Below the pieces are notes generated by a model. That model ran no database searches. It worked only from the letters and a program-made list of their open reading frames with translations, and was not told the DNA's origin. 64,000 bases of DNA, from contig CACDMX010000003.1 in assembly GCA_902554035.1 (NCBI GenBank), positions 62,001-126,000 of the forward strand. Reading direction: 5' to 3'. This document shows, piece after piece, positions 1 through 64,000 of the stretch; position 1 is the stretch's first letter; each line of letters starts with the position of its first letter. The position numbers and the translations under genes were made by a program. Origin of the DNA: an uncultured Pelagibacteraceae bacterium. Lineage in GTDB: Bacteria; Pseudomonadota; Alphaproteobacteria; Pelagibacterales; Pelagibacteraceae.

Positions 1-553
1 ATTAGGTTATGCGCAAGAGAAAAAAATTAATTTTGACTTAGGTTTAATAAGAAATCATTATGTTGGAAGAACTTTTATTGAGCCATCACAAAAAATTCGA
101 AGTTTAGGAGTTAAACTAAAATTAAATGCTAATTTATCTGTTATCAAAAATAAAAAAATTATATTAGTAGACGATTCATTAGTTAGAGGTACCACTTCAT
201 CAAAAATAGTAAAAATGCTATACGATGCTGGAGCAAAGGAAATTCATGTGAGAATAGCTAGTCCGGAGATTAAATTTCCAGATTTCTATGGTGTAGATAC
301 TCCAACTAAAAAAGAGTTATTAGCTGCAAATAATTCAGTTGAAAAGATTTGTGAACTGATAGGTGCGAAATCATTAAAATTTTTAGATATTGATGGTCTT
401 TATAAAGCCATGGGATTTGAAAAAAGAAATGAACTATATCCCCAACTTACTGATCATCACTTTACAGGAGACTATCCAGTTAAAATAATTGATGAATTAG
501 GTGAAGATAAAGTAACACAATTGTCTTTATTAAGTACAGGATCAAATAATTAA
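1..553 (+). CDS. purF: Amidophosphoribosyltransferase, C-terminal part
   Basis: Partial gene: the reading frame is open at the left edge (first complete codon at base 2), so only about 183 residues are present. PurF transfers the glutamine amide nitrogen to PRPP, the first committed step of purine synthesis, in the cytoplasm. The fragment carries the phosphoribosyltransferase signature VDDSLVRGTTS (bases about 169-201), the PRPP-binding loop, and upstream the IEPSQ and RNHYVGRTF-type stretches typical of PurF. The C-terminal tail contains YPQLTDHHFTGDYP. The stop overlaps the ATG of the next gene by one base (TAATG), so the two are probably cotranscribed. Confidence 0.93.
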   Translation, partial: LGYAQEKKINFDLGLIRNHYVGRTFIEPSQKIRSLGVKLKLNANLSVIKNKKIILVDDSLVRGTTSSKIVKMLYDAGAKEIHVRIASPEIKFPDFYGVDTPTKKELLAANNSVEKICELIGAKSLKFLDIDGLYKAMGFEKRNELYPQLTDHHFTGDYPVKIIDELGEDKVTQLSLLSTGSNN

Positions 554-1107
554 TGAAAAAAGTAAGTTTTACCGAAATGAAAAATGGAACTAAGGAAGAT
601 TATCTTTTTTTAGATAAACATGAAAAAGATTTTGCAAGTCATACTGCTGATAGAATATTAAAATTTATGTCTGGCTTGACTGAAACTCTTGAAGGATACC
701 AAGTATCAAGATTAGAACATTCTCTTCAAAGCGCAACAAGAGCTTTAAAAGCTGGAGAAGATGAAGAGATGATTGTTGCAGCATTGCTTCATGACATTGG
801 TGACGAATTAGCGCCAATGAATCATTCAGAGTATGCGGCAGCAATACTTAAACCATATGTTTCAGAAAAAACTCATTGGATAATTGAAAAACACGGGGAA
901 TTCCAGGCGTATTATTATGCTCACCATTTAGGAGGCAATAGAAACAAAAGAGATAAATATAAGGGTCATAAATATTATCAAGCTACAGTAGATTTTTGTG
1001 AGAATTATGATCAAGGTTCTTTTGATCCAAAATATAAATCATTGCCTTTAGAACATTTCAAACCAATGGTAAAAAGAATTTTTTCTAGAAAACCTTATTC
1101 ACAATAA
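553..1107 (+). CDS. HD-domain protein (phosphohydrolase-like), function unknown
   Basis: A 184-residue soluble protein with an HD metal-binding fold. Visible candidate ligands are His56 (in RLEHSLQ), the His80-Asp81 pair (LLHDIGD), His91 and His108/His114. The His56-to-His80 spacing equals that of PhnZ-type diiron oxygenases, and the GYQVSRLEH stretch resembles their N-terminus. However, the Tyr and Glu that sit 10 and 7 residues before the first His in PhnZ are replaced by Leu46 and Tyr49, so the iron-tether pair is missing. It may be a hydrolase or an HD oxygenase of another subclass. Its start overlaps the purF stop by one base, which says little about function beyond shared transcription. 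Confidence 0.75.
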   Translation: MKKVSFTEMKNGTKEDYLFLDKHEKDFASHTADRILKFMSGLTETLEGYQVSRLEHSLQSATRALKAGEDEEMIVAALLHDIGDELAPMNHSEYAAAILKPYVSEKTHWIIEKHGEFQAYYYAHHLGGNRNKRDKYKGHKYYQATVDFCENYDQGSFDPKYKSLPLEHFKPMVKRIFSRKPYSQ

Positions 1108-1125
1108 TTTTTTTTAACTTTTTTT

Positions 1126-3078
1126 ATGACTAATCAACTTTCAAATGAAAAAAGTCCTTATTTAAAACAGCACGAAAAAAATCCTGTTAATTGGTTACCT
1201 TGGAATAAAGAAACTTTAAAAAAAGCAAAAGATGAAGAAAAACCAATTTTTTTAAGTATTGGATACGCAAGTTGTCATTGGTGCCATGTGATGGCGCATG
1301 AAAGTTTTGAGAACATTGATACAGCAAAAATAATGAATGATAAATTTATAAATATTAAAGTAGATAGAGAGGAAAGACCTGATCTTGATTTTATTTTTCA
1401 AAAAAGTCTAGGCATCCTAACTGGTGCTCAAGGTGGATGGCCACTTTCAATGTTTTTAGATGAAAATGGAGTTCCATTTACTGGAGGAACATATTTTCCT
1501 CCAAAAGAACTTCAGGGACGTCCAAGTTTTAACTCGGTTTTAGAAAATGTCTCAAAAGTATATTCCGAAAATAGAGAAAAAATAATTTCTCAAGTTTCTC
1601 AAATGAAATTAGTTTTTAAAGAATTGAATATCAAAAATTCAGTTTTAAAACAGGACCTAGAGCCTCTTGCTGAAAAGATTATTCAATATATGGACAAAGA
1701 TAATGGTGGTTTTCAAGGTGCTCCTAAATTTCCTCAATTTTATATTTTTGAAACTTTATTATATTTTTATCTAAAAAATAAAAATAAAAACTTTTTTGAT
1801 CCTGTTAAAAATTTATTAAAAAATATTTCAGCTAAAGGTATTTATGATCACCTGGATGGTGGAATAAGTAGATATACCGTAGATGAAAAATGGATAGTCC
1901 CCCATTTTGAAAAAATGCTTTATGATAATATTTTGTTTGTTAAAATTTTAAATATATTTGTCAACTATTCAAAAGATGATTATTTTAAGAATAAGCTTTC
2001 ACAAACTATAAATTTTATTAATTCAGATTTCAAAAATAAAGATAATTTATTAGGTTCTGCCTATGATGCTGATAGCGAAGGAGTTGAAGGAAAATTTTAT
2101 ACTTGGAAATATGAGGAATTGAAAAATATACTTGATAAAGATTTAGAACTGCTAAAGAAAAAATATGAAATTACAGAAAATGGTAATTTTGAGGGATTAA
2201 ATATTTTTGTTGAAAAAAACAATCATCAATTAACTGTTGATCAATATGATAAAATTAAAAAAATTGAAGATAAGCTCAAAAATATTCGAGATAAAAGAAT
2301 AAAACCATTTTTTGATGATAAAACACAAACTGATTTAAATAGTTACTGGATATACTCTATATTACATTCATCATTTATTTTAAATGATAAGAAACTTTTT
2401 GATCAAGCAAATGAATATTTTAATAACCTTAAAAAAATTTTAAGTAAGAATGTTTTTCATTGTTATAATAAAGATAGAAAAGAAATAGACGTTTTTTTAG
2501 AGGATTACTCTTATTTTTGTTTATTATTAGTTTCAATGTATGAAATAAAAAATGATAAGGAATCGATAAAATTATGTTCTGAACTAATGAAATATACTTG
2601 GGAAAACTTCTATGACGAGGAAAATGTGATACTCCAAAAAAATATCAAAACAAATAATGATCTTTTTGTTAAACCTATAGATATAATTGACAATAATATT
2701 CCTAATGGAAACAGTATATTTTTATTAGTATGTAACAAATTATTCAATATAACTGGGGATACTTTTTGGGAGGAAAAAATTATAAATTTAAAAAAATCTT
2801 TTCATTCTTTTCTTAATAATAGTTTCTCTCAAATGTTCAGCTATATTAAAATTATAGATATATGTGAACAAAATTTAACAATTACATTCCATGGAAATAA
2901 TGAAAAACTTAAACAAATTAAAGAGATTTTAATTAAAGATTATTTTGAAACTGCAACCTTTATTTATAAAAATAATGAAAACGAAAGCTTTGTTATAGTT
3001 TGTAAAAATCAAACCTGCTCTGAAAAACTAAAAGATATAGAAGATGTAAAAAAATACCTATATGAAAAGCTTATCTGA
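1126..3078 (+). CDS. Thioredoxin-domain protein of the YyaL/SSP411 (DUF255) family
   Basis: A 650-residue protein, the usual length for this family. The N-terminal 160 residues form a thioredoxin-like DUF255 domain with a CHWCH motif at residues 50-54, embedded in the family-typical [13 protein letters not shown] and followed by DREERPDLD and GGWPLSMFL. The rest is the alpha-barrel (six-hairpin, glycosidase-like) region, with APKFPQF and HFEKMLYDN landmarks. No signal peptide is visible, so it is probably cytoplasmic. The biochemical role of bacterial members is not established. The C-terminal half is very rich in Lys, Asn and Ile, as expected from the base composition. It overlaps the next gene by 17 bases. 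Confidence 0.88.
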
Positions 3079-3922
3079 TCAAAAAAAAGGTTCTTTACTT
3101 GCGTTTATTGGTGTTATGTTTATCACGCCAGACTCACTATTAATAAGATTGAGTAATTTAGAAACCTGGGGTTTACTTTTTTATAGAGGAATTATACCTT
3201 TTTTTGTAGTTTTATTGGGATTATTTTTTTTTTATAAAAAAAATTTTTTAAAAGCTTTATTTAATATTGGTCATGCTGGAATTTATTACGCATTAAGTTT
3301 TTCAATTTGTAATATTACTTTTATTATTTCCATTCAAAACACTAATGTGGCAAATACACTTATTATGGTTGCGATGGCTCCTATGCTTTCTGCTTTCCTT
3401 AGTGCAATTTTTTTAAAAGAAACGCCAGATAAAAATACATTGATAGCAATTTTAATTACATTCTTATCTGTTACTTATATTTTTTATGATTCATTACAGT
3501 TAGGAAATATTCTTGGAGATATTTTTGGTTTTATTACTGCTTTGGGATTAGCAGTGAATGCAAACATTGCAAGGTATGCAAAAGACAAAGATCTGGTACC
3601 GGCTGCAGTGATTGGAAAATTTTTGACTGCTGCTTTTGCATTTTTATTTGTAAAAAATTTTATTTTAATAGATAAAGACATTTTTTATGTCCCTCTTATG
3701 TGTGTAATGTGTGTCGCAATTCCTTTTGTGCTTGTAACAATTGCACCAAGATTTATTACTGCTGCAGAAGTAAATCTTTTCTTTTTACTTGAGGTAATTT
3801 TAGGTCCAATTTGGGTCTGGCTTGTTATTAAGGAACAGCCTAGTATAGAAACAATTGTCGGAGGTATAATTATAATTTCTACTATAGCAATACACTCTTT
3901 TTTAGCCCTAAAAAAAACATAA
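3062..3922 (+). CDS. EamA-family drug/metabolite transporter
   Basis: A 286-residue polytopic membrane protein with about ten predicted helices in two EamA repeats. The second helix pair of each half has the usual pattern: [19 protein letters not shown] near residues 102-120, and [20 protein letters not shown] near the C-terminus. These DMT proteins export or import small metabolites, and the substrate cannot be read from sequence. The start lies inside the end of the DUF255 gene, so translation is probably coupled. This is one of four EamA transporters in the window. Confidence 0.87.
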
Positions 3923-3971
3923 TCGAAAATTAAGTACTTGCTTTTTTATACAAAAAGCATACTCACGCAAA

Positions 3972-5324
3972 ATGGACAAAATATTAAAAAATTCATGGGC
4001 ATTATTTTTAGGTATGGGATTAATAATGTTAGCTCACGGATATCAGGGATCTCTATTGGGAATTAGAGCGGTAAAAGAAGATTTTAGTCTGATCTCTACA
4101 GGTTTTATGCTTTCAGGATATTTCATTGGATACTTTATAGGAGCAAAAACTATTTCTAATTTAGTTTCAAGAGTCGGACATATACGTGTATTTGCCGCTT
4201 TTGCTTCAATTGCTTCAATCGTAATCCTACTCCATTCAATAATAATCAATCCTTTTTCTTGGTTTGTCCTAAGAATAGTAACTGGTTTTAGTATGGTTTG
4301 TTTATACACAATTGCAGAAAGTTGGCTAAATGACAGATCAAGTAATAAAAATAGAGGAAGTGTTTTATCAATTTATATGATCATTTTGTATGGAGCTATG
4401 GCCCTAGGAATGTTTTTTATAAATTTCAGTAGACCAGAAAATTTTCAACCATTCATTTTGGTTTCTTTAATTATGTCAATCTCTCTCATACCAATTTTAC
4501 TTACCAAAAGAAAACCTCCTACTTTTAAAAAAATTCTTGGAATGAAACTTAAGGATTTATATAAAACATCTCCATTTGGATTAGTTAGCTCTTTACTATG
4601 TGGATCTACACATTCTGCATTATTCTCTTTACTTGCTGTTTATGCGGCCTCAATGAATTTTACAATTTTTGAAATATCAATTGTAACTTTTTTAGTAGCA
4701 ATTTCTGGAGCAATTTCTCAATGGCCAATCGGAAAACTTTCAGATGCATTAGATAGAAGGTTGGTAATTATTTATTGTACATTTGGTTCAGCGTTGTTTG
4801 CGCTTTGCGCAATAATTGCATCTTCACAGATCTATATGCCAGAAGGTTTAGCAACTTCTAAGAACTGGTTTTATTTTTTTGTAATGTTATTTTCCTTTTG
4901 CAGTTTGCCTATGTTTGCCTTAATTTTTGCGCATACAAATGATTTTATACCTAAAGAAAAATTTGTTTCCGCTGGAGCAGGTTTACAATTTGTTTTTGGA
5001 CTTGGAGCAATGATTGGTCCATTTTTTTGCTCGCTATTTATGGATATAGTGGGTCCTAATGGTTTTTTTATTTACTTAATACTTTTTCACGCATTAATAG
5101 GTTTGTTTGGTATTTATAGAATGAAAATTAGAGAGGCAGTTGACAATCCAGACTCACAATTTGCTCCGATGCCTCAGACTATCACGCCATTGGGCTTAGA
5201 GCTTAATCCTTCTACAGAACACATTGAAGAGCCGTATAGTGAAAAAGTTAAGAAAATGCTTGAAAGAAAAGGTGTTAGTTTTAAAAAAGAAGACACTTCA
5301 AGTAAAATAAAAGAAAATATTTAA
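3972..5324 (+). CDS. MFS transporter, YcaD-like
   Basis: A 450-residue major facilitator with about twelve hydrophobic helices. The N-terminal pattern GYFIGYFIGAKTISNLVSRVGHIRVFA is split here between helix 2 and the loop 2-3 motif region, and the second half has SQWPIGKLSDALDRR, the repeated loop 8-9 motif. The order and length resemble the YcaD group of MFS proteins. The last about 65 residues are hydrophilic and charged, probably a cytoplasmic tail. It follows the EamA gene after 49 bases that contain a weak 8-bp AT hairpin (3939-3959). Substrate unknown. Confidence 0.85.
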   Translation: MDKILKNSWALFLGMGLIMLAHGYQGSLLGIRAVKEDFSLISTGFMLSGYFIGYFIGAKTISNLVSRVGHIRVFAAFASIASIVILLHSIIINPFSWFVLRIVTGFSMVCLYTIAESWLNDRSSNKNRGSVLSIYMIILYGAMALGMFFINFSRPENFQPFILVSLIMSISLIPILLTKRKPPTFKKILGMKLKDLYKTSPFGLVSSLLCGSTHSALFSLLAVYAASMNFTIFEISIVTFLVAISGAISQWPIGKLSDALDRRLVIIYCTFGSALFALCAIIASSQIYMPEGLATSKNWFYFFVMLFSFCSLPMFALIFAHTNDFIPKEKFVSAGAGLQFVFGLGAMIGPFFCSLFMDIVGPNGFFIYLILFHALIGLFGIYRMKIREAVDNPDSQFAPMPQTITPLGLELNPSTEHIEEPYSEKVKKMLERKGVSFKKEDTSSKIKENI

Positions 5325-5452
5325 GTTTAACTTTAAATAAAATAAATATAACTTTAAATTAATCTACTTGAGGTTGAGCACAACATGATCACAAAATCTT
5401 AATCTTTTCTTGTTAAAATAACAAAATTTTGTTGAAATGTACTTTTTAAAAA

Positions 5453-5719
5453 ATGGGTAAAAAAAGAAAAACAAAGAAAAAAAATAATCCACTTGGAGGC
5501 TTGGGAAAGCTTGCAAGTTTTACATCTGAATCAATAGGGTCAGCATACGACTCTTATAAAAAAAGACAACATATAAAAAAAATTGAAGAAATAAAATTAA
5601 AAAAATTAGAAGAGTCTCATAAAATTAAAGAGGAAAGAAAAGAGCTTAAATTAAAAGAAGATCAAGTTAAAAAGGATCAAGAAAAATTAAGAATAAAAGA
5701 GGAAAAACAAAAAATATAA
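5453..5719 (+). CDS. Lys/Glu-rich coiled-coil protein, N-terminal part (split by an in-frame stop)
   Basis: An 88-residue highly charged protein. Residues 1-12 are a basic cluster (GKKRKTKKKN), then a short hydrophobic/Gly stretch, and from about residue 38 a continuous predicted coiled coil made of KxxE repeats (KIKEERKEL, KLKEDQV, RIKEEKQ). The stop TAA at 5717-5719 is followed, in the same frame, by 12 sense codons leading directly into the next coiled-coil ORF at 5756 without any break in heptad character. It is therefore either the front half of a gene with a nonsense mutation or a short protein beside a paralogous one. I do not recognise a family. The 128 bases upstream hold only overlapping AT-rich inverted repeats. 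Confidence 0.55.
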   Translation: MGKKRKTKKKNNPLGGLGKLASFTSESIGSAYDSYKKRQHIKKIEEIKLKKLEESHKIKEERKELKLKEDQVKKDQEKLRIKEEKQKI

Positions 5720-6133
5720 AATGAGAGATTAAATAAAAAAGATGAAGAATTAAGAATGATAAATCTAGATCTAAGAAAAAAAGAGAAAGAATTAAAATCT
5801 AAAGAAGATGAACAAAGCCGGAAAGATATTGATCTTAAAGTAAGAGAAGATGAGCAAAATCATAAAGAAAGAAAAGAACGAAAAAGAAAGAAGTTAGAGG
5901 AGCAAAAAGTTAAATTTGAAGAGCAAAAACTTAAAGATCAAGAAATTCAAAAACTTAAAGAATGGGAACAGAAATTTGATGAAGAAAAAAAGAGAAAAGA
6001 AGCAAAGGAAAAACAAAAAGATGAAGAAATAAGAATAAAAGATTTAGAAATCCAACGACTTAAAGATCAAGAAATGCAGCAATTTAAAGAAGAATTAATT
6101 GAAGAACAAGTTAAAAAGGACGAGTTAAATTAA
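5720..6133 (+). CDS. Lys/Glu-rich coiled-coil protein, continuation
   Basis: In the same frame as the preceding ORF. The first in-frame ATG is at 5756, giving 125 residues, but the codons from 5720 (NERLNKKDEELR) already continue the coil. The whole product is a charged helical rod of LKSKEDEQ, LKVREDEQ, KLKDQEIQKLK and EIQRLKDQE repeats with almost no hydrophobic or aromatic residues and no membrane segment. Low-complexity composition makes any homology call unreliable. If the TAA at 5717 were a sense codon (one base change from AAA), the two parts would form a single protein of about 226 residues. Confidence 0.5.
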   Translation, partial: NERLNKKDEELRMINLDLRKKEKELKSKEDEQSRKDIDLKVREDEQNHKERKERKRKKLEEQKVKFEEQKLKDQEIQKLKEWEQKFDEEKKRKEAKEKQKDEEIRIKDLEIQRLKDQEMQQFKEELIEEQVKKDELN

Positions 6134-6152
6134 TCTTTGATAAATTCTTTCT

Positions 6153-6380
6153 GTGAATAAAGAAAATAAAGTTAAACTTTGGCGGATAATTCAAAAAGCT
6201 GGAGACTATTTAAAAAATCAACTTCCAGATCATCCAAATCATCCTAAGGGACGTAACTCTTACGCGCATGTAGCAATTTGTATAAAAAACAAATTTAATG
6301 CAAGCTATAAAGATATAGAAGATGAAAAGTTTGATGATGTCGTAAATTACATTGATTTTTTAAAAAAAAATCCTAATTAA
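6153..6380 (+). CDS. Small hypothetical protein (75 aa)
   Basis: A soluble protein of 75 residues read from a GTG start at 6153. No ATG is available before residue 2 and the frame is closed just upstream. It contains a compact pattern, QLPDHPNHPKGRNSYAHVA followed by IKNKFNASYKDIED, that looks like a genuine folded domain rather than low complexity. Composition is less biased than in the coiled-coil ORFs before it. I do not know a function. Its stop touches the stop of the convergent amidinotransferase gene, leaving no room for a terminator. Confidence 0.6.
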   Translation: MNKENKVKLWRIIQKAGDYLKNQLPDHPNHPKGRNSYAHVAICIKNKFNASYKDIEDEKFDDVVNYIDFLKKNPN

Positions 6381-7490
6381 TTATTGTTTAGGAAAATAAT
6401 CTTCGCATTTACCCTCTCTATAAACATCTGTTGTACTACAATGAAGGCCTCCTCCAAAAGCATAAACATCTCTCAAATCAATTGGTAAAACTTCCATTCC
6501 TAATTTATCGAGCTGCTCTGCTTGATAAATTTCAGTTTTCTCGACACAAACAGTTTTAGGATCTAAAACTAATACATTCATTGATAACCATACTGATGAA
6601 TAGCACAAAGGTGGTGGTGTGTTATGTGCTGGTTGTGCAGCATAAACGATTTCCCATCCATTTTTTTCAAAAAGTTGTCTTTGCTCTTTAGGTAGTTTTC
6701 TTTGAGGATTATTTAAAATTAAGCCTGGTCTGATTGGCGTAAAGGTTGCATCAATATGAATTGGATAAGGATCCCCTGGAAAATTAACTGTATGAACACG
6801 GTGATCAGGAAAATGTCTTTTCAACCAATCTATACCTTTTAGATTTGTAGTAAATCCATGTTGTACAATTAAATCTTTCCCAAATCTTAAAATATCTGCA
6901 GCATCAAACAATGGTTCCTCCTCTGTTGTAACAAAGTATTTCTTTTCAGCCCACTCTAATCTTTGTTCAATTGTAACTGAGTCTGATAAATAATTTTTAT
7001 GATAATCTTTATCTGTTAATCTAGGTTTTGGTGCTGACTCATGTTTCATGTTTGGGTCTTCCATGAAATATTTTTGTATTAGTGGTCGATAAGCAAGATA
7101 CTCAAACCACCTTGAACGAAAACTCATAGTAGCTTCTAACATTTCTTTTCCAACAGTGATAATTACATCTCTTGATGGCATACATCCAAACATATTTTCT
7201 ACTTTCCAATCTGGCGTACCTATCTCTGTATCAAATTTAAGAGGAGTGGGTCTATCAACTCTCACACCTTTGTTCTCAAGTATTTTTACAAACTTATCTA
7301 AAAGTTCGTTTCCTCTATCGATAGTCTCTTGAGTTCTTCTTCCGTGCGTACCTCTCATATCAGAATCGGCTGGAATTTTTACATCTACCGCTGGTTCAGG
7401 AGCGGGTATACAACAGTTATCAGCTCTACCCACTATGACATGTTTCAAAGGATCCCACTCATTCCAACTATTAACAATTGTTTTTTTCAT
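6381..7490 (-). CDS. Glycine amidinotransferase (AGAT-like)
   Basis: A 369-residue enzyme of the amidinotransferase family, which moves the amidino group of arginine to glycine to give guanidinoacetate and ornithine. Family features are clear: NSWNEWDPLKHVIVGRAD at the N-terminus, ENMFGCMPSRD, FDAADILRFGKDL (catalytic Asp region), PIHIDATFTP with the active-site His, and the nucleophilic Cys351 in GGGLHCSTTDVYR close to the C-terminus. Length fits the eukaryotic GATM core without its transit peptide. Creatine synthesis would need a methyltransferase that is not in the window, so the product may serve as an osmolyte or nitrogen store, or a different amine acceptor may be used. It lies 13 bases downstream of an EamA transporter in the same direction, a possible partner. 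Confidence 0.88.
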   Translation of the reverse strand: MKKTIVNSWNEWDPLKHVIVGRADNCCIPAPEPAVDVKIPADSDMRGTHGRRTQETIDRGNELLDKFVKILENKGVRVDRPTPLKFDTEIGTPDWKVENMFGCMPSRDVIITVGKEMLEATMSFRSRWFEYLAYRPLIQKYFMEDPNMKHESAPKPRLTDKDYHKNYLSDSVTIEQRLEWAEKKYFVTTEEEPLFDAADILRFGKDLIVQHGFTTNLKGIDWLKRHFPDHRVHTVNFPGDPYPIHIDATFTPIRPGLILNNPQRKLPKEQRQLFEKNGWEIVYAAQPAHNTPPPLCYSSVWLSMNVLVLDPKTVCVEKTEIYQAEQLDKLGMEVLPIDLRDVYAFGGGLHCSTTDVYREGKCEDYFPKQ

Positions 7491-7503
7491 AAATCCTATA
7501 TAA

Positions 7504-8409
7504 CTAATTTAGAGCTATAAATCTTCTATTAGTTTTAATTGTTAAACTATAGTAAATTATAGACATAAAAATCAAAAAACCTCCGATAATGGTATTGTTA
7601 CTCGGAATTTCGTTAATTCCAAATATTGGAAGCCATACCCAAAAAATTCCTCCTATTATTTCCGTTAAAGATAATAAGGTTAATTCTGCTGCTGGAATAG
7701 CTTTAGAGCCTATTGAGTATAAAATTAAGCCTAAACAAACAAGCGTACCATGAACTGCGAATAAACCCTCGTTATAACTTGACGATATGAAACTAGATCC
7801 ACTATTAAACAATATTGCTGAAGAGACTATTGCACAAAACATGCCAGCAATAGCAACTGTTGTAAATTTAGGTGTTTCTTTTCTCCACCTCAAAGAAACT
7901 GAAAAGACTGAAAAACCTATAGCTGACGATAAACCAAAAACTAATCCCAAAAGTGAATTTTTGTTAGTGTTTCCTATAGCCATAATAAATATTCCTACTG
8001 CGGCTACTAGTATCGCAATCCAAACATTAAAAGAAATTTTTTCCTTAAGAAATAAAAATCCTAGTAAGGCAGTCATAAAAGGCATAGCGGCTAAACAAAG
8101 CAAGGTTATTGCTGCACTTGTGTTGGTAATTGACCAAATAAAAGTTATCATTGCTACTCCCAATCCACATCCTCCAATTAAACCTGATAACCCGATATTA
8201 AAATAATTTTTATAAAAGCTTTTTCCTTCGCTAAAATACAAATAAAAATTTAAAATAATAAAAATTACAACTCCTCTAGTAAATAAATATTGCCACGGAA
8301 CTAAATTTGGTTGATCCATATAACGTACTATCAGTGGACCAAAAGACCAAAGTAAACCAGCAATTAATACAACTGGAATAGCAATTTTTTCATTTTTAAT
8401 TTCAAGCAT
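7504..8409 (-). CDS. EamA-family drug/metabolite transporter
   Basis: A 301-residue membrane protein with ten predicted helices and two EamA domains. The first half contains CLAAMPFMTALLGFLFLKE and the second LTLLSLTEIIGGIFWVWLPIF, the positions where this family has its conserved Pro/Glu. It is transcribed towards the amidinotransferase gene, with only 13 bases between them, which suggests an operon and possibly transport of a guanidino or other amino compound. That link is inference. Substrate is unknown. Confidence 0.86.
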   Translation of the reverse strand: MLEIKNEKIAIPVVLIAGLLWSFGPLIVRYMDQPNLVPWQYLFTRGVVIFIILNFYLYFSEGKSFYKNYFNIGLSGLIGGCGLGVAMITFIWSITNTSAAITLLCLAAMPFMTALLGFLFLKEKISFNVWIAILVAAVGIFIMAIGNTNKNSLLGLVFGLSSAIGFSVFSVSLRWRKETPKFTTVAIAGMFCAIVSSAILFNSGSSFISSSYNEGLFAVHGTLVCLGLILYSIGSKAIPAAELTLLSLTEIIGGIFWVWLPIFGINEIPSNNTIIGGFLIFMSIIYYSLTIKTNRRFIALN

Positions 8410-8466
8410 GTTTAATCTTTAATGCTTTAAAGAGTATTCCACAATAAAAATTATTATTTAAAGTGC

Positions 8467-9723
8467 CTAGTTTAAGATATTCTTGTTTGGAAAAATTGAA
8501 CTAAAACACTCAATTAATTCACCCTTTTTAAAAGAAGATTTGCCAGAACTTAAAAGTGCCCAAACATTTGATTTGACAAAAGATTTTATTCTGAAGGACT
8601 CTTGTCCAATTAAAATTTCAACTTCTAAAGTTCCATTATTAGTTGAGTTAAGTTTTGCTTTTAAAAATCTGGTGAAAGATTTTTTTTTTTTATAATTTTT
8701 TTTTAAAATGGCTTTAAATGGTTTTTCTTTTTTTATATTTAAAATATTTGAAAGGTAAGGATAAACAAAAAATCTAAAACATGCCGCAGAAGAAATTGGA
8801 TTGCCTGGTAACCCGAAGATTGATTTAGATTTATTTTTAAAATTTGCAAATAAAATTGGTTTACCTGGTCTTATAGCAACTCCTTTAAAAAAGCTATTCA
8901 ACTTAAACTTGTTTACAACATTTGGAATAAAATCAAACTTACCTGCTGAAACTGCGCCCGATGTAATTATTATATCAACCTTCGTGGTCAAAATCTTTTT
9001 TAATTTTTTTTCAAAATTTTTCTGATCATTATCTTTTAAGATACCACCATCAACAAAATTAAATAAAAAATTCTTTGATAAAGATTTTATATAGTAATTA
9101 TTCGAGTTTCTTACTTGCCAAGAATTTATTTTATCTTTTTCTGTTATTTCTTTTCCAGTAGAAAAAAATAATATATTTGGCTTTGACATAACTTTTATTT
9201 TTTTTATACCTAAACTTTTTAAAGCAAGAATATGAGAAGGTTGGATTAATTCACCTTTAGAAATAATTAATTCCTTTTTTTTAAAATCTGAACCTTTGAA
9301 TCTTATATGATTATTTTTTTTTACTCTTTTATTTATTAAAATATAATTTTTTTTTTCTGAATTTGGTTTAAATTTAATTTGCTCAATAGGTATAATTGTG
9401 TCAAAAGGTTTGGCAATCAATGCCCCAGTCATTACTTCGACTGTTTGAAATTTTTTCAATTTTTTTATTTTAGGATTATCTCCTGCTGCGATCGTTTTAA
9501 TTATTTTAAAATATTTTATTTTTTTTTTATTAAGGCCTAAAGTATCTTTAGAACAAATTGCATACCCATCTAAAGCGGTATTGTTATCTGAAGGTAGATT
9601 AATATTTGAATAAACGTTTTCAGCTGAAATTCTATTTAAAGATTCTATTGAACTTAAAATTTCAGTACTTATTTTTATTTTAGATTTTTCTAATATTTTT
9701 CTTGCTTTTATATATCCAATCAT
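8467..9723 (-). CDS. moeA: Molybdopterin molybdotransferase MoeA
   Basis: A 418-residue cytoplasmic enzyme that inserts molybdate into adenylylated molybdopterin. Seen in order: the N-terminal domain with LPSDNNTALDGYAI (the MoeA DGYA signature near residue 50), TVEVMTGALIAKPFDTIIP, the central MoCF-binding domain with SGAVSAGKFDFIP and FGLPGNPISS, and a C-terminal beta domain. The gene is extremely rich in A/T homopolymers (for example around 8680-8705), yet the frame is intact. It overlaps mobA by four bases and is part of a minus-strand pair that diverges from the formate dehydrogenase operon, its most likely client. Confidence 0.93.
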   Translation of the reverse strand: MIGYIKARKILEKSKIKISTEILSSIESLNRISAENVYSNINLPSDNNTALDGYAICSKDTLGLNKKKIKYFKIIKTIAAGDNPKIKKLKKFQTVEVMTGALIAKPFDTIIPIEQIKFKPNSEKKNYILINKRVKKNNHIRFKGSDFKKKELIISKGELIQPSHILALKSLGIKKIKVMSKPNILFFSTGKEITEKDKINSWQVRNSNNYYIKSLSKNFLFNFVDGGILKDNDQKNFEKKLKKILTTKVDIIITSGAVSAGKFDFIPNVVNKFKLNSFFKGVAIRPGKPILFANFKNKSKSIFGLPGNPISSAACFRFFVYPYLSNILNIKKEKPFKAILKKNYKKKKSFTRFLKAKLNSTNNGTLEVEILIGQESFRIKSFVKSNVWALLSSGKSSFKKGELIECFSSIFPNKNILN

Positions 9724-10340
9724 TTTTCAAATTTTTCTAATATTTTTTCTGCTTTAATTAAATCTTCTTTCGTATTTATGTTTAAAAAAGGATCAAATTC
9801 GTTAAATTTTATATTAATAGTTTTCACCCCAATTTTGTTTGACCACTCCTCTACTTTTCTAAAATTTTTTTTTACCAAATCATCTTCTAGTATATCCATT
9901 AATTCTACAGACCATAAACCAAATATGTTATGTCTTTTTTCATTTGATTTAATAAAATAAAGACGGCTTTGATTGTTCTTTATTTCCTCAAAATATTTTT
10001 CAACTATTGAATTATCAAAAAAAGGTGTGTCAGAGGGGAAAGTTGCTACCCACTTGTAATTCTTTTTTTTTTCTTTCACCCATTTCATCGCCGACAGTAC
10101 GCCGACTAATGGACCTAAGTTCCCCTCAATACAGTCAGGAATAATGTCTATATAGTCCATTTTTTTAATTTTAGGATTTTTGTTAGAAATTATTAAAATT
10201 TTTTGAAACTTTTCTCTTACTCTTTCTATAACATGCTCTAACAAACTTTTTGATCCAAGTTTTGCTAGATTTTTATCTTCTCCAAATCTTTTTGATTTCC
10301 CACCTGCTAGAATAACTGCTAAAATATTGTTATCATTCAT
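9720..10340 (-). CDS. mobA: Molybdenum cofactor guanylyltransferase MobA
   Basis: A 206-residue nucleotidyltransferase that attaches GMP to Mo-molybdopterin to make the bis-MGD form used by DMSO-reductase-family enzymes such as formate dehydrogenase. The N-terminal LAGGKSKRFGEDKNLAKLG is the GTP-binding signature, followed by PDCIEGNLGPLVGVLSAM and FPSDTPFF (metal-binding Asp). The start codon is 42 bases from the divergent Fe-S scaffold gene, so a shared promoter region is likely. The downstream moeA overlaps by four bases. Confidence 0.92.
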   Translation of the reverse strand: MNDNNILAVILAGGKSKRFGEDKNLAKLGSKSLLEHVIERVREKFQKILIISNKNPKIKKMDYIDIIPDCIEGNLGPLVGVLSAMKWVKEKKKNYKWVATFPSDTPFFDNSIVEKYFEEIKNNQSRLYFIKSNEKRHNIFGLWSVELMDILEDDLVKKNFRKVEEWSNKIGVKTINIKFNEFDPFLNINTKEDLIKAEKILEKFEK

Positions 10341-10382
10341 ATAACAAAATATAAAACATAAATCTTTTATTAAAAGAATTTA

Positions 10383-10781
10383 ATGGACCTAGAAATTTTA
10401 AAAATTGCTTCTTATACAGATAATAATAAAATTATTAAAGGTCATACTCATATATCTAAACAAAAAAACCCCTTATGTGGTGATGAAATGGAAATTTCTT
10501 TAAAAATAAAAGACGAAAAAATAATTGATTTTGGATATCAATGTAAATCATGCATTTATTGTCAGGCTGCCGTAAGTTTATTGTCAAGAAAATCTATTAA
10601 TAAACCGATTAAAAAAATAAAAGAAGTAATTGGCACTGCAATTTCATTTTTTGAAAAAAATAACAGCTCTTTTCAAAAAGAATGGGTAGAATTTAATAAG
10701 TTATTTGATAAAAAAAATCTACCAAGAAAGGAATGCTTGATGCTTCCTTTTAAAACACTTTTAAAAGCTTTAAAATCTTAA
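10383..10781 (+). CDS. IscU/NifU-like iron-sulfur scaffold protein
   Basis: A 132-residue protein of the NifU N-terminal/IscU family, which assembles Fe-S clusters on three cysteines. Visible ligand regions are NPLCGDEM (residues about 30-37), a CKSCIYC stretch where IscU has its second Cys, and RKECLMLPF near the C-terminus where the third Cys lies. It opens an operon that encodes an Fe-S-rich formate dehydrogenase, so a dedicated role in loading that enzyme is plausible. The extra cysteines around residue 57-61 are unlike housekeeping IscU. Its stop is immediately followed by the ATG of the next gene. Confidence 0.8.
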   Translation: MDLEILKIASYTDNNKIIKGHTHISKQKNPLCGDEMEISLKIKDEKIIDFGYQCKSCIYCQAAVSLLSRKSINKPIKKIKEVIGTAISFFEKNNSSFQKEWVEFNKLFDKKNLPRKECLMLPFKTLLKALKS

Positions 10782-11246
10782 ATGAATAAAAAGTTAATAA
10801 AACAATCAATATTCGCCACAATCTTTTCTACTATAACGATTGGTGTTTTAACTATACTTACATATAAAACAGAATATGGAGTTTTTTTAATAGCTTCTTT
10901 TGGATCCACGATGGTACTTTTATATGGCTATCCAGAAAGTCCGTTTGCTCAACCTAAAAATATTTTTTTTGGTCATTTGCTAACTGCTATTGTAGGAGTT
11001 TTTTTTTTAAATTTAATCCCACTGCCTTTATATATTTTAATTCCAATTTCTGTGGGCGTGGGTGTGGGGCTTATGATACTATTAAACGTAACCCATCCTC
11101 CTGCTGGGGGTAATCCAATAATTGTTATTATGGGAAGTGTTTCTTTAGATTATATAATTAGTCCAGTTATAACGGGTTCGGTAATAATTGTATTTTTTGG
11201 TTTAGTTTTAAATCGACTTATATTAAAAAAGAAATATCCTTCATAA
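10782..11246 (+). CDS. HPP-family membrane protein
   Basis: A 154-residue integral membrane protein with four to five hydrophobic helices and the family motif NVTHPPAGGNP (HPP) near residues 104-114, preceded by YGYPESPFAQP. The size matches the short bacterial HPP proteins. Some HPP proteins have been linked to nitrite transport in plastids. Here the gene is inserted between an Fe-S scaffold and fdhD with no intergenic bases on either side, so a role in formate or other small-anion passage is a reasonable but untested idea. Confidence 0.82.
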   Translation: MNKKLIKQSIFATIFSTITIGVLTILTYKTEYGVFLIASFGSTMVLLYGYPESPFAQPKNIFFGHLLTAIVGVFFLNLIPLPLYILIPISVGVGVGLMILLNVTHPPAGGNPIIVIMGSVSLDYIISPVITGSVIIVFFGLVLNRLILKKKYPS

Positions 11247-12089
11247 ATGGACATTAAGTATAAAGTTACAAAATTAAAAAATAATAACATTGAAGAGGTT
11301 AAAGACTCTGTTTCGGTTGAAGAACCTCTTGAAATGATTTTAAGATTTGAAACAAACGGCAAATGGAAAAATGAAAATATCTCAATAACAATGAGAACCC
11401 CAGGAAATGATGAGGATTTAATTTCTGGTTTTTTATTTAATGAGAGAATAATTGAAAATTTTTCAGATATAGAAAAAATTGAAAAACAAGGGGATGAAGT
11501 TGGTGATTACAATATACAAAATAAAATAATTGCTACAATTAAAAATACAAAAAATATTGATATAGGAAAATTAAAAAGAAACTTTATAACAAACTCCTCA
11601 TGTGGTGTGTGTGGAAAAACTTCGCTTGATACAGTTGAAATATTAAAAAATGATAAAATGAGTTTATCTTATCCAAAAATTAGTGAAAAAATTATTTTAA
11701 AATCACCGGAGCTTTTAGTGAGTAAACAGTCTGAATTTTCAAAAACTGGAGGAATACATGCTAGCTCTTTAATTACTGATCAAGGAGAGGTTTTGGCAAC
11801 GAGAGAGGATGTAGGTCGACACAATGCTTTAGATAAATTAATTGGTCACGTACATAAAAATAAACTTATTGATAATAGTTCTCAATTTATAGCTTGTTCA
11901 GGAAGATTAAATTTTGAGTTAGTTCAAAAAGCTTTAATGTCAAATATAGGATTAATGGCAGGTGTAGGTGCGCCCACAAGTCTCGCTATAGATCTAGCAA
12001 AACGCTTTGACATGACCTTGTTAGGTTTTGTAAAAAGTAATAGCTTTAATATTTATAGCAATAAAGAAAGAGTTATAATAAAAGCCTAA
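11247..12089 (+). CDS. fdhD: Formate dehydrogenase accessory sulfurtransferase FdhD
   Basis: A 280-residue protein that transfers sulfur from a cysteine desulfurase to the molybdenum cofactor before its insertion into formate dehydrogenase. The diagnostic CGVC pair is at residues 119-122 (NSSCGVCGK). Other conserved stretches are MRTPGNDEDLISGFLF, TGGIHAS, ATREDVGRHNALDKLIG and SGRLNFELVQKA. It abuts the HPP gene and precedes the catalytic subunits by five bases, in the position fdsC occupies in fds operons. Confidence 0.95.
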   Translation: MDIKYKVTKLKNNNIEEVKDSVSVEEPLEMILRFETNGKWKNENISITMRTPGNDEDLISGFLFNERIIENFSDIEKIEKQGDEVGDYNIQNKIIATIKNTKNIDIGKLKRNFITNSSCGVCGKTSLDTVEILKNDKMSLSYPKISEKIILKSPELLVSKQSEFSKTGGIHASSLITDQGEVLATREDVGRHNALDKLIGHVHKNKLIDNSSQFIACSGRLNFELVQKALMSNIGLMAGVGAPTSLAIDLAKRFDMTLLGFVKSNSFNIYSNKERVIIKA

Positions 12090-12094
12090 ATAAA

Positions 12095-13753
12095 ATGTCA
12101 AAAAATATAAGCAAATTATCAGGTAGAATAGGTTTAAAAGATAACCTTTTTCAGAAAATTTCTGAAAGATCATTAAATTCTAAAAATGGTGACGGCATGA
12201 AGGAATTAGCAGAAAAATATCATGTTGGTCTATCTACAATACACGGAGCTGAGAGTTTTTACGAATTTTTAAGACCTGAACATAGAGCAAAAAAAGCTTT
12301 TGTATGCAATGGTAGTGCGTGTATGTGCGCAGGTACACAAGAAGGTCTTAAAAAAAAGTTACAAGATAAACTCGGTAAAGACAAAGTTGGTGAAATGTTT
12401 TGTTTGGGTTATTGCTACGAAAACCACGCTTTTCACTACGACGGAGAAAATTATGCTGGAAATGATATTTCTAAAATAGATAAAATAGTCAAGGGTGAGG
12501 AAATTATTCAAGAAAAATTTACTTCTAAAAGTTTTGCTTCAACTAGTTTTTTAATGGATGATAAATTATCGGATCTTGAAAAATTTAAAAAAAATCTAAA
12601 TATTTTTATTAAAACTGATAAAAAAGAAATTATTTCATCTTTGTTGTCATCAAATTTAACTGGAAGAGGTGGTGCAGGTTTTCCAACTGGCATGAAATGG
12701 GATTTTTGTAGTAAAGCTAAATCTGATAAAAAATACGTAATTTGTAACGCAGACGAAGGAGACTCCGGAGCTTTTTCTGACAGATATTTACTAGAAGATC
12801 AACCTCTTAAGGTCATATTTGGAATGGTAATCTGTGGTTATGTAATTGGAGGAGATGAAGGAGTCCTTTATATTAGAGGAGAATATCCAAAGTCAATTGA
12901 AGCATTAAACGGATCTATTAATGCTTTAAAAGAAGAAGGATTGTTAGGTAAAAATATTCTTGGTACAAATTTTTCTTTTGACTTAAACATTTGTATCGGA
13001 CAAGGCGCATACATTTGTGGAGAAGAAACTGCTTTAATAGCTTCTATAGAGGGAAGAAGAGCAGAAGTAGATGTTAGACCTCCTTTTCCAGTAACAGAGG
13101 GACTTTATAAAAAACCAACTGTAGTTAACAATGTAGAAACTCTTGCTGCAGCAAGTGGAATTTTGTTAAATGGCGCTGAAAAATTTTCAGCAATTGGAAA
13201 TAAAAAATCTGCAGGTACAAAACTTGTTTGTTTAGATAGCTTTTTTAATAAACCTGGAGTTTATGAAATTGATATGGGAACACCTATGAAAAAAATTTTT
13301 TATGAAATTGGTGGAGGTTTAAAAGAACCAGTCAAAGCATTTCAAATTGGTGGGCCATTAGGTGGTGTAGTTCCAATTCAAGAAATTGACAATTTAAATT
13401 TAGATTTCCAAGAATTTACTAATGCTGGTTTTATGTTAGGACATGCGAGCGTGGTTAGTATTCCAAAAGAATTTAGTATGATTGATTATATACATCATCT
13501 GTTTGAGTTTTCAGCAGAAGAATCATGTGGAAAATGTTTTCCTGGAAGACTTGGATCGTATCGAGGCAAAGAAATGTTCGATCAAGTTAAAAATAAATCA
13601 GCTAAAATCCCTCTAAAATTGTTAAATGAACTACTTATTACGATGAAAAAAGGATGCTTGTGTGCTCTTTGTGGGGCTATACCTACGCCAATTATGAATA
13701 TCTTAAAATATTTTGGTGATGAATTGAAAGATGATATAGTAAAAGAAAATTAA
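12095..13753 (+). CDS. NAD-dependent formate dehydrogenase, fused gamma-beta subunit (NuoE-NuoF type)
   Basis: A 552-residue fusion. Residues 1 to about 130 are a NuoE/FdsG-like thioredoxin-fold domain with [2Fe-2S] ligands Cys71, Cys76, Cys103 and Cys107. The remainder is NuoF/FdsB-like: GRGGAGFPTGMKW (FMN/NADH binding), NADEGDSGAFSDR, GAYICGEETALI, RPPFPVTEGLYKKPTVVNN, and a C-terminal Fe-S region. In that region the usual CxxCxxC is altered: Cys478 and Cys481 are present but the third position is Gly484. Near the normal fourth ligand there are three cysteines instead of one (521, 523, 526). The subunit passes electrons from the Mo subunit to NAD+. It overlaps the catalytic subunit gene by one base. 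Confidence 0.9.
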   Translation: MSKNISKLSGRIGLKDNLFQKISERSLNSKNGDGMKELAEKYHVGLSTIHGAESFYEFLRPEHRAKKAFVCNGSACMCAGTQEGLKKKLQDKLGKDKVGEMFCLGYCYENHAFHYDGENYAGNDISKIDKIVKGEEIIQEKFTSKSFASTSFLMDDKLSDLEKFKKNLNIFIKTDKKEIISSLLSSNLTGRGGAGFPTGMKWDFCSKAKSDKKYVICNADEGDSGAFSDRYLLEDQPLKVIFGMVICGYVIGGDEGVLYIRGEYPKSIEALNGSINALKEEGLLGKNILGTNFSFDLNICIGQGAYICGEETALIASIEGRRAEVDVRPPFPVTEGLYKKPTVVNNVETLAAASGILLNGAEKFSAIGNKKSAGTKLVCLDSFFNKPGVYEIDMGTPMKKIFYEIGGGLKEPVKAFQIGGPLGGVVPIQEIDNLNLDFQEFTNAGFMLGHASVVSIPKEFSMIDYIHHLFEFSAEESCGKCFPGRLGSYRGKEMFDQVKNKSAKIPLKLLNELLITMKKGCLCALCGAIPTPIMNILKYFGDELKDDIVKEN

Positions 13754-16527
13754 TGAGCTCAGAAAAAAGAAAAATAGCATATATTGATGGAAAGCCATAC
13801 GAAATTGGTGAAAAACATACTTCTATATTAAAATTTGTTAAAAGTTACTTAGGTGAAAAAAAGGTCCCTACTTTATGTGATGATCCAAATCTTGCTCCTT
13901 ATGGTGCTTGTAGAGTTTGCTCTGTTGAAGTGGCATTAGAAAAAGATGGGCCTACCAAAGTAGTAGCTTCGTGTCATACTCCAGTTGGAGAAAATCAACA
14001 TATTTTCACTAATAATGAAGATCTCAAAAATTTAAGAAAAAACATTGTTGAATTAGTTATAACTGATCACCCAATGAATTGTGGAACATGTGAAGTTAAC
14101 AATAATTGTGAACTTCAAGATGTTGCCAATGATCTCGGAATAAAAGATCATAGATATAATAAACCTAAACAACACAAAGGTACCCCTAAAGACACTTCAC
14201 ATTCATACATGAGAATGAATTTAGATAACTGTATTAATTGTGGAAGATGTGTAAGAGCCTGCGATGAGATACAAGGGTCTTTCGTGTTAACAATGAGTGG
14301 AAGAGGATTTGAGTCAAGAATTACCACAGATAATGATATGTTGTTTGGAGATTCTTCTTGCGTATCTTGTGGTGCATGTGCACACACTTGCCCAACAGAT
14401 GCAATATCTGATGTTTTTGCATCTAAGTCTGCAAAATACGATAAAAAAGTAAGAACTACATGTTCATATTGTGGAGTTGGTTGTAATTTAGAAACATCTG
14501 TCAAAGATGGAAAAGTAGTTTCAATTGATACTCCAAAAGAAACTGAAGTTAATGCTGGACATACATGTGTCAAAGGTAGATATGCGTTTGGATTTTATGA
14601 TCATCCTGACAGATTAAGAAGTCCACTAATAAAGAGAAATGGTAAATTTGAAAAAGCTTCTTGGGATGAAGCTTATGAATTCATAAAAAATAAATTAGAT
14701 AAAATTAAAAAAGATAATGGTCCAGATGCTATTGCGGGAATATCATCAGCTAGATGTACTAATGAAGAAAACTATGTTTTCCAAAAAATGATTAGAGCAG
14801 TAGTGGGTACAAATAACATTGATTGCTGTGCAAGAATTTGTCATTCTCCAACAGCTTGGGGTATGCAGCAAACATTCGGAACAGGTGCTGCAACTAATTC
14901 AACAGAGGATATTTATTTTGCAGATTTATTTTTAGTTATAGGGGCTAACCCAACTAACGCACATCCAGTTACAGGAGCAAAAATAAAACAACAAGTTATG
15001 AAAGGTAAAAAGTTAATAGTGCTTGACCCTGTTGAAACAGAGTTAGCAAAACTAGCAGATTACCATATTAGATTAAGACCAGGAACAAATGTAGCTGTTC
15101 TAAACATGATGTTATATTTTATTGTAAAATCAAAACTATATAAAAAAGAATTCATCGACAATAGAACTGAAGGTTTTGATAAATTTTTTGAACATATTAA
15201 TAGTTTGAATATTGACCAATTGGCAAAAGTTGCAGGTGTAGATAAACAATTTGTTAAGGAGGCTGCTATAGCATATGCCTCAGCTAAAAATTCAATGGAG
15301 TTTCATGGTTTAGGAGTAACTGAACATGAACAGGGATCTAAGACTGTAATGTTGATCGCTGACCTTGCAATGATTACAGGTAATATAGGTAGAAGAGGAG
15401 TTGGTGTTAATCCTTTAAGAGGACAAAACAATGTTCAAGGTGCTGCTGATATGGGATGTCAGCCTCATCAAGGCGCTGGATACTTTCCTGTCGCTGAGCA
15501 AAAGATACAAGATTTTTATACTCAAAAATATGGAGTAATTCATCCAACAAAAGCAGGTTTGAAAATTCCTGAAATGTTTGATGCTGCTATCAACAATGAG
15601 TTAAAAGGTCTTTGGATTATTGGAGAGGATATTGTTCAAACAGATCCCAACAGTAATCATGTAATACAGGCAATGAAAGCTCTTGATTTATTGGTCGTTC
15701 AAGAAATTTTTATGAGTGAAACAGCTAAGTATGCTGATGTCGTACTTCCAGGAACTACTTTTTTAGAAAAAGATGGAACTTTTACAAATACTGAAAGAAG
15801 AGTTCAAAGAGTTAATAAGGCAGCAGAACCTCTGCCTGGAACAAAACCGGATGGTGTTATAGTTACTGAAATGATGCAAAAACTTGGTTTTGATCAAAAA
15901 ATTTATGATGCTGACGAAGTTTTAGCAGAAATTGCAGATATTGTGCCTTTCTTTAAAGGTATTACGAGAGAAAGACTAGGCAAGTTTGGATTACAGTGGC
16001 CTGTAAAAGAGGATGGAACCGACACAAAAATACTTCATGAAAAAGAATTTAAACTGGGCAAAGGAAGACTAAAATACTTTGACTGGAAGGAAAGTACAGA
16101 GATAGAAAAAAATAAAGACGAATACCCGTTAATATTAACAACTAGTAGAGTGTTACAACACTACAATGCAGCTACAATGACTAGAAGAACAAATAATATA
16201 GATATGGTAGATGAAGATATACTATTGGTTCATCCAAAAGATGCAAAATACAGAGAATTAAATACTGGGGATATTGCAAGATTATATTCTGGCAGAGGAG
16301 AAGTTGCTTTAAAGGTTGAAGTTAATGATAAAGTAAAAGAAGGTGTTGTGTTCACTACTTTCCACTTCCCTGAACATATGGTTAATATGGTAACTGGACA
16401 TGGAAAAGATGAGGAAACGCAGTGTGCAGAATATAAAGTTTCATCTGTAGAAGTTCAAAAAATTTCTAACCAATTCAAGACAAATCACTATTCTGAAGAA
16501 AATACTGTAGAAATCAAATCTACTTAA
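13753..16527 (+). CDS. Formate dehydrogenase catalytic alpha subunit (molybdenum, NAD-linked)
   Basis: A 924-residue FdsA-type enzyme that oxidises formate to CO2. Order of domains: N-terminal [2Fe-2S] ferredoxin domain (CDDPNLAPYGACRVC), the His/Cys [4Fe-4S] stretch HPMNCGTCEVNNNCELQ, two ferredoxin [4Fe-4S] sites (CINCGRCVRAC; CVSCGACAHTC), a further [4Fe-4S] motif CSYCGVGC, then the bis-MGD domain. The molybdenum ligand is Cys363 in ARICHSPT with the catalytic His364, so this is a cysteine and not a selenocysteine enzyme. The C-terminal molydopterin-binding domain ends with VVFTTFHFPEH. In SAR11 such an enzyme would supply NADH from C1 oxidation. No FdsD small subunit follows. Confidence 0.95.
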   Translation: MSSEKRKIAYIDGKPYEIGEKHTSILKFVKSYLGEKKVPTLCDDPNLAPYGACRVCSVEVALEKDGPTKVVASCHTPVGENQHIFTNNEDLKNLRKNIVELVITDHPMNCGTCEVNNNCELQDVANDLGIKDHRYNKPKQHKGTPKDTSHSYMRMNLDNCINCGRCVRACDEIQGSFVLTMSGRGFESRITTDNDMLFGDSSCVSCGACAHTCPTDAISDVFASKSAKYDKKVRTTCSYCGVGCNLETSVKDGKVVSIDTPKETEVNAGHTCVKGRYAFGFYDHPDRLRSPLIKRNGKFEKASWDEAYEFIKNKLDKIKKDNGPDAIAGISSARCTNEENYVFQKMIRAVVGTNNIDCCARICHSPTAWGMQQTFGTGAATNSTEDIYFADLFLVIGANPTNAHPVTGAKIKQQVMKGKKLIVLDPVETELAKLADYHIRLRPGTNVAVLNMMLYFIVKSKLYKKEFIDNRTEGFDKFFEHINSLNIDQLAKVAGVDKQFVKEAAIAYASAKNSMEFHGLGVTEHEQGSKTVMLIADLAMITGNIGRRGVGVNPLRGQNNVQGAADMGCQPHQGAGYFPVAEQKIQDFYTQKYGVIHPTKAGLKIPEMFDAAINNELKGLWIIGEDIVQTDPNSNHVIQAMKALDLLVVQEIFMSETAKYADVVLPGTTFLEKDGTFTNTERRVQRVNKAAEPLPGTKPDGVIVTEMMQKLGFDQKIYDADEVLAEIADIVPFFKGITRERLGKFGLQWPVKEDGTDTKILHEKEFKLGKGRLKYFDWKESTEIEKNKDEYPLILTTSRVLQHYNAATMTRRTNNIDMVDEDILLVHPKDAKYRELNTGDIARLYSGRGEVALKVEVNDKVKEGVVFTTFHFPEHMVNMVTGHGKDEETQCAEYKVSSVEVQKISNQFKTNHYSEENTVEIKST

Positions 16528-16539
16528 ATTTTCAAATAA

Positions 16540-16713
16540 ATGGTGGAGTTAGTAAGAAAATTCTATAAACCTTTTATAATAACTTATATACTTTTAAGCG
16601 TAGGTATAAGTTTTTATCCATCATTTGATTTTTATTCATTTAAAGGACAGGTTATTCTTTTTAGTGTATCAATCATAAATGGATTAATGGGAATATTTGT
16701 AAAAAAGTATTAG
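16540..16713 (+). CDS. Small membrane protein (57 aa)
   Basis: A short ORF from ATG 16540 to TAG 16711-16713. After a basic start (MVELVRKFYK) it has two hydrophobic stretches, FIITYILLSVGISFY and QVILFSVSIINGLMGIFV, separated by a short hydrophilic loop, and it ends KKY, as expected for a two-helix membrane protein with both ends inside. It sits 12 bases after the formate dehydrogenase gene and four bases before the next gene, filling the gap exactly. It does not look like the soluble FdsD subunit. Function unknown, and the call rests on position and hydrophobic pattern only. Confidence 0.5.
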   Translation: MVELVRKFYKPFIITYILLSVGISFYPSFDFYSFKGQVILFSVSIINGLMGIFVKKY

Positions 16714-16717
16714 TAAA

Positions 16718-17455
16718 ATGAAAATATTTAAAACTGTAATTATATTTTTTATTTTAATTTCTTGGGCAAGTGCAAATACTATTTATAACCTTATAAAAAT
16801 TCCTAATTTAGAAATTTATAGTATAAACTCTCCTACAGGTATTAAATATCTTAAACCGTACAAAGCATTTCAGGTTGGGATAAGAAATAACAATGTAAGT
16901 TGTTTTGATGTAAAAGATGGCAATATAGACAAAATTTTTCCTTTAATAGATAAAAACTTTAAGAAGTATGATGAAACTTTTCTTAAAAAAATAAATTTAA
17001 AATATGTTGTTCTTTGTGAAAATTTAAGTGTAGCTGGTATTGGTGCGGCTGGCGTCCCAAATTATTTAATGAAAACTTTAATATTAGATATAAATTTTGA
17101 AAAAGAATATTTTGAAAGAGTTTTACATCATGAGATTTTTCATATTATTAATGATAATTTTAAAGAATTGTTTGAAGAGAAAGAATGGATAAATTTTAAT
17201 AATAAAGATTTTAAATATGCAGAATGTTCTACGTGCTCAGATAAATTAGGTTTATCACTATTTGAAAAAACAAATGGTTTTCTTACAGAATATTCAATGA
17301 CAACTCCATCTGAAGATATGGCAGAAATATATTCTTTTATGATGACAGATAAAAAATTATTAAAAAATGTTATTAATAAAGATTCAATTTTAGAAAATAA
17401 AGTATCTTATTTAAAAAAAAAACTAATGCTAATTGATGGAAATTTGAAGTTTTAG
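16718..17455 (+). CDS. Secreted putative zinc metallopeptidase (HExxH protein)
   Basis: A 245-residue protein with an N-terminal signal peptide (hydrophobic FKTVIIFFILISWASA, probable cleavage after SWASA near residue 19). A HEIFH zinc-binding motif lies at about residues 139-143 (LHHEIFHII), and SEDMAEIYSFMM about 60 residues later offers a Glu as third ligand in the gluzincin manner. A CSTC pair lies between them. I cannot assign a named family. It probably acts in the periplasm. The stop is one base before the ATG of the membrane-anchored cyclophilin, so the two may share a role in envelope protein maintenance, which is inference. Confidence 0.6.
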   Translation: MKIFKTVIIFFILISWASANTIYNLIKIPNLEIYSINSPTGIKYLKPYKAFQVGIRNNNVSCFDVKDGNIDKIFPLIDKNFKKYDETFLKKINLKYVVLCENLSVAGIGAAGVPNYLMKTLILDINFEKEYFERVLHHEIFHIINDNFKELFEEKEWINFNNKDFKYAECSTCSDKLGLSLFEKTNGFLTEYSMTTPSEDMAEIYSFMMTDKKLLKNVINKDSILENKVSYLKKKLMLIDGNLKF

Positions 17456-17456
17456 A

Positions 17457-18101
17457 ATGAGAAAAAAAATAAAACAAAGTTTTTCAGAAAAGGTACTTCT
17501 TATTTTTGTTATTTTTTTGGGGATAAGTTCTGTTACATCTTTTTTTTTAATAAAAAATAAATGTTTATTTGTTGAACAATATAATCCAGAAAAATTAGAA
17601 TTTAAAAATAGAGAAAACATAGCAGTACTAAATGCACCTTGTGGGAATGTTATAATTGAACTCTATCCCAATGTAGCTCCGAAATCTGTTGAAAGATTTA
17701 AATTTTTAATCAAAAAGGGAGAATATAACAATGTAGCTTTTCATAGAGTAATTAAAAATACTCTTGTTCAGGCGGGTGATTTAGAATTTGGCAAAAAAAA
17801 TAACTTAAACTATTCTTATATAGGAAGTGGTAAATCCGGCTATGGATCAATTAATTCTGAGTTAAATTATCCATTTGAATTTACCGCTGGAACTGTTGCA
17901 CTTGCAAGAACTAATCAAAAAAATACTGAGGACAGTCAATTTTTTATTTTGTTGGTTGATGCACCTCTTTATCAAGGTGAATATTCCCCTGTTGGAAAGG
18001 TGATCTTTGGATTAGATGTTTTGAGAAAAATTAAATTTGATGAAAAAGTTGAATATGTCTTGAGACCAGATTTTATTAATACTTTTAAATTATTAAAGTA
18101 A
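17457..18101 (+). CDS. Membrane-anchored peptidyl-prolyl cis-trans isomerase, cyclophilin type
   Basis: A 214-residue protein with one N-terminal hydrophobic segment (about residues 13-35, VLLIFVIFLGISSVTSFFLI) preceded by lysines, so it is likely tethered to the inner membrane with the catalytic domain in the periplasm. The domain has VIIELYPNVAPKSVERF, NVAFHRVIKNTLVQAGD, FEFTAGTVALAR, DSQFFILLVDAPLYQGEYSPVG split over the cyclophilin core, and VIFGLDVLRKI. The catalytic Arg in FHR and the Gln in SQFFI are present. It converges with the FadB-like gene, with one base between the stops. Confidence 0.9.
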   Translation: MRKKIKQSFSEKVLLIFVIFLGISSVTSFFLIKNKCLFVEQYNPEKLEFKNRENIAVLNAPCGNVIIELYPNVAPKSVERFKFLIKKGEYNNVAFHRVIKNTLVQAGDLEFGKKNNLNYSYIGSGKSGYGSINSELNYPFEFTAGTVALARTNQKNTEDSQFFILLVDAPLYQGEYSPVGKVIFGLDVLRKIKFDEKVEYVLRPDFINTFKLLK

Positions 18102-18102
18102 T

Positions 18103-20325
18103 TTAGTTTACTAGTGGTTTTCCAGTCGCAAGTGTATGTTTTATTCTATCTTGGGTATTTTTATTTTCTATTAATTTCATAAAAGATTCTAGCTCTAATC
18201 TATAAAGATCATCCTCTGATAGAGTTTTGTCAATCGATGTGTTTCCTCCACTTAGAACATTTGCTAGCTCTTCTCCAACTACCATTCCGTGATCTAATAT
18301 AACTTTTTCATTATAAAGTTTTTCTAAAATTTTAACCATTTTATCTTTTAGGGGTTTTCCAGATAAATTAAATGTACATTCTTTTGGTGGAGTAAAATTT
18401 TTATTATCCTCAATTAATTTTTTTGATACCTCAAATAAACTATTTCTATTCATTACCTTTTTATCCTCGGGTTTTATAAACTTTAATGGTTCGGCTTCCA
18501 CAGTCGAGGTTGCTGTTGTTGCGTACCCTATAATATTAAAAACTTTTAAAGGTGCATAATCTGGATCTTTTTTTGCTTCTTCTGTTTGCGACCATCTCCA
18601 TAAAACCTCTTTACATCCACCACCTGCTGGTACTAGACCAACTCCTGTTTCTACAAGTCCCATTACTATGTTAGTATGCGCCACAACAAAATTTGATTGA
18701 ATCGCAACCTCCTCTCCTCCACCCAAAACTAAACCTGATGGTGCTGAAATTACTGGGTACTTTGAATATTTTAAATGTTTACACGTATCTTGAAAATATT
18801 TAATAAACTTTTCAATAGATTTAAAATCTCCTTTGTCTGCAAAGTTCATCGTATAGGTTAAATTAACTCCTGCTGAAAACTGCATACTTTCGTTCATAAT
18901 AATTAAAGGTTTGTCTGTTGCATTTTTTAAAGCATCCATTGAATCATAATCTAAAGCACATGCTTTTGTAGTAAATTCAACAATATTAAAATCTTTAAAT
19001 CTATATATGTCAGCAGATTTATTCTTATCTATTTTGATTGCTTTTGGTTTAACTTTCCCCAGAGTTTCTATATTTGTATACTTTTGTCTTTCACCATAAA
19101 AGTTTTCATCTTTATTTTGATTTAATTTTTCCAAAAATTTATTATTTTCAAAACTATCAATACGTTCGAAAAAGTTTTTAACTCCTATAGATTTTAGCAT
19201 TTCAAATGGTCCCATTGCCCAGTTAAAGCCTAACCTCATCGCTTCATCAATATCATTAAATTTATCTGTAATACCTGGAACTAAAGAAGAGGCGTACTTA
19301 ATTATTTTAGAAATTACCGACCATGCGTATTCGCCATATTTGTCTTTTCTGCTAATAAGTAAATTTAAGTTCACAGTATCAATGCCAAGATCAATTTTCT
19401 TAGTTGAGGAATATTCCTCTGTTTCAAGATTAATTGCTTCTAAAATTTTTTTATTATCTGTCTTGTTCATTCTATAAAAACCACCTTTACCTTTTCTACC
19501 TGTGTACCCTGTTTCAATTAACTTGGTAATTAGTGGTATTTCCTTAGCAACTTCTTGAAAGGGATCGTTTTTTGGAAGTTCTTTTATAAAACTTTTTAAA
19601 ACATCGGCCATTAAATCAATTCCTATTAAATCATAAAGACCAAAAACTCCAGTTTTTGGAATTCCCATTGGTCTTCCAAAAACTGCATCTGCTTCTTCAA
19701 TAGATAATTTCATTCGAAATGCTTCAGTCATAGCTACCTGCATAGCAAAAACACCTATTCTATTTCCTAAAAAACCAGGAGTATCGTTGCAAACTATAGC
19801 CCCTTTTCCTAACTCATCTTCACAAAATTTCTTCAATGAATTTATTTTATCTAGATCATTATTTTCATTTTTAACAATTTCTAACAATCCCATATAACGA
19901 ACAGGATTAAAAAAATGTGTTATACAAAAATCTTTTTTTTCATCTTTTGTTAATTTCTCTGATAAAATTTTTATTGGAATTGACGATGTGTTTGAAGAAA
20001 CTATAGCACCTGGTTTTCTTGATTTAAAAATTTTTTCATAAATGTTGTGTTTGATATCTATCCTTTCTACAACAGCTTCTACTACCCAGTCAGCATCTTT
20101 AACAGTATCAAAATCATCATTTATATTTCCAACTTTTATATTATTTATTTTATTTTTATCTATGAGCAATGGAGGTCTAGATTTATATATTCTATCTCTA
20201 GCTTGTGTGCTTATATCTGTAGTTAAATCTAATAATGTAACTGGAATTTTAGCATTACATAAATGAGCAGCGATACCACTGCCCATTGTACCTGATCCAA
20301 TTATTACTACTTTTTTTATGTTCAT
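18103..20325 (-). CDS. Bifunctional 3-hydroxyacyl-CoA dehydrogenase / enoyl-CoA hydratase, FadB-like (dehydrogenase first)
   Basis: A 740-residue beta-oxidation enzyme. The N-terminal half is a 3-hydroxyacyl-CoA dehydrogenase with the NAD fold IGSGTMGSGIAAHL at residues 9-22, THFFNPVRYMGLLEIV with the active-site His, and GFLGNRIG. A second 3HCDH C-terminal repeat follows (NDIDEAMRLGFNWAMGPFE). The last about 300 residues are a crotonase domain with APSGLVLGGGEEVA and MGLVETGVGLVPAGGG, carrying both catalytic glutamates. This dehydrogenase-then-hydratase order is the reverse of E. coli FadB but common in alphaproteobacteria. The partner thiolase is not in the window. It follows the potC-like permease in the same direction after 21 bases. 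Confidence 0.92.
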   Translation of the reverse strand: MNIKKVVIIGSGTMGSGIAAHLCNAKIPVTLLDLTTDISTQARDRIYKSRPPLLIDKNKINNIKVGNINDDFDTVKDADWVVEAVVERIDIKHNIYEKIFKSRKPGAIVSSNTSSIPIKILSEKLTKDEKKDFCITHFFNPVRYMGLLEIVKNENNDLDKINSLKKFCEDELGKGAIVCNDTPGFLGNRIGVFAMQVAMTEAFRMKLSIEEADAVFGRPMGIPKTGVFGLYDLIGIDLMADVLKSFIKELPKNDPFQEVAKEIPLITKLIETGYTGRKGKGGFYRMNKTDNKKILEAINLETEEYSSTKKIDLGIDTVNLNLLISRKDKYGEYAWSVISKIIKYASSLVPGITDKFNDIDEAMRLGFNWAMGPFEMLKSIGVKNFFERIDSFENNKFLEKLNQNKDENFYGERQKYTNIETLGKVKPKAIKIDKNKSADIYRFKDFNIVEFTTKACALDYDSMDALKNATDKPLIIMNESMQFSAGVNLTYTMNFADKGDFKSIEKFIKYFQDTCKHLKYSKYPVISAPSGLVLGGGEEVAIQSNFVVAHTNIVMGLVETGVGLVPAGGGCKEVLWRWSQTEEAKKDPDYAPLKVFNIIGYATTATSTVEAEPLKFIKPEDKKVMNRNSLFEVSKKLIEDNKNFTPPKECTFNLSGKPLKDKMVKILEKLYNEKVILDHGMVVGEELANVLSGGNTSIDKTLSEDDLYRLELESFMKLIENKNTQDRIKHTLATGKPLVN

Positions 20326-20346
20326 AATTTAAAAAAATGAAAATTA

Positions 20347-21201
20347 TTATCTATTAATACCTCTTATTCGTTCAGATCTTCTTCTTAAAAGTTCTGCCGT
20401 AACAAGTATTAATGTTGAAAGAATAATCAAACAGGTTGCAACTGCAAGTATTGTAGGACTTAATTGTTCTCTTAATCCTGTCCACATTTGAATTGGTATT
20501 GTTGTGTTATCTAGTCCTGCTAGAAATAAAACAACAACAACTTCATCAAACGATGTAACAAAAGCAAAAAGGCCTCCAGATATTACACCTGGTAAAATTA
20601 GAGGTAAGGTTATTTTCATAAATGTATTGACTGGATCGCTACCAAGACTTGCGGCCGCTCTTGTGACGCTATGGTCAAATCCTGATAAAGTTGCAGTTAC
20701 AGTGATAACAACAAATGGGGTTCCTAAAACTATATGTGCAAGCACTATTCCTGTGTGAGTGGCTGCTAAACCAACTTTTGCCATAAAAAAGAAAATTGCA
20801 ACACCAGAAATAATAAGTGGAACTATCATTGGTGATATTAAAGCTGCCATAATAATTCCTTTATATGGCATATGTCTGCTGCTTAAACCTAAGGCTGCAA
20901 CAGTACCCAATATAACTGATCCAAGAGTTGCAAATAAAGCTATTATAAAACTATTTTTCGCAGCTAAGCCCCAAGGATTTTTTGTTCCGTAAATCATATC
21001 TTTGTACCATCTTAAAGAAAATGCATCTGGGTCAAGCCGCTTCATCCCGTCTGAAAAAACTAAAAATTCTTCTGCGTTAAATGATAGTGGAAATATTACA
21101 AATAAAGGTGCTATTAAAAAGAAAAATACACAACTACAAATAAACAAATAAAAATAATGCCATATCCTATAATGCGGTTCTGTATATTTTGGTAATGCCA
21201 T
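20347..21201 (-). CDS. ABC transporter permease, spermidine/putrescine (PotC) type
   Basis: A 284-residue inner-membrane permease with six helices. The BPD signature is seen at RAAASLGSDPVNTFMKITLPLILPGVISGG (EAA loop, here in two halves), and SFDEVVVVLFLAG follows, as in PotC/PotI. It forms a heterodimer with the larger permease two bases upstream. Together with the ATPase and binding protein it makes a complete importer. Substrate class is probably a polyamine, opine or similar cationic amine. The Asp/Glu-racemase and M24 genes at the head of the same operon hint at the compound taken up. Confidence 0.9.
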   Translation of the reverse strand: MALPKYTEPHYRIWHYFYLFICSCVFFFLIAPLFVIFPLSFNAEEFLVFSDGMKRLDPDAFSLRWYKDMIYGTKNPWGLAAKNSFIIALFATLGSVILGTVAALGLSSRHMPYKGIIMAALISPMIVPLIISGVAIFFFMAKVGLAATHTGIVLAHIVLGTPFVVITVTATLSGFDHSVTRAAASLGSDPVNTFMKITLPLILPGVISGGLFAFVTSFDEVVVVLFLAGLDNTTIPIQMWTGLREQLSPTILAVATCLIILSTLILVTAELLRRRSERIRGINR

Positions 21202-21203
21202 AT

Positions 21204-22457
21204 TTATCCTAATTTAATATTATCTACTCCAACCAATTTGTTATAAACCCAATAAATTGCTAGCACCCCAGTTAATAACATTAGTCCCATTGCGGAAGCA
21301 AAACTCCAATCAAGAGTACTCTTCATATGGAAAGCTATTTGGTTACTAATCAAAGTTCCGGACGCTCCACCTACTAGAGCAGGTGTAATATAATACCCTA
21401 TTGCAAGTATAAACACTAAAAGGCATCCAGCCCCAATACCAGGGATAGTTAATGGAAAGTAAACTTTCCAAAATGCCACAAAAGGTGTTCCTCCCAAAGA
21501 CTTCCCAGCTCTCATTAAGCTAGGAGATATAGTTTTCATTACACTGTATAAAGGAAGTACCATAAAAGGTAATAAAATTTGCGTCATTGCAACATAAGTA
21601 CCTGTCTTATTATACATCATCTCAGGTCTATTTTCGTCACTAACCAATCCAATCCAAACGAAAAAGTCATTAACTATACCTTGTTGTTGTAGCAAGATCA
21701 TCCAGCTTGCTGTTCTAACAAGTAATGATGTCCAAAAAGGAAGTAATACACAAATCATTAATAGATTACTATATTTCATTGGAAGAGTTGCTAGCAGATG
21801 TGCAATTGGATAAGCCATTAAAAAACATAAAACAGTTACAAAAAAAGCGACTTCTACAGTTCTGACCCATAATATTTTATGAACTCTTCTATCTTCAGGA
21901 ACTTGAACAATCTTGCCGTCTTCATTTTCATACATATCAACACCTTTTAAATATTTAGAATAACTATATGCAGGCGCTCTTCTTTTCAGAGCTCTCCAAT
22001 ACTCAACGTTCGTCCATCTTTTGTGTACACCCATTATTTGCTCTTTATAATTTCCTTCTTCAAATTTTTTCATTTTTCTTTTTAATTTTTTAAGAATACT
22101 TTTAAAACCATTTTTTTCATAATTAAGTTGAGTGGCTAATTTTCCAAAAGTTTTATCTTCAACTAATTTTTTATAATCTAAATAAAATGCTTCAAAAACT
22201 TCCTCGTCTGGCAAATCTTTACCATCCCAATTTTCCATGGCCTTGTAAGTTTTTGGAAGCATATTGGTTACCATACGGTCATCAATACTTCTAAAAAGCA
22301 TGTCACCGATAGGGAATACATATGTGATAATTAAAAAAAGTAGTAATGGACAAACTAATAAAAAAGCTTTTAATTTATTTTTTTTTTCTGCTTTTTTTAG
22401 ACTTTCCTCAAGAGGAATCCCATCTGTAGTTAAAATTTTTTGTGTTTCTCTGCTCAT
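21204..22457 (-). CDS. ABC transporter permease, PotB type with extended N-terminal domain
   Basis: A 417-residue permease, about 130 residues longer than E. coli PotB. The first helix (KAFLLVCPLLLFLIITYVFPIG) is followed by an extra hydrophilic segment of roughly 130 residues (about 60-190) rich in Lys, Glu and Tyr, before the usual helices resume at VRTVEVAFFVTVLCFLMAYPIAHLL. The permease signature MRAGKSLGGTPFVAFWKVYFPLTIPG is intact. Such insertions occur in a known subgroup of alphaproteobacterial PotB relatives. The insert would lie in the periplasm between helices 1 and 2. A terminator-like hairpin separates it from the binding-protein gene upstream. Confidence 0.9.
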   Translation of the reverse strand: MSRETQKILTTDGIPLEESLKKAEKKNKLKAFLLVCPLLLFLIITYVFPIGDMLFRSIDDRMVTNMLPKTYKAMENWDGKDLPDEEVFEAFYLDYKKLVEDKTFGKLATQLNYEKNGFKSILKKLKRKMKKFEEGNYKEQIMGVHKRWTNVEYWRALKRRAPAYSYSKYLKGVDMYENEDGKIVQVPEDRRVHKILWVRTVEVAFFVTVLCFLMAYPIAHLLATLPMKYSNLLMICVLLPFWTSLLVRTASWMILLQQQGIVNDFFVWIGLVSDENRPEMMYNKTGTYVAMTQILLPFMVLPLYSVMKTISPSLMRAGKSLGGTPFVAFWKVYFPLTIPGIGAGCLLVFILAIGYYITPALVGGASGTLISNQIAFHMKSTLDWSFASAMGLMLLTGVLAIYWVYNKLVGVDNIKLG

Positions 22458-22463
22458 AAATAA

Positions 22464-22490
22464 AAAGGGCGGTTATAAATAACCGCCCTA
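22464..22490 (-). terminator. Rho-independent terminator/attenuator after the PotD-type gene
   Basis: Perfect 9-bp GC-rich stem (GGGCGGTTA at 22467-22475 with TAACCGCCC at 22480-22488) and a 4-base loop. Read on the minus strand it is followed by five T residues, as in an intrinsic terminator. It lies in the 69-base gap between the binding-protein gene and the first permease gene, where it would lower permease expression or protect the 3' end of the binding-protein message. Confidence 0.85.
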
Positions 22491-22526
22491 AATATAATAT
22501 ATAATTCTAATCTTTAAAACTTAAAA

Positions 22527-23642
22527 TTATAGACCAGCTTTCATTGCTTCCCATTTTTCACCAAGCTCTGTGCCATTGTCTGCCCAGAAAATTGGATCAA
22601 CTAAGAAGTAATTTTTAGTATTCTCAGGAGCTGTTGGCATATGAGGTACCATGTTTGTTTTACCATCTTTGTACCACGGCTCACCTTTTGCCATAACTTC
22701 TATTGAAGATTTTCTCCAAGGTGCATAAGCAATATACTTAGCACTTCCTGCTAAACCTTCAGTACTAGTCATTTCAGCTAATGCTTTTTTTGCATTTGCT
22801 TCATCTGGACCACCTTTAACAAGTACAAAATATTCATAGTCAAGACCTTGACCGTCCCATACTTGTTTAATTGGAGCGCCTTCACCAACTGTTGCGTTGA
22901 AGAATCTTCCGTTCCAACCAGTTGCCATTACAACTTCACCACTCATTAATAGTTCTGGTGGTTGAGCACCTGCTGACCAAAATACACATCCACCTTTTGG
23001 ATCTGTACAAAGTTTTTTGATTTTATCCATTGCTCTTTGAACACCTTTTTCAGTTTCTAGAGCTTTATAAATTTTAGCACCACCTTTTCCTGGTTTAATT
23101 CCATCTGCCGCTAAAGCGATTTCTAAATTTGTCAAAGCGCTTTTATAGATAGCTCTTTTTCCAGGGAATTTTTTTGTGTTGAAAAAATCTTTTATAGTTT
23201 TTGGAGTACCTTTTACATTGTTTGTATTGTAAGCGTAGTTCCAAGAATATAAAATATTTCCTACAGCACATTTTGACGGCATGCTTGTAAAGAAGTCTTT
23301 ACTTGCTGGAGTTCCATCTGGAGCTGCTGGAAAATCTTTGTCGAAATCGAATTCAACAAACAAACCTTCGTCACATCCAGTGATAGTATCCATTGCAAAA
23401 ACGTCAATTATATCCCATACAATTGCGCCAGCTTCTTTCTGTGCTTTAATTTCAGATAATCCACCTGAATAATCAACCCAGTTTATATCTATACCAAGTT
23501 TTTTAGCAGTAGGATCACCATATCCTAGCTTTTGAGACTCTGTATAAGCCCCACCCCAAGATGCAACAGTTACTGCAAATGCTGATGAAGTTATAGAAAG
23601 AGCAAAAGATAGAGTAAGTAATAGTTTACTTAATTTTTTCAT
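22527..23642 (-). CDS. ABC transporter periplasmic binding protein, spermidine/putrescine (PotD) type
   Basis: A 371-residue periplasmic protein with a signal peptide (KKLSKLLLTLSFALSITSSAFA, cleavage near residue 23, split here by its Lys-rich start). The mature protein begins VTVASWGGAYTESQ, a hallmark of PotD/PotF-like binding proteins, and carries WDIIDVFAMD, NTNNVKGTPKTIKDFF and ATGWNGRFF. Start choice is supported by a strong Shine-Dalgarno GGAGG four bases before the ATG. It lies 127 bases downstream of the ATPase gene, enough for its own promoter, and is followed by a strong hairpin. Ligand is probably a cationic amine, not determined from sequence. Confidence 0.92.
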   Translation of the reverse strand: MKKLSKLLLTLSFALSITSSAFAVTVASWGGAYTESQKLGYGDPTAKKLGIDINWVDYSGGLSEIKAQKEAGAIVWDIIDVFAMDTITGCDEGLFVEFDFDKDFPAAPDGTPASKDFFTSMPSKCAVGNILYSWNYAYNTNNVKGTPKTIKDFFNTKKFPGKRAIYKSALTNLEIALAADGIKPGKGGAKIYKALETEKGVQRAMDKIKKLCTDPKGGCVFWSAGAQPPELLMSGEVVMATGWNGRFFNATVGEGAPIKQVWDGQGLDYEYFVLVKGGPDEANAKKALAEMTSTEGLAGSAKYIAYAPWRKSSIEVMAKGEPWYKDGKTNMVPHMPTAPENTKNYFLVDPIFWADNGTELGEKWEAMKAGL

Positions 23643-23646
23643 TTAT

Positions 23647-23660
23647 CCTCCGTTTAAACG
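23647..23660 (-). promoter_or_regulatory. Strong ribosome-binding site overlapping a 10-base palindrome
   Basis: On the minus strand the sequence reads CGTTTAAACGGAGGATAA then ATG. The Shine-Dalgarno GGAGG is near-perfect, unusual among the weak sites in this window, and its first base is the last base of the palindrome CGTTTAAACG (23651-23660). Pairing of the palindrome could affect access to the site, or it could be a protein site. Only the sequence symmetry is observed. Confidence 0.5.
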
Positions 23661-23769
23661 TTTTTTTTAAAAAAAGGATTACAGCAAGATATAATATAGG
23701 AGTCAACACGGCATTTATACGAATAAAGCTATATTTTAGTAATTTTACCAGGGACAATTGTATTTTAGA

Positions 23770-24858
23770 TTATTTTGGGTCTAATGCTCTAGCATCAAAG
23801 CTGTTCCAGCTAACATTGATTTGATTACCTAATTTAATTTCCATATTAGCTGAACTATTTGGTACTTTTAAAATAAATTCTTTATTTCCTAACAAGTCAA
23901 GTCTAACTCTAGTGTGATCTCCATGGTAAATCACTTCCTCTATTTTTCCTTTAAAATTATTTTCCATTTTTTCTTTTGAGTTTATTAAAGCTCTTTCAGG
24001 TCTTAAAGACACTATAGTTTTTTCTCCATTTGATTTGACTGCAATAGGATTTGCAAAAATTTCTGATCCACTATCAAGTTTAACTTTACATTTGTTGTTA
24101 GTAATTTCTGTTACTTGACCAGCAAATCTATTATTTTCTCCAATAAATTCCGCAACAAAAGAGTTTACTGGTTCTTCATATAGCTTGTCAGGTGATGAAA
24201 GCTGTTGAACCTTTCCATCATTAAAAACTGCAATTCTATTTGACATAGTTAAAGCTTCGCCTTGATCATGAGTGACATAAACTACGGTAACACCAATACT
24301 TTCATGTATATGTTTAATTTCATACTGCATACTTTCTCTTAAATTTTTATCCAACGCTCCCAATGGTTCATCCATTAAAACTACAGCAGGATCAAAAACT
24401 AATGCTCTTGCAACAGCTACCCTTTGTTGTTGACCACCTGATAGTTGACCAGGCATTCTATTTTCAAATCCTGTTAAAGAAACCATTGATAAAGCTTTAT
24501 CAACTTTTTTGTCTATATCATCCTTAGAAACTTTTCTTACTCTTAAAGGAAAAGCTAAATTTTCATAAACAGTCATGTGTGGAAATAATGCATAGTTCTG
24601 AAAAACCATTCCTATTCCTCTTTTATGAGGTGGAATATTTGAAATCGGGTTGTTGTCTAAATATATTTCTCCATTTGTTGGTGTTTCAAAACCAGCCAAC
24701 ATCATTAGGCAAGTTGTTTTTCCTGAACCTGATGGTCCAAGCATCGTAATAAATTCACCTTCAGCTATATCTAAATTTAAATCTTTAACGACTAAAACTT
24801 TACCATCATAACTTTTGTCGACTTTATCAAATTTAACAAATTGTGAGTTTTTAGACAT
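23770..24858 (-). CDS. ABC transporter ATP-binding protein, PotA type
   Basis: A 362-residue ATPase. Walker A GPSGSGKTT at about residues 40-48, Q-loop in GMVFQNYALFPHMTV, signature LSGGQQQRVAVARAL, Walker B VVLMDEPLGALD and the switch His in VVYVTHDQGEAL. The C-terminal about 120 residues form the TOBE domain (FAGQVTEITNNKC, VSLRPERALI). It energises the two permeases downstream. It is the third gene of an apparent minus-strand operon that begins with the racemase-like and M24 genes. Confidence 0.94.
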   Translation of the reverse strand: MSKNSQFVKFDKVDKSYDGKVLVVKDLNLDIAEGEFITMLGPSGSGKTTCLMMLAGFETPTNGEIYLDNNPISNIPPHKRGIGMVFQNYALFPHMTVYENLAFPLRVRKVSKDDIDKKVDKALSMVSLTGFENRMPGQLSGGQQQRVAVARALVFDPAVVLMDEPLGALDKNLRESMQYEIKHIHESIGVTVVYVTHDQGEALTMSNRIAVFNDGKVQQLSSPDKLYEEPVNSFVAEFIGENNRFAGQVTEITNNKCKVKLDSGSEIFANPIAVKSNGEKTIVSLRPERALINSKEKMENNFKGKIEEVIYHGDHTRVRLDLLGNKEFILKVPNSSANMEIKLGNQINVSWNSFDARALDPK

Positions 24859-24900
24859 AAAGGATGTTTTAAAACATTTGTAGAGATATATTTCAAGTTC

Positions 24901-26067
24901 TTATTTTATATGTAATTCTCTTGAAAAATTGCAGAATAATTCGCTTCCATTCTCTGTTACACGCACTGACTCCGAAGCTTCTACGCCCCATTCTCCAAAT
25001 TGCATTACAGCTATCATGTGAAAACAAACGTTAGGCTGTAAAATTGTCTTATCACCCTTATAAATATTTAAAGTATGTTCGCCCCAATCAGGTGGATAAC
25101 CAATTCCAATAGAATAACCAGTTCGCGACTCTTTTTTAATTTTATATTTATCTAAAACTCCCCAAAATTTTTGAGCAACATCATCTGCGGTATTTCCTGG
25201 TTTAGTAGCTTCTATACCAGCATCCAACGCTTCATTTGTAGCTTTCATTGCATCTATTTTCTTTTGTTCTGGCTTTCCAAGCTGAACTGTTCTTGCCATG
25301 GGAGAATGGTACCTTTTATTTACTCCAGATAACTCAATTATAGTAGCCTCTCCTTGAACAAACTTTTTATCTGTTGCAGTCAAATGTGATGCTGAAGTAC
25401 CTTTGCCAGTTGGTAACAGCGTGGCAATGCTAGCATATTCTCCACCTATTTCTGGTGTTCCTCTAAATAGAGCTCTTTGAATTTCCGCAACAGCATCGCA
25501 TTGTCTAACACCTGGGTTAATAGTTTCCATTGCAACCTTCATAGCATTTTGCGAAATTAATGCTGCACCTTTCATAAAACCTATTTCAGTTTCAGATTTA
25601 ATTAATCTTGCCCAATTCACTAATCTTTCTGAGTCCTTAATTTTTGCATTTGGCAAACCTTGCTTTAATTTTTCATAACAATAAGCTGTAAAATAATGGC
25701 TATCCATTTCCACGCCAATATTCAACTTATCCCACTTATTTTTTTTTATTAATTCAATTAAAGGGTCATAAGGGTGCATAGGCCAGGTATGAATATACTT
25801 CTCTTCATAAATAATTATATTTTCTTTTTTTAGATAAGTTGTAATAAAGGCACCACCAGCATCTTGTGCTCTTACAAAACACAAAGGTTCTTGAGCATTG
25901 ACATGAACTATTACACATTGTGCATAATAAAATGACCAGGCATCGTACCCAGTAAGATAATTCATGTTATTGGTATCTTGAGAAATTAATAATTCAATGC
26001 CCTTTTCTTGCATTGATTTTTGAACCCTTTTTAATCTGTCTTTGTATTCTTCTTTAGTAAATAACAT
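24901..26067 (-). CDS. M24 (creatinase/ectoine-hydrolase-like) family protein
   Basis: A pita-bread-fold protein of 388 residues from the ATG at 26067 (MLFTKEEYKDRL), two bases after the end of the upstream gene. A longer frame from 26142 would overlap that gene by 73 bases with an odd Lys/Trp-rich tail, so I reject it. The N-terminal domain has NYLTGYDAWSFYY and the catalytic domain has ATIIELSGVNKRYHSPMART and YSIGIGYPPDWGEHT. Positions that bind metal in aminopeptidases (Asp in the DxG-type region, then Asp) are not conserved, as in creatinase and the ectoine hydrolases DoeA/EutD, which cleave C-N bonds without metal. The Asp/Glu-racemase neighbour matches the EutA-EutD pairing of ectoine catabolism. 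Alternatives are a creatinase or guanidino hydrolase. Substrate is inference. Confidence 0.8.
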   Translation of the reverse strand: MLFTKEEYKDRLKRVQKSMQEKGIELLISQDTNNMNYLTGYDAWSFYYAQCVIVHVNAQEPLCFVRAQDAGGAFITTYLKKENIIIYEEKYIHTWPMHPYDPLIELIKKNKWDKLNIGVEMDSHYFTAYCYEKLKQGLPNAKIKDSERLVNWARLIKSETEIGFMKGAALISQNAMKVAMETINPGVRQCDAVAEIQRALFRGTPEIGGEYASIATLLPTGKGTSASHLTATDKKFVQGEATIIELSGVNKRYHSPMARTVQLGKPEQKKIDAMKATNEALDAGIEATKPGNTADDVAQKFWGVLDKYKIKKESRTGYSIGIGYPPDWGEHTLNIYKGDKTILQPNVCFHMIAVMQFGEWGVEASESVRVTENGSELFCNFSRELHIK

Positions 26068-26069
26068 TT

Positions 26070-26822
26070 TTAATTTTCTAAAAATAATTTTCCAAAACCA
26101 TTTATTGAAGTATTTTTTCCAATTTTTTCCAACGTATCCCAAATTAATGCTTGGTTGCTTGATAAAACAGGTTTTCCTATTTTTTTTTCAAGTTTATCAA
26201 TAATAGACAGCGCTGGTAAAGCGGTACACGATATAAATAAAGCATCTGCACCCTTAAGATCCATTTTAGACAAAACATCAAATAAATAGTCTGAATCCAC
26301 TTTTCCAATATCAATATCTGAGGCAATATCAAAATAAGAATTAGAAGTAATTTCGAAATTTTCTTGTTTAAAAAAATCTATAACTTCATCATTCAATTTT
26401 TTTGGATATGGAGTGAAAATAGCAATTCTATTCAAATTTAATTTTTTAAGCGCTTTAATAGAGGCCGTACTTGGTGTTGTTACCTTAGCATCTGGTTTTG
26501 CTATCTTAATTTTTTTTTCAATTGAGTCATAACCAGCAGCAATAGTTCCTGATGTACAACCATAAACAACACAATCAATCTTTTCATTTGGCAAAATATC
26601 TTTTGTAACATCTGTTACTTTTTCTGACATTTTAATTAGGTTTGAACTTGTTAATGGATTAAAACATTCAATTCTATTAACAAAAAAATCTATTTTTTTA
26701 TCTTTTATTACACTGATGAAATCTTTTTCAATCATATAATCGCTTGCTAGAGCTATCAAACCTATCTTTGGATTTTGATTAGCATTGAATTTTGGATCTA
26801 TTTTTGTTGAATACATTTTCAA
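26070..26822 (-). CDS. Asp/Glu-racemase superfamily protein (maleate isomerase / EutA-like)
   Basis: A 250-residue cytoplasmic protein of the aspartate/glutamate racemase, arylmalonate decarboxylase and maleate isomerase superfamily. The two expected catalytic cysteines are present: VVYGCTSGTIAAG near residue 87-99 and ADALFISCTALPAL near residue 186-199, followed by KPVLSSNQALIWDTL, a typical C-terminal strand-loop of the EutA/maleate isomerase branch. First gene of the minus-strand operon ahead of the M24 protein and the PotADBC-type transporter. In ectoine-utilisation clusters EutA is thought to isomerise ectoine, and that role is a candidate here. Confidence 0.82.
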   Translation of the reverse strand: MKMYSTKIDPKFNANQNPKIGLIALASDYMIEKDFISVIKDKKIDFFVNRIECFNPLTSSNLIKMSEKVTDVTKDILPNEKIDCVVYGCTSGTIAAGYDSIEKKIKIAKPDAKVTTPSTASIKALKKLNLNRIAIFTPYPKKLNDEVIDFFKQENFEITSNSYFDIASDIDIGKVDSDYLFDVLSKMDLKGADALFISCTALPALSIIDKLEKKIGKPVLSSNQALIWDTLEKIGKNTSINGFGKLFLEN

Positions 26823-26874
26823 AAAAAAAATATATCATAAAGTATTTAATATTCACTAAAATTAAAAGGTAGTT

Positions 26875-27816
26875 ATGAAAATTGGATTTATAGGACTTGG
26901 AAATGTAGGCAGTAAATTAGCAGGTAGTTTACTAAGAAATAAGTTTGACTTAACCGTAAAAGATATAAATAAAAGTTTAACAGAAAATTTTAAAAAAAAA
27001 GGAGCAAAAGTTACAGATAACGCAAAAGAATTAGCTGAACAAACAGATTTAATTATTACTTGTTTGCCTTCCCCTGAAATATGTGCCGAGGTAATGGAGT
27101 CTGAAAACGGAGTAATTGATGGTCTTTCTAAAAATAAAATATGGTTAGAAATGAGCACAACAGATGAGTCAGAAGTAAAGAGATTGGGAAAACTAGTATC
27201 AAATAAAAAGGCATTTCCTCTTGATGGACCTGTAAGTGGTGGATGTCATAGAGCAGACACGGGAAATATTGCTATTTTTGTTGGGGGAGATAGAAAAAGT
27301 TTTGAAAAGATTATGCCTGTGCTAACTACAATGGGAAGAAAAATATTACATACAGGGGAATTAGGATCTGCATCAATATTAAAAGTAATCACAAATTATC
27401 TGGCATCGGTCCATTTAGCAGCACTTGGCGAGGCTTGGTTAATAGCTAGAAAGTCAAATCTTAATTTAAATAAGACTTTTAAAGGTATAGCTGCTTCATC
27501 AGGTAATTCTTTTGTTCACGAAACTGAAAGCCAAGTAATTTTAAATGGTTCTTACAACATTAACTTTACAATGGATTTAGTTAAAAAAGATATGAGTTTA
27601 TTTGATCAACTTTCAAAAAAATTTAAAACACCTCTAGAGATATCCCCGTTTATATTAGATATTTTTAAAGATGCTGAGAAAAAATATGGTTCAAGAGCAT
27701 GGTCATCAATGGTTGTAAAAAGATTGGAAGATAAATTTAAAATAAATTTTAGATCTCCAGGATTTCCTAATGAATTAGTTGACACTGAAAAAGAAGAAAA
27801 GGGTTATGAAATTTAA
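26875..27816 (+). CDS. 3-hydroxyisobutyrate dehydrogenase-like NAD(P) oxidoreductase
   Basis: A 313-residue beta-hydroxyacid dehydrogenase. The Rossmann motif GFIGLGNVGSKLAG is at residues 4-17, the substrate-binding DGPVSGGCHRADTGN near 117, and the catalytic Lys in ASILKVITNYLA near 173. Relatives oxidise 3-hydroxyisobutyrate or reduce tartronate semialdehyde. The exact substrate is not visible. It has a clear AAAAGG Shine-Dalgarno, starts 52 bases from the divergent racemase gene, and is 21 bases before an aldehyde dehydrogenase, with which it could oxidise a hydroxy acid or alcohol stepwise. Confidence 0.88.
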   Translation: MKIGFIGLGNVGSKLAGSLLRNKFDLTVKDINKSLTENFKKKGAKVTDNAKELAEQTDLIITCLPSPEICAEVMESENGVIDGLSKNKIWLEMSTTDESEVKRLGKLVSNKKAFPLDGPVSGGCHRADTGNIAIFVGGDRKSFEKIMPVLTTMGRKILHTGELGSASILKVITNYLASVHLAALGEAWLIARKSNLNLNKTFKGIAASSGNSFVHETESQVILNGSYNINFTMDLVKKDMSLFDQLSKKFKTPLEISPFILDIFKDAEKKYGSRAWSSMVVKRLEDKFKINFRSPGFPNELVDTEKEEKGYEI

Positions 27817-27837
27817 TTAATATGTTAATAATAAATT

Positions 27838-29268
27838 ATGCTTGATAGAAGAAATTTTTATATAAATGGGAAATGGATCAAACCTTTTAAAAAAAATGAT
27901 TTTCCAGTTATTAATCCGTCAAATGAGGAGGTATTTGCAACAATATCTTTAGGATCTAAAGAGGATACTGATGCTGCGATTAAAGCAGCAAAAAACTCTT
28001 TTAGTTCTTGGAAAGAAACTTCAAAAGCTGAAAGAATAAAATTATTAGAAAGGTTATTAGAAAATTATAAAAAAAGATTTGATGAAATGGCAGAGGCAAT
28101 GTCATTGGAAATGGGATCGCCTATCGATTATGCAATATCAACTCATGCAGCATCTGGTCAATCACATATAGAAGATTTTATAATAAGACTTAAAGAATAT
28201 AAGTTCGAAGAACATTTTGATGATAAGTCTAACAATTATATTACTCATGAACCAATTGGGGTATGTGGATTAATTACTCCATGGAACTGGCCAATCAATC
28301 AAATAGCTTTAAAAGTAATTCCGGCTTTAGCAACTGGCTGTACAATGATACTAAAACCATCTGAAATTTCACCTATCTCAGGAATGTTGTTTGCAGAAAT
28401 TATAGACCAAACAGGTTTTCCTCCAGGAGTTTTTAATTTAGTAAATGGCGATGGAAATGGAGTTGGAACGCAAATGTCAAGTCACCCTGATGTAGATATG
28501 ATTTCTTTTACTGGCTCTACAAGAGCGGGTAAACTTATTACCAAAAATGCAGCTGATACAATTAAAAGAGTTTGTTTAGAACTAGGCGGCAAAGGTGGAA
28601 ATATTGTTTTTTCAGATTCATATCCTAACGCAGTAAGAGATGGTATAAGAAATGTAATGAGCAATTCGGGTCAGTCATGTGATGCACCAACTAGAATGCT
28701 CGTTGAGGAAACTATATATGAAAGAGCAGTCAAAGAAGCTGTAGATGAGGCAAAAAAAATTAAAGTTGATATAGCTTCAAAAAAAGGAGATCACATAGGT
28801 CCAGTAGTCTCAAAAGTTCAATATGATAAAATTATTAAGTTAATCAAAGATGGAATTAAAGAAGGAGCAACTCTTGCAGCAGGAGGCCCAGAGCTCCCTG
28901 AAGGTTTAAATAAAGGTTATTTTATAAAACCAACTATATTCACACATGTCACGAATAATATGCAAATTGCAAAAAAAGAAATTTTTGGTCCAGTCCTTTC
29001 AATAATACCATTTAAAACTGAAGATGAAGCGGTAAAAATCACTAATGATACAGAGTACGGTTTAGGAAACTACTTGCAAACTGAAGACAAAGAAAAAGCA
29101 AAAAGAGTTGCAAAAAAATTAAGATCTGGAGTTGTTTATATCAATGGAAATGGGGCAGATTCTGGAACACCTTTTGGTGGATATAGACAATCAGGCAATG
29201 GAAGAGAGGGTGGAACATGGGGTTTAGAAGAATATTTAGAAGTAAAAACAATTACAGGATGGAAGTAA
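27838..29268 (+). CDS. NAD(P)-dependent aldehyde dehydrogenase
   Basis: A 476-residue member of the ALDH superfamily. The key stretches are TPWNWPINQIALKVIPALA, ISFTGSTRAGKLI, the catalytic Glu in CLELGGKGGN and the nucleophilic Cys in NSGQSCDAPTRM, then KEIFGPVLSIIPF and GGYRQSGNGREGG. It could oxidise betaine aldehyde, trimethylaminobutyraldehyde, succinate semialdehyde or others, and the sequence does not decide. Being between a hydroxyacid-dehydrogenase gene and a glycerophosphodiesterase gene, and near betaine genes, it is a candidate for the aldehyde step of choline-to-betaine conversion. That is inference. Confidence 0.9.
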   Translation: MLDRRNFYINGKWIKPFKKNDFPVINPSNEEVFATISLGSKEDTDAAIKAAKNSFSSWKETSKAERIKLLERLLENYKKRFDEMAEAMSLEMGSPIDYAISTHAASGQSHIEDFIIRLKEYKFEEHFDDKSNNYITHEPIGVCGLITPWNWPINQIALKVIPALATGCTMILKPSEISPISGMLFAEIIDQTGFPPGVFNLVNGDGNGVGTQMSSHPDVDMISFTGSTRAGKLITKNAADTIKRVCLELGGKGGNIVFSDSYPNAVRDGIRNVMSNSGQSCDAPTRMLVEETIYERAVKEAVDEAKKIKVDIASKKGDHIGPVVSKVQYDKIIKLIKDGIKEGATLAAGGPELPEGLNKGYFIKPTIFTHVTNNMQIAKKEIFGPVLSIIPFKTEDEAVKITNDTEYGLGNYLQTEDKEKAKRVAKKLRSGVVYINGNGADSGTPFGGYRQSGNGREGGTWGLEEYLEVKTITGWK

Positions 29269-29277
29269 TTTTAGGGG

Positions 29278-29922
29278 ATGTCACACTCAATAATCCATAG
29301 AGGATTAGCAAAGAAGAATTTTAAAGAAAATACGCTTAAGTCTTTTAAATACTGTTTTAACAAAAAATATGGTATCGAAACTGATCTCCATTGTACTAAA
29401 GATGACATAATAATATGCTTTCATGATTTTAGCTTAAAAAGAAAGTTTAAAACAAATAAATTAGTAAAAAATCTTACTTTTGACGAAATCAATAAAATAT
29501 CAAATAAATTTGGATACTATATTCCTAAATTAGAAGAATTAATAACAATTTCCAAAAATAAGAGATATTTGATGTTGGAAATAAAATCTTACTTTACAAA
29601 AAAAAATTTAATTCAATTAATCAATCAAACAAAAAAATTAAAATCATTTAGTATTACCTCATTTAATGAGAAAAATATAAAAAATTTGAGTTTGTTAAAG
29701 AAAAATTTAAATTTAGGTTTATGTTTTGCATCTACTGTTCCAATTCAGAAAATAATAAACAAAAGTAAATTAAAATATGTAAAAATTATTGTTACTGAAA
29801 AAAAATTTCTATCCTCAAAAAAAATAAATTTAATAAACAAACCAATATATTTTTATACTGCAAGAGGTAAAAAAATTAGAAAAAAATATAAAGAAAAAAA
29901 TTTAATTTTTGAAAATTTATAA
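29278..29922 (+). CDS. Glycerophosphodiester phosphodiesterase family protein
   Basis: A 214-residue TIM-barrel phosphodiesterase without a signal peptide. Catalytic landmarks are SIIHRGLAKKNFKENTLKSF (HRG...ENT) at the N-terminus, GIETDLHCTKDD (metal-binding Glu/Asp) and ICFHDFSLKRK (second His). A later Glu is in LMLEIKS. The enzyme hydrolyses glycerophosphodiesters such as glycerophosphocholine to glycerol-3-phosphate plus the alcohol. If the substrate is glycerophosphocholine, the choline released could feed the nearby dehydrogenases. The C-terminal half is unusually Lys/Asn-rich. It overlaps the convergent dioxygenase gene by six bases. Confidence 0.85.
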   Translation: MSHSIIHRGLAKKNFKENTLKSFKYCFNKKYGIETDLHCTKDDIIICFHDFSLKRKFKTNKLVKNLTFDEINKISNKFGYYIPKLEELITISKNKRYLMLEIKSYFTKKNLIQLINQTKKLKSFSITSFNEKNIKNLSLLKKNLNLGLCFASTVPIQKIINKSKLKYVKIIVTEKKFLSSKKINLINKPIYFYTARGKKIRKKYKEKNLIFENL

Positions 29923-31050
29923 TTTATTTTTAAGATAGCTTAATCTTCCAATTATTTCGTCTCTATCCATATAATAACCTTGTAGATGTCTGTGTCCAGA
30001 ATTTGGATCAAAAGCCGTTCTTCCATGTAAAAGACGTCTATTATTAAAAGAGAAAATATCACCTGGCTCTAATCTAAATTTAATTTGAAATTTTTCATCA
30101 TGTAAGAGATTGCCAAATCTATGATGGGCTTTATAAACTTTTTCCATAATATCTGGATGACAATCTAATGCGTCCATAGTAGCAACACTGAATCTTATAT
30201 CATTATAGTCTCCGTCTTTTGTTAAGCTAATTGCTGGTCCATAAAAACTTCGGTGAGCTTCTTGTGTATAATCTTTGTCTCTAAATTTTAGAGGTATGTT
30301 TACTAATGTATCAAAAATTTCTTTTTCATTTTTTTTTAAATATTCTGCTACAGCGAATGCATCAACAGCAGAAGAATCTCCACCTTTGGCTGAATTAATA
30401 AGACAATGTAAAAATTGGTAACCTGGCGGGTTTTCAAACCACGGTAAATCCATATGATTATTTAATGCATGAGCTGTATATGCTGAATTATTTGGCTTTG
30501 GGATATTTATAACTTCAAAAGGTGTTTTGAAAAAAGTTTCACGCGTATGACTTATTCTATTCAAAACAGGAAAAGCAGATTCTTTTTCCACTGGAGAATT
30601 TTTAACTATAGCAATTCCTTTAAAATGTAAAAGTTCTAACCATTTTATAAGTCCCTCGTCTGAATTTATAATTTCATCATGTTCTATATGTATTGATTTT
30701 AAATTATTTTGCAGAGAGCTGTTCCATAAAAGATATGGAGAAATATAATCTTTTTTATTTTTTATTGTATAACAGTTATTTCTAAGCCATTTTTGATCAT
30801 AATAGCTTATATGATTTCCTTCGCTCCAAACAATTTCCAATTTACCTTGTTCATTTATTTTGTAATTACGAGGCTCAATGTTTGTAGATACATCTAGTAT
30901 ATTAAACATTCTGTGTCTTGAGTCTTTGTCATGAGCTGTTGGACAATTATCCCTTAACCACATAAAATTGAAATTACTTTTTTCCCCATCACTCCATTCA
31001 ATGTTTAAAGTTGAATTACCTTTTGAAACTTTTGAAATTTCTATGTCCAT
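29917..31050 (-). CDS. Gamma-butyrobetaine hydroxylase / TmpA-type 2-oxoglutarate dioxygenase
   Basis: A 377-residue protein. Residues 1 to about 95 form the DUF971-like zinc domain of this family (FMWLRDNCPTAHDKDSRHR). Of the usual cysteine ligands only one Cys remains, with His residues nearby. The catalytic jelly-roll has HMDLPWFENPPGYQFLHC (HxD iron ligands and substrate loop), GGDSSAVDAF, and the distal His and 2-oxoglutarate Arg in LLHGRTAFDP and GHRHLQGYYMD. Known members hydroxylate gamma-butyrobetaine to carnitine, trimethyllysine, or 2-trimethylaminoethylphosphonate (TmpA). It is divergent from the proX betaine-binding gene across 175 bases holding an inverted repeat, which supports a quaternary-amine substrate. 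Confidence 0.88.
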   Translation of the reverse strand: MDIEISKVSKGNSTLNIEWSDGEKSNFNFMWLRDNCPTAHDKDSRHRMFNILDVSTNIEPRNYKINEQGKLEIVWSEGNHISYYDQKWLRNNCYTIKNKKDYISPYLLWNSSLQNNLKSIHIEHDEIINSDEGLIKWLELLHFKGIAIVKNSPVEKESAFPVLNRISHTRETFFKTPFEVINIPKPNNSAYTAHALNNHMDLPWFENPPGYQFLHCLINSAKGGDSSAVDAFAVAEYLKKNEKEIFDTLVNIPLKFRDKDYTQEAHRSFYGPAISLTKDGDYNDIRFSVATMDALDCHPDIMEKVYKAHHRFGNLLHDEKFQIKFRLEPGDIFSFNNRRLLHGRTAFDPNSGHRHLQGYYMDRDEIIGRLSYLKNKL

Positions 31051-31082
31051 AAACTATTGTTATTTTATTTACATTTCTTTTC

Positions 31083-31103
31083 AATTCAATTTATAATTGA
31101 ATT
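31083..31103. promoter_or_regulatory. Inverted repeat in the dioxygenase/proX divergent region
   Basis: A perfect inverted repeat AATTCAATT - TAT - AATTGAATT in the 175-base region between divergent genes. A 9-bp arm with a 3-base centre suits a dimeric repressor site that could control both directions. AT-richness makes chance symmetry easier, so confidence is modest. The rest of the intergenic region shows no clear -35/-10 pair that I would defend. Confidence 0.35.
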
Positions 31104-31196
31104 TTTATATTCATAACGTTTTATTTACTTATTTTTTGTACTTAAAAAGTCTGAATTTTGGTTGTCTTTTCTGAAGGATCAAGTTTTAATAAGAGA

Positions 31197-31220
31197 AGTT
31201 TAAACTAAACATAAGGGGGA
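31197..31220 (+). promoter_or_regulatory. Strong ribosome-binding site of proX with upstream palindrome
   Basis: AAGGGGGA at 31213-31220 lies five bases before the ATG at 31226, the strongest type of Shine-Dalgarno in this window. The 10-base palindrome AGTTTAAACT (31197-31206) stands just before it, in the same arrangement as upstream of the PotD-type gene. It suggests high translation of the binding protein. Confidence 0.5.
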
Positions 31221-31225
31221 AATTC

Positions 31226-32251
31226 ATGAGATTTCTAAAGAAACTATTTCTTTCAATTGCTTTTATAGCAGTAACATCTTTAGGCACAACAAGTGCTAAT
31301 GCTGCTTGCAAAGTACACTTGGGAGATTTTGACTGGGATAGTGCTAACGTTCATACTGCAATCGTTGGTTATATTATTGAAAAAGGATATGGCTGTAATG
31401 TTGAAGTAACTAAAGGTAGTACTAGTCCAATAATGGCTGCTCATTACGATCAACAGTTAGATATTATCACTGAAGTTTGGAGAGATAACATTGTGCAAAT
31501 GCATGAAGAAGCTGTAGCAGCAGGAAAAATTGTTGAACTAGGAGTAAATACTCCATCTTCTACTCAAGGATTTTATGTCGATAAAAAGACATCAGATAAA
31601 TATAATTTAAAATCTGTTGAAGATATGAAGGATCCTAAGATTGCTAAACTATTTGCTGATCCAGAGGCACCTGGAAAAGGCAGAATGACTAGCTGTATTT
31701 CTGGATGGACTTGCTACACAATTAATATGGTTAAACACAAAGTTTATGGTTTAGATAAATACTATACAAACTTTGACCCAGGTTCTGGAGGAGCTTTAGA
31801 TGCTGCTATCGCTGGAGCATTTAAAAAAGGTAAACCAGTATTTTCATATTACTGGACACCAACTGGTTTAATGGGAAAAGTTGATTTAGTTCAACTTAAA
31901 GAACCAGCTTACAAAGCTGATTGTTGGACAAAAATGATGAAAGTAGTCGAGGATATTAAAGCGAATGGTCCTGATGCATATAAAGATACATGCGCAAGTG
32001 CTTATGTTGACATGGCATTAACAAAATCTGCTTCAACTACTTTTGCTAATGATCCAGCAAATAAACCAATTATTGACTTTGTAAAAGCATACACTTTGCC
32101 TACTGCTGAAGTGAATAAATCGCTTGCATTTTACATGGATGAATCAGGTGGAGATATGGAAGCAACAGCTAAGAACTTTTTAAAAGGTTCTAGCTCATGG
32201 ACTAAATGGGTTCCTGCAGATGTTGCTAAAAAAGTTAAAGCGTCGCTTTAA
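31226..32251 (+). CDS. proX: Glycine betaine/proline ABC transporter substrate-binding protein (ProX type)
   Basis: A 341-residue periplasmic protein with a signal peptide (hydrophobic LFLSIAFIAVTSLGTTSANA, cleavage after ANA near residue 27). The OpuAC-domain features are GDFDWDSANVHTAIVGYI at the start of the mature protein, EVWRDNIVQMH, SCISGWTCYTINM and PVFSYYWTPTGLM. The Trp and Tyr residues in these stretches are those that form the aromatic cage for quaternary amines in this family. Ligands may include glycine betaine, choline, carnitine or related compounds. It is followed by a strong terminator-like hairpin and then by the permease and ATPase genes. Confidence 0.93.
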   Translation: MRFLKKLFLSIAFIAVTSLGTTSANAACKVHLGDFDWDSANVHTAIVGYIIEKGYGCNVEVTKGSTSPIMAAHYDQQLDIITEVWRDNIVQMHEEAVAAGKIVELGVNTPSSTQGFYVDKKTSDKYNLKSVEDMKDPKIAKLFADPEAPGKGRMTSCISGWTCYTINMVKHKVYGLDKYYTNFDPGSGGALDAAIAGAFKKGKPVFSYYWTPTGLMGKVDLVQLKEPAYKADCWTKMMKVVEDIKANGPDAYKDTCASAYVDMALTKSASTTFANDPANKPIIDFVKAYTLPTAEVNKSLAFYMDESGGDMEATAKNFLKGSSSWTKWVPADVAKKVKASL

Positions 32252-32271
32252 TTTTTAAAAAAATAATTAAT

Positions 32272-32303
32272 ACTGAGAGCCCTTTTGGGCTCTCAGTGTT
32301 TTA
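32272..32303 (+). terminator. Hairpin terminator/attenuator between proX and proW
   Basis: Perfect 11-bp stem (ACTGAGAGCCC at 32272-32282 with GGGCTCTCAGT at 32287-32297), TTTT loop, followed by GTTTT. It lies in the 62-base gap after proX. Because proW and proV follow in the same direction without another promoter that I can see, it probably acts as a partial terminator that makes the binding protein more abundant than the membrane parts. Confidence 0.88.
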
Positions 32304-32313
32304 GGAATGGTTA

Positions 32314-33330
32314 ATGGAGAAGTATAAAAAATATTTTAATTTAGTTTATTTAATAGCTTTTATTGCTATGGTTGTTGTTGCTTACACAACTTCAAAATAT
32401 AGACCGGAAAGTATTTCTGTTTTATTTACAGATCCCTCATGGTTAGGAAATTGGCCTAAATGGCTAGATCTTCCGTTAATGCCATTTTTAAACGATGGGT
32501 TTGATAAACTTATAAAAGAGTATGGAATGTTTTTTGAGGGTATTAATAATTTTCTACTTGGTCTTTATACTGATATGAAAAATTTTATGGTTGGCTTACC
32601 CTGGCCAATATTAATGATTTCGGTAATTGCTCTTTGTTATTTTGTAAGCGGGAGAAATACAGGAACAACAATTATGGTTGCATTCTGTGTTTTTTTTCTT
32701 GGTTTTCTAAGCCCAAGATATTGGGATAAATGTATTATGACAACTTGTATAGTTGTAATAGGAATGCTTCTTTGTTTGATTATTGGTATTCCAGTTGGAA
32801 TTTTGATGGCAAGAAATAAAAAAGTAAGAAATGCTATATTGCCTGTTCTAGATTTAATGCAGACTATTCCTAGCTTTTGCTACTTAATTCCAGGAATATT
32901 ATTATTTGGTTTAGGTGCTGTTCCAGCAATATTTGCTATCTTTGTGTATGCTGTTCCTCCTTTAATAAGACTAACTGATCTTGGAATAAGATTAGTTGAT
33001 AAAGAAGTCGTAGAAGCAGCTGAGGCTTTTGGTGCTAATAAAAAACAAAAACTTTGGGGAGTACAACTGCCATTAGCATTACCAAATATAATGCAAGGTA
33101 TAAATCAATGTACAATGATGTCTTTGGCAATGGTAGTAATTGCATCAATGATAGGTACCAGGGGAATTGGTGATGAGGTGCTGCTAGGTTTACAACAATT
33201 AAACGTTGGAATGGCTACTGAAGCAGGTATTGCAATTGTTTTGCTAGCTATTATTTTCGACCGAATTACGCAATCTTATGGAGAAAAAATTCAAGAAAGA
33301 ACACACAATAAAAAGAAATTAATTTTATAA
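32314..33330 (+). CDS. proW: Glycine betaine/proline ABC transporter permease (ProW type)
   Basis: A 338-residue inner-membrane protein. Unlike short OpuAB permeases it keeps the long N-terminal region (about 110 residues with one to two extra helices) seen in ProW. The transport domain contains LLCLIIGIPVGILMARNKK, LDLMQTIPSFCYLIPGILLFG and the ATPase-contact loop EAAEAFGANKKQKLWGVQLPLALPNI. MIGTRGIGDEVLLGLQQLNVG follows as in ProW. The partner ATPase starts five bases downstream. Confidence 0.94.
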   Translation: MEKYKKYFNLVYLIAFIAMVVVAYTTSKYRPESISVLFTDPSWLGNWPKWLDLPLMPFLNDGFDKLIKEYGMFFEGINNFLLGLYTDMKNFMVGLPWPILMISVIALCYFVSGRNTGTTIMVAFCVFFLGFLSPRYWDKCIMTTCIVVIGMLLCLIIGIPVGILMARNKKVRNAILPVLDLMQTIPSFCYLIPGILLFGLGAVPAIFAIFVYAVPPLIRLTDLGIRLVDKEVVEAAEAFGANKKQKLWGVQLPLALPNIMQGINQCTMMSLAMVVIASMIGTRGIGDEVLLGLQQLNVGMATEAGIAIVLLAIIFDRITQSYGEKIQERTHNKKKLIL

Positions 33331-33335
33331 AAAAT

Positions 33336-34361
33336 ATGAGCAAGATTGAAATAAAAAATGTATACAAAATTTTTGGTGATCAGCCCACGAAAGTGCTTCC
33401 AATGGTCAAAGATGGAGCAACAAAAGAGGAAGTGTTAGAAAAAACGGGACATACTATTGGTTTAGATAATGTATCTTTATCTATAGAAGAAGGAGAGACC
33501 TTTGTTTGCATGGGTTTATCTGGCTCAGGCAAATCTACTCTTATTCGTCATATCAATAGATTAATAGACCCAACATCAGGTGAAGTTTCAGTTGAGGGAA
33601 CAAATGTTATGGACCTAAATCAAAAACAGTTGATTGAGTTTAGAAGACATAAAATGAGTATGGTTTTTCAAAGATTTGGATTGTTTCCTCACAAAACAGT
33701 TTTAGAGAATGTTGGTTATGGTCTTGAAGTTCAAGGTCAAAAACCTGAAGAAAGAAACAAAACTGCAATGGAAAAGATTGAAGCAGTAGGTTTAAATGGG
33801 TTTGAACATCAATATCCAAATCAATTATCTGGGGGGATGCAGCAAAGAGTTGGTTTAGCAAGAGCTTTAGCCACAAATACAGATATAATGCTTATGGATG
33901 AAGCATTTTCAGCACTAGATCCTTTGATAAGAAGTGACATGCAAAAACAATTGATGGATTTACAAAGTGAATTAAAAAAAACAATAGTTTTTATTACACA
34001 TGATTTAGATGAATCTCTGAGATTAGGCGATCATATAGGAATTTTAAATGGTGGAAAATTAGTACAAGTTGGTACACCTGTTGACATTATAATGAACCCA
34101 GCTGATGATTATGTGACTGCTTTCGTAAAAGATGTTAATAGAGCAAAAGTTATTAAAGCAAAAATTATAATGAAGCCAGCAAGTGAGGCTAATGGTATTG
34201 ATAAAAAAAATCTTGTTAAAGTTCAAGAAGATCAATTTATTGAGGAATTTTTGCCCCAAGTTGTTTGCAACGATGCAAATTGTGAAGTAGTTGACAAACA
34301 AGGAAATATAAAAGGATACATTACAAACAAAGAATTACAAAAATCTTTAACTAAGTCATAG
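33336..34361 (+). CDS. proV: Glycine betaine/proline ABC transporter ATP-binding protein (ProV type)
   Basis: A 341-residue ATPase. Walker A GLSGSGKST near residue 60, SMVFQRFGLFPHKTV (Q-loop), signature LSGGMQQRVGLARAL, Walker B IMLMDEAFSALDP and FITHDLDESLRLGDHIGIL are diagnostic for ProV/OpuAA, whose N-terminus carries an extra segment with TGHTIGLDNVSL as here. The C-terminal region (about residues 275-341) is shorter than the full tandem CBS domain of E. coli ProV, so osmotic gating may be reduced. The next gene (SDR) starts three bases after the stop, suggesting cotranscription. Confidence 0.94.
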   Translation: MSKIEIKNVYKIFGDQPTKVLPMVKDGATKEEVLEKTGHTIGLDNVSLSIEEGETFVCMGLSGSGKSTLIRHINRLIDPTSGEVSVEGTNVMDLNQKQLIEFRRHKMSMVFQRFGLFPHKTVLENVGYGLEVQGQKPEERNKTAMEKIEAVGLNGFEHQYPNQLSGGMQQRVGLARALATNTDIMLMDEAFSALDPLIRSDMQKQLMDLQSELKKTIVFITHDLDESLRLGDHIGILNGGKLVQVGTPVDIIMNPADDYVTAFVKDVNRAKVIKAKIIMKPASEANGIDKKNLVKVQEDQFIEEFLPQVVCNDANCEVVDKQGNIKGYITNKELQKSLTKS

Positions 34362-34364
34362 TTA

Positions 34365-35153
34365 ATGGCTAATCATTCTTTAAAGAGTAAAAAAATTATT
34401 ATATCTGCTGGAGCATCTGGAATTGGATTTGCTATAGCAAAAGTTTGTTTGTCAAAAGGGGCGATTGTTTATCTTTGTGACATTAATGAAAAACAAATTA
34501 ATAAACTTAAAAAACATCCTCTTAATAATAAAAGATTATTTAGTTATGTATATGATGCTTCCAACGAGTATGATGTTTCAAATTTTTTTTTAGAAATTAA
34601 AAAAAAAACAAAAAAAATAGATGCACTAATTAATAATGTGGGCGTTGCTGGGCCTACTGGTAACATAGAGGAACTCGACTCAGATGATTGGGAAAAAACT
34701 TTAAAAACAAATGTAATTAGTCATTTTTATTTTTCAAAATTAGCTATACCGATGCTTAAAATGAATAAAGGTGGATCTATTGTTAATCTTTCTTCTGGTG
34801 CAGGTATTATGGGTTTTCCTCTAAGATCTCCTTACGCAGCAAGCAAATGGGCTGTTATTGGTATGACAAAAACTTTAGCCATAGAACTTGGCAAATTTAA
34901 AATTAGAGTTAATGCAATTTGTCCTGGAACAATTAAAGGTGACAGAATGGTAAGAGTTATAAGAGATAAAGCGAAGTTTTTAAAAGTTTCTAAAAAAAAA
35001 ATTGAAAAAGAATTTATATCTATGGCCTCTATGAATTGTTGGATCTATGAGGAAGATATAGGAAAAATATGTGCTTTTCTTATTTCTGATGACAGTGGAA
35101 GAATTTCCGGACAAGTCGTAGGCGTTGATGGTAACGCCATACGACTTGATTAA
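34365..35153 (+). CDS. Short-chain dehydrogenase/reductase (SDR)
   Basis: A 262-residue NAD(P)-dependent classical SDR. Cofactor motif ISAGASGIGFAIAK near residues 12-25, INNVGVAG (NNxG), catalytic Ser in IVNLSSGAG and Tyr-Lys in SPYAASKWAVIGMTKTLA, then RVNAICPGTIKGDRM. It is translationally adjacent to proV, so its substrate is likely the imported compound or a product of it. With a gamma-butyrobetaine-type hydroxylase on one side and a carnitine-type keto-acid cleavage enzyme on the other, it is a candidate for the missing carnitine 3-dehydrogenase step, although known carnitine dehydrogenases belong to the 3HCDH family. That assignment is inference. Confidence 0.88.
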   Translation: MANHSLKSKKIIISAGASGIGFAIAKVCLSKGAIVYLCDINEKQINKLKKHPLNNKRLFSYVYDASNEYDVSNFFLEIKKKTKKIDALINNVGVAGPTGNIEELDSDDWEKTLKTNVISHFYFSKLAIPMLKMNKGGSIVNLSSGAGIMGFPLRSPYAASKWAVIGMTKTLAIELGKFKIRVNAICPGTIKGDRMVRVIRDKAKFLKVSKKKIEKEFISMASMNCWIYEEDIGKICAFLISDDSGRISGQVVGVDGNAIRLD

Positions 35154-35162
35154 TTAATTTGT

Positions 35163-35609
35163 TTATAGTTGATTAATTAGTTCAGCTGCAATTTTTTTTG
35201 ATTTGCCAGAAAATTTTATAGATTTTATTGTTTCAAGATTTGATTTATCATTACCAACTACAACAAATCCTATCATTCCCATGCTTTTATGTGGAGTGCA
35301 CCAGTAAGCATAAATACCAGGAATAGTAAATTTATATTCTACATCCGTGTTAAATTTAGACTTAAATTTATCGACACCTTCAGGTACGCCACCTTTTATA
35401 AACTCAACATTGTGTCCTTTTGTTGTAGCCTTCCAAAAAATAGTATCACCAACATTAATTTTAACTACTTTCTTGGAATAGACCATACTTTCTTTTCCTT
35501 GTTTATTTAACATCTCAATTGTTTCATCAGCTACTGTTGCCCCTGATAATGTTAGCAAAAAAATAGTTGTAACAAATAAACAACACAAATGGTTTTTAAT
35601 TTTTTTCAT
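35163..35609 (-). CDS. Pseudoazurin-type cupredoxin
   Basis: A 148-residue periplasmic type-1 copper protein from the ATG at 35609, which has AAAGGA five bases upstream. A longer frame to 35636 would add nine residues and lacks this spacing. A signal peptide (hydrophobic CCLFVTTIFLLTLSGATVA) is followed by EMLNKQGKESMVY, the usual pseudoazurin start. Copper ligands match exactly: His in KGHNVEF, then Cys, His and Met in the CTPHKSMGM loop with the C+3 and C+8 spacing. It shuttles electrons in the periplasm, for example to or from cytochrome oxidase or dehydrogenases. Location within the betaine region may be accidental. Confidence 0.93.
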   Translation of the reverse strand: MKKIKNHLCCLFVTTIFLLTLSGATVADETIEMLNKQGKESMVYSKKVVKINVGDTIFWKATTKGHNVEFIKGGVPEGVDKFKSKFNTDVEYKFTIPGIYAYWCTPHKSMGMIGFVVVGNDKSNLETIKSIKFSGKSKKIAAELINQL

Positions 35610-35732
35610 ATTTTTCCTTTCATTAAAGATACCCACACAGAATCTTTGAGATTTGGTTACAAATGTTATTTAATTAATTATTAATTTTTATAAATCAATT
35701 AATAGGACTGTAGCATGTTGACACATATATAA

Positions 35733-36617
35733 TTAATTATGTTTAGTAAGCTTGAGCTTTTCTCTTGTTTCTTCTGGAGTCATTGCAGTAACACCTAAAT
35801 CATTGATAATTCTCATAGCTTTTTCAACAAGTTGTGCATTTGTAGCTAGTTTGCCTTTAGATAAATATAAATTATCCTCAAGGCCAACTCTTGGGTTTCC
35901 CCCCATAACTACAGTTTGAGCAACAAATGGCATTTCGTTTTTAGAAATAGCGAATCCAGACCATACTCCCTCTTTAGGCATTATATCTTTCATGGCTTGC
36001 ATAGCCAATGGTGTAGCTGGAGCGCCCCAAGGGATACCTAAACACATTTGAAACATTGGAGGATCGCTTAACAAACCCTCTTTATAAAGTTGTGCTCCAA
36101 ACCACATATTGCCTAAATCAAATGCTTCTATTTCTGGTTTTACTTTTATTTCTTTTAATCTTTTTGCAGCTTTTCTTAAATCTCTCGGGGTATTAATAGT
36201 TATGACAGAACCATCGCCGAAATTAAGAGTTCCACAATCTAAAGTGCAAATTTCGGGTAAAAACTGTTCTGCGTTTGCAATTCTTTCTGTCACGTTTGCC
36301 ATATCAGTTAGTGGGCCAAATTGTAATGGACTATTTTCTCCAATATCAAGATCCCCACCCATTCCAGTTGTCAAATTAATTATTACATCGGTGTCACTAG
36401 ATCTTATTCTATCAACAACTTCTTTGTATAATTCAAGTCTCCTACTTGGAGTGCCATCCTTTTCTCTTACGTGGATATGTGCAATAGCTGCTCCTGCTTT
36501 AGCAGCTTCGATTGACGCTTTTGCAATTTGTTCAGGTGTCTTAGGCAAATCTGGGTGTTTACCGGCAGTATCACCAGATCCAGTTACTGCGCAGGATATA
36601 AAAACTTTATTGTTCAT
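35733..36617 (-). CDS. Beta-keto acid cleavage enzyme (BKACE, DUF849), 3-dehydrocarnitine type
   Basis: A 294-residue TIM-barrel zinc enzyme that condenses a beta-keto acid with acetyl-CoA to give acetoacetate and a new acyl-CoA. Zinc ligands are seen in AHIHVRE (HxH near residue 47) and in NPRVGLEDNLY (Glu near 238). Landmarks ISCAVTGSGDT, INLTTGMGGDL, ICTLDCGTLNFGDG and CLGIPWGAPA resemble the subgroup (CdhC) that cleaves 3-dehydrocarnitine to betainyl-CoA. The subgroup call is from pattern memory, not a search. It is divergent by 49 bases from a thioesterase of the kind that hydrolyses betainyl-CoA, which strongly supports the pairing. Confidence 0.87.
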   Translation of the reverse strand: MNNKVFISCAVTGSGDTAGKHPDLPKTPEQIAKASIEAAKAGAAIAHIHVREKDGTPSRRLELYKEVVDRIRSSDTDVIINLTTGMGGDLDIGENSPLQFGPLTDMANVTERIANAEQFLPEICTLDCGTLNFGDGSVITINTPRDLRKAAKRLKEIKVKPEIEAFDLGNMWFGAQLYKEGLLSDPPMFQMCLGIPWGAPATPLAMQAMKDIMPKEGVWSGFAISKNEMPFVAQTVVMGGNPRVGLEDNLYLSKGKLATNAQLVEKAMRIINDLGVTAMTPEETREKLKLTKHN

Positions 36618-36636
36618 TAGAATTATTAGATTTATA

Positions 36637-36662
36637 CTATTTTAAAAAATTATTTAAAATAG
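36637..36662. promoter_or_regulatory. Inverted repeat between divergent BKACE and thioesterase genes
   Basis: Perfect 10-bp arms, CTATTTTAAA (36637-36646) and TTTAAAATAG (36653-36662), around a 6-base centre. It fills most of the 49-base divergent spacer and ends four bases before the thioesterase ATG. This is the geometry of an operator that controls both genes at once. Confidence 0.45.
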
Positions 36663-36666
36663 AAAA

Positions 36667-37137
36667 ATGTCAATTAATTTAAAAAGTCAAAAAATTATTA
36701 AAGAATGGACCGATTATAATAACCATATGAACGTTGCTTATTATAACTTAATTTTTGATATATATGGCGCAGAAATTTTAATGACAAAATTTAAAATGGG
36801 AGAGCATTCAGCAAAGACAACTAAAAAGAGTATAATGTGGGTTGAGACCCATATAGTTTACAATCAAGAAGTAAAAGAAGGAGATGAAGTAGATATAAAT
36901 TTGACCTTTGTTGATCATGATAAAAAAAGAGTTTTATATAAAATGGAAATGATTCATAAGGAAAAAAAATACCTTGCTGCTGCAATTGAAGTACTTGCCT
37001 TGTATGTAGACTTGGGCCAAAGAAAGGTTGCTGAGTTTGAAGATGAAAAGATTAAAATTATGGATGAATACATTGAAAAAAATAAAAGTGGATTTAATAA
37101 TAAAGATTTAAAATTTTTATCTAAATTAAAAAAATAA
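36667..37137 (+). CDS. Hotdog-fold acyl-CoA thioesterase, betainyl-CoA thioesterase-like
   Basis: A 156-residue 4HBT-type hotdog protein. The N-terminal EWTDYNNHMNVAYYNLIFD (catalytic Asp/His region near residues 18-36) is the pattern of thioesterases that follow or are fused to carnitine dehydrogenases (CdhB type), and IMWVETHIVYNQEVKEGDEV fits the second strand. It would release glycine betaine from betainyl-CoA. Its divergent, 49-base neighbour is a BKACE, the enzyme that would make that thioester. Specificity is inferred from context. Confidence 0.8.
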   Translation: MSINLKSQKIIKEWTDYNNHMNVAYYNLIFDIYGAEILMTKFKMGEHSAKTTKKSIMWVETHIVYNQEVKEGDEVDINLTFVDHDKKRVLYKMEMIHKEKKYLAAAIEVLALYVDLGQRKVAEFEDEKIKIMDEYIEKNKSGFNNKDLKFLSKLKK

Positions 37138-37140
37138 TTG

Positions 37141-37482
37141 CTAGTCTACTTTTATATCATTCATTAAATGAACAATAACTACCCCAATTACAATAAACAA
37201 AAGTCCAATAGCAGTGGGTATGTTCGGTATCTGGTTGTATTTAAAAGACGCAATAATTGTTATACCAACTATTCCTAGTCCTGCCCAGCTTGCATAAACA
37301 ATGCTCACAGGTATAACTTTCATCGCATGAGAGATTAGGTAAAGACAAGCACACAAAGCCACTACAACTATCAACGAAGGGTATAGTTTAGTAAAGCCAT
37401 TAGTATCCTTTAAAAAGCTTGTACTGATTAATTCAAAAAAAATTGCTAAAATCAAAAGTATATATGCCCATGTAAGATTCAT
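37141..37482 (-). CDS. Small multidrug resistance (SMR) family transporter
   Basis: A 113-residue four-helix membrane protein from the ATG at 37482. An AAGG Shine-Dalgarno about seven bases upstream supports this start over a longer frame at 37506. The essential Glu of helix 1 is in LAIFFELISTSFL, and helix 3 has SIVYASWAGLGIVGITI, the SMR dimer signature. Members export quaternary ammonium and guanidinium compounds, or import betaine and choline in some species. Its place among betaine-type enzymes favours a quaternary-amine role. It converges with the thioesterase gene, three bases between stops. Confidence 0.9.
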   Translation of the reverse strand: MNLTWAYILLILAIFFELISTSFLKDTNGFTKLYPSLIVVVALCACLYLISHAMKVIPVSIVYASWAGLGIVGITIIASFKYNQIPNIPTAIGLLFIVIGVVIVHLMNDIKVD

Positions 37483-37539
37483 ATATAACCTTATACATAG
37501 TGACAAATTTAATTTCTAGATATAAATTAAGTAATATTT

Positions 37540-38367
37540 ATGAAAATAAGTTTAACATCAGGTGCATTAGGCGCTGAAGTTGAAGGGATAGATCTTAAAA
37601 ATTCCTCAAAAGAAAACTTTAGTAAGATTAATGAGCTTTTGCTAGAACATAAAGTGATTTTTTTTAGAGACCAAAATATTTCACCTGAGCAACAAATAAA
37701 TTTAGCAAAATTTTTTGGTCCTTTAGAAAGACATGTTTATGTTAAGGGTAGAGAAAAATTTCCTGAGATAATAAGAATAATTAAAGGCCGTAACGAAAAA
37801 CACCAGTGGGGAGAAACCTGGCATACAGATGTGAGTTATAATAAAAATCCTACAAAAGTTATTATTTTAAAATCTATAAAGATACCTCCTGTGGGTGGTG
37901 ATACAATGTTTTCAAATATGGAAATTGCTTACGATACATTAGATGAAAAAATTAAAAAAAAAATAAAAGATAAAAAAGCAATTCATAGTTCTTTAGGAGC
38001 TGCCGCTTTTGTAGAAAAGTATGAGGAAATGGAGGGAAATGGAAACTTGGATGAATATTCTAATGAACATCCAGTTGTCAGAACTCATCCTGAAACTGGA
38101 AAAAAAATTCTATATGTAAACTCAATGTATACAAAAAAAATTTTAGGAATGGATAAAAATGAAAGCGATGATATTTTAAAAGAAATTTTTCTTCACCAGG
38201 AAAGACTAGATTTTACCTGTAGATTTAAATGGACAGAAAATGCTGTAGCTATCTGGGATAATAGAAGTACACAGCATCAAGGTTTAACTGACTTTTTTCC
38301 CGGAAGAGGGCTTGGTTTTGAGAGAATAATGGATCGAATTGCTATTGAAGGAGATAAACCAAATTAA
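37540..38367 (+). CDS. TauD/TfdA-family 2-oxoglutarate dioxygenase
   Basis: A 275-residue iron/2-oxoglutarate oxygenase. The N-terminus (SGALGAEVEGIDLK) and KVIFFRDQNISPEQ are typical of TauD. Iron ligands are His and Asp in WHTDVSY, and the distal His in TQHQGLTDFFPGR with the 2-oxoglutarate-binding Arg shortly after. Relatives hydroxylate taurine, aryloxyacetates or other small acids so that they break down. It is five bases upstream of a PhnZ/TmpB-type oxygenase gene. Such pairs hydroxylate an alkyl phosphonate next to phosphorus and then cleave the C-P bond. Whether the substrate is a phosphonate is not proven. Confidence 0.88.
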   Translation: MKISLTSGALGAEVEGIDLKNSSKENFSKINELLLEHKVIFFRDQNISPEQQINLAKFFGPLERHVYVKGREKFPEIIRIIKGRNEKHQWGETWHTDVSYNKNPTKVIILKSIKIPPVGGDTMFSNMEIAYDTLDEKIKKKIKDKKAIHSSLGAAAFVEKYEEMEGNGNLDEYSNEHPVVRTHPETGKKILYVNSMYTKKILGMDKNESDDILKEIFLHQERLDFTCRFKWTENAVAIWDNRSTQHQGLTDFFPGRGLGFERIMDRIAIEGDKPN

Positions 38368-38372
38368 AATTA

Positions 38373-38909
38373 ATGAACGTAATTTATAAAATTATTTCAA
38401 ATTTTATTAACAACAAATCTTTATATATTGGAGAAAGTGTTACGATGTCAGAACATATGATTCAAGCTGCGATGCTTGCAGAAAAAGCAAAAGCTAATGA
38501 TAGTTTAATATGCGCTTGTTTGCTTCACGATTATGGTCATTTTCTTTTAAAAGATCCTAGTGAATTGGTAGAAAAAAAATTGGATGGAAAACATGAGGAT
38601 ATAGGGTACGAATATTTAAAAAAATTCTTTAAAGAGGATGTTGTAGAGCCTATAAAATATCACGTAATTGCCAAAAGATATTTAGTAAGAAAAAAAAAAT
38701 ATTTTAATCAATTGTCAGAAGCATCAAAGATAAGCTTAAAATTGCAAGGTGGAATGTTAAATAAAAAGGAAAGCGAAGAATTTGAAAAAAATAAATTTTT
38801 TAAAGATGCAATTAATTTAAGAAAATTTGATGAATTTGCAAAAAAGACTAATATTAAAATGAAAAATATTAGCCAATACGAAGATTTGCTTCGTTCTAAA
38901 CTTTTATGA
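38373..38909 (+). CDS. PhnZ/TmpB-type mixed-valent diiron HD oxygenase
   Basis: A 178-residue HD-fold protein. All diiron ligands of PhnZ can be matched with near-identical spacing: His28, His52, Asp53, His74, His97 and Asp153. The two residues that occupy the open iron site in PhnZ until substrate binds (Tyr and Glu 10 and 7 residues before the first His) are also present as Tyr18 and Glu21. This makes an oxygenase far more likely than a hydrolase. PhnZ cleaves 2-amino-1-hydroxyethylphosphonate to glycine and TmpB cleaves the trimethyl analogue to glycine betaine. The gene follows a TauD-type dioxygenase and overlaps a GMC dehydrogenase by four bases, in one operon. Confidence 0.87.
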   Translation: MNVIYKIISNFINNKSLYIGESVTMSEHMIQAAMLAEKAKANDSLICACLLHDYGHFLLKDPSELVEKKLDGKHEDIGYEYLKKFFKEDVVEPIKYHVIAKRYLVRKKKYFNQLSEASKISLKLQGGMLNKKESEEFEKNKFFKDAINLRKFDEFAKKTNIKMKNISQYEDLLRSKLL

Positions 38910-40486
38910 AATTTGATTATATAATAATTGGAGCTGGTTCAGCTGGATGCGTTTTGGCAAATAGATTAACTGATAACGCAAAAAATAATGTTGCTTTAAT
39001 GGAAGCTGGCAAACCTAGTGACATTTGGAAAGTAAACATGCCTCTTGCAATTTTATACACAATGCATGATCCAAAATATAATTACAAATACTATTCAGAA
39101 CCAGAACCTCATTTAAATGGCAGAAGATTATTTTGCCCAAGAGGAAAAATGATCGGTGGTTGTTCTGCCCATAACGGAATGGTATATGTTAGAGGAAATC
39201 CTAACGACTATCAAAGATGGAAAGCTTTTGGATTAAAAGATTGGTCTTATAAAAAAGTTTTGCCATATTTTAAAAAAATCGAAACTTGGTCTGAAGGGGA
39301 AAATGAATACAGAGGTGGTAGTGGTATTCTTCCAGTTAATCAATCTAAAAATAAAAATCCTTTATTTAAAGCATTTATAGATTCTGCTGGAGAAGCTGGT
39401 TACAAAATTAATACTGATATGAACGGCAAAGATCAAGAGGGCTTTGGAATGTACGATGTTACAATCCATAAAGGAGAAAGAGCAAGTGTTTCAAAATATT
39501 ATTTAAATCCTGCAAAAAAAAGAAAAAATTTGAAGGTTTTCACAGAAGCTTTTGTTGAAAGAATTATATTTGAAGGAAAAAAGGCTGTGGGTATTGAAGT
39601 TAAAATTAAAAATAAAATTGAGAAGATTTACGTTAATAAAGAGGTAATTTTAAGTGGTGGAGCAATTAATTCACCTCAATTGCTAATGCTTTCCGGAGTC
39701 GGTCCAAGTCAACATTTAAAAGATAAAGGAATTAAAGTTGTCCAGAATCTAGAAGGTGTTGGAAAAAACTTACAGGACCATCTTGAAACTTACATACAAC
39801 AAGAGTGTAAAACTAAAGATACTTTATATTCTTATATAAATAAAATTAATATGCTTAAAATAGGTATTCAATGGTTTTTAAATAAAAGTGGTCCATGTTC
39901 TACATCTTTTTTAGAGGCTGGCGGTTTTTGCAAATCATCTCCTGAGAGAGAATTCCCAAATATACAATTTCATTTTTTTCCTGCATTTGTAATTGATCAT
40001 GGATTAGTTGATCCAGATAGACATGGGTATCAATTACACGCAAGTCCAAATCATCCAAAAAGTAGAGGACATATAACTTTAAATAGTTCTAATCCTTATG
40101 ATTATCCAAAAATTCAATTTAATTATTTAGAGCACGAAGATGATTTAAAACAAACTATAGAAAGTATTCATGTAGCGAGAAAAATTTTAGGTCAAAGCTC
40201 TTTGAAACCTTATGCTGGAGAAGAAATTGGACCTGGAGAAAATGCACAGACTAATGAGGTTTTTGAGGAATATATTAGATCAAAAGCAGAAACCGCTTAT
40301 CATCCATCTTGTACATTAAAAATGGGAACTGACAAAATGGCAGTTGTTGATGAAAAATTAAAGATTCATGGTCTTGATAACATAAGGGTTGTCGATGCTT
40401 CTGTTATGCCTGAGATAACTAGTGGAAACTTAAACGCACCTACATTAATGATTGCTGAAAAAGCAGCTGACTTAATATTAAATTAA
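38906..40486 (+). CDS. GMC-family FAD oxidoreductase, choline dehydrogenase-like
   Basis: A 526-residue flavoprotein. FAD motif IIIGAGSAGCVLANRL at residues 6-21, PRGKMIGGCSAHNGMVYVRGNPNDY (GMC signature 1), SGGAINSPQLLMLSGVGP (signature 2), and the C-terminal AYHPSCTLKMG and RVVDASVMPEITSGNLNAPTLMIAEKAA, with the active-site His. Length and motifs fit BetA-type alcohol dehydrogenases. Choline to betaine aldehyde is one possibility, but many paralogues in marine bacteria act on other alcohols. It is the third gene of the TauD-PhnZ-GMC operon (ATGA overlap), so its alcohol may be related to the substrate of those oxygenases. Confidence 0.9.
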   Translation: MKFDYIIIGAGSAGCVLANRLTDNAKNNVALMEAGKPSDIWKVNMPLAILYTMHDPKYNYKYYSEPEPHLNGRRLFCPRGKMIGGCSAHNGMVYVRGNPNDYQRWKAFGLKDWSYKKVLPYFKKIETWSEGENEYRGGSGILPVNQSKNKNPLFKAFIDSAGEAGYKINTDMNGKDQEGFGMYDVTIHKGERASVSKYYLNPAKKRKNLKVFTEAFVERIIFEGKKAVGIEVKIKNKIEKIYVNKEVILSGGAINSPQLLMLSGVGPSQHLKDKGIKVVQNLEGVGKNLQDHLETYIQQECKTKDTLYSYINKINMLKIGIQWFLNKSGPCSTSFLEAGGFCKSSPEREFPNIQFHFFPAFVIDHGLVDPDRHGYQLHASPNHPKSRGHITLNSSNPYDYPKIQFNYLEHEDDLKQTIESIHVARKILGQSSLKPYAGEEIGPGENAQTNEVFEEYIRSKAETAYHPSCTLKMGTDKMAVVDEKLKIHGLDNIRVVDASVMPEITSGNLNAPTLMIAEKAADLILN

Positions 40487-40494
40487 TCCTATAA

Positions 40495-41064
40495 TTATTT
40501 TATATATTCAAAGTTTTGTGTAGTTTCATTAACCCTCACAAGTTTTGCTTTATTTCTTAAATGAAATTTAGTTGCCATATCAGTTAAAGGAGACAGTGTA
40601 ACTAATCTATTAAGATGATTAGATTTTTTAATCATTTTAAATACTTCTTTTACAATTAATTTACCTCCTCCTTTTTTTTTAGACCAAACCGTATAAGCAA
40701 TTGCAATTTTTCCAACTTTTTGATCTCTAAGTGCACTTTGTAAGAAAGCATCCTTACTTAGTTTATCTAATTCGTCAACATTTCTTGGAATTTCATTTGT
40801 AAAAGCAAAACACATTATCGCATGAATTTCATTTTTATATTTAACACCATAAATTTTTCTTCCATAGCTTGTTCTGAATTCATTGTCTAATTCTGGTCTT
40901 ACTGGATCTTCGTTTGTATTGCATTCTTTTAAACTTACTAAATCAGCACCTTTAACCCATTCAAAAAAGTTGTTTAGTCTTTTCTTTATAATTTGACTTT
41001 TTTTTTGTATTCCATCTTTAATTCTTACTTTGATTTTTTGTTCGTCATTCTCTGGCATTTTCAT
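40495..41064 (-). CDS. Hypothetical protein, possibly acetyltransferase-like
   Basis: A 189-residue soluble protein with a charged N-terminus. The central part (IYGVKYKNEIHAIMCFAFTNE) and the later VGKIAIAYTVWSKKKGGGKLIVKEVFKMI, LVTLSPLTDMATKFHLRNKAKLV look like the strands and helix of a GNAT-type fold, in particular the acyl-CoA-contacting strand, but the classical Q/RxxGxG/A loop is degenerate (KKKGGG). I do not recognise a family with certainty. It converges with the GMC gene and lies downstream of the Ehu-like transporter on the minus strand. Confidence 0.5.
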   Translation of the reverse strand: MKMPENDEQKIKVRIKDGIQKKSQIIKKRLNNFFEWVKGADLVSLKECNTNEDPVRPELDNEFRTSYGRKIYGVKYKNEIHAIMCFAFTNEIPRNVDELDKLSKDAFLQSALRDQKVGKIAIAYTVWSKKKGGGKLIVKEVFKMIKKSNHLNRLVTLSPLTDMATKFHLRNKAKLVRVNETTQNFEYIK

Positions 41065-41140
41065 GATTTTTAATATTTTTACTTTTTATTAATAATGTTA
41101 TTTAAGGAAGTCAGTTATGCATTAATCTAATACTTATTAT

Positions 41141-41932
41141 CTAATTAGCATCCAAAACTGCATGCAAGAATTGCTTTGTTCTCTCATTTTGTGGATCGCC
41201 AAATAATTTTTCTGGGGGACCTTGTTCAAAAATTTTACCATCATTAAAGAAACAGACTCTATCAGATATTTCTCTTGCAAAACCCATTTGATGAGTGACC
41301 ATTATCATTGTAAGATTATGTTCCTTATTTAAAGATCTAATTACATTTAAAACCTCACCTACCACCTCTGGATCTAGCGCTGAAGTAATTTCATCAAGAA
41401 GCATTACTTTGGGCCTCATTGCCAATGCTCTTGCTATAGCTACTCTTTGTTGTTGTCCACCTGACAATCTTGATGGATGTTGGTCTTTTTTATCTGTTAA
41501 ACCAACTAACTCTAATAATTCAAGCGCTCTTTGCTCAGCCTCTTCTTTTTTCATACCAAGAACTTCAATAGGTGCCTCTATACAATTTTGAAGTGCTGTC
41601 ATGTGAGGAAATAGATTAAATTGTTGAAAGACCATTCCTATTTTTGAACGTCTTTCTCTTAAATATTTTTCACTTGCTTCCACTAACTTTCCATCTGAGT
41701 TCATATGAGTTAATGTTTCGCCATCTAAATGTATAACGCCTCCATTAATTTTTTCTAATGTCATTAAAACTCTTAATACAGTAGTTTTTCCTGATCCCGA
41801 TGGTCCAATGATTGATACCATTTCATTTTTTTTAATATCTAAATTCAATTTGTCTAAAACTATTAGATCGCCATATTGCTTTGTTACATTTTCGAATTTT
41901 ACAATAATTTCTTCAGTATTTTTATTTTCCAT
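41141..41932 (-). CDS. Polar amino acid ABC transporter ATP-binding protein (GlnQ/EhuA type)
   Basis: A 263-residue ATPase with Walker A GPSGSGKTT, the Q-loop in GMVFQQFNLFPHMTALQN, signature LSGGQQQRVAIARAL, Walker B VMLLDEITSALDPE and the switch His in MIMVTHQMGFA. This is the HisP/GlnQ family pattern. It is the last gene of a four-gene minus-strand operon (binding protein, two permeases, ATPase). The ATPase follows the second permease by 12 bases. Confidence 0.93.
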   Translation of the reverse strand: MENKNTEEIIVKFENVTKQYGDLIVLDKLNLDIKKNEMVSIIGPSGSGKTTVLRVLMTLEKINGGVIHLDGETLTHMNSDGKLVEASEKYLRERRSKIGMVFQQFNLFPHMTALQNCIEAPIEVLGMKKEEAEQRALELLELVGLTDKKDQHPSRLSGGQQQRVAIARALAMRPKVMLLDEITSALDPEVVGEVLNVIRSLNKEHNLTMIMVTHQMGFAREISDRVCFFNDGKIFEQGPPEKLFGDPQNERTKQFLHAVLDAN

Positions 41933-41944
41933 AATTTAAATTTT

Positions 41945-42646
41945 TTATTGTTTTATTTTTCCTTGAGCAACATTAACTTTTCTTTCTAACTTTCTAACCC
42001 ACATAGCTGCTGGAACAGAAAGAATTAAGAATATTATACCAACCATTGTGTAAGGTTCCAAATATCTATAATTATAACCCCCTACTGCTGTTGCTGCATG
42101 AAATAATTCAGCCACACCTATTGTTGACAAAAGAGGGGTATCTTTAAAAATACCAACTAAATAGTTTCCCATACCAGGAATTGCTATGGGAAAAGCCTGT
42201 GGCAAAACTATTCTTCTATAAGTATAAGCGGTAGAAAAATTTAGTGCTCTACATGCTTCCCATTGAGTTTTTGAGACACCTTCTAAAGCTCCCCTATAAA
42301 CTTCTGAAAGATAAGTTCCAAAATGTAAACCAATTGTTATCATTCCACAAACCCAAGCTGATAATTTAATGCCAAACTGAGGTAAAACAAAATATACAAA
42401 AAATAATTGTATCAACAAAGGTGTGGAACGAATGAATTCTACAATTTCTCTATTTATTCCATTTATAATTTTTGATGGAGTTCTTTGACCCAATAAAAAA
42501 AAGAGTCCAACAACAAGCGCTATTGCATAACCGACTCCCGCTGCAATTATAGTATTTAAAGTTGCCCATAACATTTGGGGTAAAATTTCATAAGCAAAAT
42601 CCCATCTAAAACCCATTTCCATAATATTAAGCGTTTCCTCTCCCAA
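41945..42646 (-). CDS. Polar amino acid ABC transporter permease (EhuD-like)
   Basis: A 233-residue HisM/GlnP-family permease with five helices. Features: IVEFIRSTPLLIQLFFVYFVLPQFGI, the ATPase-contact stretch GVSKTQWEACRALNFSTAYTYRRIVLPQAFPIAIPGMGNYLV, and KDTPLLSTIGVAELFHAA. It partners with the permease whose gene overlaps it by 20 bases upstream. The combination of two distinct permeases with this type of binding protein matches EhuABCD and histidine/glutamine systems. Confidence 0.92.
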   Translation of the reverse strand: MGEETLNIMEMGFRWDFAYEILPQMLWATLNTIIAAGVGYAIALVVGLFFLLGQRTPSKIINGINREIVEFIRSTPLLIQLFFVYFVLPQFGIKLSAWVCGMITIGLHFGTYLSEVYRGALEGVSKTQWEACRALNFSTAYTYRRIVLPQAFPIAIPGMGNYLVGIFKDTPLLSTIGVAELFHAATAVGGYNYRYLEPYTMVGIIFLILSVPAAMWVRKLERKVNVAQGKIKQ

Positions 42647-43298
42647 CCTTTTTTGCAGCCAAAACTTCTAACCATCTTAAAAATGGAACAAGCGCTAATC
42701 TAGCCATGATATAATAAATTAATAAAGCCGTTCCAAAACATTGTGCAGAAAGCCAAGTAATAGAATTAATTTGTTTTGCTTCAAAAGTTAAATCAACAAC
42801 TGTTACAAGAGCAACTAAAGCAGTTGCTTTTAAAAGTTCTACTGTCAAGTTTGCTGCTGGTGGCAAAATTATAGGGAATATTTGTGGAATAATTATTCTT
42901 TTAATTCTTTTTGTCGGACTAAAATTAAGAGCATGAGCAGCTTCCCATTGGCCTTTTGGTACAGCTAGTATTCCACCTCTTACTATCTCTGCGCCATATG
43001 CACCAAAGTTTAAACCCAAGGCAACTACTCCTGCTACAAATGCTTCTAACGAAATTCCAAAAAATGGTAATACATAATATACCCAGAAAAGTTGGACTAA
43101 TAATGAAGTTCCTCTAAAAAATTCTATATATACAGTAGCAATGCCTTGAATTATTAGATTTTTAGATAAGCGCATCAAACCAAAAATCATTGAAATAATT
43201 ACATATAAAATCATAGAACATATCAAAACTTTTATTGTTGTAACTGTTCCAAGAAGTAATGTTATTCCGTGTTCTGCTAAAAATGCAAAATAGCTCAC
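42627..43298 (-). CDS. Polar amino acid ABC transporter permease (EhuC-like)
   Basis: A 223-residue permease of the HisQ/GlnP family. Features: VYIEFFRGTSLLVQLFWVYYVLPFFGI and AVPKGQWEAAHALNFSPTKRIKRIIIPQIFPIILPPAANL, then LKATALVALVTVVDLTFEAKQI. It is the first permease of the operon, just after the hairpin that follows the binding-protein gene, and its 3' end overlaps the next permease gene by 20 bases. Confidence 0.92.
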   Translation of the reverse strand: MSYFAFLAEHGITLLLGTVTTIKVLICSMILYVIISMIFGLMRLSKNLIIQGIATVYIEFFRGTSLLVQLFWVYYVLPFFGISLEAFVAGVVALGLNFGAYGAEIVRGGILAVPKGQWEAAHALNFSPTKRIKRIIIPQIFPIILPPAANLTVELLKATALVALVTVVDLTFEAKQINSITWLSAQCFGTALLIYYIMARLALVPFLRWLEVLAAKKVGRGNA

Positions 43299-43320
43299 AA
43301 TATAACCCTATATAAATTTA

Positions 43321-43357
43321 AAAAAAATCAGGCGACATTATTATTTGTCGCCTGATT
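43321..43357 (-). terminator. Hairpin terminator/attenuator after the EhuB-like gene
   Basis: Perfect 11-bp stem (ATCAGGCGACA at 43327-43337 with TGTCGCCTGAT at 43346-43356) and an 8-base loop. On the minus strand it is followed by a run of six T. It separates the binding-protein gene from the first permease gene, like the hairpins in the PotD-type and ProX operons. Confidence 0.87.
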
Positions 43358-43374
43358 AATAATTTATTTTAATA

Positions 43375-44220
43375 CTACTTAGTTGAGCAAGCCCACTCGG
43401 TAGTCATATCTGCAGGTGGAAGTTGAGCTTTGTCATACCCATACTCACCAGCTCTTTCTAACATTTTTGCAGGATTTGCTAAAACTTTAGCTAAAGCAGC
43501 GTTGAATGCTTCTCTAAATTCATTGTCGCTTTTTCTAAAGCCAATTCCAACCACGTTTACAGTTTCTTTTGGCATAAGCTTAGGATCTGTTACTTCAAAT
43601 GCACCGCCAGTTTTTTCCTCATGTTCTTTTGCACCAAAAAATGTTTGAACTGCCGCATCAGCTCTTCCTGCTTTCATAGCAGCAAGTATTCCTACTTCAC
43701 CCTCTACTAATAACATTTGACTATCTGGTACACCAAATTTTTTCGCAGCCTCAACAGTATTGAAACCAGTACCAGTTACAAGTGTAGCACCTGTTCTGAT
43801 AACGTCAGCATAGTTATTAATTCCCTTAGGATTCCCTTTAGGAACTAACATTGCATCACCAAAAACTCCTATTGGATCAGAAAAGTTAATATTTTCACAT
43901 CTGCTTTTCAAGATATACATACCCCCCGTTATCATATCTGAACGATCTGCATTTATTCCTGGAATAAGTCCAGACCACTCAAAAACTTTAGTTTCATGTT
44001 CTGTGATTCCCATTTCTTCTAAAACCGTTAAAGCAATCATGTTAACGAAACCTAATGCTTCACCATTATCACCTGCATAAGCCCATGGCACTGCTGTACC
44101 AAAACCTAGTCTTAATTTATGTCCGTCAGCTAATCTTTGAGTTAGTGTCGCTGCGCTAACAGAAGACACACTAAAAAGAATAACAAGAAGGACTGTTATT
44201 GATTTTAAATACTTTCTCAT
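43375..44220 (-). CDS. Amino acid ABC transporter substrate-binding protein, EhuB (ectoine)-like
   Basis: A 281-residue periplasmic protein. Two ATGs are adjacent. The second (44220) is better spaced, five bases, from the GGGGG Shine-Dalgarno, so I use it. Signal peptide KSITVLLVILFSVSSVSA with cleavage near residue 23. The mature protein has LRLGFGTAVPWAY, EWSGLIPGINADRSDMITGGMYI and RCENINFSDPIG, which recall the ectoine/hydroxyectoine-binding protein EhuB more than glutamine or histidine binders. This subgroup call is from pattern memory. If right, it fits the EutA/EutD-like pair at 24.9-26.8 kb. The alternative is another zwitterionic amino acid. Confidence 0.85.
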   Translation of the reverse strand: MRKYLKSITVLLVILFSVSSVSAATLTQRLADGHKLRLGFGTAVPWAYAGDNGEALGFVNMIALTVLEEMGITEHETKVFEWSGLIPGINADRSDMITGGMYILKSRCENINFSDPIGVFGDAMLVPKGNPKGINNYADVIRTGATLVTGTGFNTVEAAKKFGVPDSQMLLVEGEVGILAAMKAGRADAAVQTFFGAKEHEEKTGGAFEVTDPKLMPKETVNVVGIGFRKSDNEFREAFNAALAKVLANPAKMLERAGEYGYDKAQLPPADMTTEWACSTK

Positions 44221-44330
44221 CATTTCCCCCTATTTAAGTTTATTTGAAAAATAATTTAACAAAAAAAAAAGGTGTTTGTATATAACAAATATTTCAATCT
44301 GAAGTTGTTAAAAAATTTTTTGTGTTTTTT

Positions 44331-45107
44331 TTAAATTAGTTCTATTTTATCTCCAACATTAATTTTTCCGTCATTTAATGCTGTTAAATAAACCCCCATA
44401 TCAAAATGATTATATGTTTTTTTCAACGAATTAAGTAAATTAAGTGAATTATCATCAGTTTTAGGTTTTAAATTTATTGCGACACACCTAGGAATATTTT
44501 TTTCTACCTTAAATGAGGTATTATTTATTTTAATTATTTTATTTATCCAATTTCTTTCGTCCCATGCTGAAATTCCATCAATATATATATTTCCTCTAAA
44601 TCTTTGAAATTCTACATCTTTATCAATTTTATTTTCAAAATCTTTTATACTATTAAGATTTATTAATGAGATAGAGTTAAAAACATTATTTGAATGAGAA
44701 GTGTCATAAAAAGGATAATCATTATTTTTTAAAAGAATGATAGGACTTGCTAATGTACTTTCTAATTTGAGTAACTTTTTAGAAAGTAGAGTTTGTTCAT
44801 TTTGATCATCTGCTGAAATAGAAATTATTTCTTCATCATCTAATATAAGTTTAAGTTTATTTCCATCATAACTAAAATTATATTTATTCAAAACAGGTGA
44901 GTTTTTTAAAGTTAAGAAGTTGTTTAATTTTCTTTCTTTAGGATTTTTTTCAATAATTTTAGCCTTTTCAGAATCAACTCCTCTAGAAAATGCAAAAATC
45001 CTATCATTTGGCATTCCAAGATTTTTTTTAATTTGGCACGAATTAATGCTCTGAAATGATAAAGATTTTACTGGGCAGTAATTTATTAGCTTAATTGTAC
45101 AGGTCAT
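44331..45107 (-). CDS. MOSC-domain protein
   Basis: A 258-residue protein with an N-terminal MOSC beta-barrel (INYCPVKSLSFQSINSCQI, GMPNDRIFAF) and a MOSC domain with FQRFRGNIYIDGISAWDE and the Cys-containing IPRCVAINLKP, where this family presents its sulfur-carrying or Mo-coordinating Cys. Eukaryotic mARC and bacterial YcbX relatives reduce N-hydroxylated compounds with molybdenum cofactor. Without a ferredoxin domain here, it resembles stand-alone YcbX-like forms. It may use the cofactor made by moeA/mobA. The gene is isolated between the Ehu-like transporter and an EamA gene transcribed away from it. Confidence 0.83.
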   Translation of the reverse strand: MTCTIKLINYCPVKSLSFQSINSCQIKKNLGMPNDRIFAFSRGVDSEKAKIIEKNPKERKLNNFLTLKNSPVLNKYNFSYDGNKLKLILDDEEIISISADDQNEQTLLSKKLLKLESTLASPIILLKNNDYPFYDTSHSNNVFNSISLINLNSIKDFENKIDKDVEFQRFRGNIYIDGISAWDERNWINKIIKINNTSFKVEKNIPRCVAINLKPKTDDNSLNLLNSLKKTYNHFDMGVYLTALNDGKINVGDKIELI

Positions 45108-45169
45108 AAAATTAATATTACATAATTAATAAAAATATAAAGAAGAAAGATTCTGTGGTATATGGGCTT

Positions 45170-46126
45170 ATGTCATCAAAAAATAATAATACTAAAGGAA
45201 TTATCTTTATATTAATCGCCATGATGGTTTTTTCTGTTCAAGACAGCATCATGAAATATATTTTTAATTTTGCATCTTTATATGAAGTTTATTTAGTAAG
45301 AACCTTGGTTAGTTTTGCTCTTATTTTATTATTTTTAAAGTTAACTAAAAAGCCTGTTATTTTTAAAAGTAAATATCCCTTATTAACCATCGTCCGAGTG
45401 ATACTTTTCTTTTTTGGTTTTAGTTTTTTTTATGTTTCGTTAACTGTTTTACCTTTAGCTACTGCTACAGCATTATTTTTTGTCACTCCTTTTTTGATTA
45501 CAATATTTGCAAATATTTTTTTAAAAGAAGAAGTTGGCATTAGAAGATGGTCTGCAGTAATAATTGGGTTTATTGGCGTATATATAATTTTAAATCCTGA
45601 TTTCAGTAATTTTGATTTTATGACTCTAACTCCAATTCTTTGTGCAATTTGTTATTCGCTATCTATGATAATAATTAAAAAAACTTCAGATAAAGACAAT
45701 GTATATACTATAACTTTTACCTTTTATATTGGAGCCATAATAATTAGTTCAATTTTTTATTTATTTATGGGTGATGGTCAATACTACAAAACAGGAAATC
45801 CAGCTTATGAATATATATTTAGAGAATGGTTTCAAAACCTTGAAGTTTCGTTGTTGTTAATGATTATAACAGGTTTCACAGCTTCTGTGGCTTTTCTTTT
45901 ATTGTTTACGGCATATAGCATAGCATCACCATCGGTTATTTCACCTTTTGAATATTCAATATTACTTTGGTCTTCATTAAGTGGCTGGATATTTTTTAAT
46001 GAGGTGCCAAATTTAAACACAATTGTAGGAACTTTAATAATTGTAACTTGTGGAGTTTATATTTTTATTCGTGAAAAAGTAAAAGAACAATCTCAGTCTA
46101 TAGTAACAGAAAAGCCTTTAAGGTAG
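45170..46126 (+). CDS. EamA-family drug/metabolite transporter
   Basis: A membrane protein of 318 residues from the ATG at 45170. A GTG five codons upstream (45155) is also possible and neither has a good Shine-Dalgarno. Ten helices in two EamA repeats: MMVFSVQDSIMKYIF at the start, LPLATATALFFVTPFLITIFANIFLKEEVG in repeat 1 and ISPFEYSILLWSSLSGWIFFNEVP in repeat 2. The hydrophilic C-terminus ends in EQSQSIVTEKP. The stop is directly followed by the ATG of the 2OG oxygenase, so the pair is likely an operon. Confidence 0.86.
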   Translation: MSSKNNNTKGIIFILIAMMVFSVQDSIMKYIFNFASLYEVYLVRTLVSFALILLFLKLTKKPVIFKSKYPLLTIVRVILFFFGFSFFYVSLTVLPLATATALFFVTPFLITIFANIFLKEEVGIRRWSAVIIGFIGVYIILNPDFSNFDFMTLTPILCAICYSLSMIIIKKTSDKDNVYTITFTFYIGAIIISSIFYLFMGDGQYYKTGNPAYEYIFREWFQNLEVSLLLMIITGFTASVAFLLLFTAYSIASPSVISPFEYSILLWSSLSGWIFFNEVPNLNTIVGTLIIVTCGVYIFIREKVKEQSQSIVTEKPLR

Positions 46127-47095
46127 ATGAAAAAAAATATTATTCCTACCATCGATGTTTCGTCAATTTTAAAAAATGATTTTAATTCTGAAAAATCAAA
46201 AAATACTATTAATCAGATTAATAAAGCCTGTATTGATATTGGTTTTTTTCAGATTATAGGTCATGGTCTTAATTTAAAAGATATTAATAAAATCTGTGAA
46301 GTGGGAAATAAATTTTTTAACTCATCAAAAAATAATAAAAGAAAATTATCACCCAAAAAATGGAATAGTAGCAATAAAAATCTTTATAGGGGATACTTTC
46401 CAAATGATGTGAACGGAAAAGAAGGTTTGGATATAGGCGATTTAAAAGTTACTAAAAATTATTCATTAAAGCTTAATAATCAATATATTGAGTATCTAAA
46501 TTTAAATAAAAGTTTTGATAAAAATTCAATTAAAATTTTAGAAAAATATTTTGATAGAGTATTTAGGTTAAGTGAAACTTTGTTTAAATGTATAATTAAA
46601 ATATATAAAAAAAATCCTAAAATTTCTAGCAAAGCTTTTTCAAGATTAAAAACACTAAGTACTTTGAGATTTAATTATTATCCAAATCAAACAAAACCTG
46701 TTGAAATATCAAAGCAGGATGGTGTAGCTCTGGGATGTGAAACCCACGTTGACAGTGGAATATTCACAGTACTCTACCAAGATACAAAAGGTGGATTGCA
46801 AGTTCAAAATAGAAGAAACAAAAAATGGTATGATGTACCATTTAATAAAAAAGCTTTAGTTGTTAATACTGGAAGAGCTTTAGAGTTTTTGAGTAAAGGT
46901 AAATTTAAAGCAACAAATCATAGAGTACTATGGAACAAAAGTAAGAGGCTTTCTGTTCCTTTTTTCTTTGAACCTTCTTATGATTTTAAAATGAATCAGT
47001 CTTTTCTAACAGGACGTAAATTTAAAGATAATGGTCAAATTTATGAGAAATTCTTAAATAAATCTCTAAAAAAATTTATTGAATATCAACGTTAG
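46127..47095 (+). CDS. Isopenicillin N synthase-like 2OG-Fe(II) oxygenase
   Basis: A 322-residue soluble enzyme. DIOX_N domain at the N-terminus (IPTIDVSSIL; DIGFFQIIGHGL), then the C-terminal jelly-roll with iron ligands His-x-Asp in THVDSGIFTVLYQD and distal His in ATNHRVLW, and the RxS pair that binds 2-oxoglutarate in KRLSVPFFFEPSYD. Such enzymes hydroxylate or cleave small molecules, with EgtB-independent or ethylene-forming relatives among them, and no substrate can be read. It abuts an EamA transporter upstream and precedes by about 100 bases a monooxygenase cluster. Confidence 0.88.
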   Translation: MKKNIIPTIDVSSILKNDFNSEKSKNTINQINKACIDIGFFQIIGHGLNLKDINKICEVGNKFFNSSKNNKRKLSPKKWNSSNKNLYRGYFPNDVNGKEGLDIGDLKVTKNYSLKLNNQYIEYLNLNKSFDKNSIKILEKYFDRVFRLSETLFKCIIKIYKKNPKISSKAFSRLKTLSTLRFNYYPNQTKPVEISKQDGVALGCETHVDSGIFTVLYQDTKGGLQVQNRRNKKWYDVPFNKKALVVNTGRALEFLSKGKFKATNHRVLWNKSKRLSVPFFFEPSYDFKMNQSFLTGRKFKDNGQIYEKFLNKSLKKFIEYQR

Positions 47096-47198
47096 TAATA
47101 ATAATGTTTGAATATAAAGCGATACATAACTCGTCGTTAAATTCATAATTTACGAAAGTGAGATCGGTCGTCTTTAAATTAATTTTTAAAGGGGCTTT

Positions 47199-48365
47199 AT
47201 GAACTTTGGATACTTTTGTAACACTACTAACTGGAATAAAAAACCTTATACACAAATAATAGAAGAGGCTAGAGAGATCACAGAATATTGTGATAAAAAT
47301 AATTGGAATTCTATTTGGTATACTGAACATCATTTTAATCATGAGGGAATGGAATCTTGTACCAATCCATTAATGATGTGTGCAGATGCTGCAGCAAGAA
47401 CTAAGAATATTCGATTAGGGCAAGCTTGTAACGTAATTACATTTCACAATCCTATAAGACTTGCTGAAGATATTGCTACACTTGATCAACTGTCAAAAGG
47501 AAGAGTTGAAGTAGGAATTGGAAGAGGTGTTTACGGAAGAGAAGCTATTAATATGAATAAGGAGGCTGACTTAAAAGACCAGGGAAAAAATTTTAGGCTA
47601 TTCTCAGAAACTTTAGAAATAATGAAAAAAGCTTGGTCAAAAGATTTCTTTTCTCACCAAGGAGAATTTTATACATACCCATCTCCTAATTTTATTTGGC
47701 AACATGATATGAGCCCCCCAAAAGAAAATATAGTTGATTTAAAAACAAACGAATTAAAACAAATATCTGTTTTGCCAAAGCCTTATCAAAAACCTTTCCC
47801 ACCAATTTCTCAAGTCGTTGATGGAGAAAGATCAATTCAGTGGGCTGCTGAAAATGGACTTAATACAATTATGTGGATACCAACTGTAAAAGCTTTGAAA
47901 AAAAGATTTGAAATTTTTAAAGAGGCAAAATCTAAAGTAGAAAATAGAGATGTTCCATTAGGCGAAGGTGTTAGTTTAGTTAGAGATATGTTTGTTGCAG
48001 AAACAATGGAAGAAGCAGAGAAGATGGCTGGGGAACATATTGTAAATTATATGCGATGGGTCTGTCATTGGAGAGGATTAGGAAACCATATGGATCCAGA
48101 CGAAAAGTTACCAGAGACAAAAAATAAATTAGAATTATTAAATTATGAATTTCTTCATAAAAGAAATCTTTTATTTGGAACACCTGAATTTGTAATTGAA
48201 AAAATTAAAGAACTTCAAAAAGAACTAAACCTTCAAAATTTACAAGTTTGGTCTAACTTTCCTGGTGTTAAACATGAAGATTGTATGAGAAGTATCAAGT
48301 TATTTACTGAAGAAGTAATTCCAAATATAAAATCTGTAAATACAAACATTCAAAGAGCAAGCTAG
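47199..48365 (+). CDS. Luciferase-like flavin monooxygenase (LLM family)
   Basis: A 388-residue TIM-barrel protein dependent on reduced FMN. Landmarks: FGYFCNTTNW at the start, SIWYTEHHFNHEGMESCTNPLMM, IRLGQACNVITFHNPIRLAEDIATLDQLSKGRVEVGIGRG (split here into the LLM core strands), and SVLPKPYQKPFPPI. The FMN-dependent monooxygenases of this group oxidise small heterocycles, sulfonates, nitrilotriacetate or aldehydes using O2 and a flavin reductase. It is the first of four tightly packed genes that look like a catabolic operon. A SD AAAGGGG is seen just before the ATG. Confidence 0.87.
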   Translation: MNFGYFCNTTNWNKKPYTQIIEEAREITEYCDKNNWNSIWYTEHHFNHEGMESCTNPLMMCADAAARTKNIRLGQACNVITFHNPIRLAEDIATLDQLSKGRVEVGIGRGVYGREAINMNKEADLKDQGKNFRLFSETLEIMKKAWSKDFFSHQGEFYTYPSPNFIWQHDMSPPKENIVDLKTNELKQISVLPKPYQKPFPPISQVVDGERSIQWAAENGLNTIMWIPTVKALKKRFEIFKEAKSKVENRDVPLGEGVSLVRDMFVAETMEEAEKMAGEHIVNYMRWVCHWRGLGNHMDPDEKLPETKNKLELLNYEFLHKRNLLFGTPEFVIEKIKELQKELNLQNLQVWSNFPGVKHEDCMRSIKLFTEEVIPNIKSVNTNIQRAS

Positions 48366-48368
48366 TTA

Positions 48369-48956
48369 ATGGATTTAAAACTAAGAAAATTTGCAAAATT
48401 TGTAGATAAAACTTTTATTGAAGGTGGAAAAAAAGCAAAGGAACCTGTGTTGCTAGTTTCTGTTGCAGCTGTTATTGAAAATCCTTGGGCTGGTAAAGGT
48501 TTTGTGGAAGATTTAAAACCTGAAATATTAGATCTTGCTCCTCAGTTAGGAGACCTTTTAGTAACGGAATTAACTAAAGAAATTGGTTCTGGAGATAAAA
48601 TTTTAGCCTATGGAAAAGCTGCTATGGTTGGTTTAAATGGTGAAATAGAACATGCCTCTGCTTTTATTCATACACTAAGATTTGGAAATAAATTTAGAGA
48701 TGCTGTTGGAGGAACTTCTTATTTAAGTTTTACTAATACAAGAGGACCAGCAGGATCAAAAATTTCTATTCCGATGATGCATAAAACTGATGCAGGTTTA
48801 AGGCCTTTTTATTTAACCCATGAATTTACAATACACGATGCTCCAAACGAGAATGAAATTGTAGTAGCAATTGGTGGGGCTCCAAGTGGAAGAGCTCACG
48901 CTAGAACAGGGGATAGATATCAAGATATGAAAGAGATGGGTATTGAGCCTAAATAA
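48369..48956 (+). CDS. AA_synth (DUF1185) family protein
   Basis: A 195-residue protein matching the 'amino acid synthesis' family, of unproven function. Its conserved pieces include VAAVIENPWAGKGFVEDL, KAAMVGLNGEIEHASAFIHTLRFGNKFRDAVGGTSYLSFTNTRG (two blocks), and EIVVAIGGAPSGRAHARTGDRYQDM. It has no signal or membrane segment. It starts three bases after the monooxygenase stop and overlaps the hydrolase gene. Proteins of this family often sit with LLM monooxygenases, hydrolases and branched-chain-type ABC transporters, suggesting a hydrolytic or isomerase step in a degradation route. Confidence 0.83.
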   Translation: MDLKLRKFAKFVDKTFIEGGKKAKEPVLLVSVAAVIENPWAGKGFVEDLKPEILDLAPQLGDLLVTELTKEIGSGDKILAYGKAAMVGLNGEIEHASAFIHTLRFGNKFRDAVGGTSYLSFTNTRGPAGSKISIPMMHKTDAGLRPFYLTHEFTIHDAPNENEIVVAIGGAPSGRAHARTGDRYQDMKEMGIEPK

Positions 48957-49719
48957 TCAAAATTATTATACTTTCATCGATCATAAAACTCCTCCAATAG
49001 TTTTTATACATGGAGTTGGTTTAGATCGAAATATGTGGAAACCACAAATTGATTTTTTTAAAAAGAATTCTATATTAACTTACGATCTTCTCGGGCATGG
49101 CAAATCCTCATTTACAGGAGAAAAAATAAATATAGAGGATTATGTAAAACAATTAGATACTTTAACTAAAAATTTAAAAATTGATAAGTTTCATCTTGTT
49201 GGTTTTTCAATTGGATCTTTAATAGCTTTAAATTTTGCATCTGAATTTGAAAAAAAAATTAACTCTTTAACTTTGATTTCGACTACATACAAAAGAAATA
49301 AAAAACAAAGACAAGAAGTTATAGATAGGGTTAATTTAGCAAAACTTAACAAGCCTATATCTAACCTTGCACTAAAGAGATGGTTTTCAGATGATTATCT
49401 TCTTAAAAATCCAAACATGCGTAAAGATTTTATGAAAATCCTTGACAAAAGTTCCGATGATCAAAAAAACTTTATTAAAGCTTATGAGTTATTCGCATAC
49501 TATGAGGATAAAATTGAAAAAATTAAAAAAATAAATACCAGAACTCTTATTATGACTGGGTCTAATGATCCAGGATCTACTCCAGAAATGTCAAAAAATC
49601 TGTCAAAAGATATTAAAAATTCGATATACAAAGAAATAAATAATGGTAAGCATTTGTGTAGTATTGAATGTGCAGATGATGTTAATATTATCATCAAAAA
49701 ATTTATAGAAAATGTCTAA
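48943..49719 (+). CDS. Alpha/beta-fold hydrolase
   Basis: A 258-residue hydrolase read from a TTG start that overlaps the previous gene by 14 bases. Oxyanion-hole stretch FIHGVGLDRNMW, nucleophile elbow LVGFSIGSLIALNFA (Ser in GFSIG), acid in TGSNDPGSTPEM and catalytic His in NNGKHLCSIE. The size and motifs fit enol-lactonase/C-C hydrolase-like enzymes (PcaD/RutD style). Within this cluster it may open the product of the flavin monooxygenase. It overlaps the aldehyde dehydrogenase gene by eight bases. Confidence 0.86.
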   Translation: MSLNNQNYYTFIDHKTPPIVFIHGVGLDRNMWKPQIDFFKKNSILTYDLLGHGKSSFTGEKINIEDYVKQLDTLTKNLKIDKFHLVGFSIGSLIALNFASEFEKKINSLTLISTTYKRNKKQRQEVIDRVNLAKLNKPISNLALKRWFSDDYLLKNPNMRKDFMKILDKSSDDQKNFIKAYELFAYYEDKIEKIKKINTRTLIMTGSNDPGSTPEMSKNLSKDIKNSIYKEINNGKHLCSIECADDVNIIIKKFIENV

Positions 49720-51193
49720 ATTAAAAAAATATAAAATGTTTATTGATGGAGAATGGGTAGACTCCGAAAGCAAAAAAACTTTTAAAACGTTAAATCCTGA
49801 AACTAACGAACCATGGGCAGAAGTGCCAGAAGCAAATGAAAAAGATATTGATAAAGCTGTAAAAGCTGCACAAAAAGCATTTGAAGGTAGTTGGCCAAGT
49901 TTATTTCCTAGAGAAAGAGCTTCTTATTTAAGAGCAATAGCAAATGAATTAAGAGAAAATGCAGAATTGTTAGGAAAAGTTGAAACAATTGATACAGGTA
50001 AATTGTTTAAGGAAACAAAAAATCAGGCTAAGTATATAGCTGAATATTATGATTACTACGCAGGACTAGCTGACAAAGTTGAAGGAACAGTTTTGCCAAT
50101 AGATAAAGCTAATATGCAAGTTATTACAACAAGGGTTCCTATTGGTGTTGTAGCTGCAATTATTCCGTGGAATTCTCAAATGTTATTGACTGCTGTAAAA
50201 TTAGCACCGGCGCTTGCAATGGGTAATACAGTTGTAATTAAATCATCAGAGCTTGCTCCAGCAACTTTATTTGAATTTGGAATGCTAATTGAAAAAACAA
50301 AAATTCCTAAAGGAGTTGTAAATATTGTGTCAGGACTTGGTGAGCCTTGTGGAAAATCATTAACTTCCCATAATTTGGTTGAAAGAGTTGCTTTCACTGG
50401 TGGACCTGAAACAGCAAGACATATTATAAAAAATTCAGCAGAAAATTTATCACAAGTAAGCCTCGAGCTGGGCGGCAAAAGTCCAGTCGCTGTTTTTGAA
50501 GATGCAGATCAGGAAAATGCATTAAATGGTATTACAGCTGGAATTTTTGGTGCTAGTGGTCAAAGTTGTATTGCAGGATCGAGATTATATATACAGAAAA
50601 ATATTTATGAAAATTTTTTAGATAAAATTGTAAATAAAGCAAAAAAAATTAAACTAGGCTCCCCTATGGATAATGCTACACAAATGGGACCATTAAATAG
50701 TTTAAAACAATTAGAGATTATTGAAAAAAACATTAAACTTACATTGGATCAAGGTGGTAAACTTAGATGTGGAGGAAAAAGACACAGCATGTCAAATAAA
50801 GGATACTATTTTTCTCCCACTGTAATTGAATGTAATAACCACAATTTACCAACTGCAGAAAATGAATTATTTGGTCCTGTTTTATCAGTAATGAAATTTG
50901 ATACTGAAGAGGAAGTAATTAATAAAATGAATGATAATCAATATGGCTTATCATCTGGGGTTTATACGAAAAATATTAATAGAGCGTTAAGAGTATCTAA
51001 GGCAATACGTGCAGGTATCACTTTTGTAAATACATACCGTTTAATTTCACCATCTGCTCCTTTTGGAGGAATTAAAGATAGTGGTTATGGTAAAGAGGCA
51101 GGAATTGAGTCAATTAAAGATTACACCAGAATTAAAACAACTTGGTTTAATACATCTGATAAACCAATGGATGACCCCTTCACAATGGGTTAA
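49712..51193 (+). CDS. NAD(P)-dependent aldehyde dehydrogenase
   Basis: A 493-residue ALDH. VAAIIPWNSQMLLTAVKLAPALA, VAFTGGPETARH, the Glu in VSLELGGKSPV and catalytic Cys in GASGQSCIAGSRL, NELFGPVLSVMKF, and the C-terminal RISPSAPFGGIKDSGYGKEAG-like block are all present. It is the last gene of the LLM/AA_synth/hydrolase run, with overlaps throughout, and is 123 bases upstream of a LivK-type binding protein in the same direction. The aldehyde is probably produced by the preceding hydrolase step. Confidence 0.92.
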   Translation: MSKLKKYKMFIDGEWVDSESKKTFKTLNPETNEPWAEVPEANEKDIDKAVKAAQKAFEGSWPSLFPRERASYLRAIANELRENAELLGKVETIDTGKLFKETKNQAKYIAEYYDYYAGLADKVEGTVLPIDKANMQVITTRVPIGVVAAIIPWNSQMLLTAVKLAPALAMGNTVVIKSSELAPATLFEFGMLIEKTKIPKGVVNIVSGLGEPCGKSLTSHNLVERVAFTGGPETARHIIKNSAENLSQVSLELGGKSPVAVFEDADQENALNGITAGIFGASGQSCIAGSRLYIQKNIYENFLDKIVNKAKKIKLGSPMDNATQMGPLNSLKQLEIIEKNIKLTLDQGGKLRCGGKRHSMSNKGYYFSPTVIECNNHNLPTAENELFGPVLSVMKFDTEEEVINKMNDNQYGLSSGVYTKNINRALRVSKAIRAGITFVNTYRLISPSAPFGGIKDSGYGKEAGIESIKDYTRIKTTWFNTSDKPMDDPFTMG

Positions 51194-51291
51194 ATTCATT
51201 AAAATTTCTATAAATTTAAGTTTTTTTCCCTAAAAAAAACAAAATTACTTATTGAAAATTTAAACTAATAAGATTTAATTTAGTCTTTATA

Positions 51292-51305
51292 AATTGTTAA
51301 CAATT
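51292..51305. promoter_or_regulatory. 14-base palindrome before livK
   Basis: AATTGTTAACAATT at 51292-51305 is a perfect palindrome that ends just before the SD AAGGA (51306-51310) of the LivK-type gene. Either a DNA-binding site or a small hairpin close to the ribosome-binding site. The rest of the 123-base spacer is A/T tracts without a promoter I would defend. Confidence 0.35.
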
Positions 51306-51316
51306 AAGGAATAATT

Positions 51317-52507
51317 ATGCGAAAATTAATCTTAGCTGTATTTTTATTTGTTTCTACAATAGCAACAAATTCTAATGCGGATGGGCATGGAATTAAAATG
51401 GGAATCATTTTAGGTTTCACTGGTCCAATAGAATCTCTTACGCCTGCAATGGCTGCGTCTGCTGAGCTTGCATTTAAGGAAGCTTCTGACTCAGGATCTT
51501 TGTTGGGAGGTAAAAAAATATCAGTAGAAAGAGCTGATTCAACTTGTGTTGATTCTGCTGCTGCTACTTCAGCTGCTGAAGGTTTAGTTTCAAATGGAGT
51601 TGTGGCCATTATGGGAGCTGACTGTTCTGGTGTTACAGGTGCTATTGCAACAAATGTTGCGGTACCAAATGGTGTTGTTATGATTTCACCATCTGCGACA
51701 TCTCCTGGATTAACTGATCTAAAAGATAATGGTTATTTTTTTAGAACAGCTCCATCAGATGCTAGAGGTGGTCAAATTTTAGCTGATATTACTAAAGATA
51801 GAAAAATTAAGAGTGTTGCAATAACTTATACAAACAATGACTACGGAAAAGGTTTAGCAGATGTTTATGCAGCTGCCGTTAAAGCTCATGGTATAAAGGT
51901 TACAACTTCAGCGGCTCACGAAGATGGCAAAGCTGATTACTCTGCAGAAGTAGCAACTTTAGCATCAGCTGGTGGTGATGCAGTTGCTGTTATTGGTTAC
52001 TTAGACCAAGGTGGAAAAGGAATCATTCAAGGTTCTTTAGACTCTGGAGCATTTGATACTTTTATTCTATCAGATGGTATGATCGGTGATTCATTAACAG
52101 AAACTTTTGGAAAATCTTTAAATAAATCCTTTGGTTCTCTACCAGGATCAACAGGAAAAGGTGCTGGTGTATTTAAGAATGTCGCTAAAGCAGCTGGAAT
52201 TGACTCGTCTGGTCCTTATACTGGAGAGTCTTATGATGCAGCAGCTCTAATTACTCTTGCAATGCAAGCTGGTGGTAAAGCAGATAGAGCCACTATTCAA
52301 AAGAATGTAATGTCTGTTGCAAATGCTCCTGGTAAGAAGATATATCCAGGTGAGCTAAAAAAAGCATTAGACTTACTAGCAAAAGGTAAAGATATCAATT
52401 ACGAAGGTGCAACTGGTGTTGAGTTTACAGAAGTTGGAGAAGCTTTTGGTTCTTTCTTAGAAAAAGAAATCAAAGGTGGTAAATTTAAGACCAAAAAGCA
52501 AAGATAA
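51317..52507 (+). CDS. Branched-chain-amino-acid-type ABC transporter substrate-binding protein (LivK family)
   Basis: A 396-residue periplasmic protein with a signal peptide (KLILAVFLFVSTIATNSNA, cleavage near residue 22). The type I periplasmic-binding fold is seen in IKMGIILGFTGPIESLTPAM, ADSTCVDSAAATSAAEGL, VAIMGADCSGVTGAIA and the later VAITYTNNDYGKGLAD. It has two Cys residues (55 and 76 approximately) that may form a disulfide. Permeases and ATPases of the same class are coded on the other strand from 54.2 to 58.1 kb and probably complete the importer. The upstream aldehyde dehydrogenase cluster suggests that the ligand is the degraded compound, not necessarily a branched-chain amino acid. 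Confidence 0.9.
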   Translation: MRKLILAVFLFVSTIATNSNADGHGIKMGIILGFTGPIESLTPAMAASAELAFKEASDSGSLLGGKKISVERADSTCVDSAAATSAAEGLVSNGVVAIMGADCSGVTGAIATNVAVPNGVVMISPSATSPGLTDLKDNGYFFRTAPSDARGGQILADITKDRKIKSVAITYTNNDYGKGLADVYAAAVKAHGIKVTTSAAHEDGKADYSAEVATLASAGGDAVAVIGYLDQGGKGIIQGSLDSGAFDTFILSDGMIGDSLTETFGKSLNKSFGSLPGSTGKGAGVFKNVAKAAGIDSSGPYTGESYDAAALITLAMQAGGKADRATIQKNVMSVANAPGKKIYPGELKKALDLLAKGKDINYEGATGVEFTEVGEAFGSFLEKEIKGGKFKTKKQR

Positions 52508-52520
52508 TATTTAATATTAT

Positions 52521-52558
52521 AAGCCTCAGCGGAGAAATCTGCTGAGGTTTTTTTTTAT
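52521..52558 (+). terminator. Rho-independent terminator after the LivK-type gene
   Basis: Stem CCTCAGCGGA / TCTGCTGAGG (52523-52546, with one G-T pair) around a GAAA loop, followed by nine T. Classic plus-strand terminator. The stop codon of the convergent MFS gene lies in its T-tract, so it may also insulate that gene. Confidence 0.9.
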
Positions 52559-53718
52559 TTTTTACTGAATACATCTGCTCTAATTGTAGCTAAAATAATA
52601 ATAATCATAAAAGGTACACACATTATGTTCATTATTTTCCAATTAGTTAGTGTTAAAAAAATACCAGCAGATAAACTTCCTAAAGCGTGAACAGAATAAA
52701 CTATAAAATCATTTAATCCTTGTGCTTTAAATTTTTCCTCTTCTCTATAGGTAAGAGTAAGTAAGCTAGTTCCTGAAATAAATAAAAAATTCCATCCTAA
52801 TCCCAAAAATATTAATGCAAACATATAGTTAAAAAAAGTTTGTTCAAAAAAACTTGCAATTACAGTTATGCTATAAAAGACTAAACCTACATACATTATA
52901 TTACTGTGACCAAACTTTTTAATTAGATGTCCAGTTATAAGTGAAGGTAAAAACATAGAAGCAACATGAAATTGAATAACAAAACTTGTTTTGCTCAAAC
53001 TGAAATTTTCCATTATATGCATGCTTATTGGAGTAGCAGTCATAAGAAAAGTCATTATTGCGTATCCAAACGCAGATGCTATTAAAGCTTGAAGAAACTT
53101 TGGTTGTGATAGTAATTCTAAATAACCTCTACCAACATAATCTAAACTCGTTTCAATTTTTGATTTACTTTCATAAAATAAAAAAAGTATTGAAGGTATA
53201 AAAGTTAAAAACGCAAGAGAGAGATACGAGCCAACGTATAAGTTTTCGCTGATTAGGTCCTTAGTATAATTTGCTAAACTTGGTCCTAAAAAAGCTGAAA
53301 TAATTCCACCAAACAATAATATTGAAATAGCTTTGGGAGCAATACTTTTGTCAACGCTTTCAGCGGCTGCAAAACGATACTGATGGGTAAATGCCATTCC
53401 GATACCAATTAAAAGATTTGCAAAACAAAATAAAAAAAAATTTTGTATAAATATGGAATAAGCTGCTAATATTGAAAAAATTGAGTTGCCAACTGAAGCA
53501 ATTATGAAACCATTTTTTCTTCCAATTAAACTCATTAGTTTTGAGGCAATTATCGAACCTATAGCGATTCCAATGATGGAAATAGATATAGGTAAAGTTG
53601 CTAAGGATTTTATTGGACTCATTTGAGATCCGATAATTCCACTTAAAAAAACTGTTACAGGTGCTGCAGTAAAACTGAAAACTTGACTAATTAATAAAAC
53701 AAAAAGATTTTTATTCAT
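52555..53718 (-). CDS. MFS transporter
   Basis: A 387-residue major facilitator with about twelve helices. The loop 2-3 motif is SKLMSLIGRKNGFIIASVG and the central loop has the hydrophilic YESKSKIETSLDYVGRGY. Substrate not evident. The start codon at 53718 lies in a 6-bp inverted repeat (53716-53731), which could reduce translation if folded. It converges with the LivK gene at a shared terminator and is followed upstream by a 128-base A/T-rich spacer in which I see nothing else. Confidence 0.82.
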   Translation of the reverse strand: MNKNLFVLLISQVFSFTAAPVTVFLSGIIGSQMSPIKSLATLPISISIIGIAIGSIIASKLMSLIGRKNGFIIASVGNSIFSILAAYSIFIQNFFLFCFANLLIGIGMAFTHQYRFAAAESVDKSIAPKAISILLFGGIISAFLGPSLANYTKDLISENLYVGSYLSLAFLTFIPSILFLFYESKSKIETSLDYVGRGYLELLSQPKFLQALIASAFGYAIMTFLMTATPISMHIMENFSLSKTSFVIQFHVASMFLPSLITGHLIKKFGHSNIMYVGLVFYSITVIASFFEQTFFNYMFALIFLGLGWNFLFISGTSLLTLTYREEEKFKAQGLNDFIVYSVHALGSLSAGIFLTLTNWKIMNIMCVPFMIIIILATIRADVFSKK

Positions 53719-53846
53719 TCAAAAATGAATGTTTACATTAACATTTATTATGTTTTATGCCAGACTTTATAATTCAACAAAATTTATCTTTTTAAAGCTC
53801 CTAAGATCTAATTAATTTTTTATATTAGTGATTTAAATGAGAGGTC

Positions 53847-54218
53847 TTAAATAAATTTTTTTATTACTTTATAAATTTCTTTTTTACTTGTTTCGCCTAT
53901 GCTTCTATAAACTTCTTTATTATCTTTAAAAATCAGAATTGTACTTTGGTACTCAACATTAAATAAATTTGAAATTTCTTTATTTGTAACATCAAATGCA
54001 AAATACTCTACATTATCAAATTCTTTGTTTGCTTTATTTAGAACTTTCATTTGACTTGCACACGATGAGCAATATTTAATCCACGAACTAACAACAATAA
54101 CCTTCCCCTCTAATTGGGCATTTTTAAATTGTTTTTCATTGAACGTTGTTTTTTTATCCAAAGCAAAAGAACTTAAAGGTAAAAATATGAATAGTATAAT
54201 TAATATCTTCTTAAACAT
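53847..54218 (-). CDS. Periplasmic thioredoxin-like protein
   Basis: A 123-residue protein with a signal peptide (KKILIILFIFLPLSSFA, cleavage near residue 19). The thioredoxin fold shows VIVVSSWIKYCSSCASQM with a CSSC motif instead of CGPC, then VEYFAFDVTNKE and the cis-Pro replaced by a Ser-Thr pair in YQSTILIFKDNKE. Such atypical CxxC proteins may be reductases of specific periplasmic partners. It lies one base downstream of the livM stop, so it is part of the livGFHM operon or transcribed from read-through. Confidence 0.75.
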   Translation of the reverse strand: MFKKILIILFIFLPLSSFALDKKTTFNEKQFKNAQLEGKVIVVSSWIKYCSSCASQMKVLNKANKEFDNVEYFAFDVTNKEISNLFNVEYQSTILIFKDNKEVYRSIGETSKKEIYKVIKKFI

Positions 54219-54219
54219 A

Positions 54220-55590
54220 CTATTGTTTTATTATTTTTTCTGGCAGAATACCCTGTGGTCTATAGCGCATTATTATCAATAAACCTATACCAATCATTAA
54301 AAATCTGAAATATGGTGCGCTTTCAATTAAATGAACTTTTATCATATTTGTCTCAGGTAAATGAGCTGTAAAAAAATTAATCAAAAATAGTGCCATTGGA
54401 CCAGCTTGAACCCATAAAAACCAAACTACAAAACCACCTAATATTGCTCCAAAATTATTTCCAGTTCCACCCACTATAACCATAACCCAAATAACAAAAG
54501 TATATCTCATAGGTCTATAGCTTCCTGGTGTAAATAATCCGTCATTTGTTACCATCATTGCACCTGCAATTCCCACAACTGCCGAACCTAAAATAAAAAT
54601 TAATAAGTGTTCTTTGACAATATTTTTTCCCATGGCACTTGCTGCAGCTTCATTATCTCTTATTGCTCTCATTTTTCTTCCCCATGGAGAATAAAGGGCT
54701 TTTTGCGTTATGATTAATAAAATAATTACAACTGATAAAAATAATCCAGCCATGCAAAGTTTTACATAAACTGAAGACGCATCAATTACTAATTGGTTTA
54801 ATAAATCCTGTTTTTCTGAAACTGTAGAAATTAAATTTAACTTAGTAGAATTAAATTTTTCAACTAAATTAATAAACCATTGTGAATTTTGCAAATCTAC
54901 TTCATATGGCACAGGTCTTTTTAAACCAATTACATTTTTAACTCCTCTTGCAAGCCAATCTTCATGTTTTATTACTGAAACAACAATTTCTGCGATTAAT
55001 AAAGTGGCGATAGCTAAATAATCTGCTCTTAATCCTAAAGCAATTTTACCAACTACATATGCAAGACCTCCTGCAAAAAATCCTCCAACAATCCATGAGA
55101 ACATCACTGGCATTCCTAAACCACCTAAAAATCCTGTCTTAGCTGGTTCAACTGCCTCTATGCCTTCTATAGCAGGTCCAGAAATAAATCTTAGTAAAAT
55201 TATACCCACTACGATTATCCCTGAAATAAAATAATTTTTATACTTGCTTTGTTTAAATTTATTTAGAACATGCTTGATGGCAAAAACCATTCCGATAATT
55301 AATAATAAGCAGAGCATCATGTTAAAACCACCTACCGCCCATGCTTCTGGAACAGGTGCGACTGAAACAAGCACGACCGCAAGACCTCCAAGAGCTGTAT
55401 ATCCCATTATTCCAAAATTAATTAATCCTGCATACCCCCACTGAATATTAGCGCCCATTGTCATAACAGCAGATATCATACAATAATTAAAAATTGTTAA
55501 TGCAATTGACCACGACTGAAAAATTCCAACTAAAATAATTAGCACAAACATAATCAAATATGCAGTTATTACGTTTAAATAATTCTTCAT
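54220..55590 (-). CDS. livM: Branched-chain-type ABC transporter permease (LivM)
   Basis: A 456-residue permease, longer than E. coli LivM. LivM features are NIQWGYAGLINFGIMGYTALGG near the N-terminus, RADYLAIATLLIAEIVV, WGRKMRAIRDNEAAASAMGKNI (cytoplasmic ATPase-contact loop) and NFGAILGGFVVWF. Between about residues 225 and 280 there is an extra hydrophilic segment (DLQNSQWFINLVEKF to DASSVYVKL), probably a periplasmic loop. It overlaps livH by four bases. Confidence 0.92.
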   Translation of the reverse strand: MKNYLNVITAYLIMFVLIILVGIFQSWSIALTIFNYCMISAVMTMGANIQWGYAGLINFGIMGYTALGGLAVVLVSVAPVPEAWAVGGFNMMLCLLLIIGMVFAIKHVLNKFKQSKYKNYFISGIIVVGIILLRFISGPAIEGIEAVEPAKTGFLGGLGMPVMFSWIVGGFFAGGLAYVVGKIALGLRADYLAIATLLIAEIVVSVIKHEDWLARGVKNVIGLKRPVPYEVDLQNSQWFINLVEKFNSTKLNLISTVSEKQDLLNQLVIDASSVYVKLCMAGLFLSVVIILLIITQKALYSPWGRKMRAIRDNEAAASAMGKNIVKEHLLIFILGSAVVGIAGAMMVTNDGLFTPGSYRPMRYTFVIWVMVIVGGTGNNFGAILGGFVVWFLWVQAGPMALFLINFFTAHLPETNMIKVHLIESAPYFRFLMIGIGLLIIMRYRPQGILPEKIIKQ

Positions 55591-56609
55591 AAAATTTTTC
55601 CTTTAAAAATCCCAGAAGGTCTGAATAATAAAACTATAACCAAAATTGAAAAAGAAACTGCAAATTTGTAATCAGTTGATAACAATTGCATTAATGAATC
55701 TGGCTCCAAGCTTTCAGGTAAAATATATGTAAAAAATTTTTTGTAAGCGTAAGTTATAAATATTTCTCCAAATGCAACTACATATCCCCCAAGAAAAGCG
55801 CCGAATGGATTTCCTATTCCCCCAACAATTGCTGCAGCAAATATAGGAAGCATATTATTAAAATATACAAATGGTTTATAACTTTTATCAAGTCCATACA
55901 AAACGCCCCCTACCGTAGCTAAAACCCCTGCTATAACCCAAGTCAACAAAACAACACGTTTTGGATCAATACCTGATAATAAAGCTAAGTCTTCATTATC
56001 AGAATATGCGCGCATACTTGTCCCAGTTTTTGTTTTATTTAAAAACCAAAACATCAAAGAAACTACAATAATAGTAATTATAATTGTGATTAACTGTGTT
56101 GATTTAATAGCCAAACCTTCATTTAAGCCTGTCATTTCTTTAAATTCATTAGCCTTTAAGATAAATTTTTCTCCATCTAAAAATCTCCGGTCGTAAGGTC
56201 CAATTATTATTCTTATGATTGCCTGTGTAACAAACATCACACCCACACTGACCATTGCAAGTTGAACGGGTGGACTTTTTTTAATTCTATAGTAACTAAA
56301 AACAAATTTATCAATTAAAAGCATATAAAGTATCATCATTATGATTGCGAAAGGGAGAGTAAGCAGTGCAGTTGGTAAGAAACCAAAATTGATTCCTTTG
56401 GATTGAAAATAAAATGTTAATAATACTGCAAACATTGTTCCAAAAGACATCATGTCTCCGGTTGCAAAATTTGCAAATCTTAAAACACCATAAATAAGTG
56501 TTACAAAGATTGCTCCCAAAGCTAATTGAGATCCATATGCTAATGCTGGTATTACTGTGTAATTTAAAAGTAAAATAAATGCATTTAAAAAGTCCATATT
56601 ATGCTCCAA
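55587..56609 (-). CDS. livH: Branched-chain-type ABC transporter permease (LivH)
   Basis: A 340-residue permease. The N-terminal helix region ALGAIFVTLIYGVLRFANFATGDMMSFG and the loop TKTGTSMRAYSDNEDLALLSGIDPKRVVLLTWVIAG (in two parts) are diagnostic, followed by IFAAAIVGGIGNPFGAFLGGYV. It is slightly longer than E. coli LivH through a central hydrophilic stretch near residues 130-170. Overlaps livM by four bases and livF by eleven. Confidence 0.93.
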   Translation of the reverse strand: MEHNMDFLNAFILLLNYTVIPALAYGSQLALGAIFVTLIYGVLRFANFATGDMMSFGTMFAVLLTFYFQSKGINFGFLPTALLTLPFAIIMMILYMLLIDKFVFSYYRIKKSPPVQLAMVSVGVMFVTQAIIRIIIGPYDRRFLDGEKFILKANEFKEMTGLNEGLAIKSTQLITIIITIIVVSLMFWFLNKTKTGTSMRAYSDNEDLALLSGIDPKRVVLLTWVIAGVLATVGGVLYGLDKSYKPFVYFNNMLPIFAAAIVGGIGNPFGAFLGGYVVAFGEIFITYAYKKFFTYILPESLEPDSLMQLLSTDYKFAVSFSILVIVLLFRPSGIFKGKIL

Positions 56610-57306
56610 GAAAAGATCTTCTTACTTCAGGATCTTGAAGTAACTCTTTGCCAGATCCCTCAAATTTATTTTTGCCAGTAACTAATACATAGCCCCTGTC
56701 CGAAATACTTAATGCCTGCTTAGCATTTTGTTCTACCATTATAATTGCAACGTTAGTTTCTTTTACTTTTATAATATGATCAAATAATTCATCCATTACT
56801 ATTGGAGATACTCCAGCAGTGGGCTCATCTAACATTAATACTGACGGTCTAATCATTAAAGCTCTTCCAAGAGCAACCTGTTGTCTTTGTCCACCAGAAA
56901 GCTCACCTACCATTTGAGAACTTTTTTCTTTAAGTATTGGAAAGAGAGAAAAAATTTCGTCTATTATTTTATTTAAATCCTCATTTCTTAAAAAAGCTCC
57001 AATTTCTAAATTTTCTTTTACAGTCAAACCTGGGAAAACATTTTTAGTTTGTGGTACAAATGATATTCCACTTTTTACTCTATCTTGAGGAGATAAACTT
57101 GATATATCTTTTCCGTCAATAATGACGGATCCAGATTTTAATTTTAAAAGTCCGAGCATGGCTTTCATGGCAGTTGATTTGCCAGCCCCATTAGGACCTA
57201 AGATAGCAACAATTTCTCCCTTGTTAACATTTATGGTACAGGAGTTAATTATATCTGGTCCACTTCCATAGCCAGCGGTCATACTGTTGCCCTCAAAAAA
57301 AGCCAT
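56599..57306 (-). CDS. livF: Branched-chain-type ABC transporter ATP-binding protein (LivF)
   Basis: A 235-residue ATPase. N-terminus SMTAGYGSGPDI, Walker A GPNGAGKSTAMKAM, SFVPQTKNVFPGLTVKENLEIG, signature LSGGQRQQVALGRAL, Walker B VLMLDEPTAGVSP and switch in IIMVEQNAKQAL, the classical LivF pattern. It abuts livG without intervening bases and overlaps livH. Confidence 0.94.
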   Translation of the reverse strand: MAFFEGNSMTAGYGSGPDIINSCTINVNKGEIVAILGPNGAGKSTAMKAMLGLLKLKSGSVIIDGKDISSLSPQDRVKSGISFVPQTKNVFPGLTVKENLEIGAFLRNEDLNKIIDEIFSLFPILKEKSSQMVGELSGGQRQQVALGRALMIRPSVLMLDEPTAGVSPIVMDELFDHIIKVKETNVAIIMVEQNAKQALSISDRGYVLVTGKNKFEGSGKELLQDPEVRRSFLGA

Positions 57307-58086
57307 TTATTTTTTCGCCCTTCCTAGATAACTCTCTATTACTTTATCGTTATTTTTAACCTGTTCTGAGGTACCTTCAAATAATACTGAACCCTCGGAC
57401 ATTACAATTACTGGATCACACATTCTACTTATAAAATCCATATCATGTTCAATCATACAAAATGTATAACCTTTTTCTTTATTTAGTCTCAAAATCGCCG
57501 TACCTAAATCCTTAAGTAAAGTTCTGTTCACACCTGCTCCAACCTCATCAAGTAAAACTAATTTTGAGTCAACCATCATTGTTCTTCCTAATTCTAGAAG
57601 TTTTTTTTGACCACCAGACAAATTTCCAGCAATTTCATTAGAAAGATGTTTGAGATTTAAAAAATCAATTACTTCATAGGCTTTAAATCGAATTTTTTCT
57701 TCTTCTTCTCTCACTAATTTTGGTTTTAATAGTGCGGTCATTAAATTTTCACCTGATTGATTTCCCGGAACCATCATTAAATTTTCTAAAACTGTTAGAT
57801 TTGTGAATTCATGAGCAATTTGGAAAGTTCTCAAAATACCCTTTGAAAATAACTCATATGATGGAACAGATGTAATGTCCTCCTCATAAAACGAAACTTT
57901 TCCTTTATCTGGTTTCAAATTTCCAGCAATTAAATTAAATAATGTAGTTTTTCCAGATCCATTTGGGCCAATTATGCCAGTAATTGTTCCTTTTTTTATT
58001 TTAAGTGAGCAGTCTGCAACAGCGGCAAGGCCCCCAAAATATTTTGAAAGATTATCTATTTGCAGAATATTTGTATCTGACTGCAT
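57307..58086 (-). CDS. livG: Branched-chain-type ABC transporter ATP-binding protein (LivG)
   Basis: A 259-residue ATPase. DNLSKYFGGLAAVADCSLKI, Walker A GPNGSGKTTLFNLIAG, RTFQIAHEFTNLTVLENLM, signature NLSGGQKKLLELGRTM, Walker B LVLLDEVGAGVN and CMIEHDMDFI identify LivG. First transporter gene of the minus-strand operon livG-livF-livH-livM. The ProC-like gene lies six bases upstream in the same direction and may lead the operon. Confidence 0.94.
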   Translation of the reverse strand: MQSDTNILQIDNLSKYFGGLAAVADCSLKIKKGTITGIIGPNGSGKTTLFNLIAGNLKPDKGKVSFYEEDITSVPSYELFSKGILRTFQIAHEFTNLTVLENLMMVPGNQSGENLMTALLKPKLVREEEEKIRFKAYEVIDFLNLKHLSNEIAGNLSGGQKKLLELGRTMMVDSKLVLLDEVGAGVNRTLLKDLGTAILRLNKEKGYTFCMIEHDMDFISRMCDPVIVMSEGSVLFEGTSEQVKNNDKVIESYLGRAKK

Positions 58087-58092
58087 AGAAAA

Positions 58093-58863
58093 TTATACTT
58101 TGTTTAATCTTTTAAGAATACTATTTAATGTTTTTTCAACTGATCTATAAATTCCTGCTTTTTTAAGTTCTTTAACACCTTGCTCATTAAGACCTCTAGG
58201 TGTTTGTGATTCTTTCACCAAATATTTAAGATCTTTTTTTGATTTTATTACAGCATCTTGTGATAATGCAACAAATAATGATGTTATATATTTTTGAGCA
58301 TCATCTTTTTTAATTCCTCTTTTAATTAACCATGTAGACATGCAATTTAGCAACTCATAGAATGGCGCCATCATTCCAGAAGTTGACCAAAAGTTTAGCG
58401 AAGAGTTTTCCTTTTTAATTTCAACTGTTGTACCAAGTTGATTAAAGAAATTTTTAACTTTCTTATTTGGTGGAAATATAGGAACTGGACCTTTTCTCAA
58501 AGAAATAGGTGGTAAAGGTATAGCTCTTACAATGATAGCTTTAACTTTAACAATTTTTTTTAGTTGTTTCATCTTTATAGTTGAAATGAAACTAATTATT
58601 GTTTGGTTGGATTTGTAATGATATTTGTGCAAAATTTTTTGACCAACCTTTGGTGTAACTGCCAAAAAAATCCAATTAGATTTATTTATTATTTCTTGAT
58701 TATTTTTAATAATAGAAATTTTTTTACTTTTAGATTTTAAAAATTTAGATATTTTTTTATTTCTTGCAGATAAATAAATTTTATTTACTTTTAATCTTGC
58801 GCTAAGTATTCCAGTTACAACCGCTTTGGTAATTTGCCCTGTTCCGATAAATCCAATTTTCAT
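58093..58863 (-). CDS. Pyrroline-5-carboxylate reductase-like protein
   Basis: A 256-residue oxidoreductase from the ATG at 58863 (MKIGFIGTGQITKAVVTG). A start at 58887 would only add eight hydrophobic residues before the Rossmann motif. Further features are WIFLAVTPKVGQKIL, VRAIPLPPISLRKGPVPIFPP and, in the C-terminal dimer domain, SGMMAPFYELLN and ESQTPRGLNEQGV, the P5CR signature where Thr-Pro-Gly-Gly is Thr-Pro-Arg-Gly. ProC makes proline with NAD(P)H, and the variant motif leaves room for another cyclic imine as substrate. It stands six bases before livG. Confidence 0.83.
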   Translation of the reverse strand: MKIGFIGTGQITKAVVTGILSARLKVNKIYLSARNKKISKFLKSKSKKISIIKNNQEIINKSNWIFLAVTPKVGQKILHKYHYKSNQTIISFISTIKMKQLKKIVKVKAIIVRAIPLPPISLRKGPVPIFPPNKKVKNFFNQLGTTVEIKKENSSLNFWSTSGMMAPFYELLNCMSTWLIKRGIKKDDAQKYITSLFVALSQDAVIKSKKDLKYLVKESQTPRGLNEQGVKELKKAGIYRSVEKTLNSILKRLNKV

Positions 58864-58915
58864 AATAAATTTCTTAATTATTATCACTAAATTTGATTAA
58901 GAGACTCATGAAAAA

Positions 58916-59611
58916 CTAATATTGTTGTGTAATTGCAATTATTATAGCAATTATTATTAATACACACGCTGAAATTGTGTTTATTACTCTTGGATTTGCT
59001 TTAATCCAAATTATTAATTTATTAGCAAGCATCGCATAACCAATTAAAGATAAAAAATCTAATACAATATAAGTAGTAATTAATATTAAAAATTGCGCGA
59101 TATAATTTGTATTAAAGTTAATAAACTGGGGAAAAATTAACGGAAAAAACATCCATGCTTTTGGACTTGTTCCAGCAACTAAAAAACCATCTTTAAAGAA
59201 AGACACTACACTTTTTTCATTTTTGGCTGAAGAATTAATATTTTTAGGTGTACTATTATAAATATCATAAGCTAAATAAGCTAAATAAAATATTCCTATC
59301 CATTTAAATACGTTTAAAAAATTTGGATTATCTAAAAAAAAAGATCCAATTACAAAAATTACTAAAGTGCCTTGAACTAGATTTGCGGTTACATCTCCTA
59401 ATGCTGTCCAAATACAACTTTTGAAACCATAATTCATTGAGTAGGAAATAATTACTACCCTGGGAGTTCCTGGTGTAATAAATAAAAACAAAATTATTTG
59501 TAAAAAAAGAAAATAGTCTAGGGGGAGCATTTTTGGGGATAGTCCTAAAAAACCGGGAGCTAAAGATGGCAAGATAGGACTATCTAAATACCATATTATC
59601 AGAGCCTCCAT
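58916..59611 (-). CDS. LysE-family amino acid exporter
   Basis: A 231-residue membrane protein with six hydrophobic segments. The LysE/RhtB pattern is seen as FITPGTPRVVIISYSMNYGFKSCIWTALGDV (family consensus PGP...) and KDGFLVAGTSPKAWMFFPLIFPQFI. The N-terminus is about 20 residues longer than usual (MEALIIWYLDSPILPSLAPG) and could reflect a later true start at a Met near LPLDYF. It exports amino acids or related compounds. Confidence 0.85.
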   Translation of the reverse strand: MEALIIWYLDSPILPSLAPGFLGLSPKMLPLDYFLFLQIILFLFITPGTPRVVIISYSMNYGFKSCIWTALGDVTANLVQGTLVIFVIGSFFLDNPNFLNVFKWIGIFYLAYLAYDIYNSTPKNINSSAKNEKSVVSFFKDGFLVAGTSPKAWMFFPLIFPQFINFNTNYIAQFLILITTYIVLDFLSLIGYAMLANKLIIWIKANPRVINTISACVLIIIAIIIAITQQY

Positions 59612-59726
59612 TTTTTTGCATTAAAAAATTTTTAAAAATTCCTTGGATTTTTAAAAAAACTATATGTTCAAATTGGGTCATATTGTCTTTGGTGGAAAAA
59701 ATTGAAAAAGTAATTATATATAAGGT

Positions 59727-59981
59727 ATGAAAAATATCATTATGTACACAGGTCCTCTATGTAATTTTTGTGACGCTGCAAAAAGGCTATTCACAAGAAA
59801 TAATATAAAATATCAAGAGATTGATATTTCATCTAAAGAAGGACTAATGGAAGAAATGATAAAAAAATCGAATGGTAGAAAAACAATTCCACAAATTTTT
59901 TTTGATGATCAACACATTGGCGGTTATGAGGAAGTAAGAGCTTTAGAAAAAGAAAACAAATTACAAGATCTTTTAAAATAA
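59727..59981 (+). CDS. grxC: Glutaredoxin 3
   Basis: An 84-residue glutaredoxin. It has the monothiol/dithiol region YTGPLCNFCDAAKRLF with CNFC (variant of CPYC), GRKTIPQIFFDDQHIGGYEE with the conserved TIPQIF cis-Pro and the GG pair that binds glutathione. It reduces protein disulfides with glutathione in the cytoplasm. It starts 115 bases from the divergent LysE gene and overlaps the convergent membrane-protein gene by nine bases. Confidence 0.93.
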   Translation: MKNIIMYTGPLCNFCDAAKRLFTRNNIKYQEIDISSKEGLMEEMIKKSNGRKTIPQIFFDDQHIGGYEEVRALEKENKLQDLLK

Positions 59982-60314
59982 AACATAATAGATAACCCAA
60001 AAAATTAAAGTATATTCAAAAAAACTTTTAAATATTTTAATTTTTTTTTCATCAAATCTTTGGTAAACAAATTTTTTTGTGAAATAAAAAGCTAAATTAA
60101 CTATCAAAATACTAATAATTACGCCAATTATAGTAAATTTAATTGAAAAATTTTTATAACCAAAATAACAAGCAGCAATTAAAGTTAGCCAAGAAACTTT
60201 TGTAATAAAAATTTTAAATATGATGCCAGTTTTTTTACTAAACACTGATTGTGTTTTTATTATTGAATAGGACCAAATTACTCCAATTAGAAAACTTATA
60301 TACTTAATAATCAT
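59973..60314 (-). CDS. Hypothetical small integral membrane protein
   Basis: A 113-residue protein with about four hydrophobic segments (YISFLIGVIWSYSII, WLTLIAACYFGY, FTIIGVIISILIVNLAFYF, LIFWVIYYVLF) and positively charged connecting loops. I do not recognise a family. Its start overlaps the msrB stop by one base (TAATG-type arrangement), so they are likely cotranscribed. Confidence 0.6.
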   Translation of the reverse strand: MIIKYISFLIGVIWSYSIIKTQSVFSKKTGIIFKIFITKVSWLTLIAACYFGYKNFSIKFTIIGVIISILIVNLAFYFTKKFVYQRFDEKKIKIFKSFFEYTLIFWVIYYVLF

Positions 60315-60676
60315 TATTTTTTTGCTTTAAATGTAAGGCAAGCACCATTATTACAGTATCTTTTGCCTGTAGGTTTTGGACCATCTTCAAATATATGACC
60401 ATGATGACCACCGCAGTTTTTACAATGGTATTCTGTTCTTGCGTAACCAAGATGATAATCTGTTTTTGTTTCAAAAACATTTGGTAAAGATTCATAAAAC
60501 GATGGCCATCCGGAACCACTTTCATATTTAGTTTTTGAATCAAAAAGTTTAATATCACAATTTACACAGTAATAACTTCCCTCTCGTTTTTCATTATTTA
60601 ATTCACTAGACCCAGGCACTTCTGTTCCCTCTTCAAATAGAATTAATTTTTGTTCTGATGTTAATTTTTTATTCAT
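60314..60676 (-). CDS. msrB: Peptide-methionine (R)-S-oxide reductase MsrB
   Basis: A 120-residue enzyme that reduces methionine-R-sulfoxide in proteins. Zinc cysteines are in CVNCD and CKNCGGHHGHIF, and the catalytic Cys is near the C-terminus in KRYCNNGACLTF. SGSGWPSFYE is the substrate-binding signature. A second frame on the same strand across this gene has no protein character. The EamA gene upstream is three bases away. Confidence 0.94.
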   Translation of the reverse strand: MNKKLTSEQKLILFEEGTEVPGSSELNNEKREGSYYCVNCDIKLFDSKTKYESGSGWPSFYESLPNVFETKTDYHLGYARTEYHCKNCGGHHGHIFEDGPKPTGKRYCNNGACLTFKAKK

Positions 60677-60679
60677 TAT

Positions 60680-61570
60680 TTATTTTTTTCTATTTGAAAG
60701 AGTTATGCCTGCAATAATAAAAATTGCACCAAAAATATGATAAAACATAAATCTCTCATTGAAAATTAGCATTGCCATTATGGCTCCAAAAATTGGCATT
60801 AGATGTAAAAAAACACCTGCCCTATTGGCTCCGATTAAAGATATACCTTTTATCCAAAAGAAAAATGAGGCAAGCCCAGGAAAAAAAACTACATAAGTTA
60901 GCGTTAAAACGAATGGAATTCCCAATATAATTACATTTCCCATATACATTTCAATAAAATATATTGGTGTAAGAAATATTAAACCAGTGATAATTACTAC
61001 TTGTAGTAACGTAACTTGAGAAATTTCGTACTTTTTTCTTTTAAGTAAAGCTGAATAAACTGCCCAAGAAAACATCGCTACGACCATTGATAAGTCACCT
61101 TTATTAAAATCTAGATTTTTAATTATCTCTAAATCTGCTTTTGTAATAATAAAAATAACTCCTGTAAGAGAAAAAATTACACCAATAATTTGAAAAATAT
61201 TTGTCTTTTCAATATTTAAAATTGATGAAATAAAAATAATCCAAACAGGTATAGTTGATATCATTAGTATTCCACTGATTACTTGTGTGTAATATAAAGA
61301 ATAATAGACTATTGAATTAAAAATTGTGATGCTTGTAATCCCAAGTATCGTGAAAAAACCAATATTTTCTAAAATATATTTTTTTTTAGCAATCAATTCT
61401 TTAATTGTGAATGGGAATAATATTAATCCTGCAAAAAACCAACGATAAAAGTTTAGAGAAAATGGGGGTATGTCATAGGTACTTGCTGCTTTACCAACAA
61501 TAAAATTTCCCGACCAAAAAATTGTTGTTAATATTAAAATGAAGTAGGCTAAATTATTTTTATTTTGCAC
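60680..61570 (-). CDS. EamA-family drug/metabolite transporter
   Basis: A 296-residue membrane protein with ten helices. WSGNFIVGKAASTYDIPPFSLNFYRWFFAGLILFP (N-terminal EamA signature in two parts), SGILMISTIPVWIIFISSIL in repeat 1, and AGVFLHLMPIFGAIMAMLIFNERF in repeat 2. Part of a minus-strand run DadA-EamA-MsrB-membrane protein with 0-3 base gaps, so it may transport the product or substrate of the amino acid oxidase upstream. Confidence 0.87.
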   Translation of the reverse strand: MQNKNNLAYFILILTTIFWSGNFIVGKAASTYDIPPFSLNFYRWFFAGLILFPFTIKELIAKKKYILENIGFFTILGITSITIFNSIVYYSLYYTQVISGILMISTIPVWIIFISSILNIEKTNIFQIIGVIFSLTGVIFIITKADLEIIKNLDFNKGDLSMVVAMFSWAVYSALLKRKKYEISQVTLLQVVIITGLIFLTPIYFIEMYMGNVIILGIPFVLTLTYVVFFPGLASFFFWIKGISLIGANRAGVFLHLMPIFGAIMAMLIFNERFMFYHIFGAIFIIAGITLSNRKK

Positions 61571-61573
61571 AAG

Positions 61574-62818
61574 TTATGAAAACCTTAAGGAGCTATAAGG
61601 TTGTAAATCTAAATTTGTTTTTTCATTATTAATCATTTTTGAGATAATTTTTCCAGATATTGCTCCTAAAGTCCATCCTAAATGATGATGGCCAAAAGAA
61701 TAAAAAACATTTTTGTGATTTTTTGAAGGTCCTATCACTGGTAAGAAGTCTGGTAAAGTAGGTCTAAAACCTAACCATTCATCATGGTGCTCCGGCAAAC
61801 CATCAAGCATATATTTTGCATTGTTAATTAGGTTTTTAATTCTTGACTTGGATAAAGGGTTTTTAAGTCCACCAAATTCAACCGTACCGACAACTCTTAA
61901 ACCTTGTTCCATTGGTGTGATACCAAATCCTCTATTTGCAAATACAACTGGTCTTGATAATAAATGATCAAATCCTTTAAAATGAATATGATAACCTCTC
62001 TCTGTATCTAAAGGAATTTTTTCATCTAATTTGTCAGTCAATCTTTTTGAAAAAGCACCACATGCAATTACAATTTTATCAAATATAAAATTTTGTGACT
62101 CTGATTTTAAAATTGGTTTCTCAGAGTCAAAAGAAATATCTTTTATATTTGTTTTTATAAATTTACCACCTTTTTCAAGGAAATGATCATGAAGCTTTAA
62201 AAGTATTTTTTTTGGATTTCTTGCATGTCGTGCTTTAGAATAAAATACTCCGCCATGATAAAAAGGTTTAATATTTGGTTCTAGATCGTGAATTTCTTTT
62301 GGTGATAAAATTTTTTGATCTATACCTAATTCATCTCTTATTTTAATTTCTAACTCTCTACTTGACAAATCTTTATTGTTCCAAATATACATAATACCTT
62401 TATGTTCAACTAACCCTGACATATTAACCTCATCAAATATCTCGTCATAAGCTGGTATTGCTAAATCAAGAATTTGATGCATATACTTCGCAGTGTGCAT
62501 CATTTTTTTTTTGGAACAGTTCATAATAAACTTTAAAAACCAAGGAATCATTTTTGGAACATAGTTCCACTTGAGCGCAAGAGGTCCGGTGGAACTCATA
62601 AGCATAGCCGGAACATCGGCTAGGATATCGGTTCTATTTAATTGCAAAGATGCATATGGAGAAAAGTGTCCTGCATTACCATAGGACGCAGACGATGCAG
62701 CTGGATCATCTTTGTCAAAAATAGTTACTTGATAACCTTTTTTTTGAAGAAACACTGCATTACAAACTCCTTGTATTCCCGCTCCCACAATTCCGATTTT
62801 TAAATTTTTTTTATCCAT
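61574..62818 (-). CDS. D-amino acid dehydrogenase-like FAD oxidoreductase (DadA family)
   Basis: A 414-residue FAD enzyme of the DAO family. The FAD motif GIVGAGIQGVCNAVFLQKKGYQVTIFDKD (as a Rossmann stretch of about 29 residues) is at the N-terminus, followed by SSASYGNAGHFS, a DadA hallmark. C-terminal: LDTERGYHIHF, WLGFRPTLPDFLPVIG and FGHHHLGWTLGAISGKI. It oxidises D-amino acids, or in related clusters D-hydroxyproline, passing electrons to the respiratory chain. No soluble alanine racemase lies beside it. The 100-base space upstream separates it from the lipoprotein gene. Confidence 0.89.
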   Translation of the reverse strand: MDKKNLKIGIVGAGIQGVCNAVFLQKKGYQVTIFDKDDPAASSASYGNAGHFSPYASLQLNRTDILADVPAMLMSSTGPLALKWNYVPKMIPWFLKFIMNCSKKKMMHTAKYMHQILDLAIPAYDEIFDEVNMSGLVEHKGIMYIWNNKDLSSRELEIKIRDELGIDQKILSPKEIHDLEPNIKPFYHGGVFYSKARHARNPKKILLKLHDHFLEKGGKFIKTNIKDISFDSEKPILKSESQNFIFDKIVIACGAFSKRLTDKLDEKIPLDTERGYHIHFKGFDHLLSRPVVFANRGFGITPMEQGLRVVGTVEFGGLKNPLSKSRIKNLINNAKYMLDGLPEHHDEWLGFRPTLPDFLPVIGPSKNHKNVFYSFGHHHLGWTLGAISGKIISKMINNEKTNLDLQPYSSLRFS

Positions 62819-62918
62819 GTTTATTAGTAAATAAATAAATCATCTGACTTTATACTTCCATAAACAAGTTAAGCGCACTCAATTTTCAATTGAATTTATC
62901 TATGTTCTTATATCTTTT

Positions 62919-63254
62919 TTATTTAAGAACGCTAAATGGGTCTATAAAACAGTCAATTCCTTCTAAAGTTTCAAAGAAAATTGCAGATAAAGATGAACTG
63001 TGGGATGTCTCACATTCTTTATCTTGTGAAGTTAATAGTGATTCTGAGTTATCAGTTTTTGCTAAAGAAAATGCATACTCACCTGGAGTTTGGCCAGTTA
63101 AACTTTTAAATCCATAAGATACAGCATATGAATTTCCTGCTTGAAGAATACTACCAGATTTAGCCATTGTATAAGTTGGGCCTACAAATGATGTTGTTTG
63201 TGCACAGCCGTTTAATATTACTAATATAAAAGTTAATAAAAAAATTTTTTTCAT
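62919..63254 (-). CDS. Small putative lipoprotein
   Basis: A 111-residue protein with a lipoprotein signal: KKIFLLTFILVILNGC with the lipobox LNGC, Cys at residue 17. The mature part is Ser/Thr-rich and has two further Cys residues near the C-terminus (in KECETS and GIDCFI) that may form a disulfide. No family recognised. It is monocistronic, between dadA and the phosphatase gene, with 75 bases to the latter. Confidence 0.65.
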   Translation of the reverse strand: MKKIFLLTFILVILNGCAQTTSFVGPTYTMAKSGSILQAGNSYAVSYGFKSLTGQTPGEYAFSLAKTDNSESLLTSQDKECETSHSSSLSAIFFETLEGIDCFIDPFSVLK

Positions 63255-63310
63255 CTCTCTCTAAAAAGATTTTATATAAATATTATTAAAATGTAATTAA
63301 ATTAATAATA

Positions 63311-63337
63311 AAGCCTATTTGTAACCATTTTAGGCTT
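63311..63337 (-). terminator. Weak hairpin at the 3' end of the phosphatase gene
   Basis: Inverted repeat AAGCCTA (63311-63317) / TAGGCTT (63331-63337) with a 13-base loop. It overlaps the phosphatase stop codon on the minus strand and is followed there by an interrupted T-rich stretch. Less convincing than the four strong hairpins elsewhere in the window. Confidence 0.4.
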
Positions 63338-64000
63338 TTTTTTCACTCTCAACTTTCTTTTTTCTCTCAGGTTTTATCAGCTCAGTATTTTTAATATTTA
63401 TTGCTAAACACGTTATATCGTCTCTTAATTTTTCGGCTCCCCAATCAAGCTCTCTTGCTATTGAGTCTACTATATTTTTTGGAGTGACGGCATCTAATTG
63501 AGTAACAATTTTTTGTACACCTTCGGCTCCAAGTTCTTGACCATTTTTAAGATAGCCTTCAGTTACACCATCAGTATAAACAACAAATGTCTTATCCTTG
63601 AGATTTATAGTTTTTGATTTGACCATAGTTTCAGTAAAATATTTTATAATTCCAATTGGAGGCATTTCGGACTTAATAAAATCAAAATTTTTATTTTTAT
63701 CAAAAACCATAATACTTTCATGTCCCGCATTGACAAAATTGACATCTCCAGTCTCGATATTTATTTTGCCAAAAACTGCAGTTACAAACATGCCCTTGAA
63801 CTTTGCTTCAACAAGCTCGTTATTAACCCCAAAAACAATTTTTTCAAGTGGATATGATAAATTAGAAAGAGTTCTAAAAATTGAGGATGCTTTTGCCATA
63901 TACATTCCTGCTTTTATTCCTTTTCCAGACACATCTGCCAAAGTAAAAAAATATTCACTTTTACCTACTTTAACAACATCATAATAATCACCGGATACAT
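63330..64000 (-). CDS. SpoIIE/PP2C-family serine phosphatase, C-terminal part
   Basis: Partial gene, open at the right edge: the frame runs through to base 64000 without a start, and the N-terminal part lies outside. The visible 222 residues form the phosphatase core with VSGDYYDVV and YFFTLADVSGKGIKAGMYMA (metal-binding Asp residues), VFGKINIETGDVNFVNAGHE and FVVYTDGVTEGYLKNGQ, and REDLDWG/LRDDITCLAINI near the end. Such RsbU-like phosphatases dephosphorylate anti-sigma antagonists or end sensor proteins with HAMP/GAF domains. What it regulates cannot be seen here. A Lys/Glu tail ends the protein. Confidence 0.9.
   Translation of the reverse strand, partial: VSGDYYDVVKVGKSEYFFTLADVSGKGIKAGMYMAKASSIFRTLSNLSYPLEKIVFGVNNELVEAKFKGMFVTAVFGKINIETGDVNFVNAGHESIMVFDKNKNFDFIKSEMPPIGIIKYFTETMVKSKTINLKDKTFVVYTDGVTEGYLKNGQELGAEGVQKIVTQLDAVTPKNIVDSIARELDWGAEKLRDDITCLAINIKNTELIKPERKKKVESEKKA

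Follow-up and report, generated by a model that had tools for sequence, protein, structure and literature searches.

A PhnZ/TmpB-type oxygenase in a SAR11 carnitine and choline island may release glycine betaine from a quaternary-ammonium phosphonate

The window analysed here, a stretch of 64,000 nucleotides, comes from a SAR11 genome of 1.07 Mb (28 contigs, 86% complete), whose closest named relatives are Pelagibacteraceae single-cell genomes (best HD identity, 98%). It carries three consecutive genes (Table 1), for a TauD-family dioxygenase (TauD), an HD-domain oxygenase (HD) and a GMC flavoprotein (GMC); a gap of 5 bases separates TauD from HD, and HD overlaps GMC by 4 bases (ATGA). A recheck of the open reading frames reproduced the frames, strands and spacing given for the three genes in an earlier sequence-only reading of this DNA, and Pfam and NCBIfam profiles upheld its family calls. 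The order TauD-HD-GMC with a short spacer recurs in all 35 named Pelagibacteraceae loci whose contig includes the upstream gene, where the distance from TauD to HD is usually 3-12 bases, stop codon included. A survey of 297 SAR11 genomes located HD genes of the window's clade in 31 of them, as far as contigs reach at one and the same spot, after a thioesterase gene, usually with a BKACE gene, and near genes for a BBOX-type dioxygenase, a ProXWV-type transporter and an SDR dehydrogenase.

Table 1. Genes of the island, with positions in the window
Feature	Position	Strand	Evidence
Aldehyde dehydrogenase (ALDH), betaine-aldehyde-dehydrogenase-like	27838..29268	+	TIGR01804 2.2e-128, below its cut-off
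BBOX-type 2OG dioxygenase, probably gamma-butyrobetaine hydroxylase-like; not TmpA	29917..31050	-	Clade, residues
ProX-ProW-ProV type ABC transporter (choline/betaine/carnitine-like compounds), candidate importer	31226..34361	+	OpuAC 1.8e-45, ChoW-type permease 7.9e-77, synteny
SDR dehydrogenase, candidate carnitine (3-hydroxy) dehydrogenase	34365..35153	+	Role inferred from synteny
BKACE beta-keto acid cleavage enzyme, candidate dehydrocarnitine cleavage	35733..36617	-	PF05853 3.8e-92
Thioesterase, candidate betainyl-CoA thioesterase	36667..37137	+	4HBT_2 1.8e-19; thioesterase half of carnitine 3-dehydrogenase fusions 8.2e-14
TauD-family 2-oxoglutarate/Fe(II) dioxygenase, 275 aa; candidate first-step hydroxylase	37540..38367	+	PF02668 1.5e-57, invariant residues, neighbours
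HD-domain mixed-valent diiron oxygenase, PhnZ/TmpB type, 178 aa	38373..38909	+	Profiles, residues, fold
GMC flavoprotein, choline-dehydrogenase (BetA) type, 526 aa; constant locus member	38906..40486	+	GMC domains, BetA match

The enzyme pairs PhnY/PhnZ and TmpA/TmpB carry out a hydroxylation followed by oxidative cleavage of the C-P bond, yielding glycine or glycine betaine plus phosphate. In HD, the iron ligand set H...HD...H...H...D is complete (His28, His52, Asp53, His74, His97 and Asp153), and the YxxE switch loop, described as a defining feature (PMC8177086), is present as Tyr18-Glu21. All eight residue numbers put forward from the sequence are exact and align with the equivalent positions of PhnZ (4mlm) and TmpB (6npa). 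Across HD and its divergent relatives (n = 18), 28 columns are invariant, including His56, Lys101-Arg102, Ser115, Ser118, Gln125-Gly-Gly and Arg150. The matches to TIGR03276 (E = 1.7e-51), to the TmpB model NF049941 (E = 2.9e-47) and to TmpB among PDB sequences (E = 3.3e-33) show that this likeness is not due to chance; PhnZ follows at E = 3.4e-27, and no other PDB entry is found at E 0.001. The structural comparison with PhnZ and TmpB suggested by the sequence-only reading gave a consistent picture: Foldseek searches with the predicted structure of HD (pLDDT 92.9) returned ten matches with E < 0.001, all of them PhnZ or TmpB (E about 1e-11), followed by a match at E = 0.34 and, at E = 0.58, by myo-inositol oxygenase, the HD oxygenase with a non-phosphonate substrate that the sequence-only reading had in view as a refuting placement. 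Given that the iron ligands and the Tyr18/Glu21 pair are kept and that the model matches PhnZ and TmpB alone, HD is very likely a C-P-cleaving oxygenase. Its sequence, fold and active-site residues, together with the phosphonate genes around its relatives, back the earlier assignment to the PhnZ/TmpB type. HD does not reach the curated cut-off of any of the three phosphonate HD models (174.3 of 214.6 bits for TIGR03276, 160.8 of 300 for NF049941 and 135 of 300 for the third), so that we describe it as working like TmpB and not as a TmpB member. In the HD tree, the window's clade forms its own long branch, not joined to TmpB, and the deep nodes are weak; the substrate is therefore argued here from residues and context.

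HD relatives outside the window's clade adjoin phosphonate genes, namely those for a PhnCDE-type transporter, PhnX, PhnW, a PhnY-like PhyH protein, PhnM-like proteins or an adjacent TmpA. Within SAR11, HD clades at 45% and 40% identity (loci L031-L043 and L044-L049) adjoin PhnCDE-type transporters, PhnX or PhnW (names read from the sequences), with no hydroxylase adjacent. In other Alphaproteobacteria, many HD relatives directly adjoin a BBOX-family gene that groups with TmpA, and others a PhnY-like protein. Two alphaproteobacterial loci, L127 and L146, hold TmpA-TmpB beside a second BBOX gene, L127 also with BKACE, which may be a parallel link of TmpAB with carnitine genes. In the window itself, a second, remote PhnZ-like HD protein (553-1107; TIGR03276, 41 bits) directly follows a short open reading frame, and its 55% identical counterpart lies near a TauD gene in locus L187.

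A pair of residues on the helix bearing the first iron ligand, His28, bears on the substrate. Positions 25 and 29 are Met25/Met29 in the window's HD and Met or Ile with Met29 throughout its clade, and TmpB likewise has Met (or Ile) and Met; PhnZ and most PhnCDE-linked SAR11 HD proteins have Gln25 with Ala, Ser or Gly29. Met29 occurs in 13 of 17 BBOX-adjacent HD relatives versus 2 of 20 others (Fisher p = 5e-5, uncorrected for kinship). The Met25/Met29 pair may read a trimethylammonium group; the pair could be convergent, since the tree does not join the window's clade to TmpB.

The genes of the island fit a route from gamma-butyrobetaine and carnitine to glycine betaine, and choline would suit the BetA-like GMC. 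Of the 31 genomes with a window-clade HD, 30 contain a BKACE orthologue and the 31st is cut off by the end of a contig; 6 control genomes contain none. The BBOX-type protein lacks N176, Y177, N205, Y207, R208, N292 and R294-S295 (human BBOX numbering), common to 17/17 TmpA-clade proteins, and it lacks this signature likewise in genomes without HD. Since it carries Ser where human BBOX and TmpA have Asn292, its substrate may not be gamma-butyrobetaine; it belongs to another branch of the island than HD. In some SAR11 genomes the island has two Rieske-type oxygenase-like genes nearby, as at 2321-5920 of locus L160.

GMC contains both GMC domains, and its best solved relative is the oxygen-dependent choline dehydrogenase BetA (PDB 9lq0), matched over the full length (E = 9.5e-153); it passes the PRK02106 subfamily cut-off and falls just below the TIGR01810 equivalog cut-off for BetA (679/732). 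Among 79 SAR11 genomes sampled through their GMC gene, which are incomplete but include many that are >90% complete, 25 have TauD and HD, 31 TauD only, 6 HD only and 17 neither. Given the GMC locus, the association of TauD with HD is not significant (p = 0.14), and the two are not obligately present together: loci with TauD-GMC but no HD outnumber those with TauD-HD-GMC, and in a subclade of six genomes HD-GMC persists in the absence of TauD. At least 3 changes in HD presence are required on the GMC tree, where the HD-only genomes group together as one clade, although the HD-negative rows were drawn through TauD hits, so that the tree alone is biased. The locus has GMC as its core, with TauD and HD each as an optional module of its own, and the operon reading is less strong than it seemed at first. 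Indeed, with 31 genomes carrying TauD only, TauD must be useful without HD. An extra 286-aa gene in the six TauD-less loci was considered as a replacement hydroxylase and rejected, as by eye it resembles a CitE-type lyase and not a dioxygenase. In locus L066 (genome G236, about 7880-8700), HD and GMC are intact but TauD is split over two frames, through either a broken gene or a sequencing error.

With moderate confidence, we propose that HD works like TmpB in this SAR11 island, releasing glycine betaine and phosphate from a quaternary-ammonium hydroxyphosphonate. In an iron-dependent reaction, HD would act on (R)-1-hydroxy-2-(trimethylammonio)ethylphosphonate or on a closely related quaternary-ammonium compound. 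It would be an optional module of an island in which the other branches likewise end in glycine betaine, the carnitine branch via SDR, BKACE and thioesterase and the choline branch via the BetA-like GMC enzyme. The substrate, its ProXWV-type uptake and the glycine betaine product are what we infer.

The known system that comes closest is TmpA/TmpB of Leisingera caerulea (PDB 6npa, 6npb), reportedly the subject of work by Rajakovich in 2019. HD aligns with this TmpB over 149 residues and shares its ligands, switch pair, Met/Met pair, fold and trimethylammonium context, but, besides falling short of the TmpB model and of the TmpB branch, it has no adjacent TmpA, is accompanied by a different family, TauD, and lies inside a carnitine/choline island. 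With PhnZ of the PhnY*/PhnZ pair of HF130_AEPn_1 (PDB 4mlm, 4mln, 4n6w, 4n71), HD has in common the fold, ligands, Tyr/Glu switch and invariant active-site residues; unlike there, no PhyH-family hydroxylase is adjacent, and Met replaces Gln and Ser at positions 25 and 29. Homology extends to PhnZ1 of the methylphosphonate pair PhnY/PhnZ1 of Gimesia maris (E = 2.5e-39), but HD is far below the model cut-off and has no PhnY partner.

By position, TauD is the best candidate for making the hydroxyphosphonate, an assignment that we offer tentatively: no TmpA or PhnY-like gene adjoins HD, and TauD does so instead. TauD is a true PF02668 protein with the facial triad of E. coli TauD (1gqw), the Burkholderia enzyme (5vn6) and RdpA (6d1o; E about 1e-44 to 1e-48). 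His95, Asp97 and His246, as well as His65 and Arg266, are invariant across its SAR11 orthologues (n = 43). The latter two correspond in the alignment to His70 and Arg270 of the E. coli enzyme, which bind the sulfonate of taurine. Trp90-Gly-Glu92, preceding the first iron ligand, is invariant in 43/43 SAR11 proteins; in the readable relatives outside SAR11, Phe-Gly stands there instead, with Gly, Thr or Val as the third residue. The structure model of TauD (pLDDT 51) was not used. Two TauD types, Ser195-Met196-Gln247 and Trp195-Thr196-Tyr247, occur at the same locus, each with and without HD.

It is conceivable, if somewhat doubtful, that TauD is specialised as a phosphonate alpha-hydroxylase, adding a third type of first-step enzyme to PhnY (PhyH family) and TmpA (BBOX family), and that TauD and HD together carry out a two-step C-P oxidation. 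The invariant His65 and Arg266 are in line with this, as are the position of TauD directly upstream of HD in 25 of the 31 HD-bearing genomes and in every named locus with upstream sequence, the missing TmpA signature of the BBOX protein, and the outcome for the PhyH proteins checked as a hidden PhnY, the two examined in the source genome matching PhnY models weakly or not at all (best, 37.6 of 500 bits). Against it stand the independent occurrence of the two genes in the 79 genomes and the catalytic residues of TauD, which are kept equally without HD (15/15) as with it; among the neighbours of the 20 non-SAR11 proteins most closely related to TauD, there is neither a PhnZ/TmpB-type HD gene nor a GMC gene, which also weighs on that side, uninformative as it is.

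Alternatively, HD could act on hydroxyphosphonates imported ready-made or supplied by an unlinked enzyme, with TauD and GMC serving an unrelated reaction. The six genomes that keep HD without TauD, the independent assortment of the two genes and the two other SAR11 HD clades with PhnCDE-type transporters and no adjacent hydroxylase speak for this scenario, but the tight, conserved spacing of TauD and HD does not, and most of the genomes concerned lack the expected transporter, making it rather unlikely. Indeed, the absence of a phosphonate transporter from the window, noted previously, extends to the 86% complete genome, in which no PhnD-type protein exceeds the family cut-off, and such a protein does so in just 4 of the 31 genomes with a window-clade HD. 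Because the PhnD-type protein is missing from most of them, uptake by ProXWV is the simplest guess.

We regard it as improbable that HD, like PhnZ, acts on a primary amine, converting (R)-1-hydroxy-2-aminoethylphosphonate to glycine. The fold and catalytic residues are the same, PhnZ structures rank with TmpB in Foldseek, and SAR11 has an unusual glycine auxotrophy (PMC12478193); however, the replacement of Gln25 with Ala/Ser/Gly29 by Met/Ile25 with Met29 in the window's clade and the trimethylammonium compounds of the surrounding island point elsewhere. Finally, the suggestion of the sequence-only reading that the BBOX-type enzyme at 29.9 kb may serve as TmpA is very hard to sustain, because this protein, although present in 30 of the 31 HD genomes and of the same superfamily as TmpA, lies outside the TmpA clade (94/97 support), lacks the signature residues and is surrounded by genes that fit carnitine degradation.

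Returning to the proposed TmpB-like role of HD with TauD as the candidate first enzyme, the persistence of TauD without HD indicates that TauD probably also acts on another compound. A substrate with anionic and cationic ends, such as trimethyltaurine or a phosphonate analogue, would fit. Trimethyltaurine would do so because its alpha-hydroxysulfonate would collapse unaided to betaine aldehyde, whereas the phosphonate needs HD; the betaine aldehyde could then be oxidised by GMC or ALDH. In the fullest version, TauD would hydroxylate both trimethylaminoethylphosphonate and trimethyltaurine, yielding glycine betaine and phosphate where HD is present and betaine aldehyde and sulfite where it is not, a speculative scheme to which we assign a low likelihood.

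Pelagibacterales PhnZ-like genes and oceanic TmpB-related genes have already been reported (PMC9381506, PMC8316502), the former accounting for 45% of marine phnZ sequences and treated as 2-aminoethylphosphonate catabolism (PMC9381506). We found no paper describing the TauD-HD-GMC locus or this island in a search conducted largely outside subscription journals. SAR11 dominates surface-ocean heterotrophy. If the window's HD clade cleaves a quaternary phosphonate, its members are listed under a wrong substrate in the marine phnZ counts, and one supply of both phosphate and betaine has so far been missed. That TauD and HD assort independently cautions against treating the three adjacent genes as a single pathway. 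If TauD serves both the phosphonate and trimethyltaurine, it would represent a hydroxylase subfamily new to C-P oxidation, and, if true, a single TauD pocket would serve both the sulfur cycle and the phosphorus cycle in the ocean's most abundant group of heterotrophs, without a dedicated phosphonate transporter.
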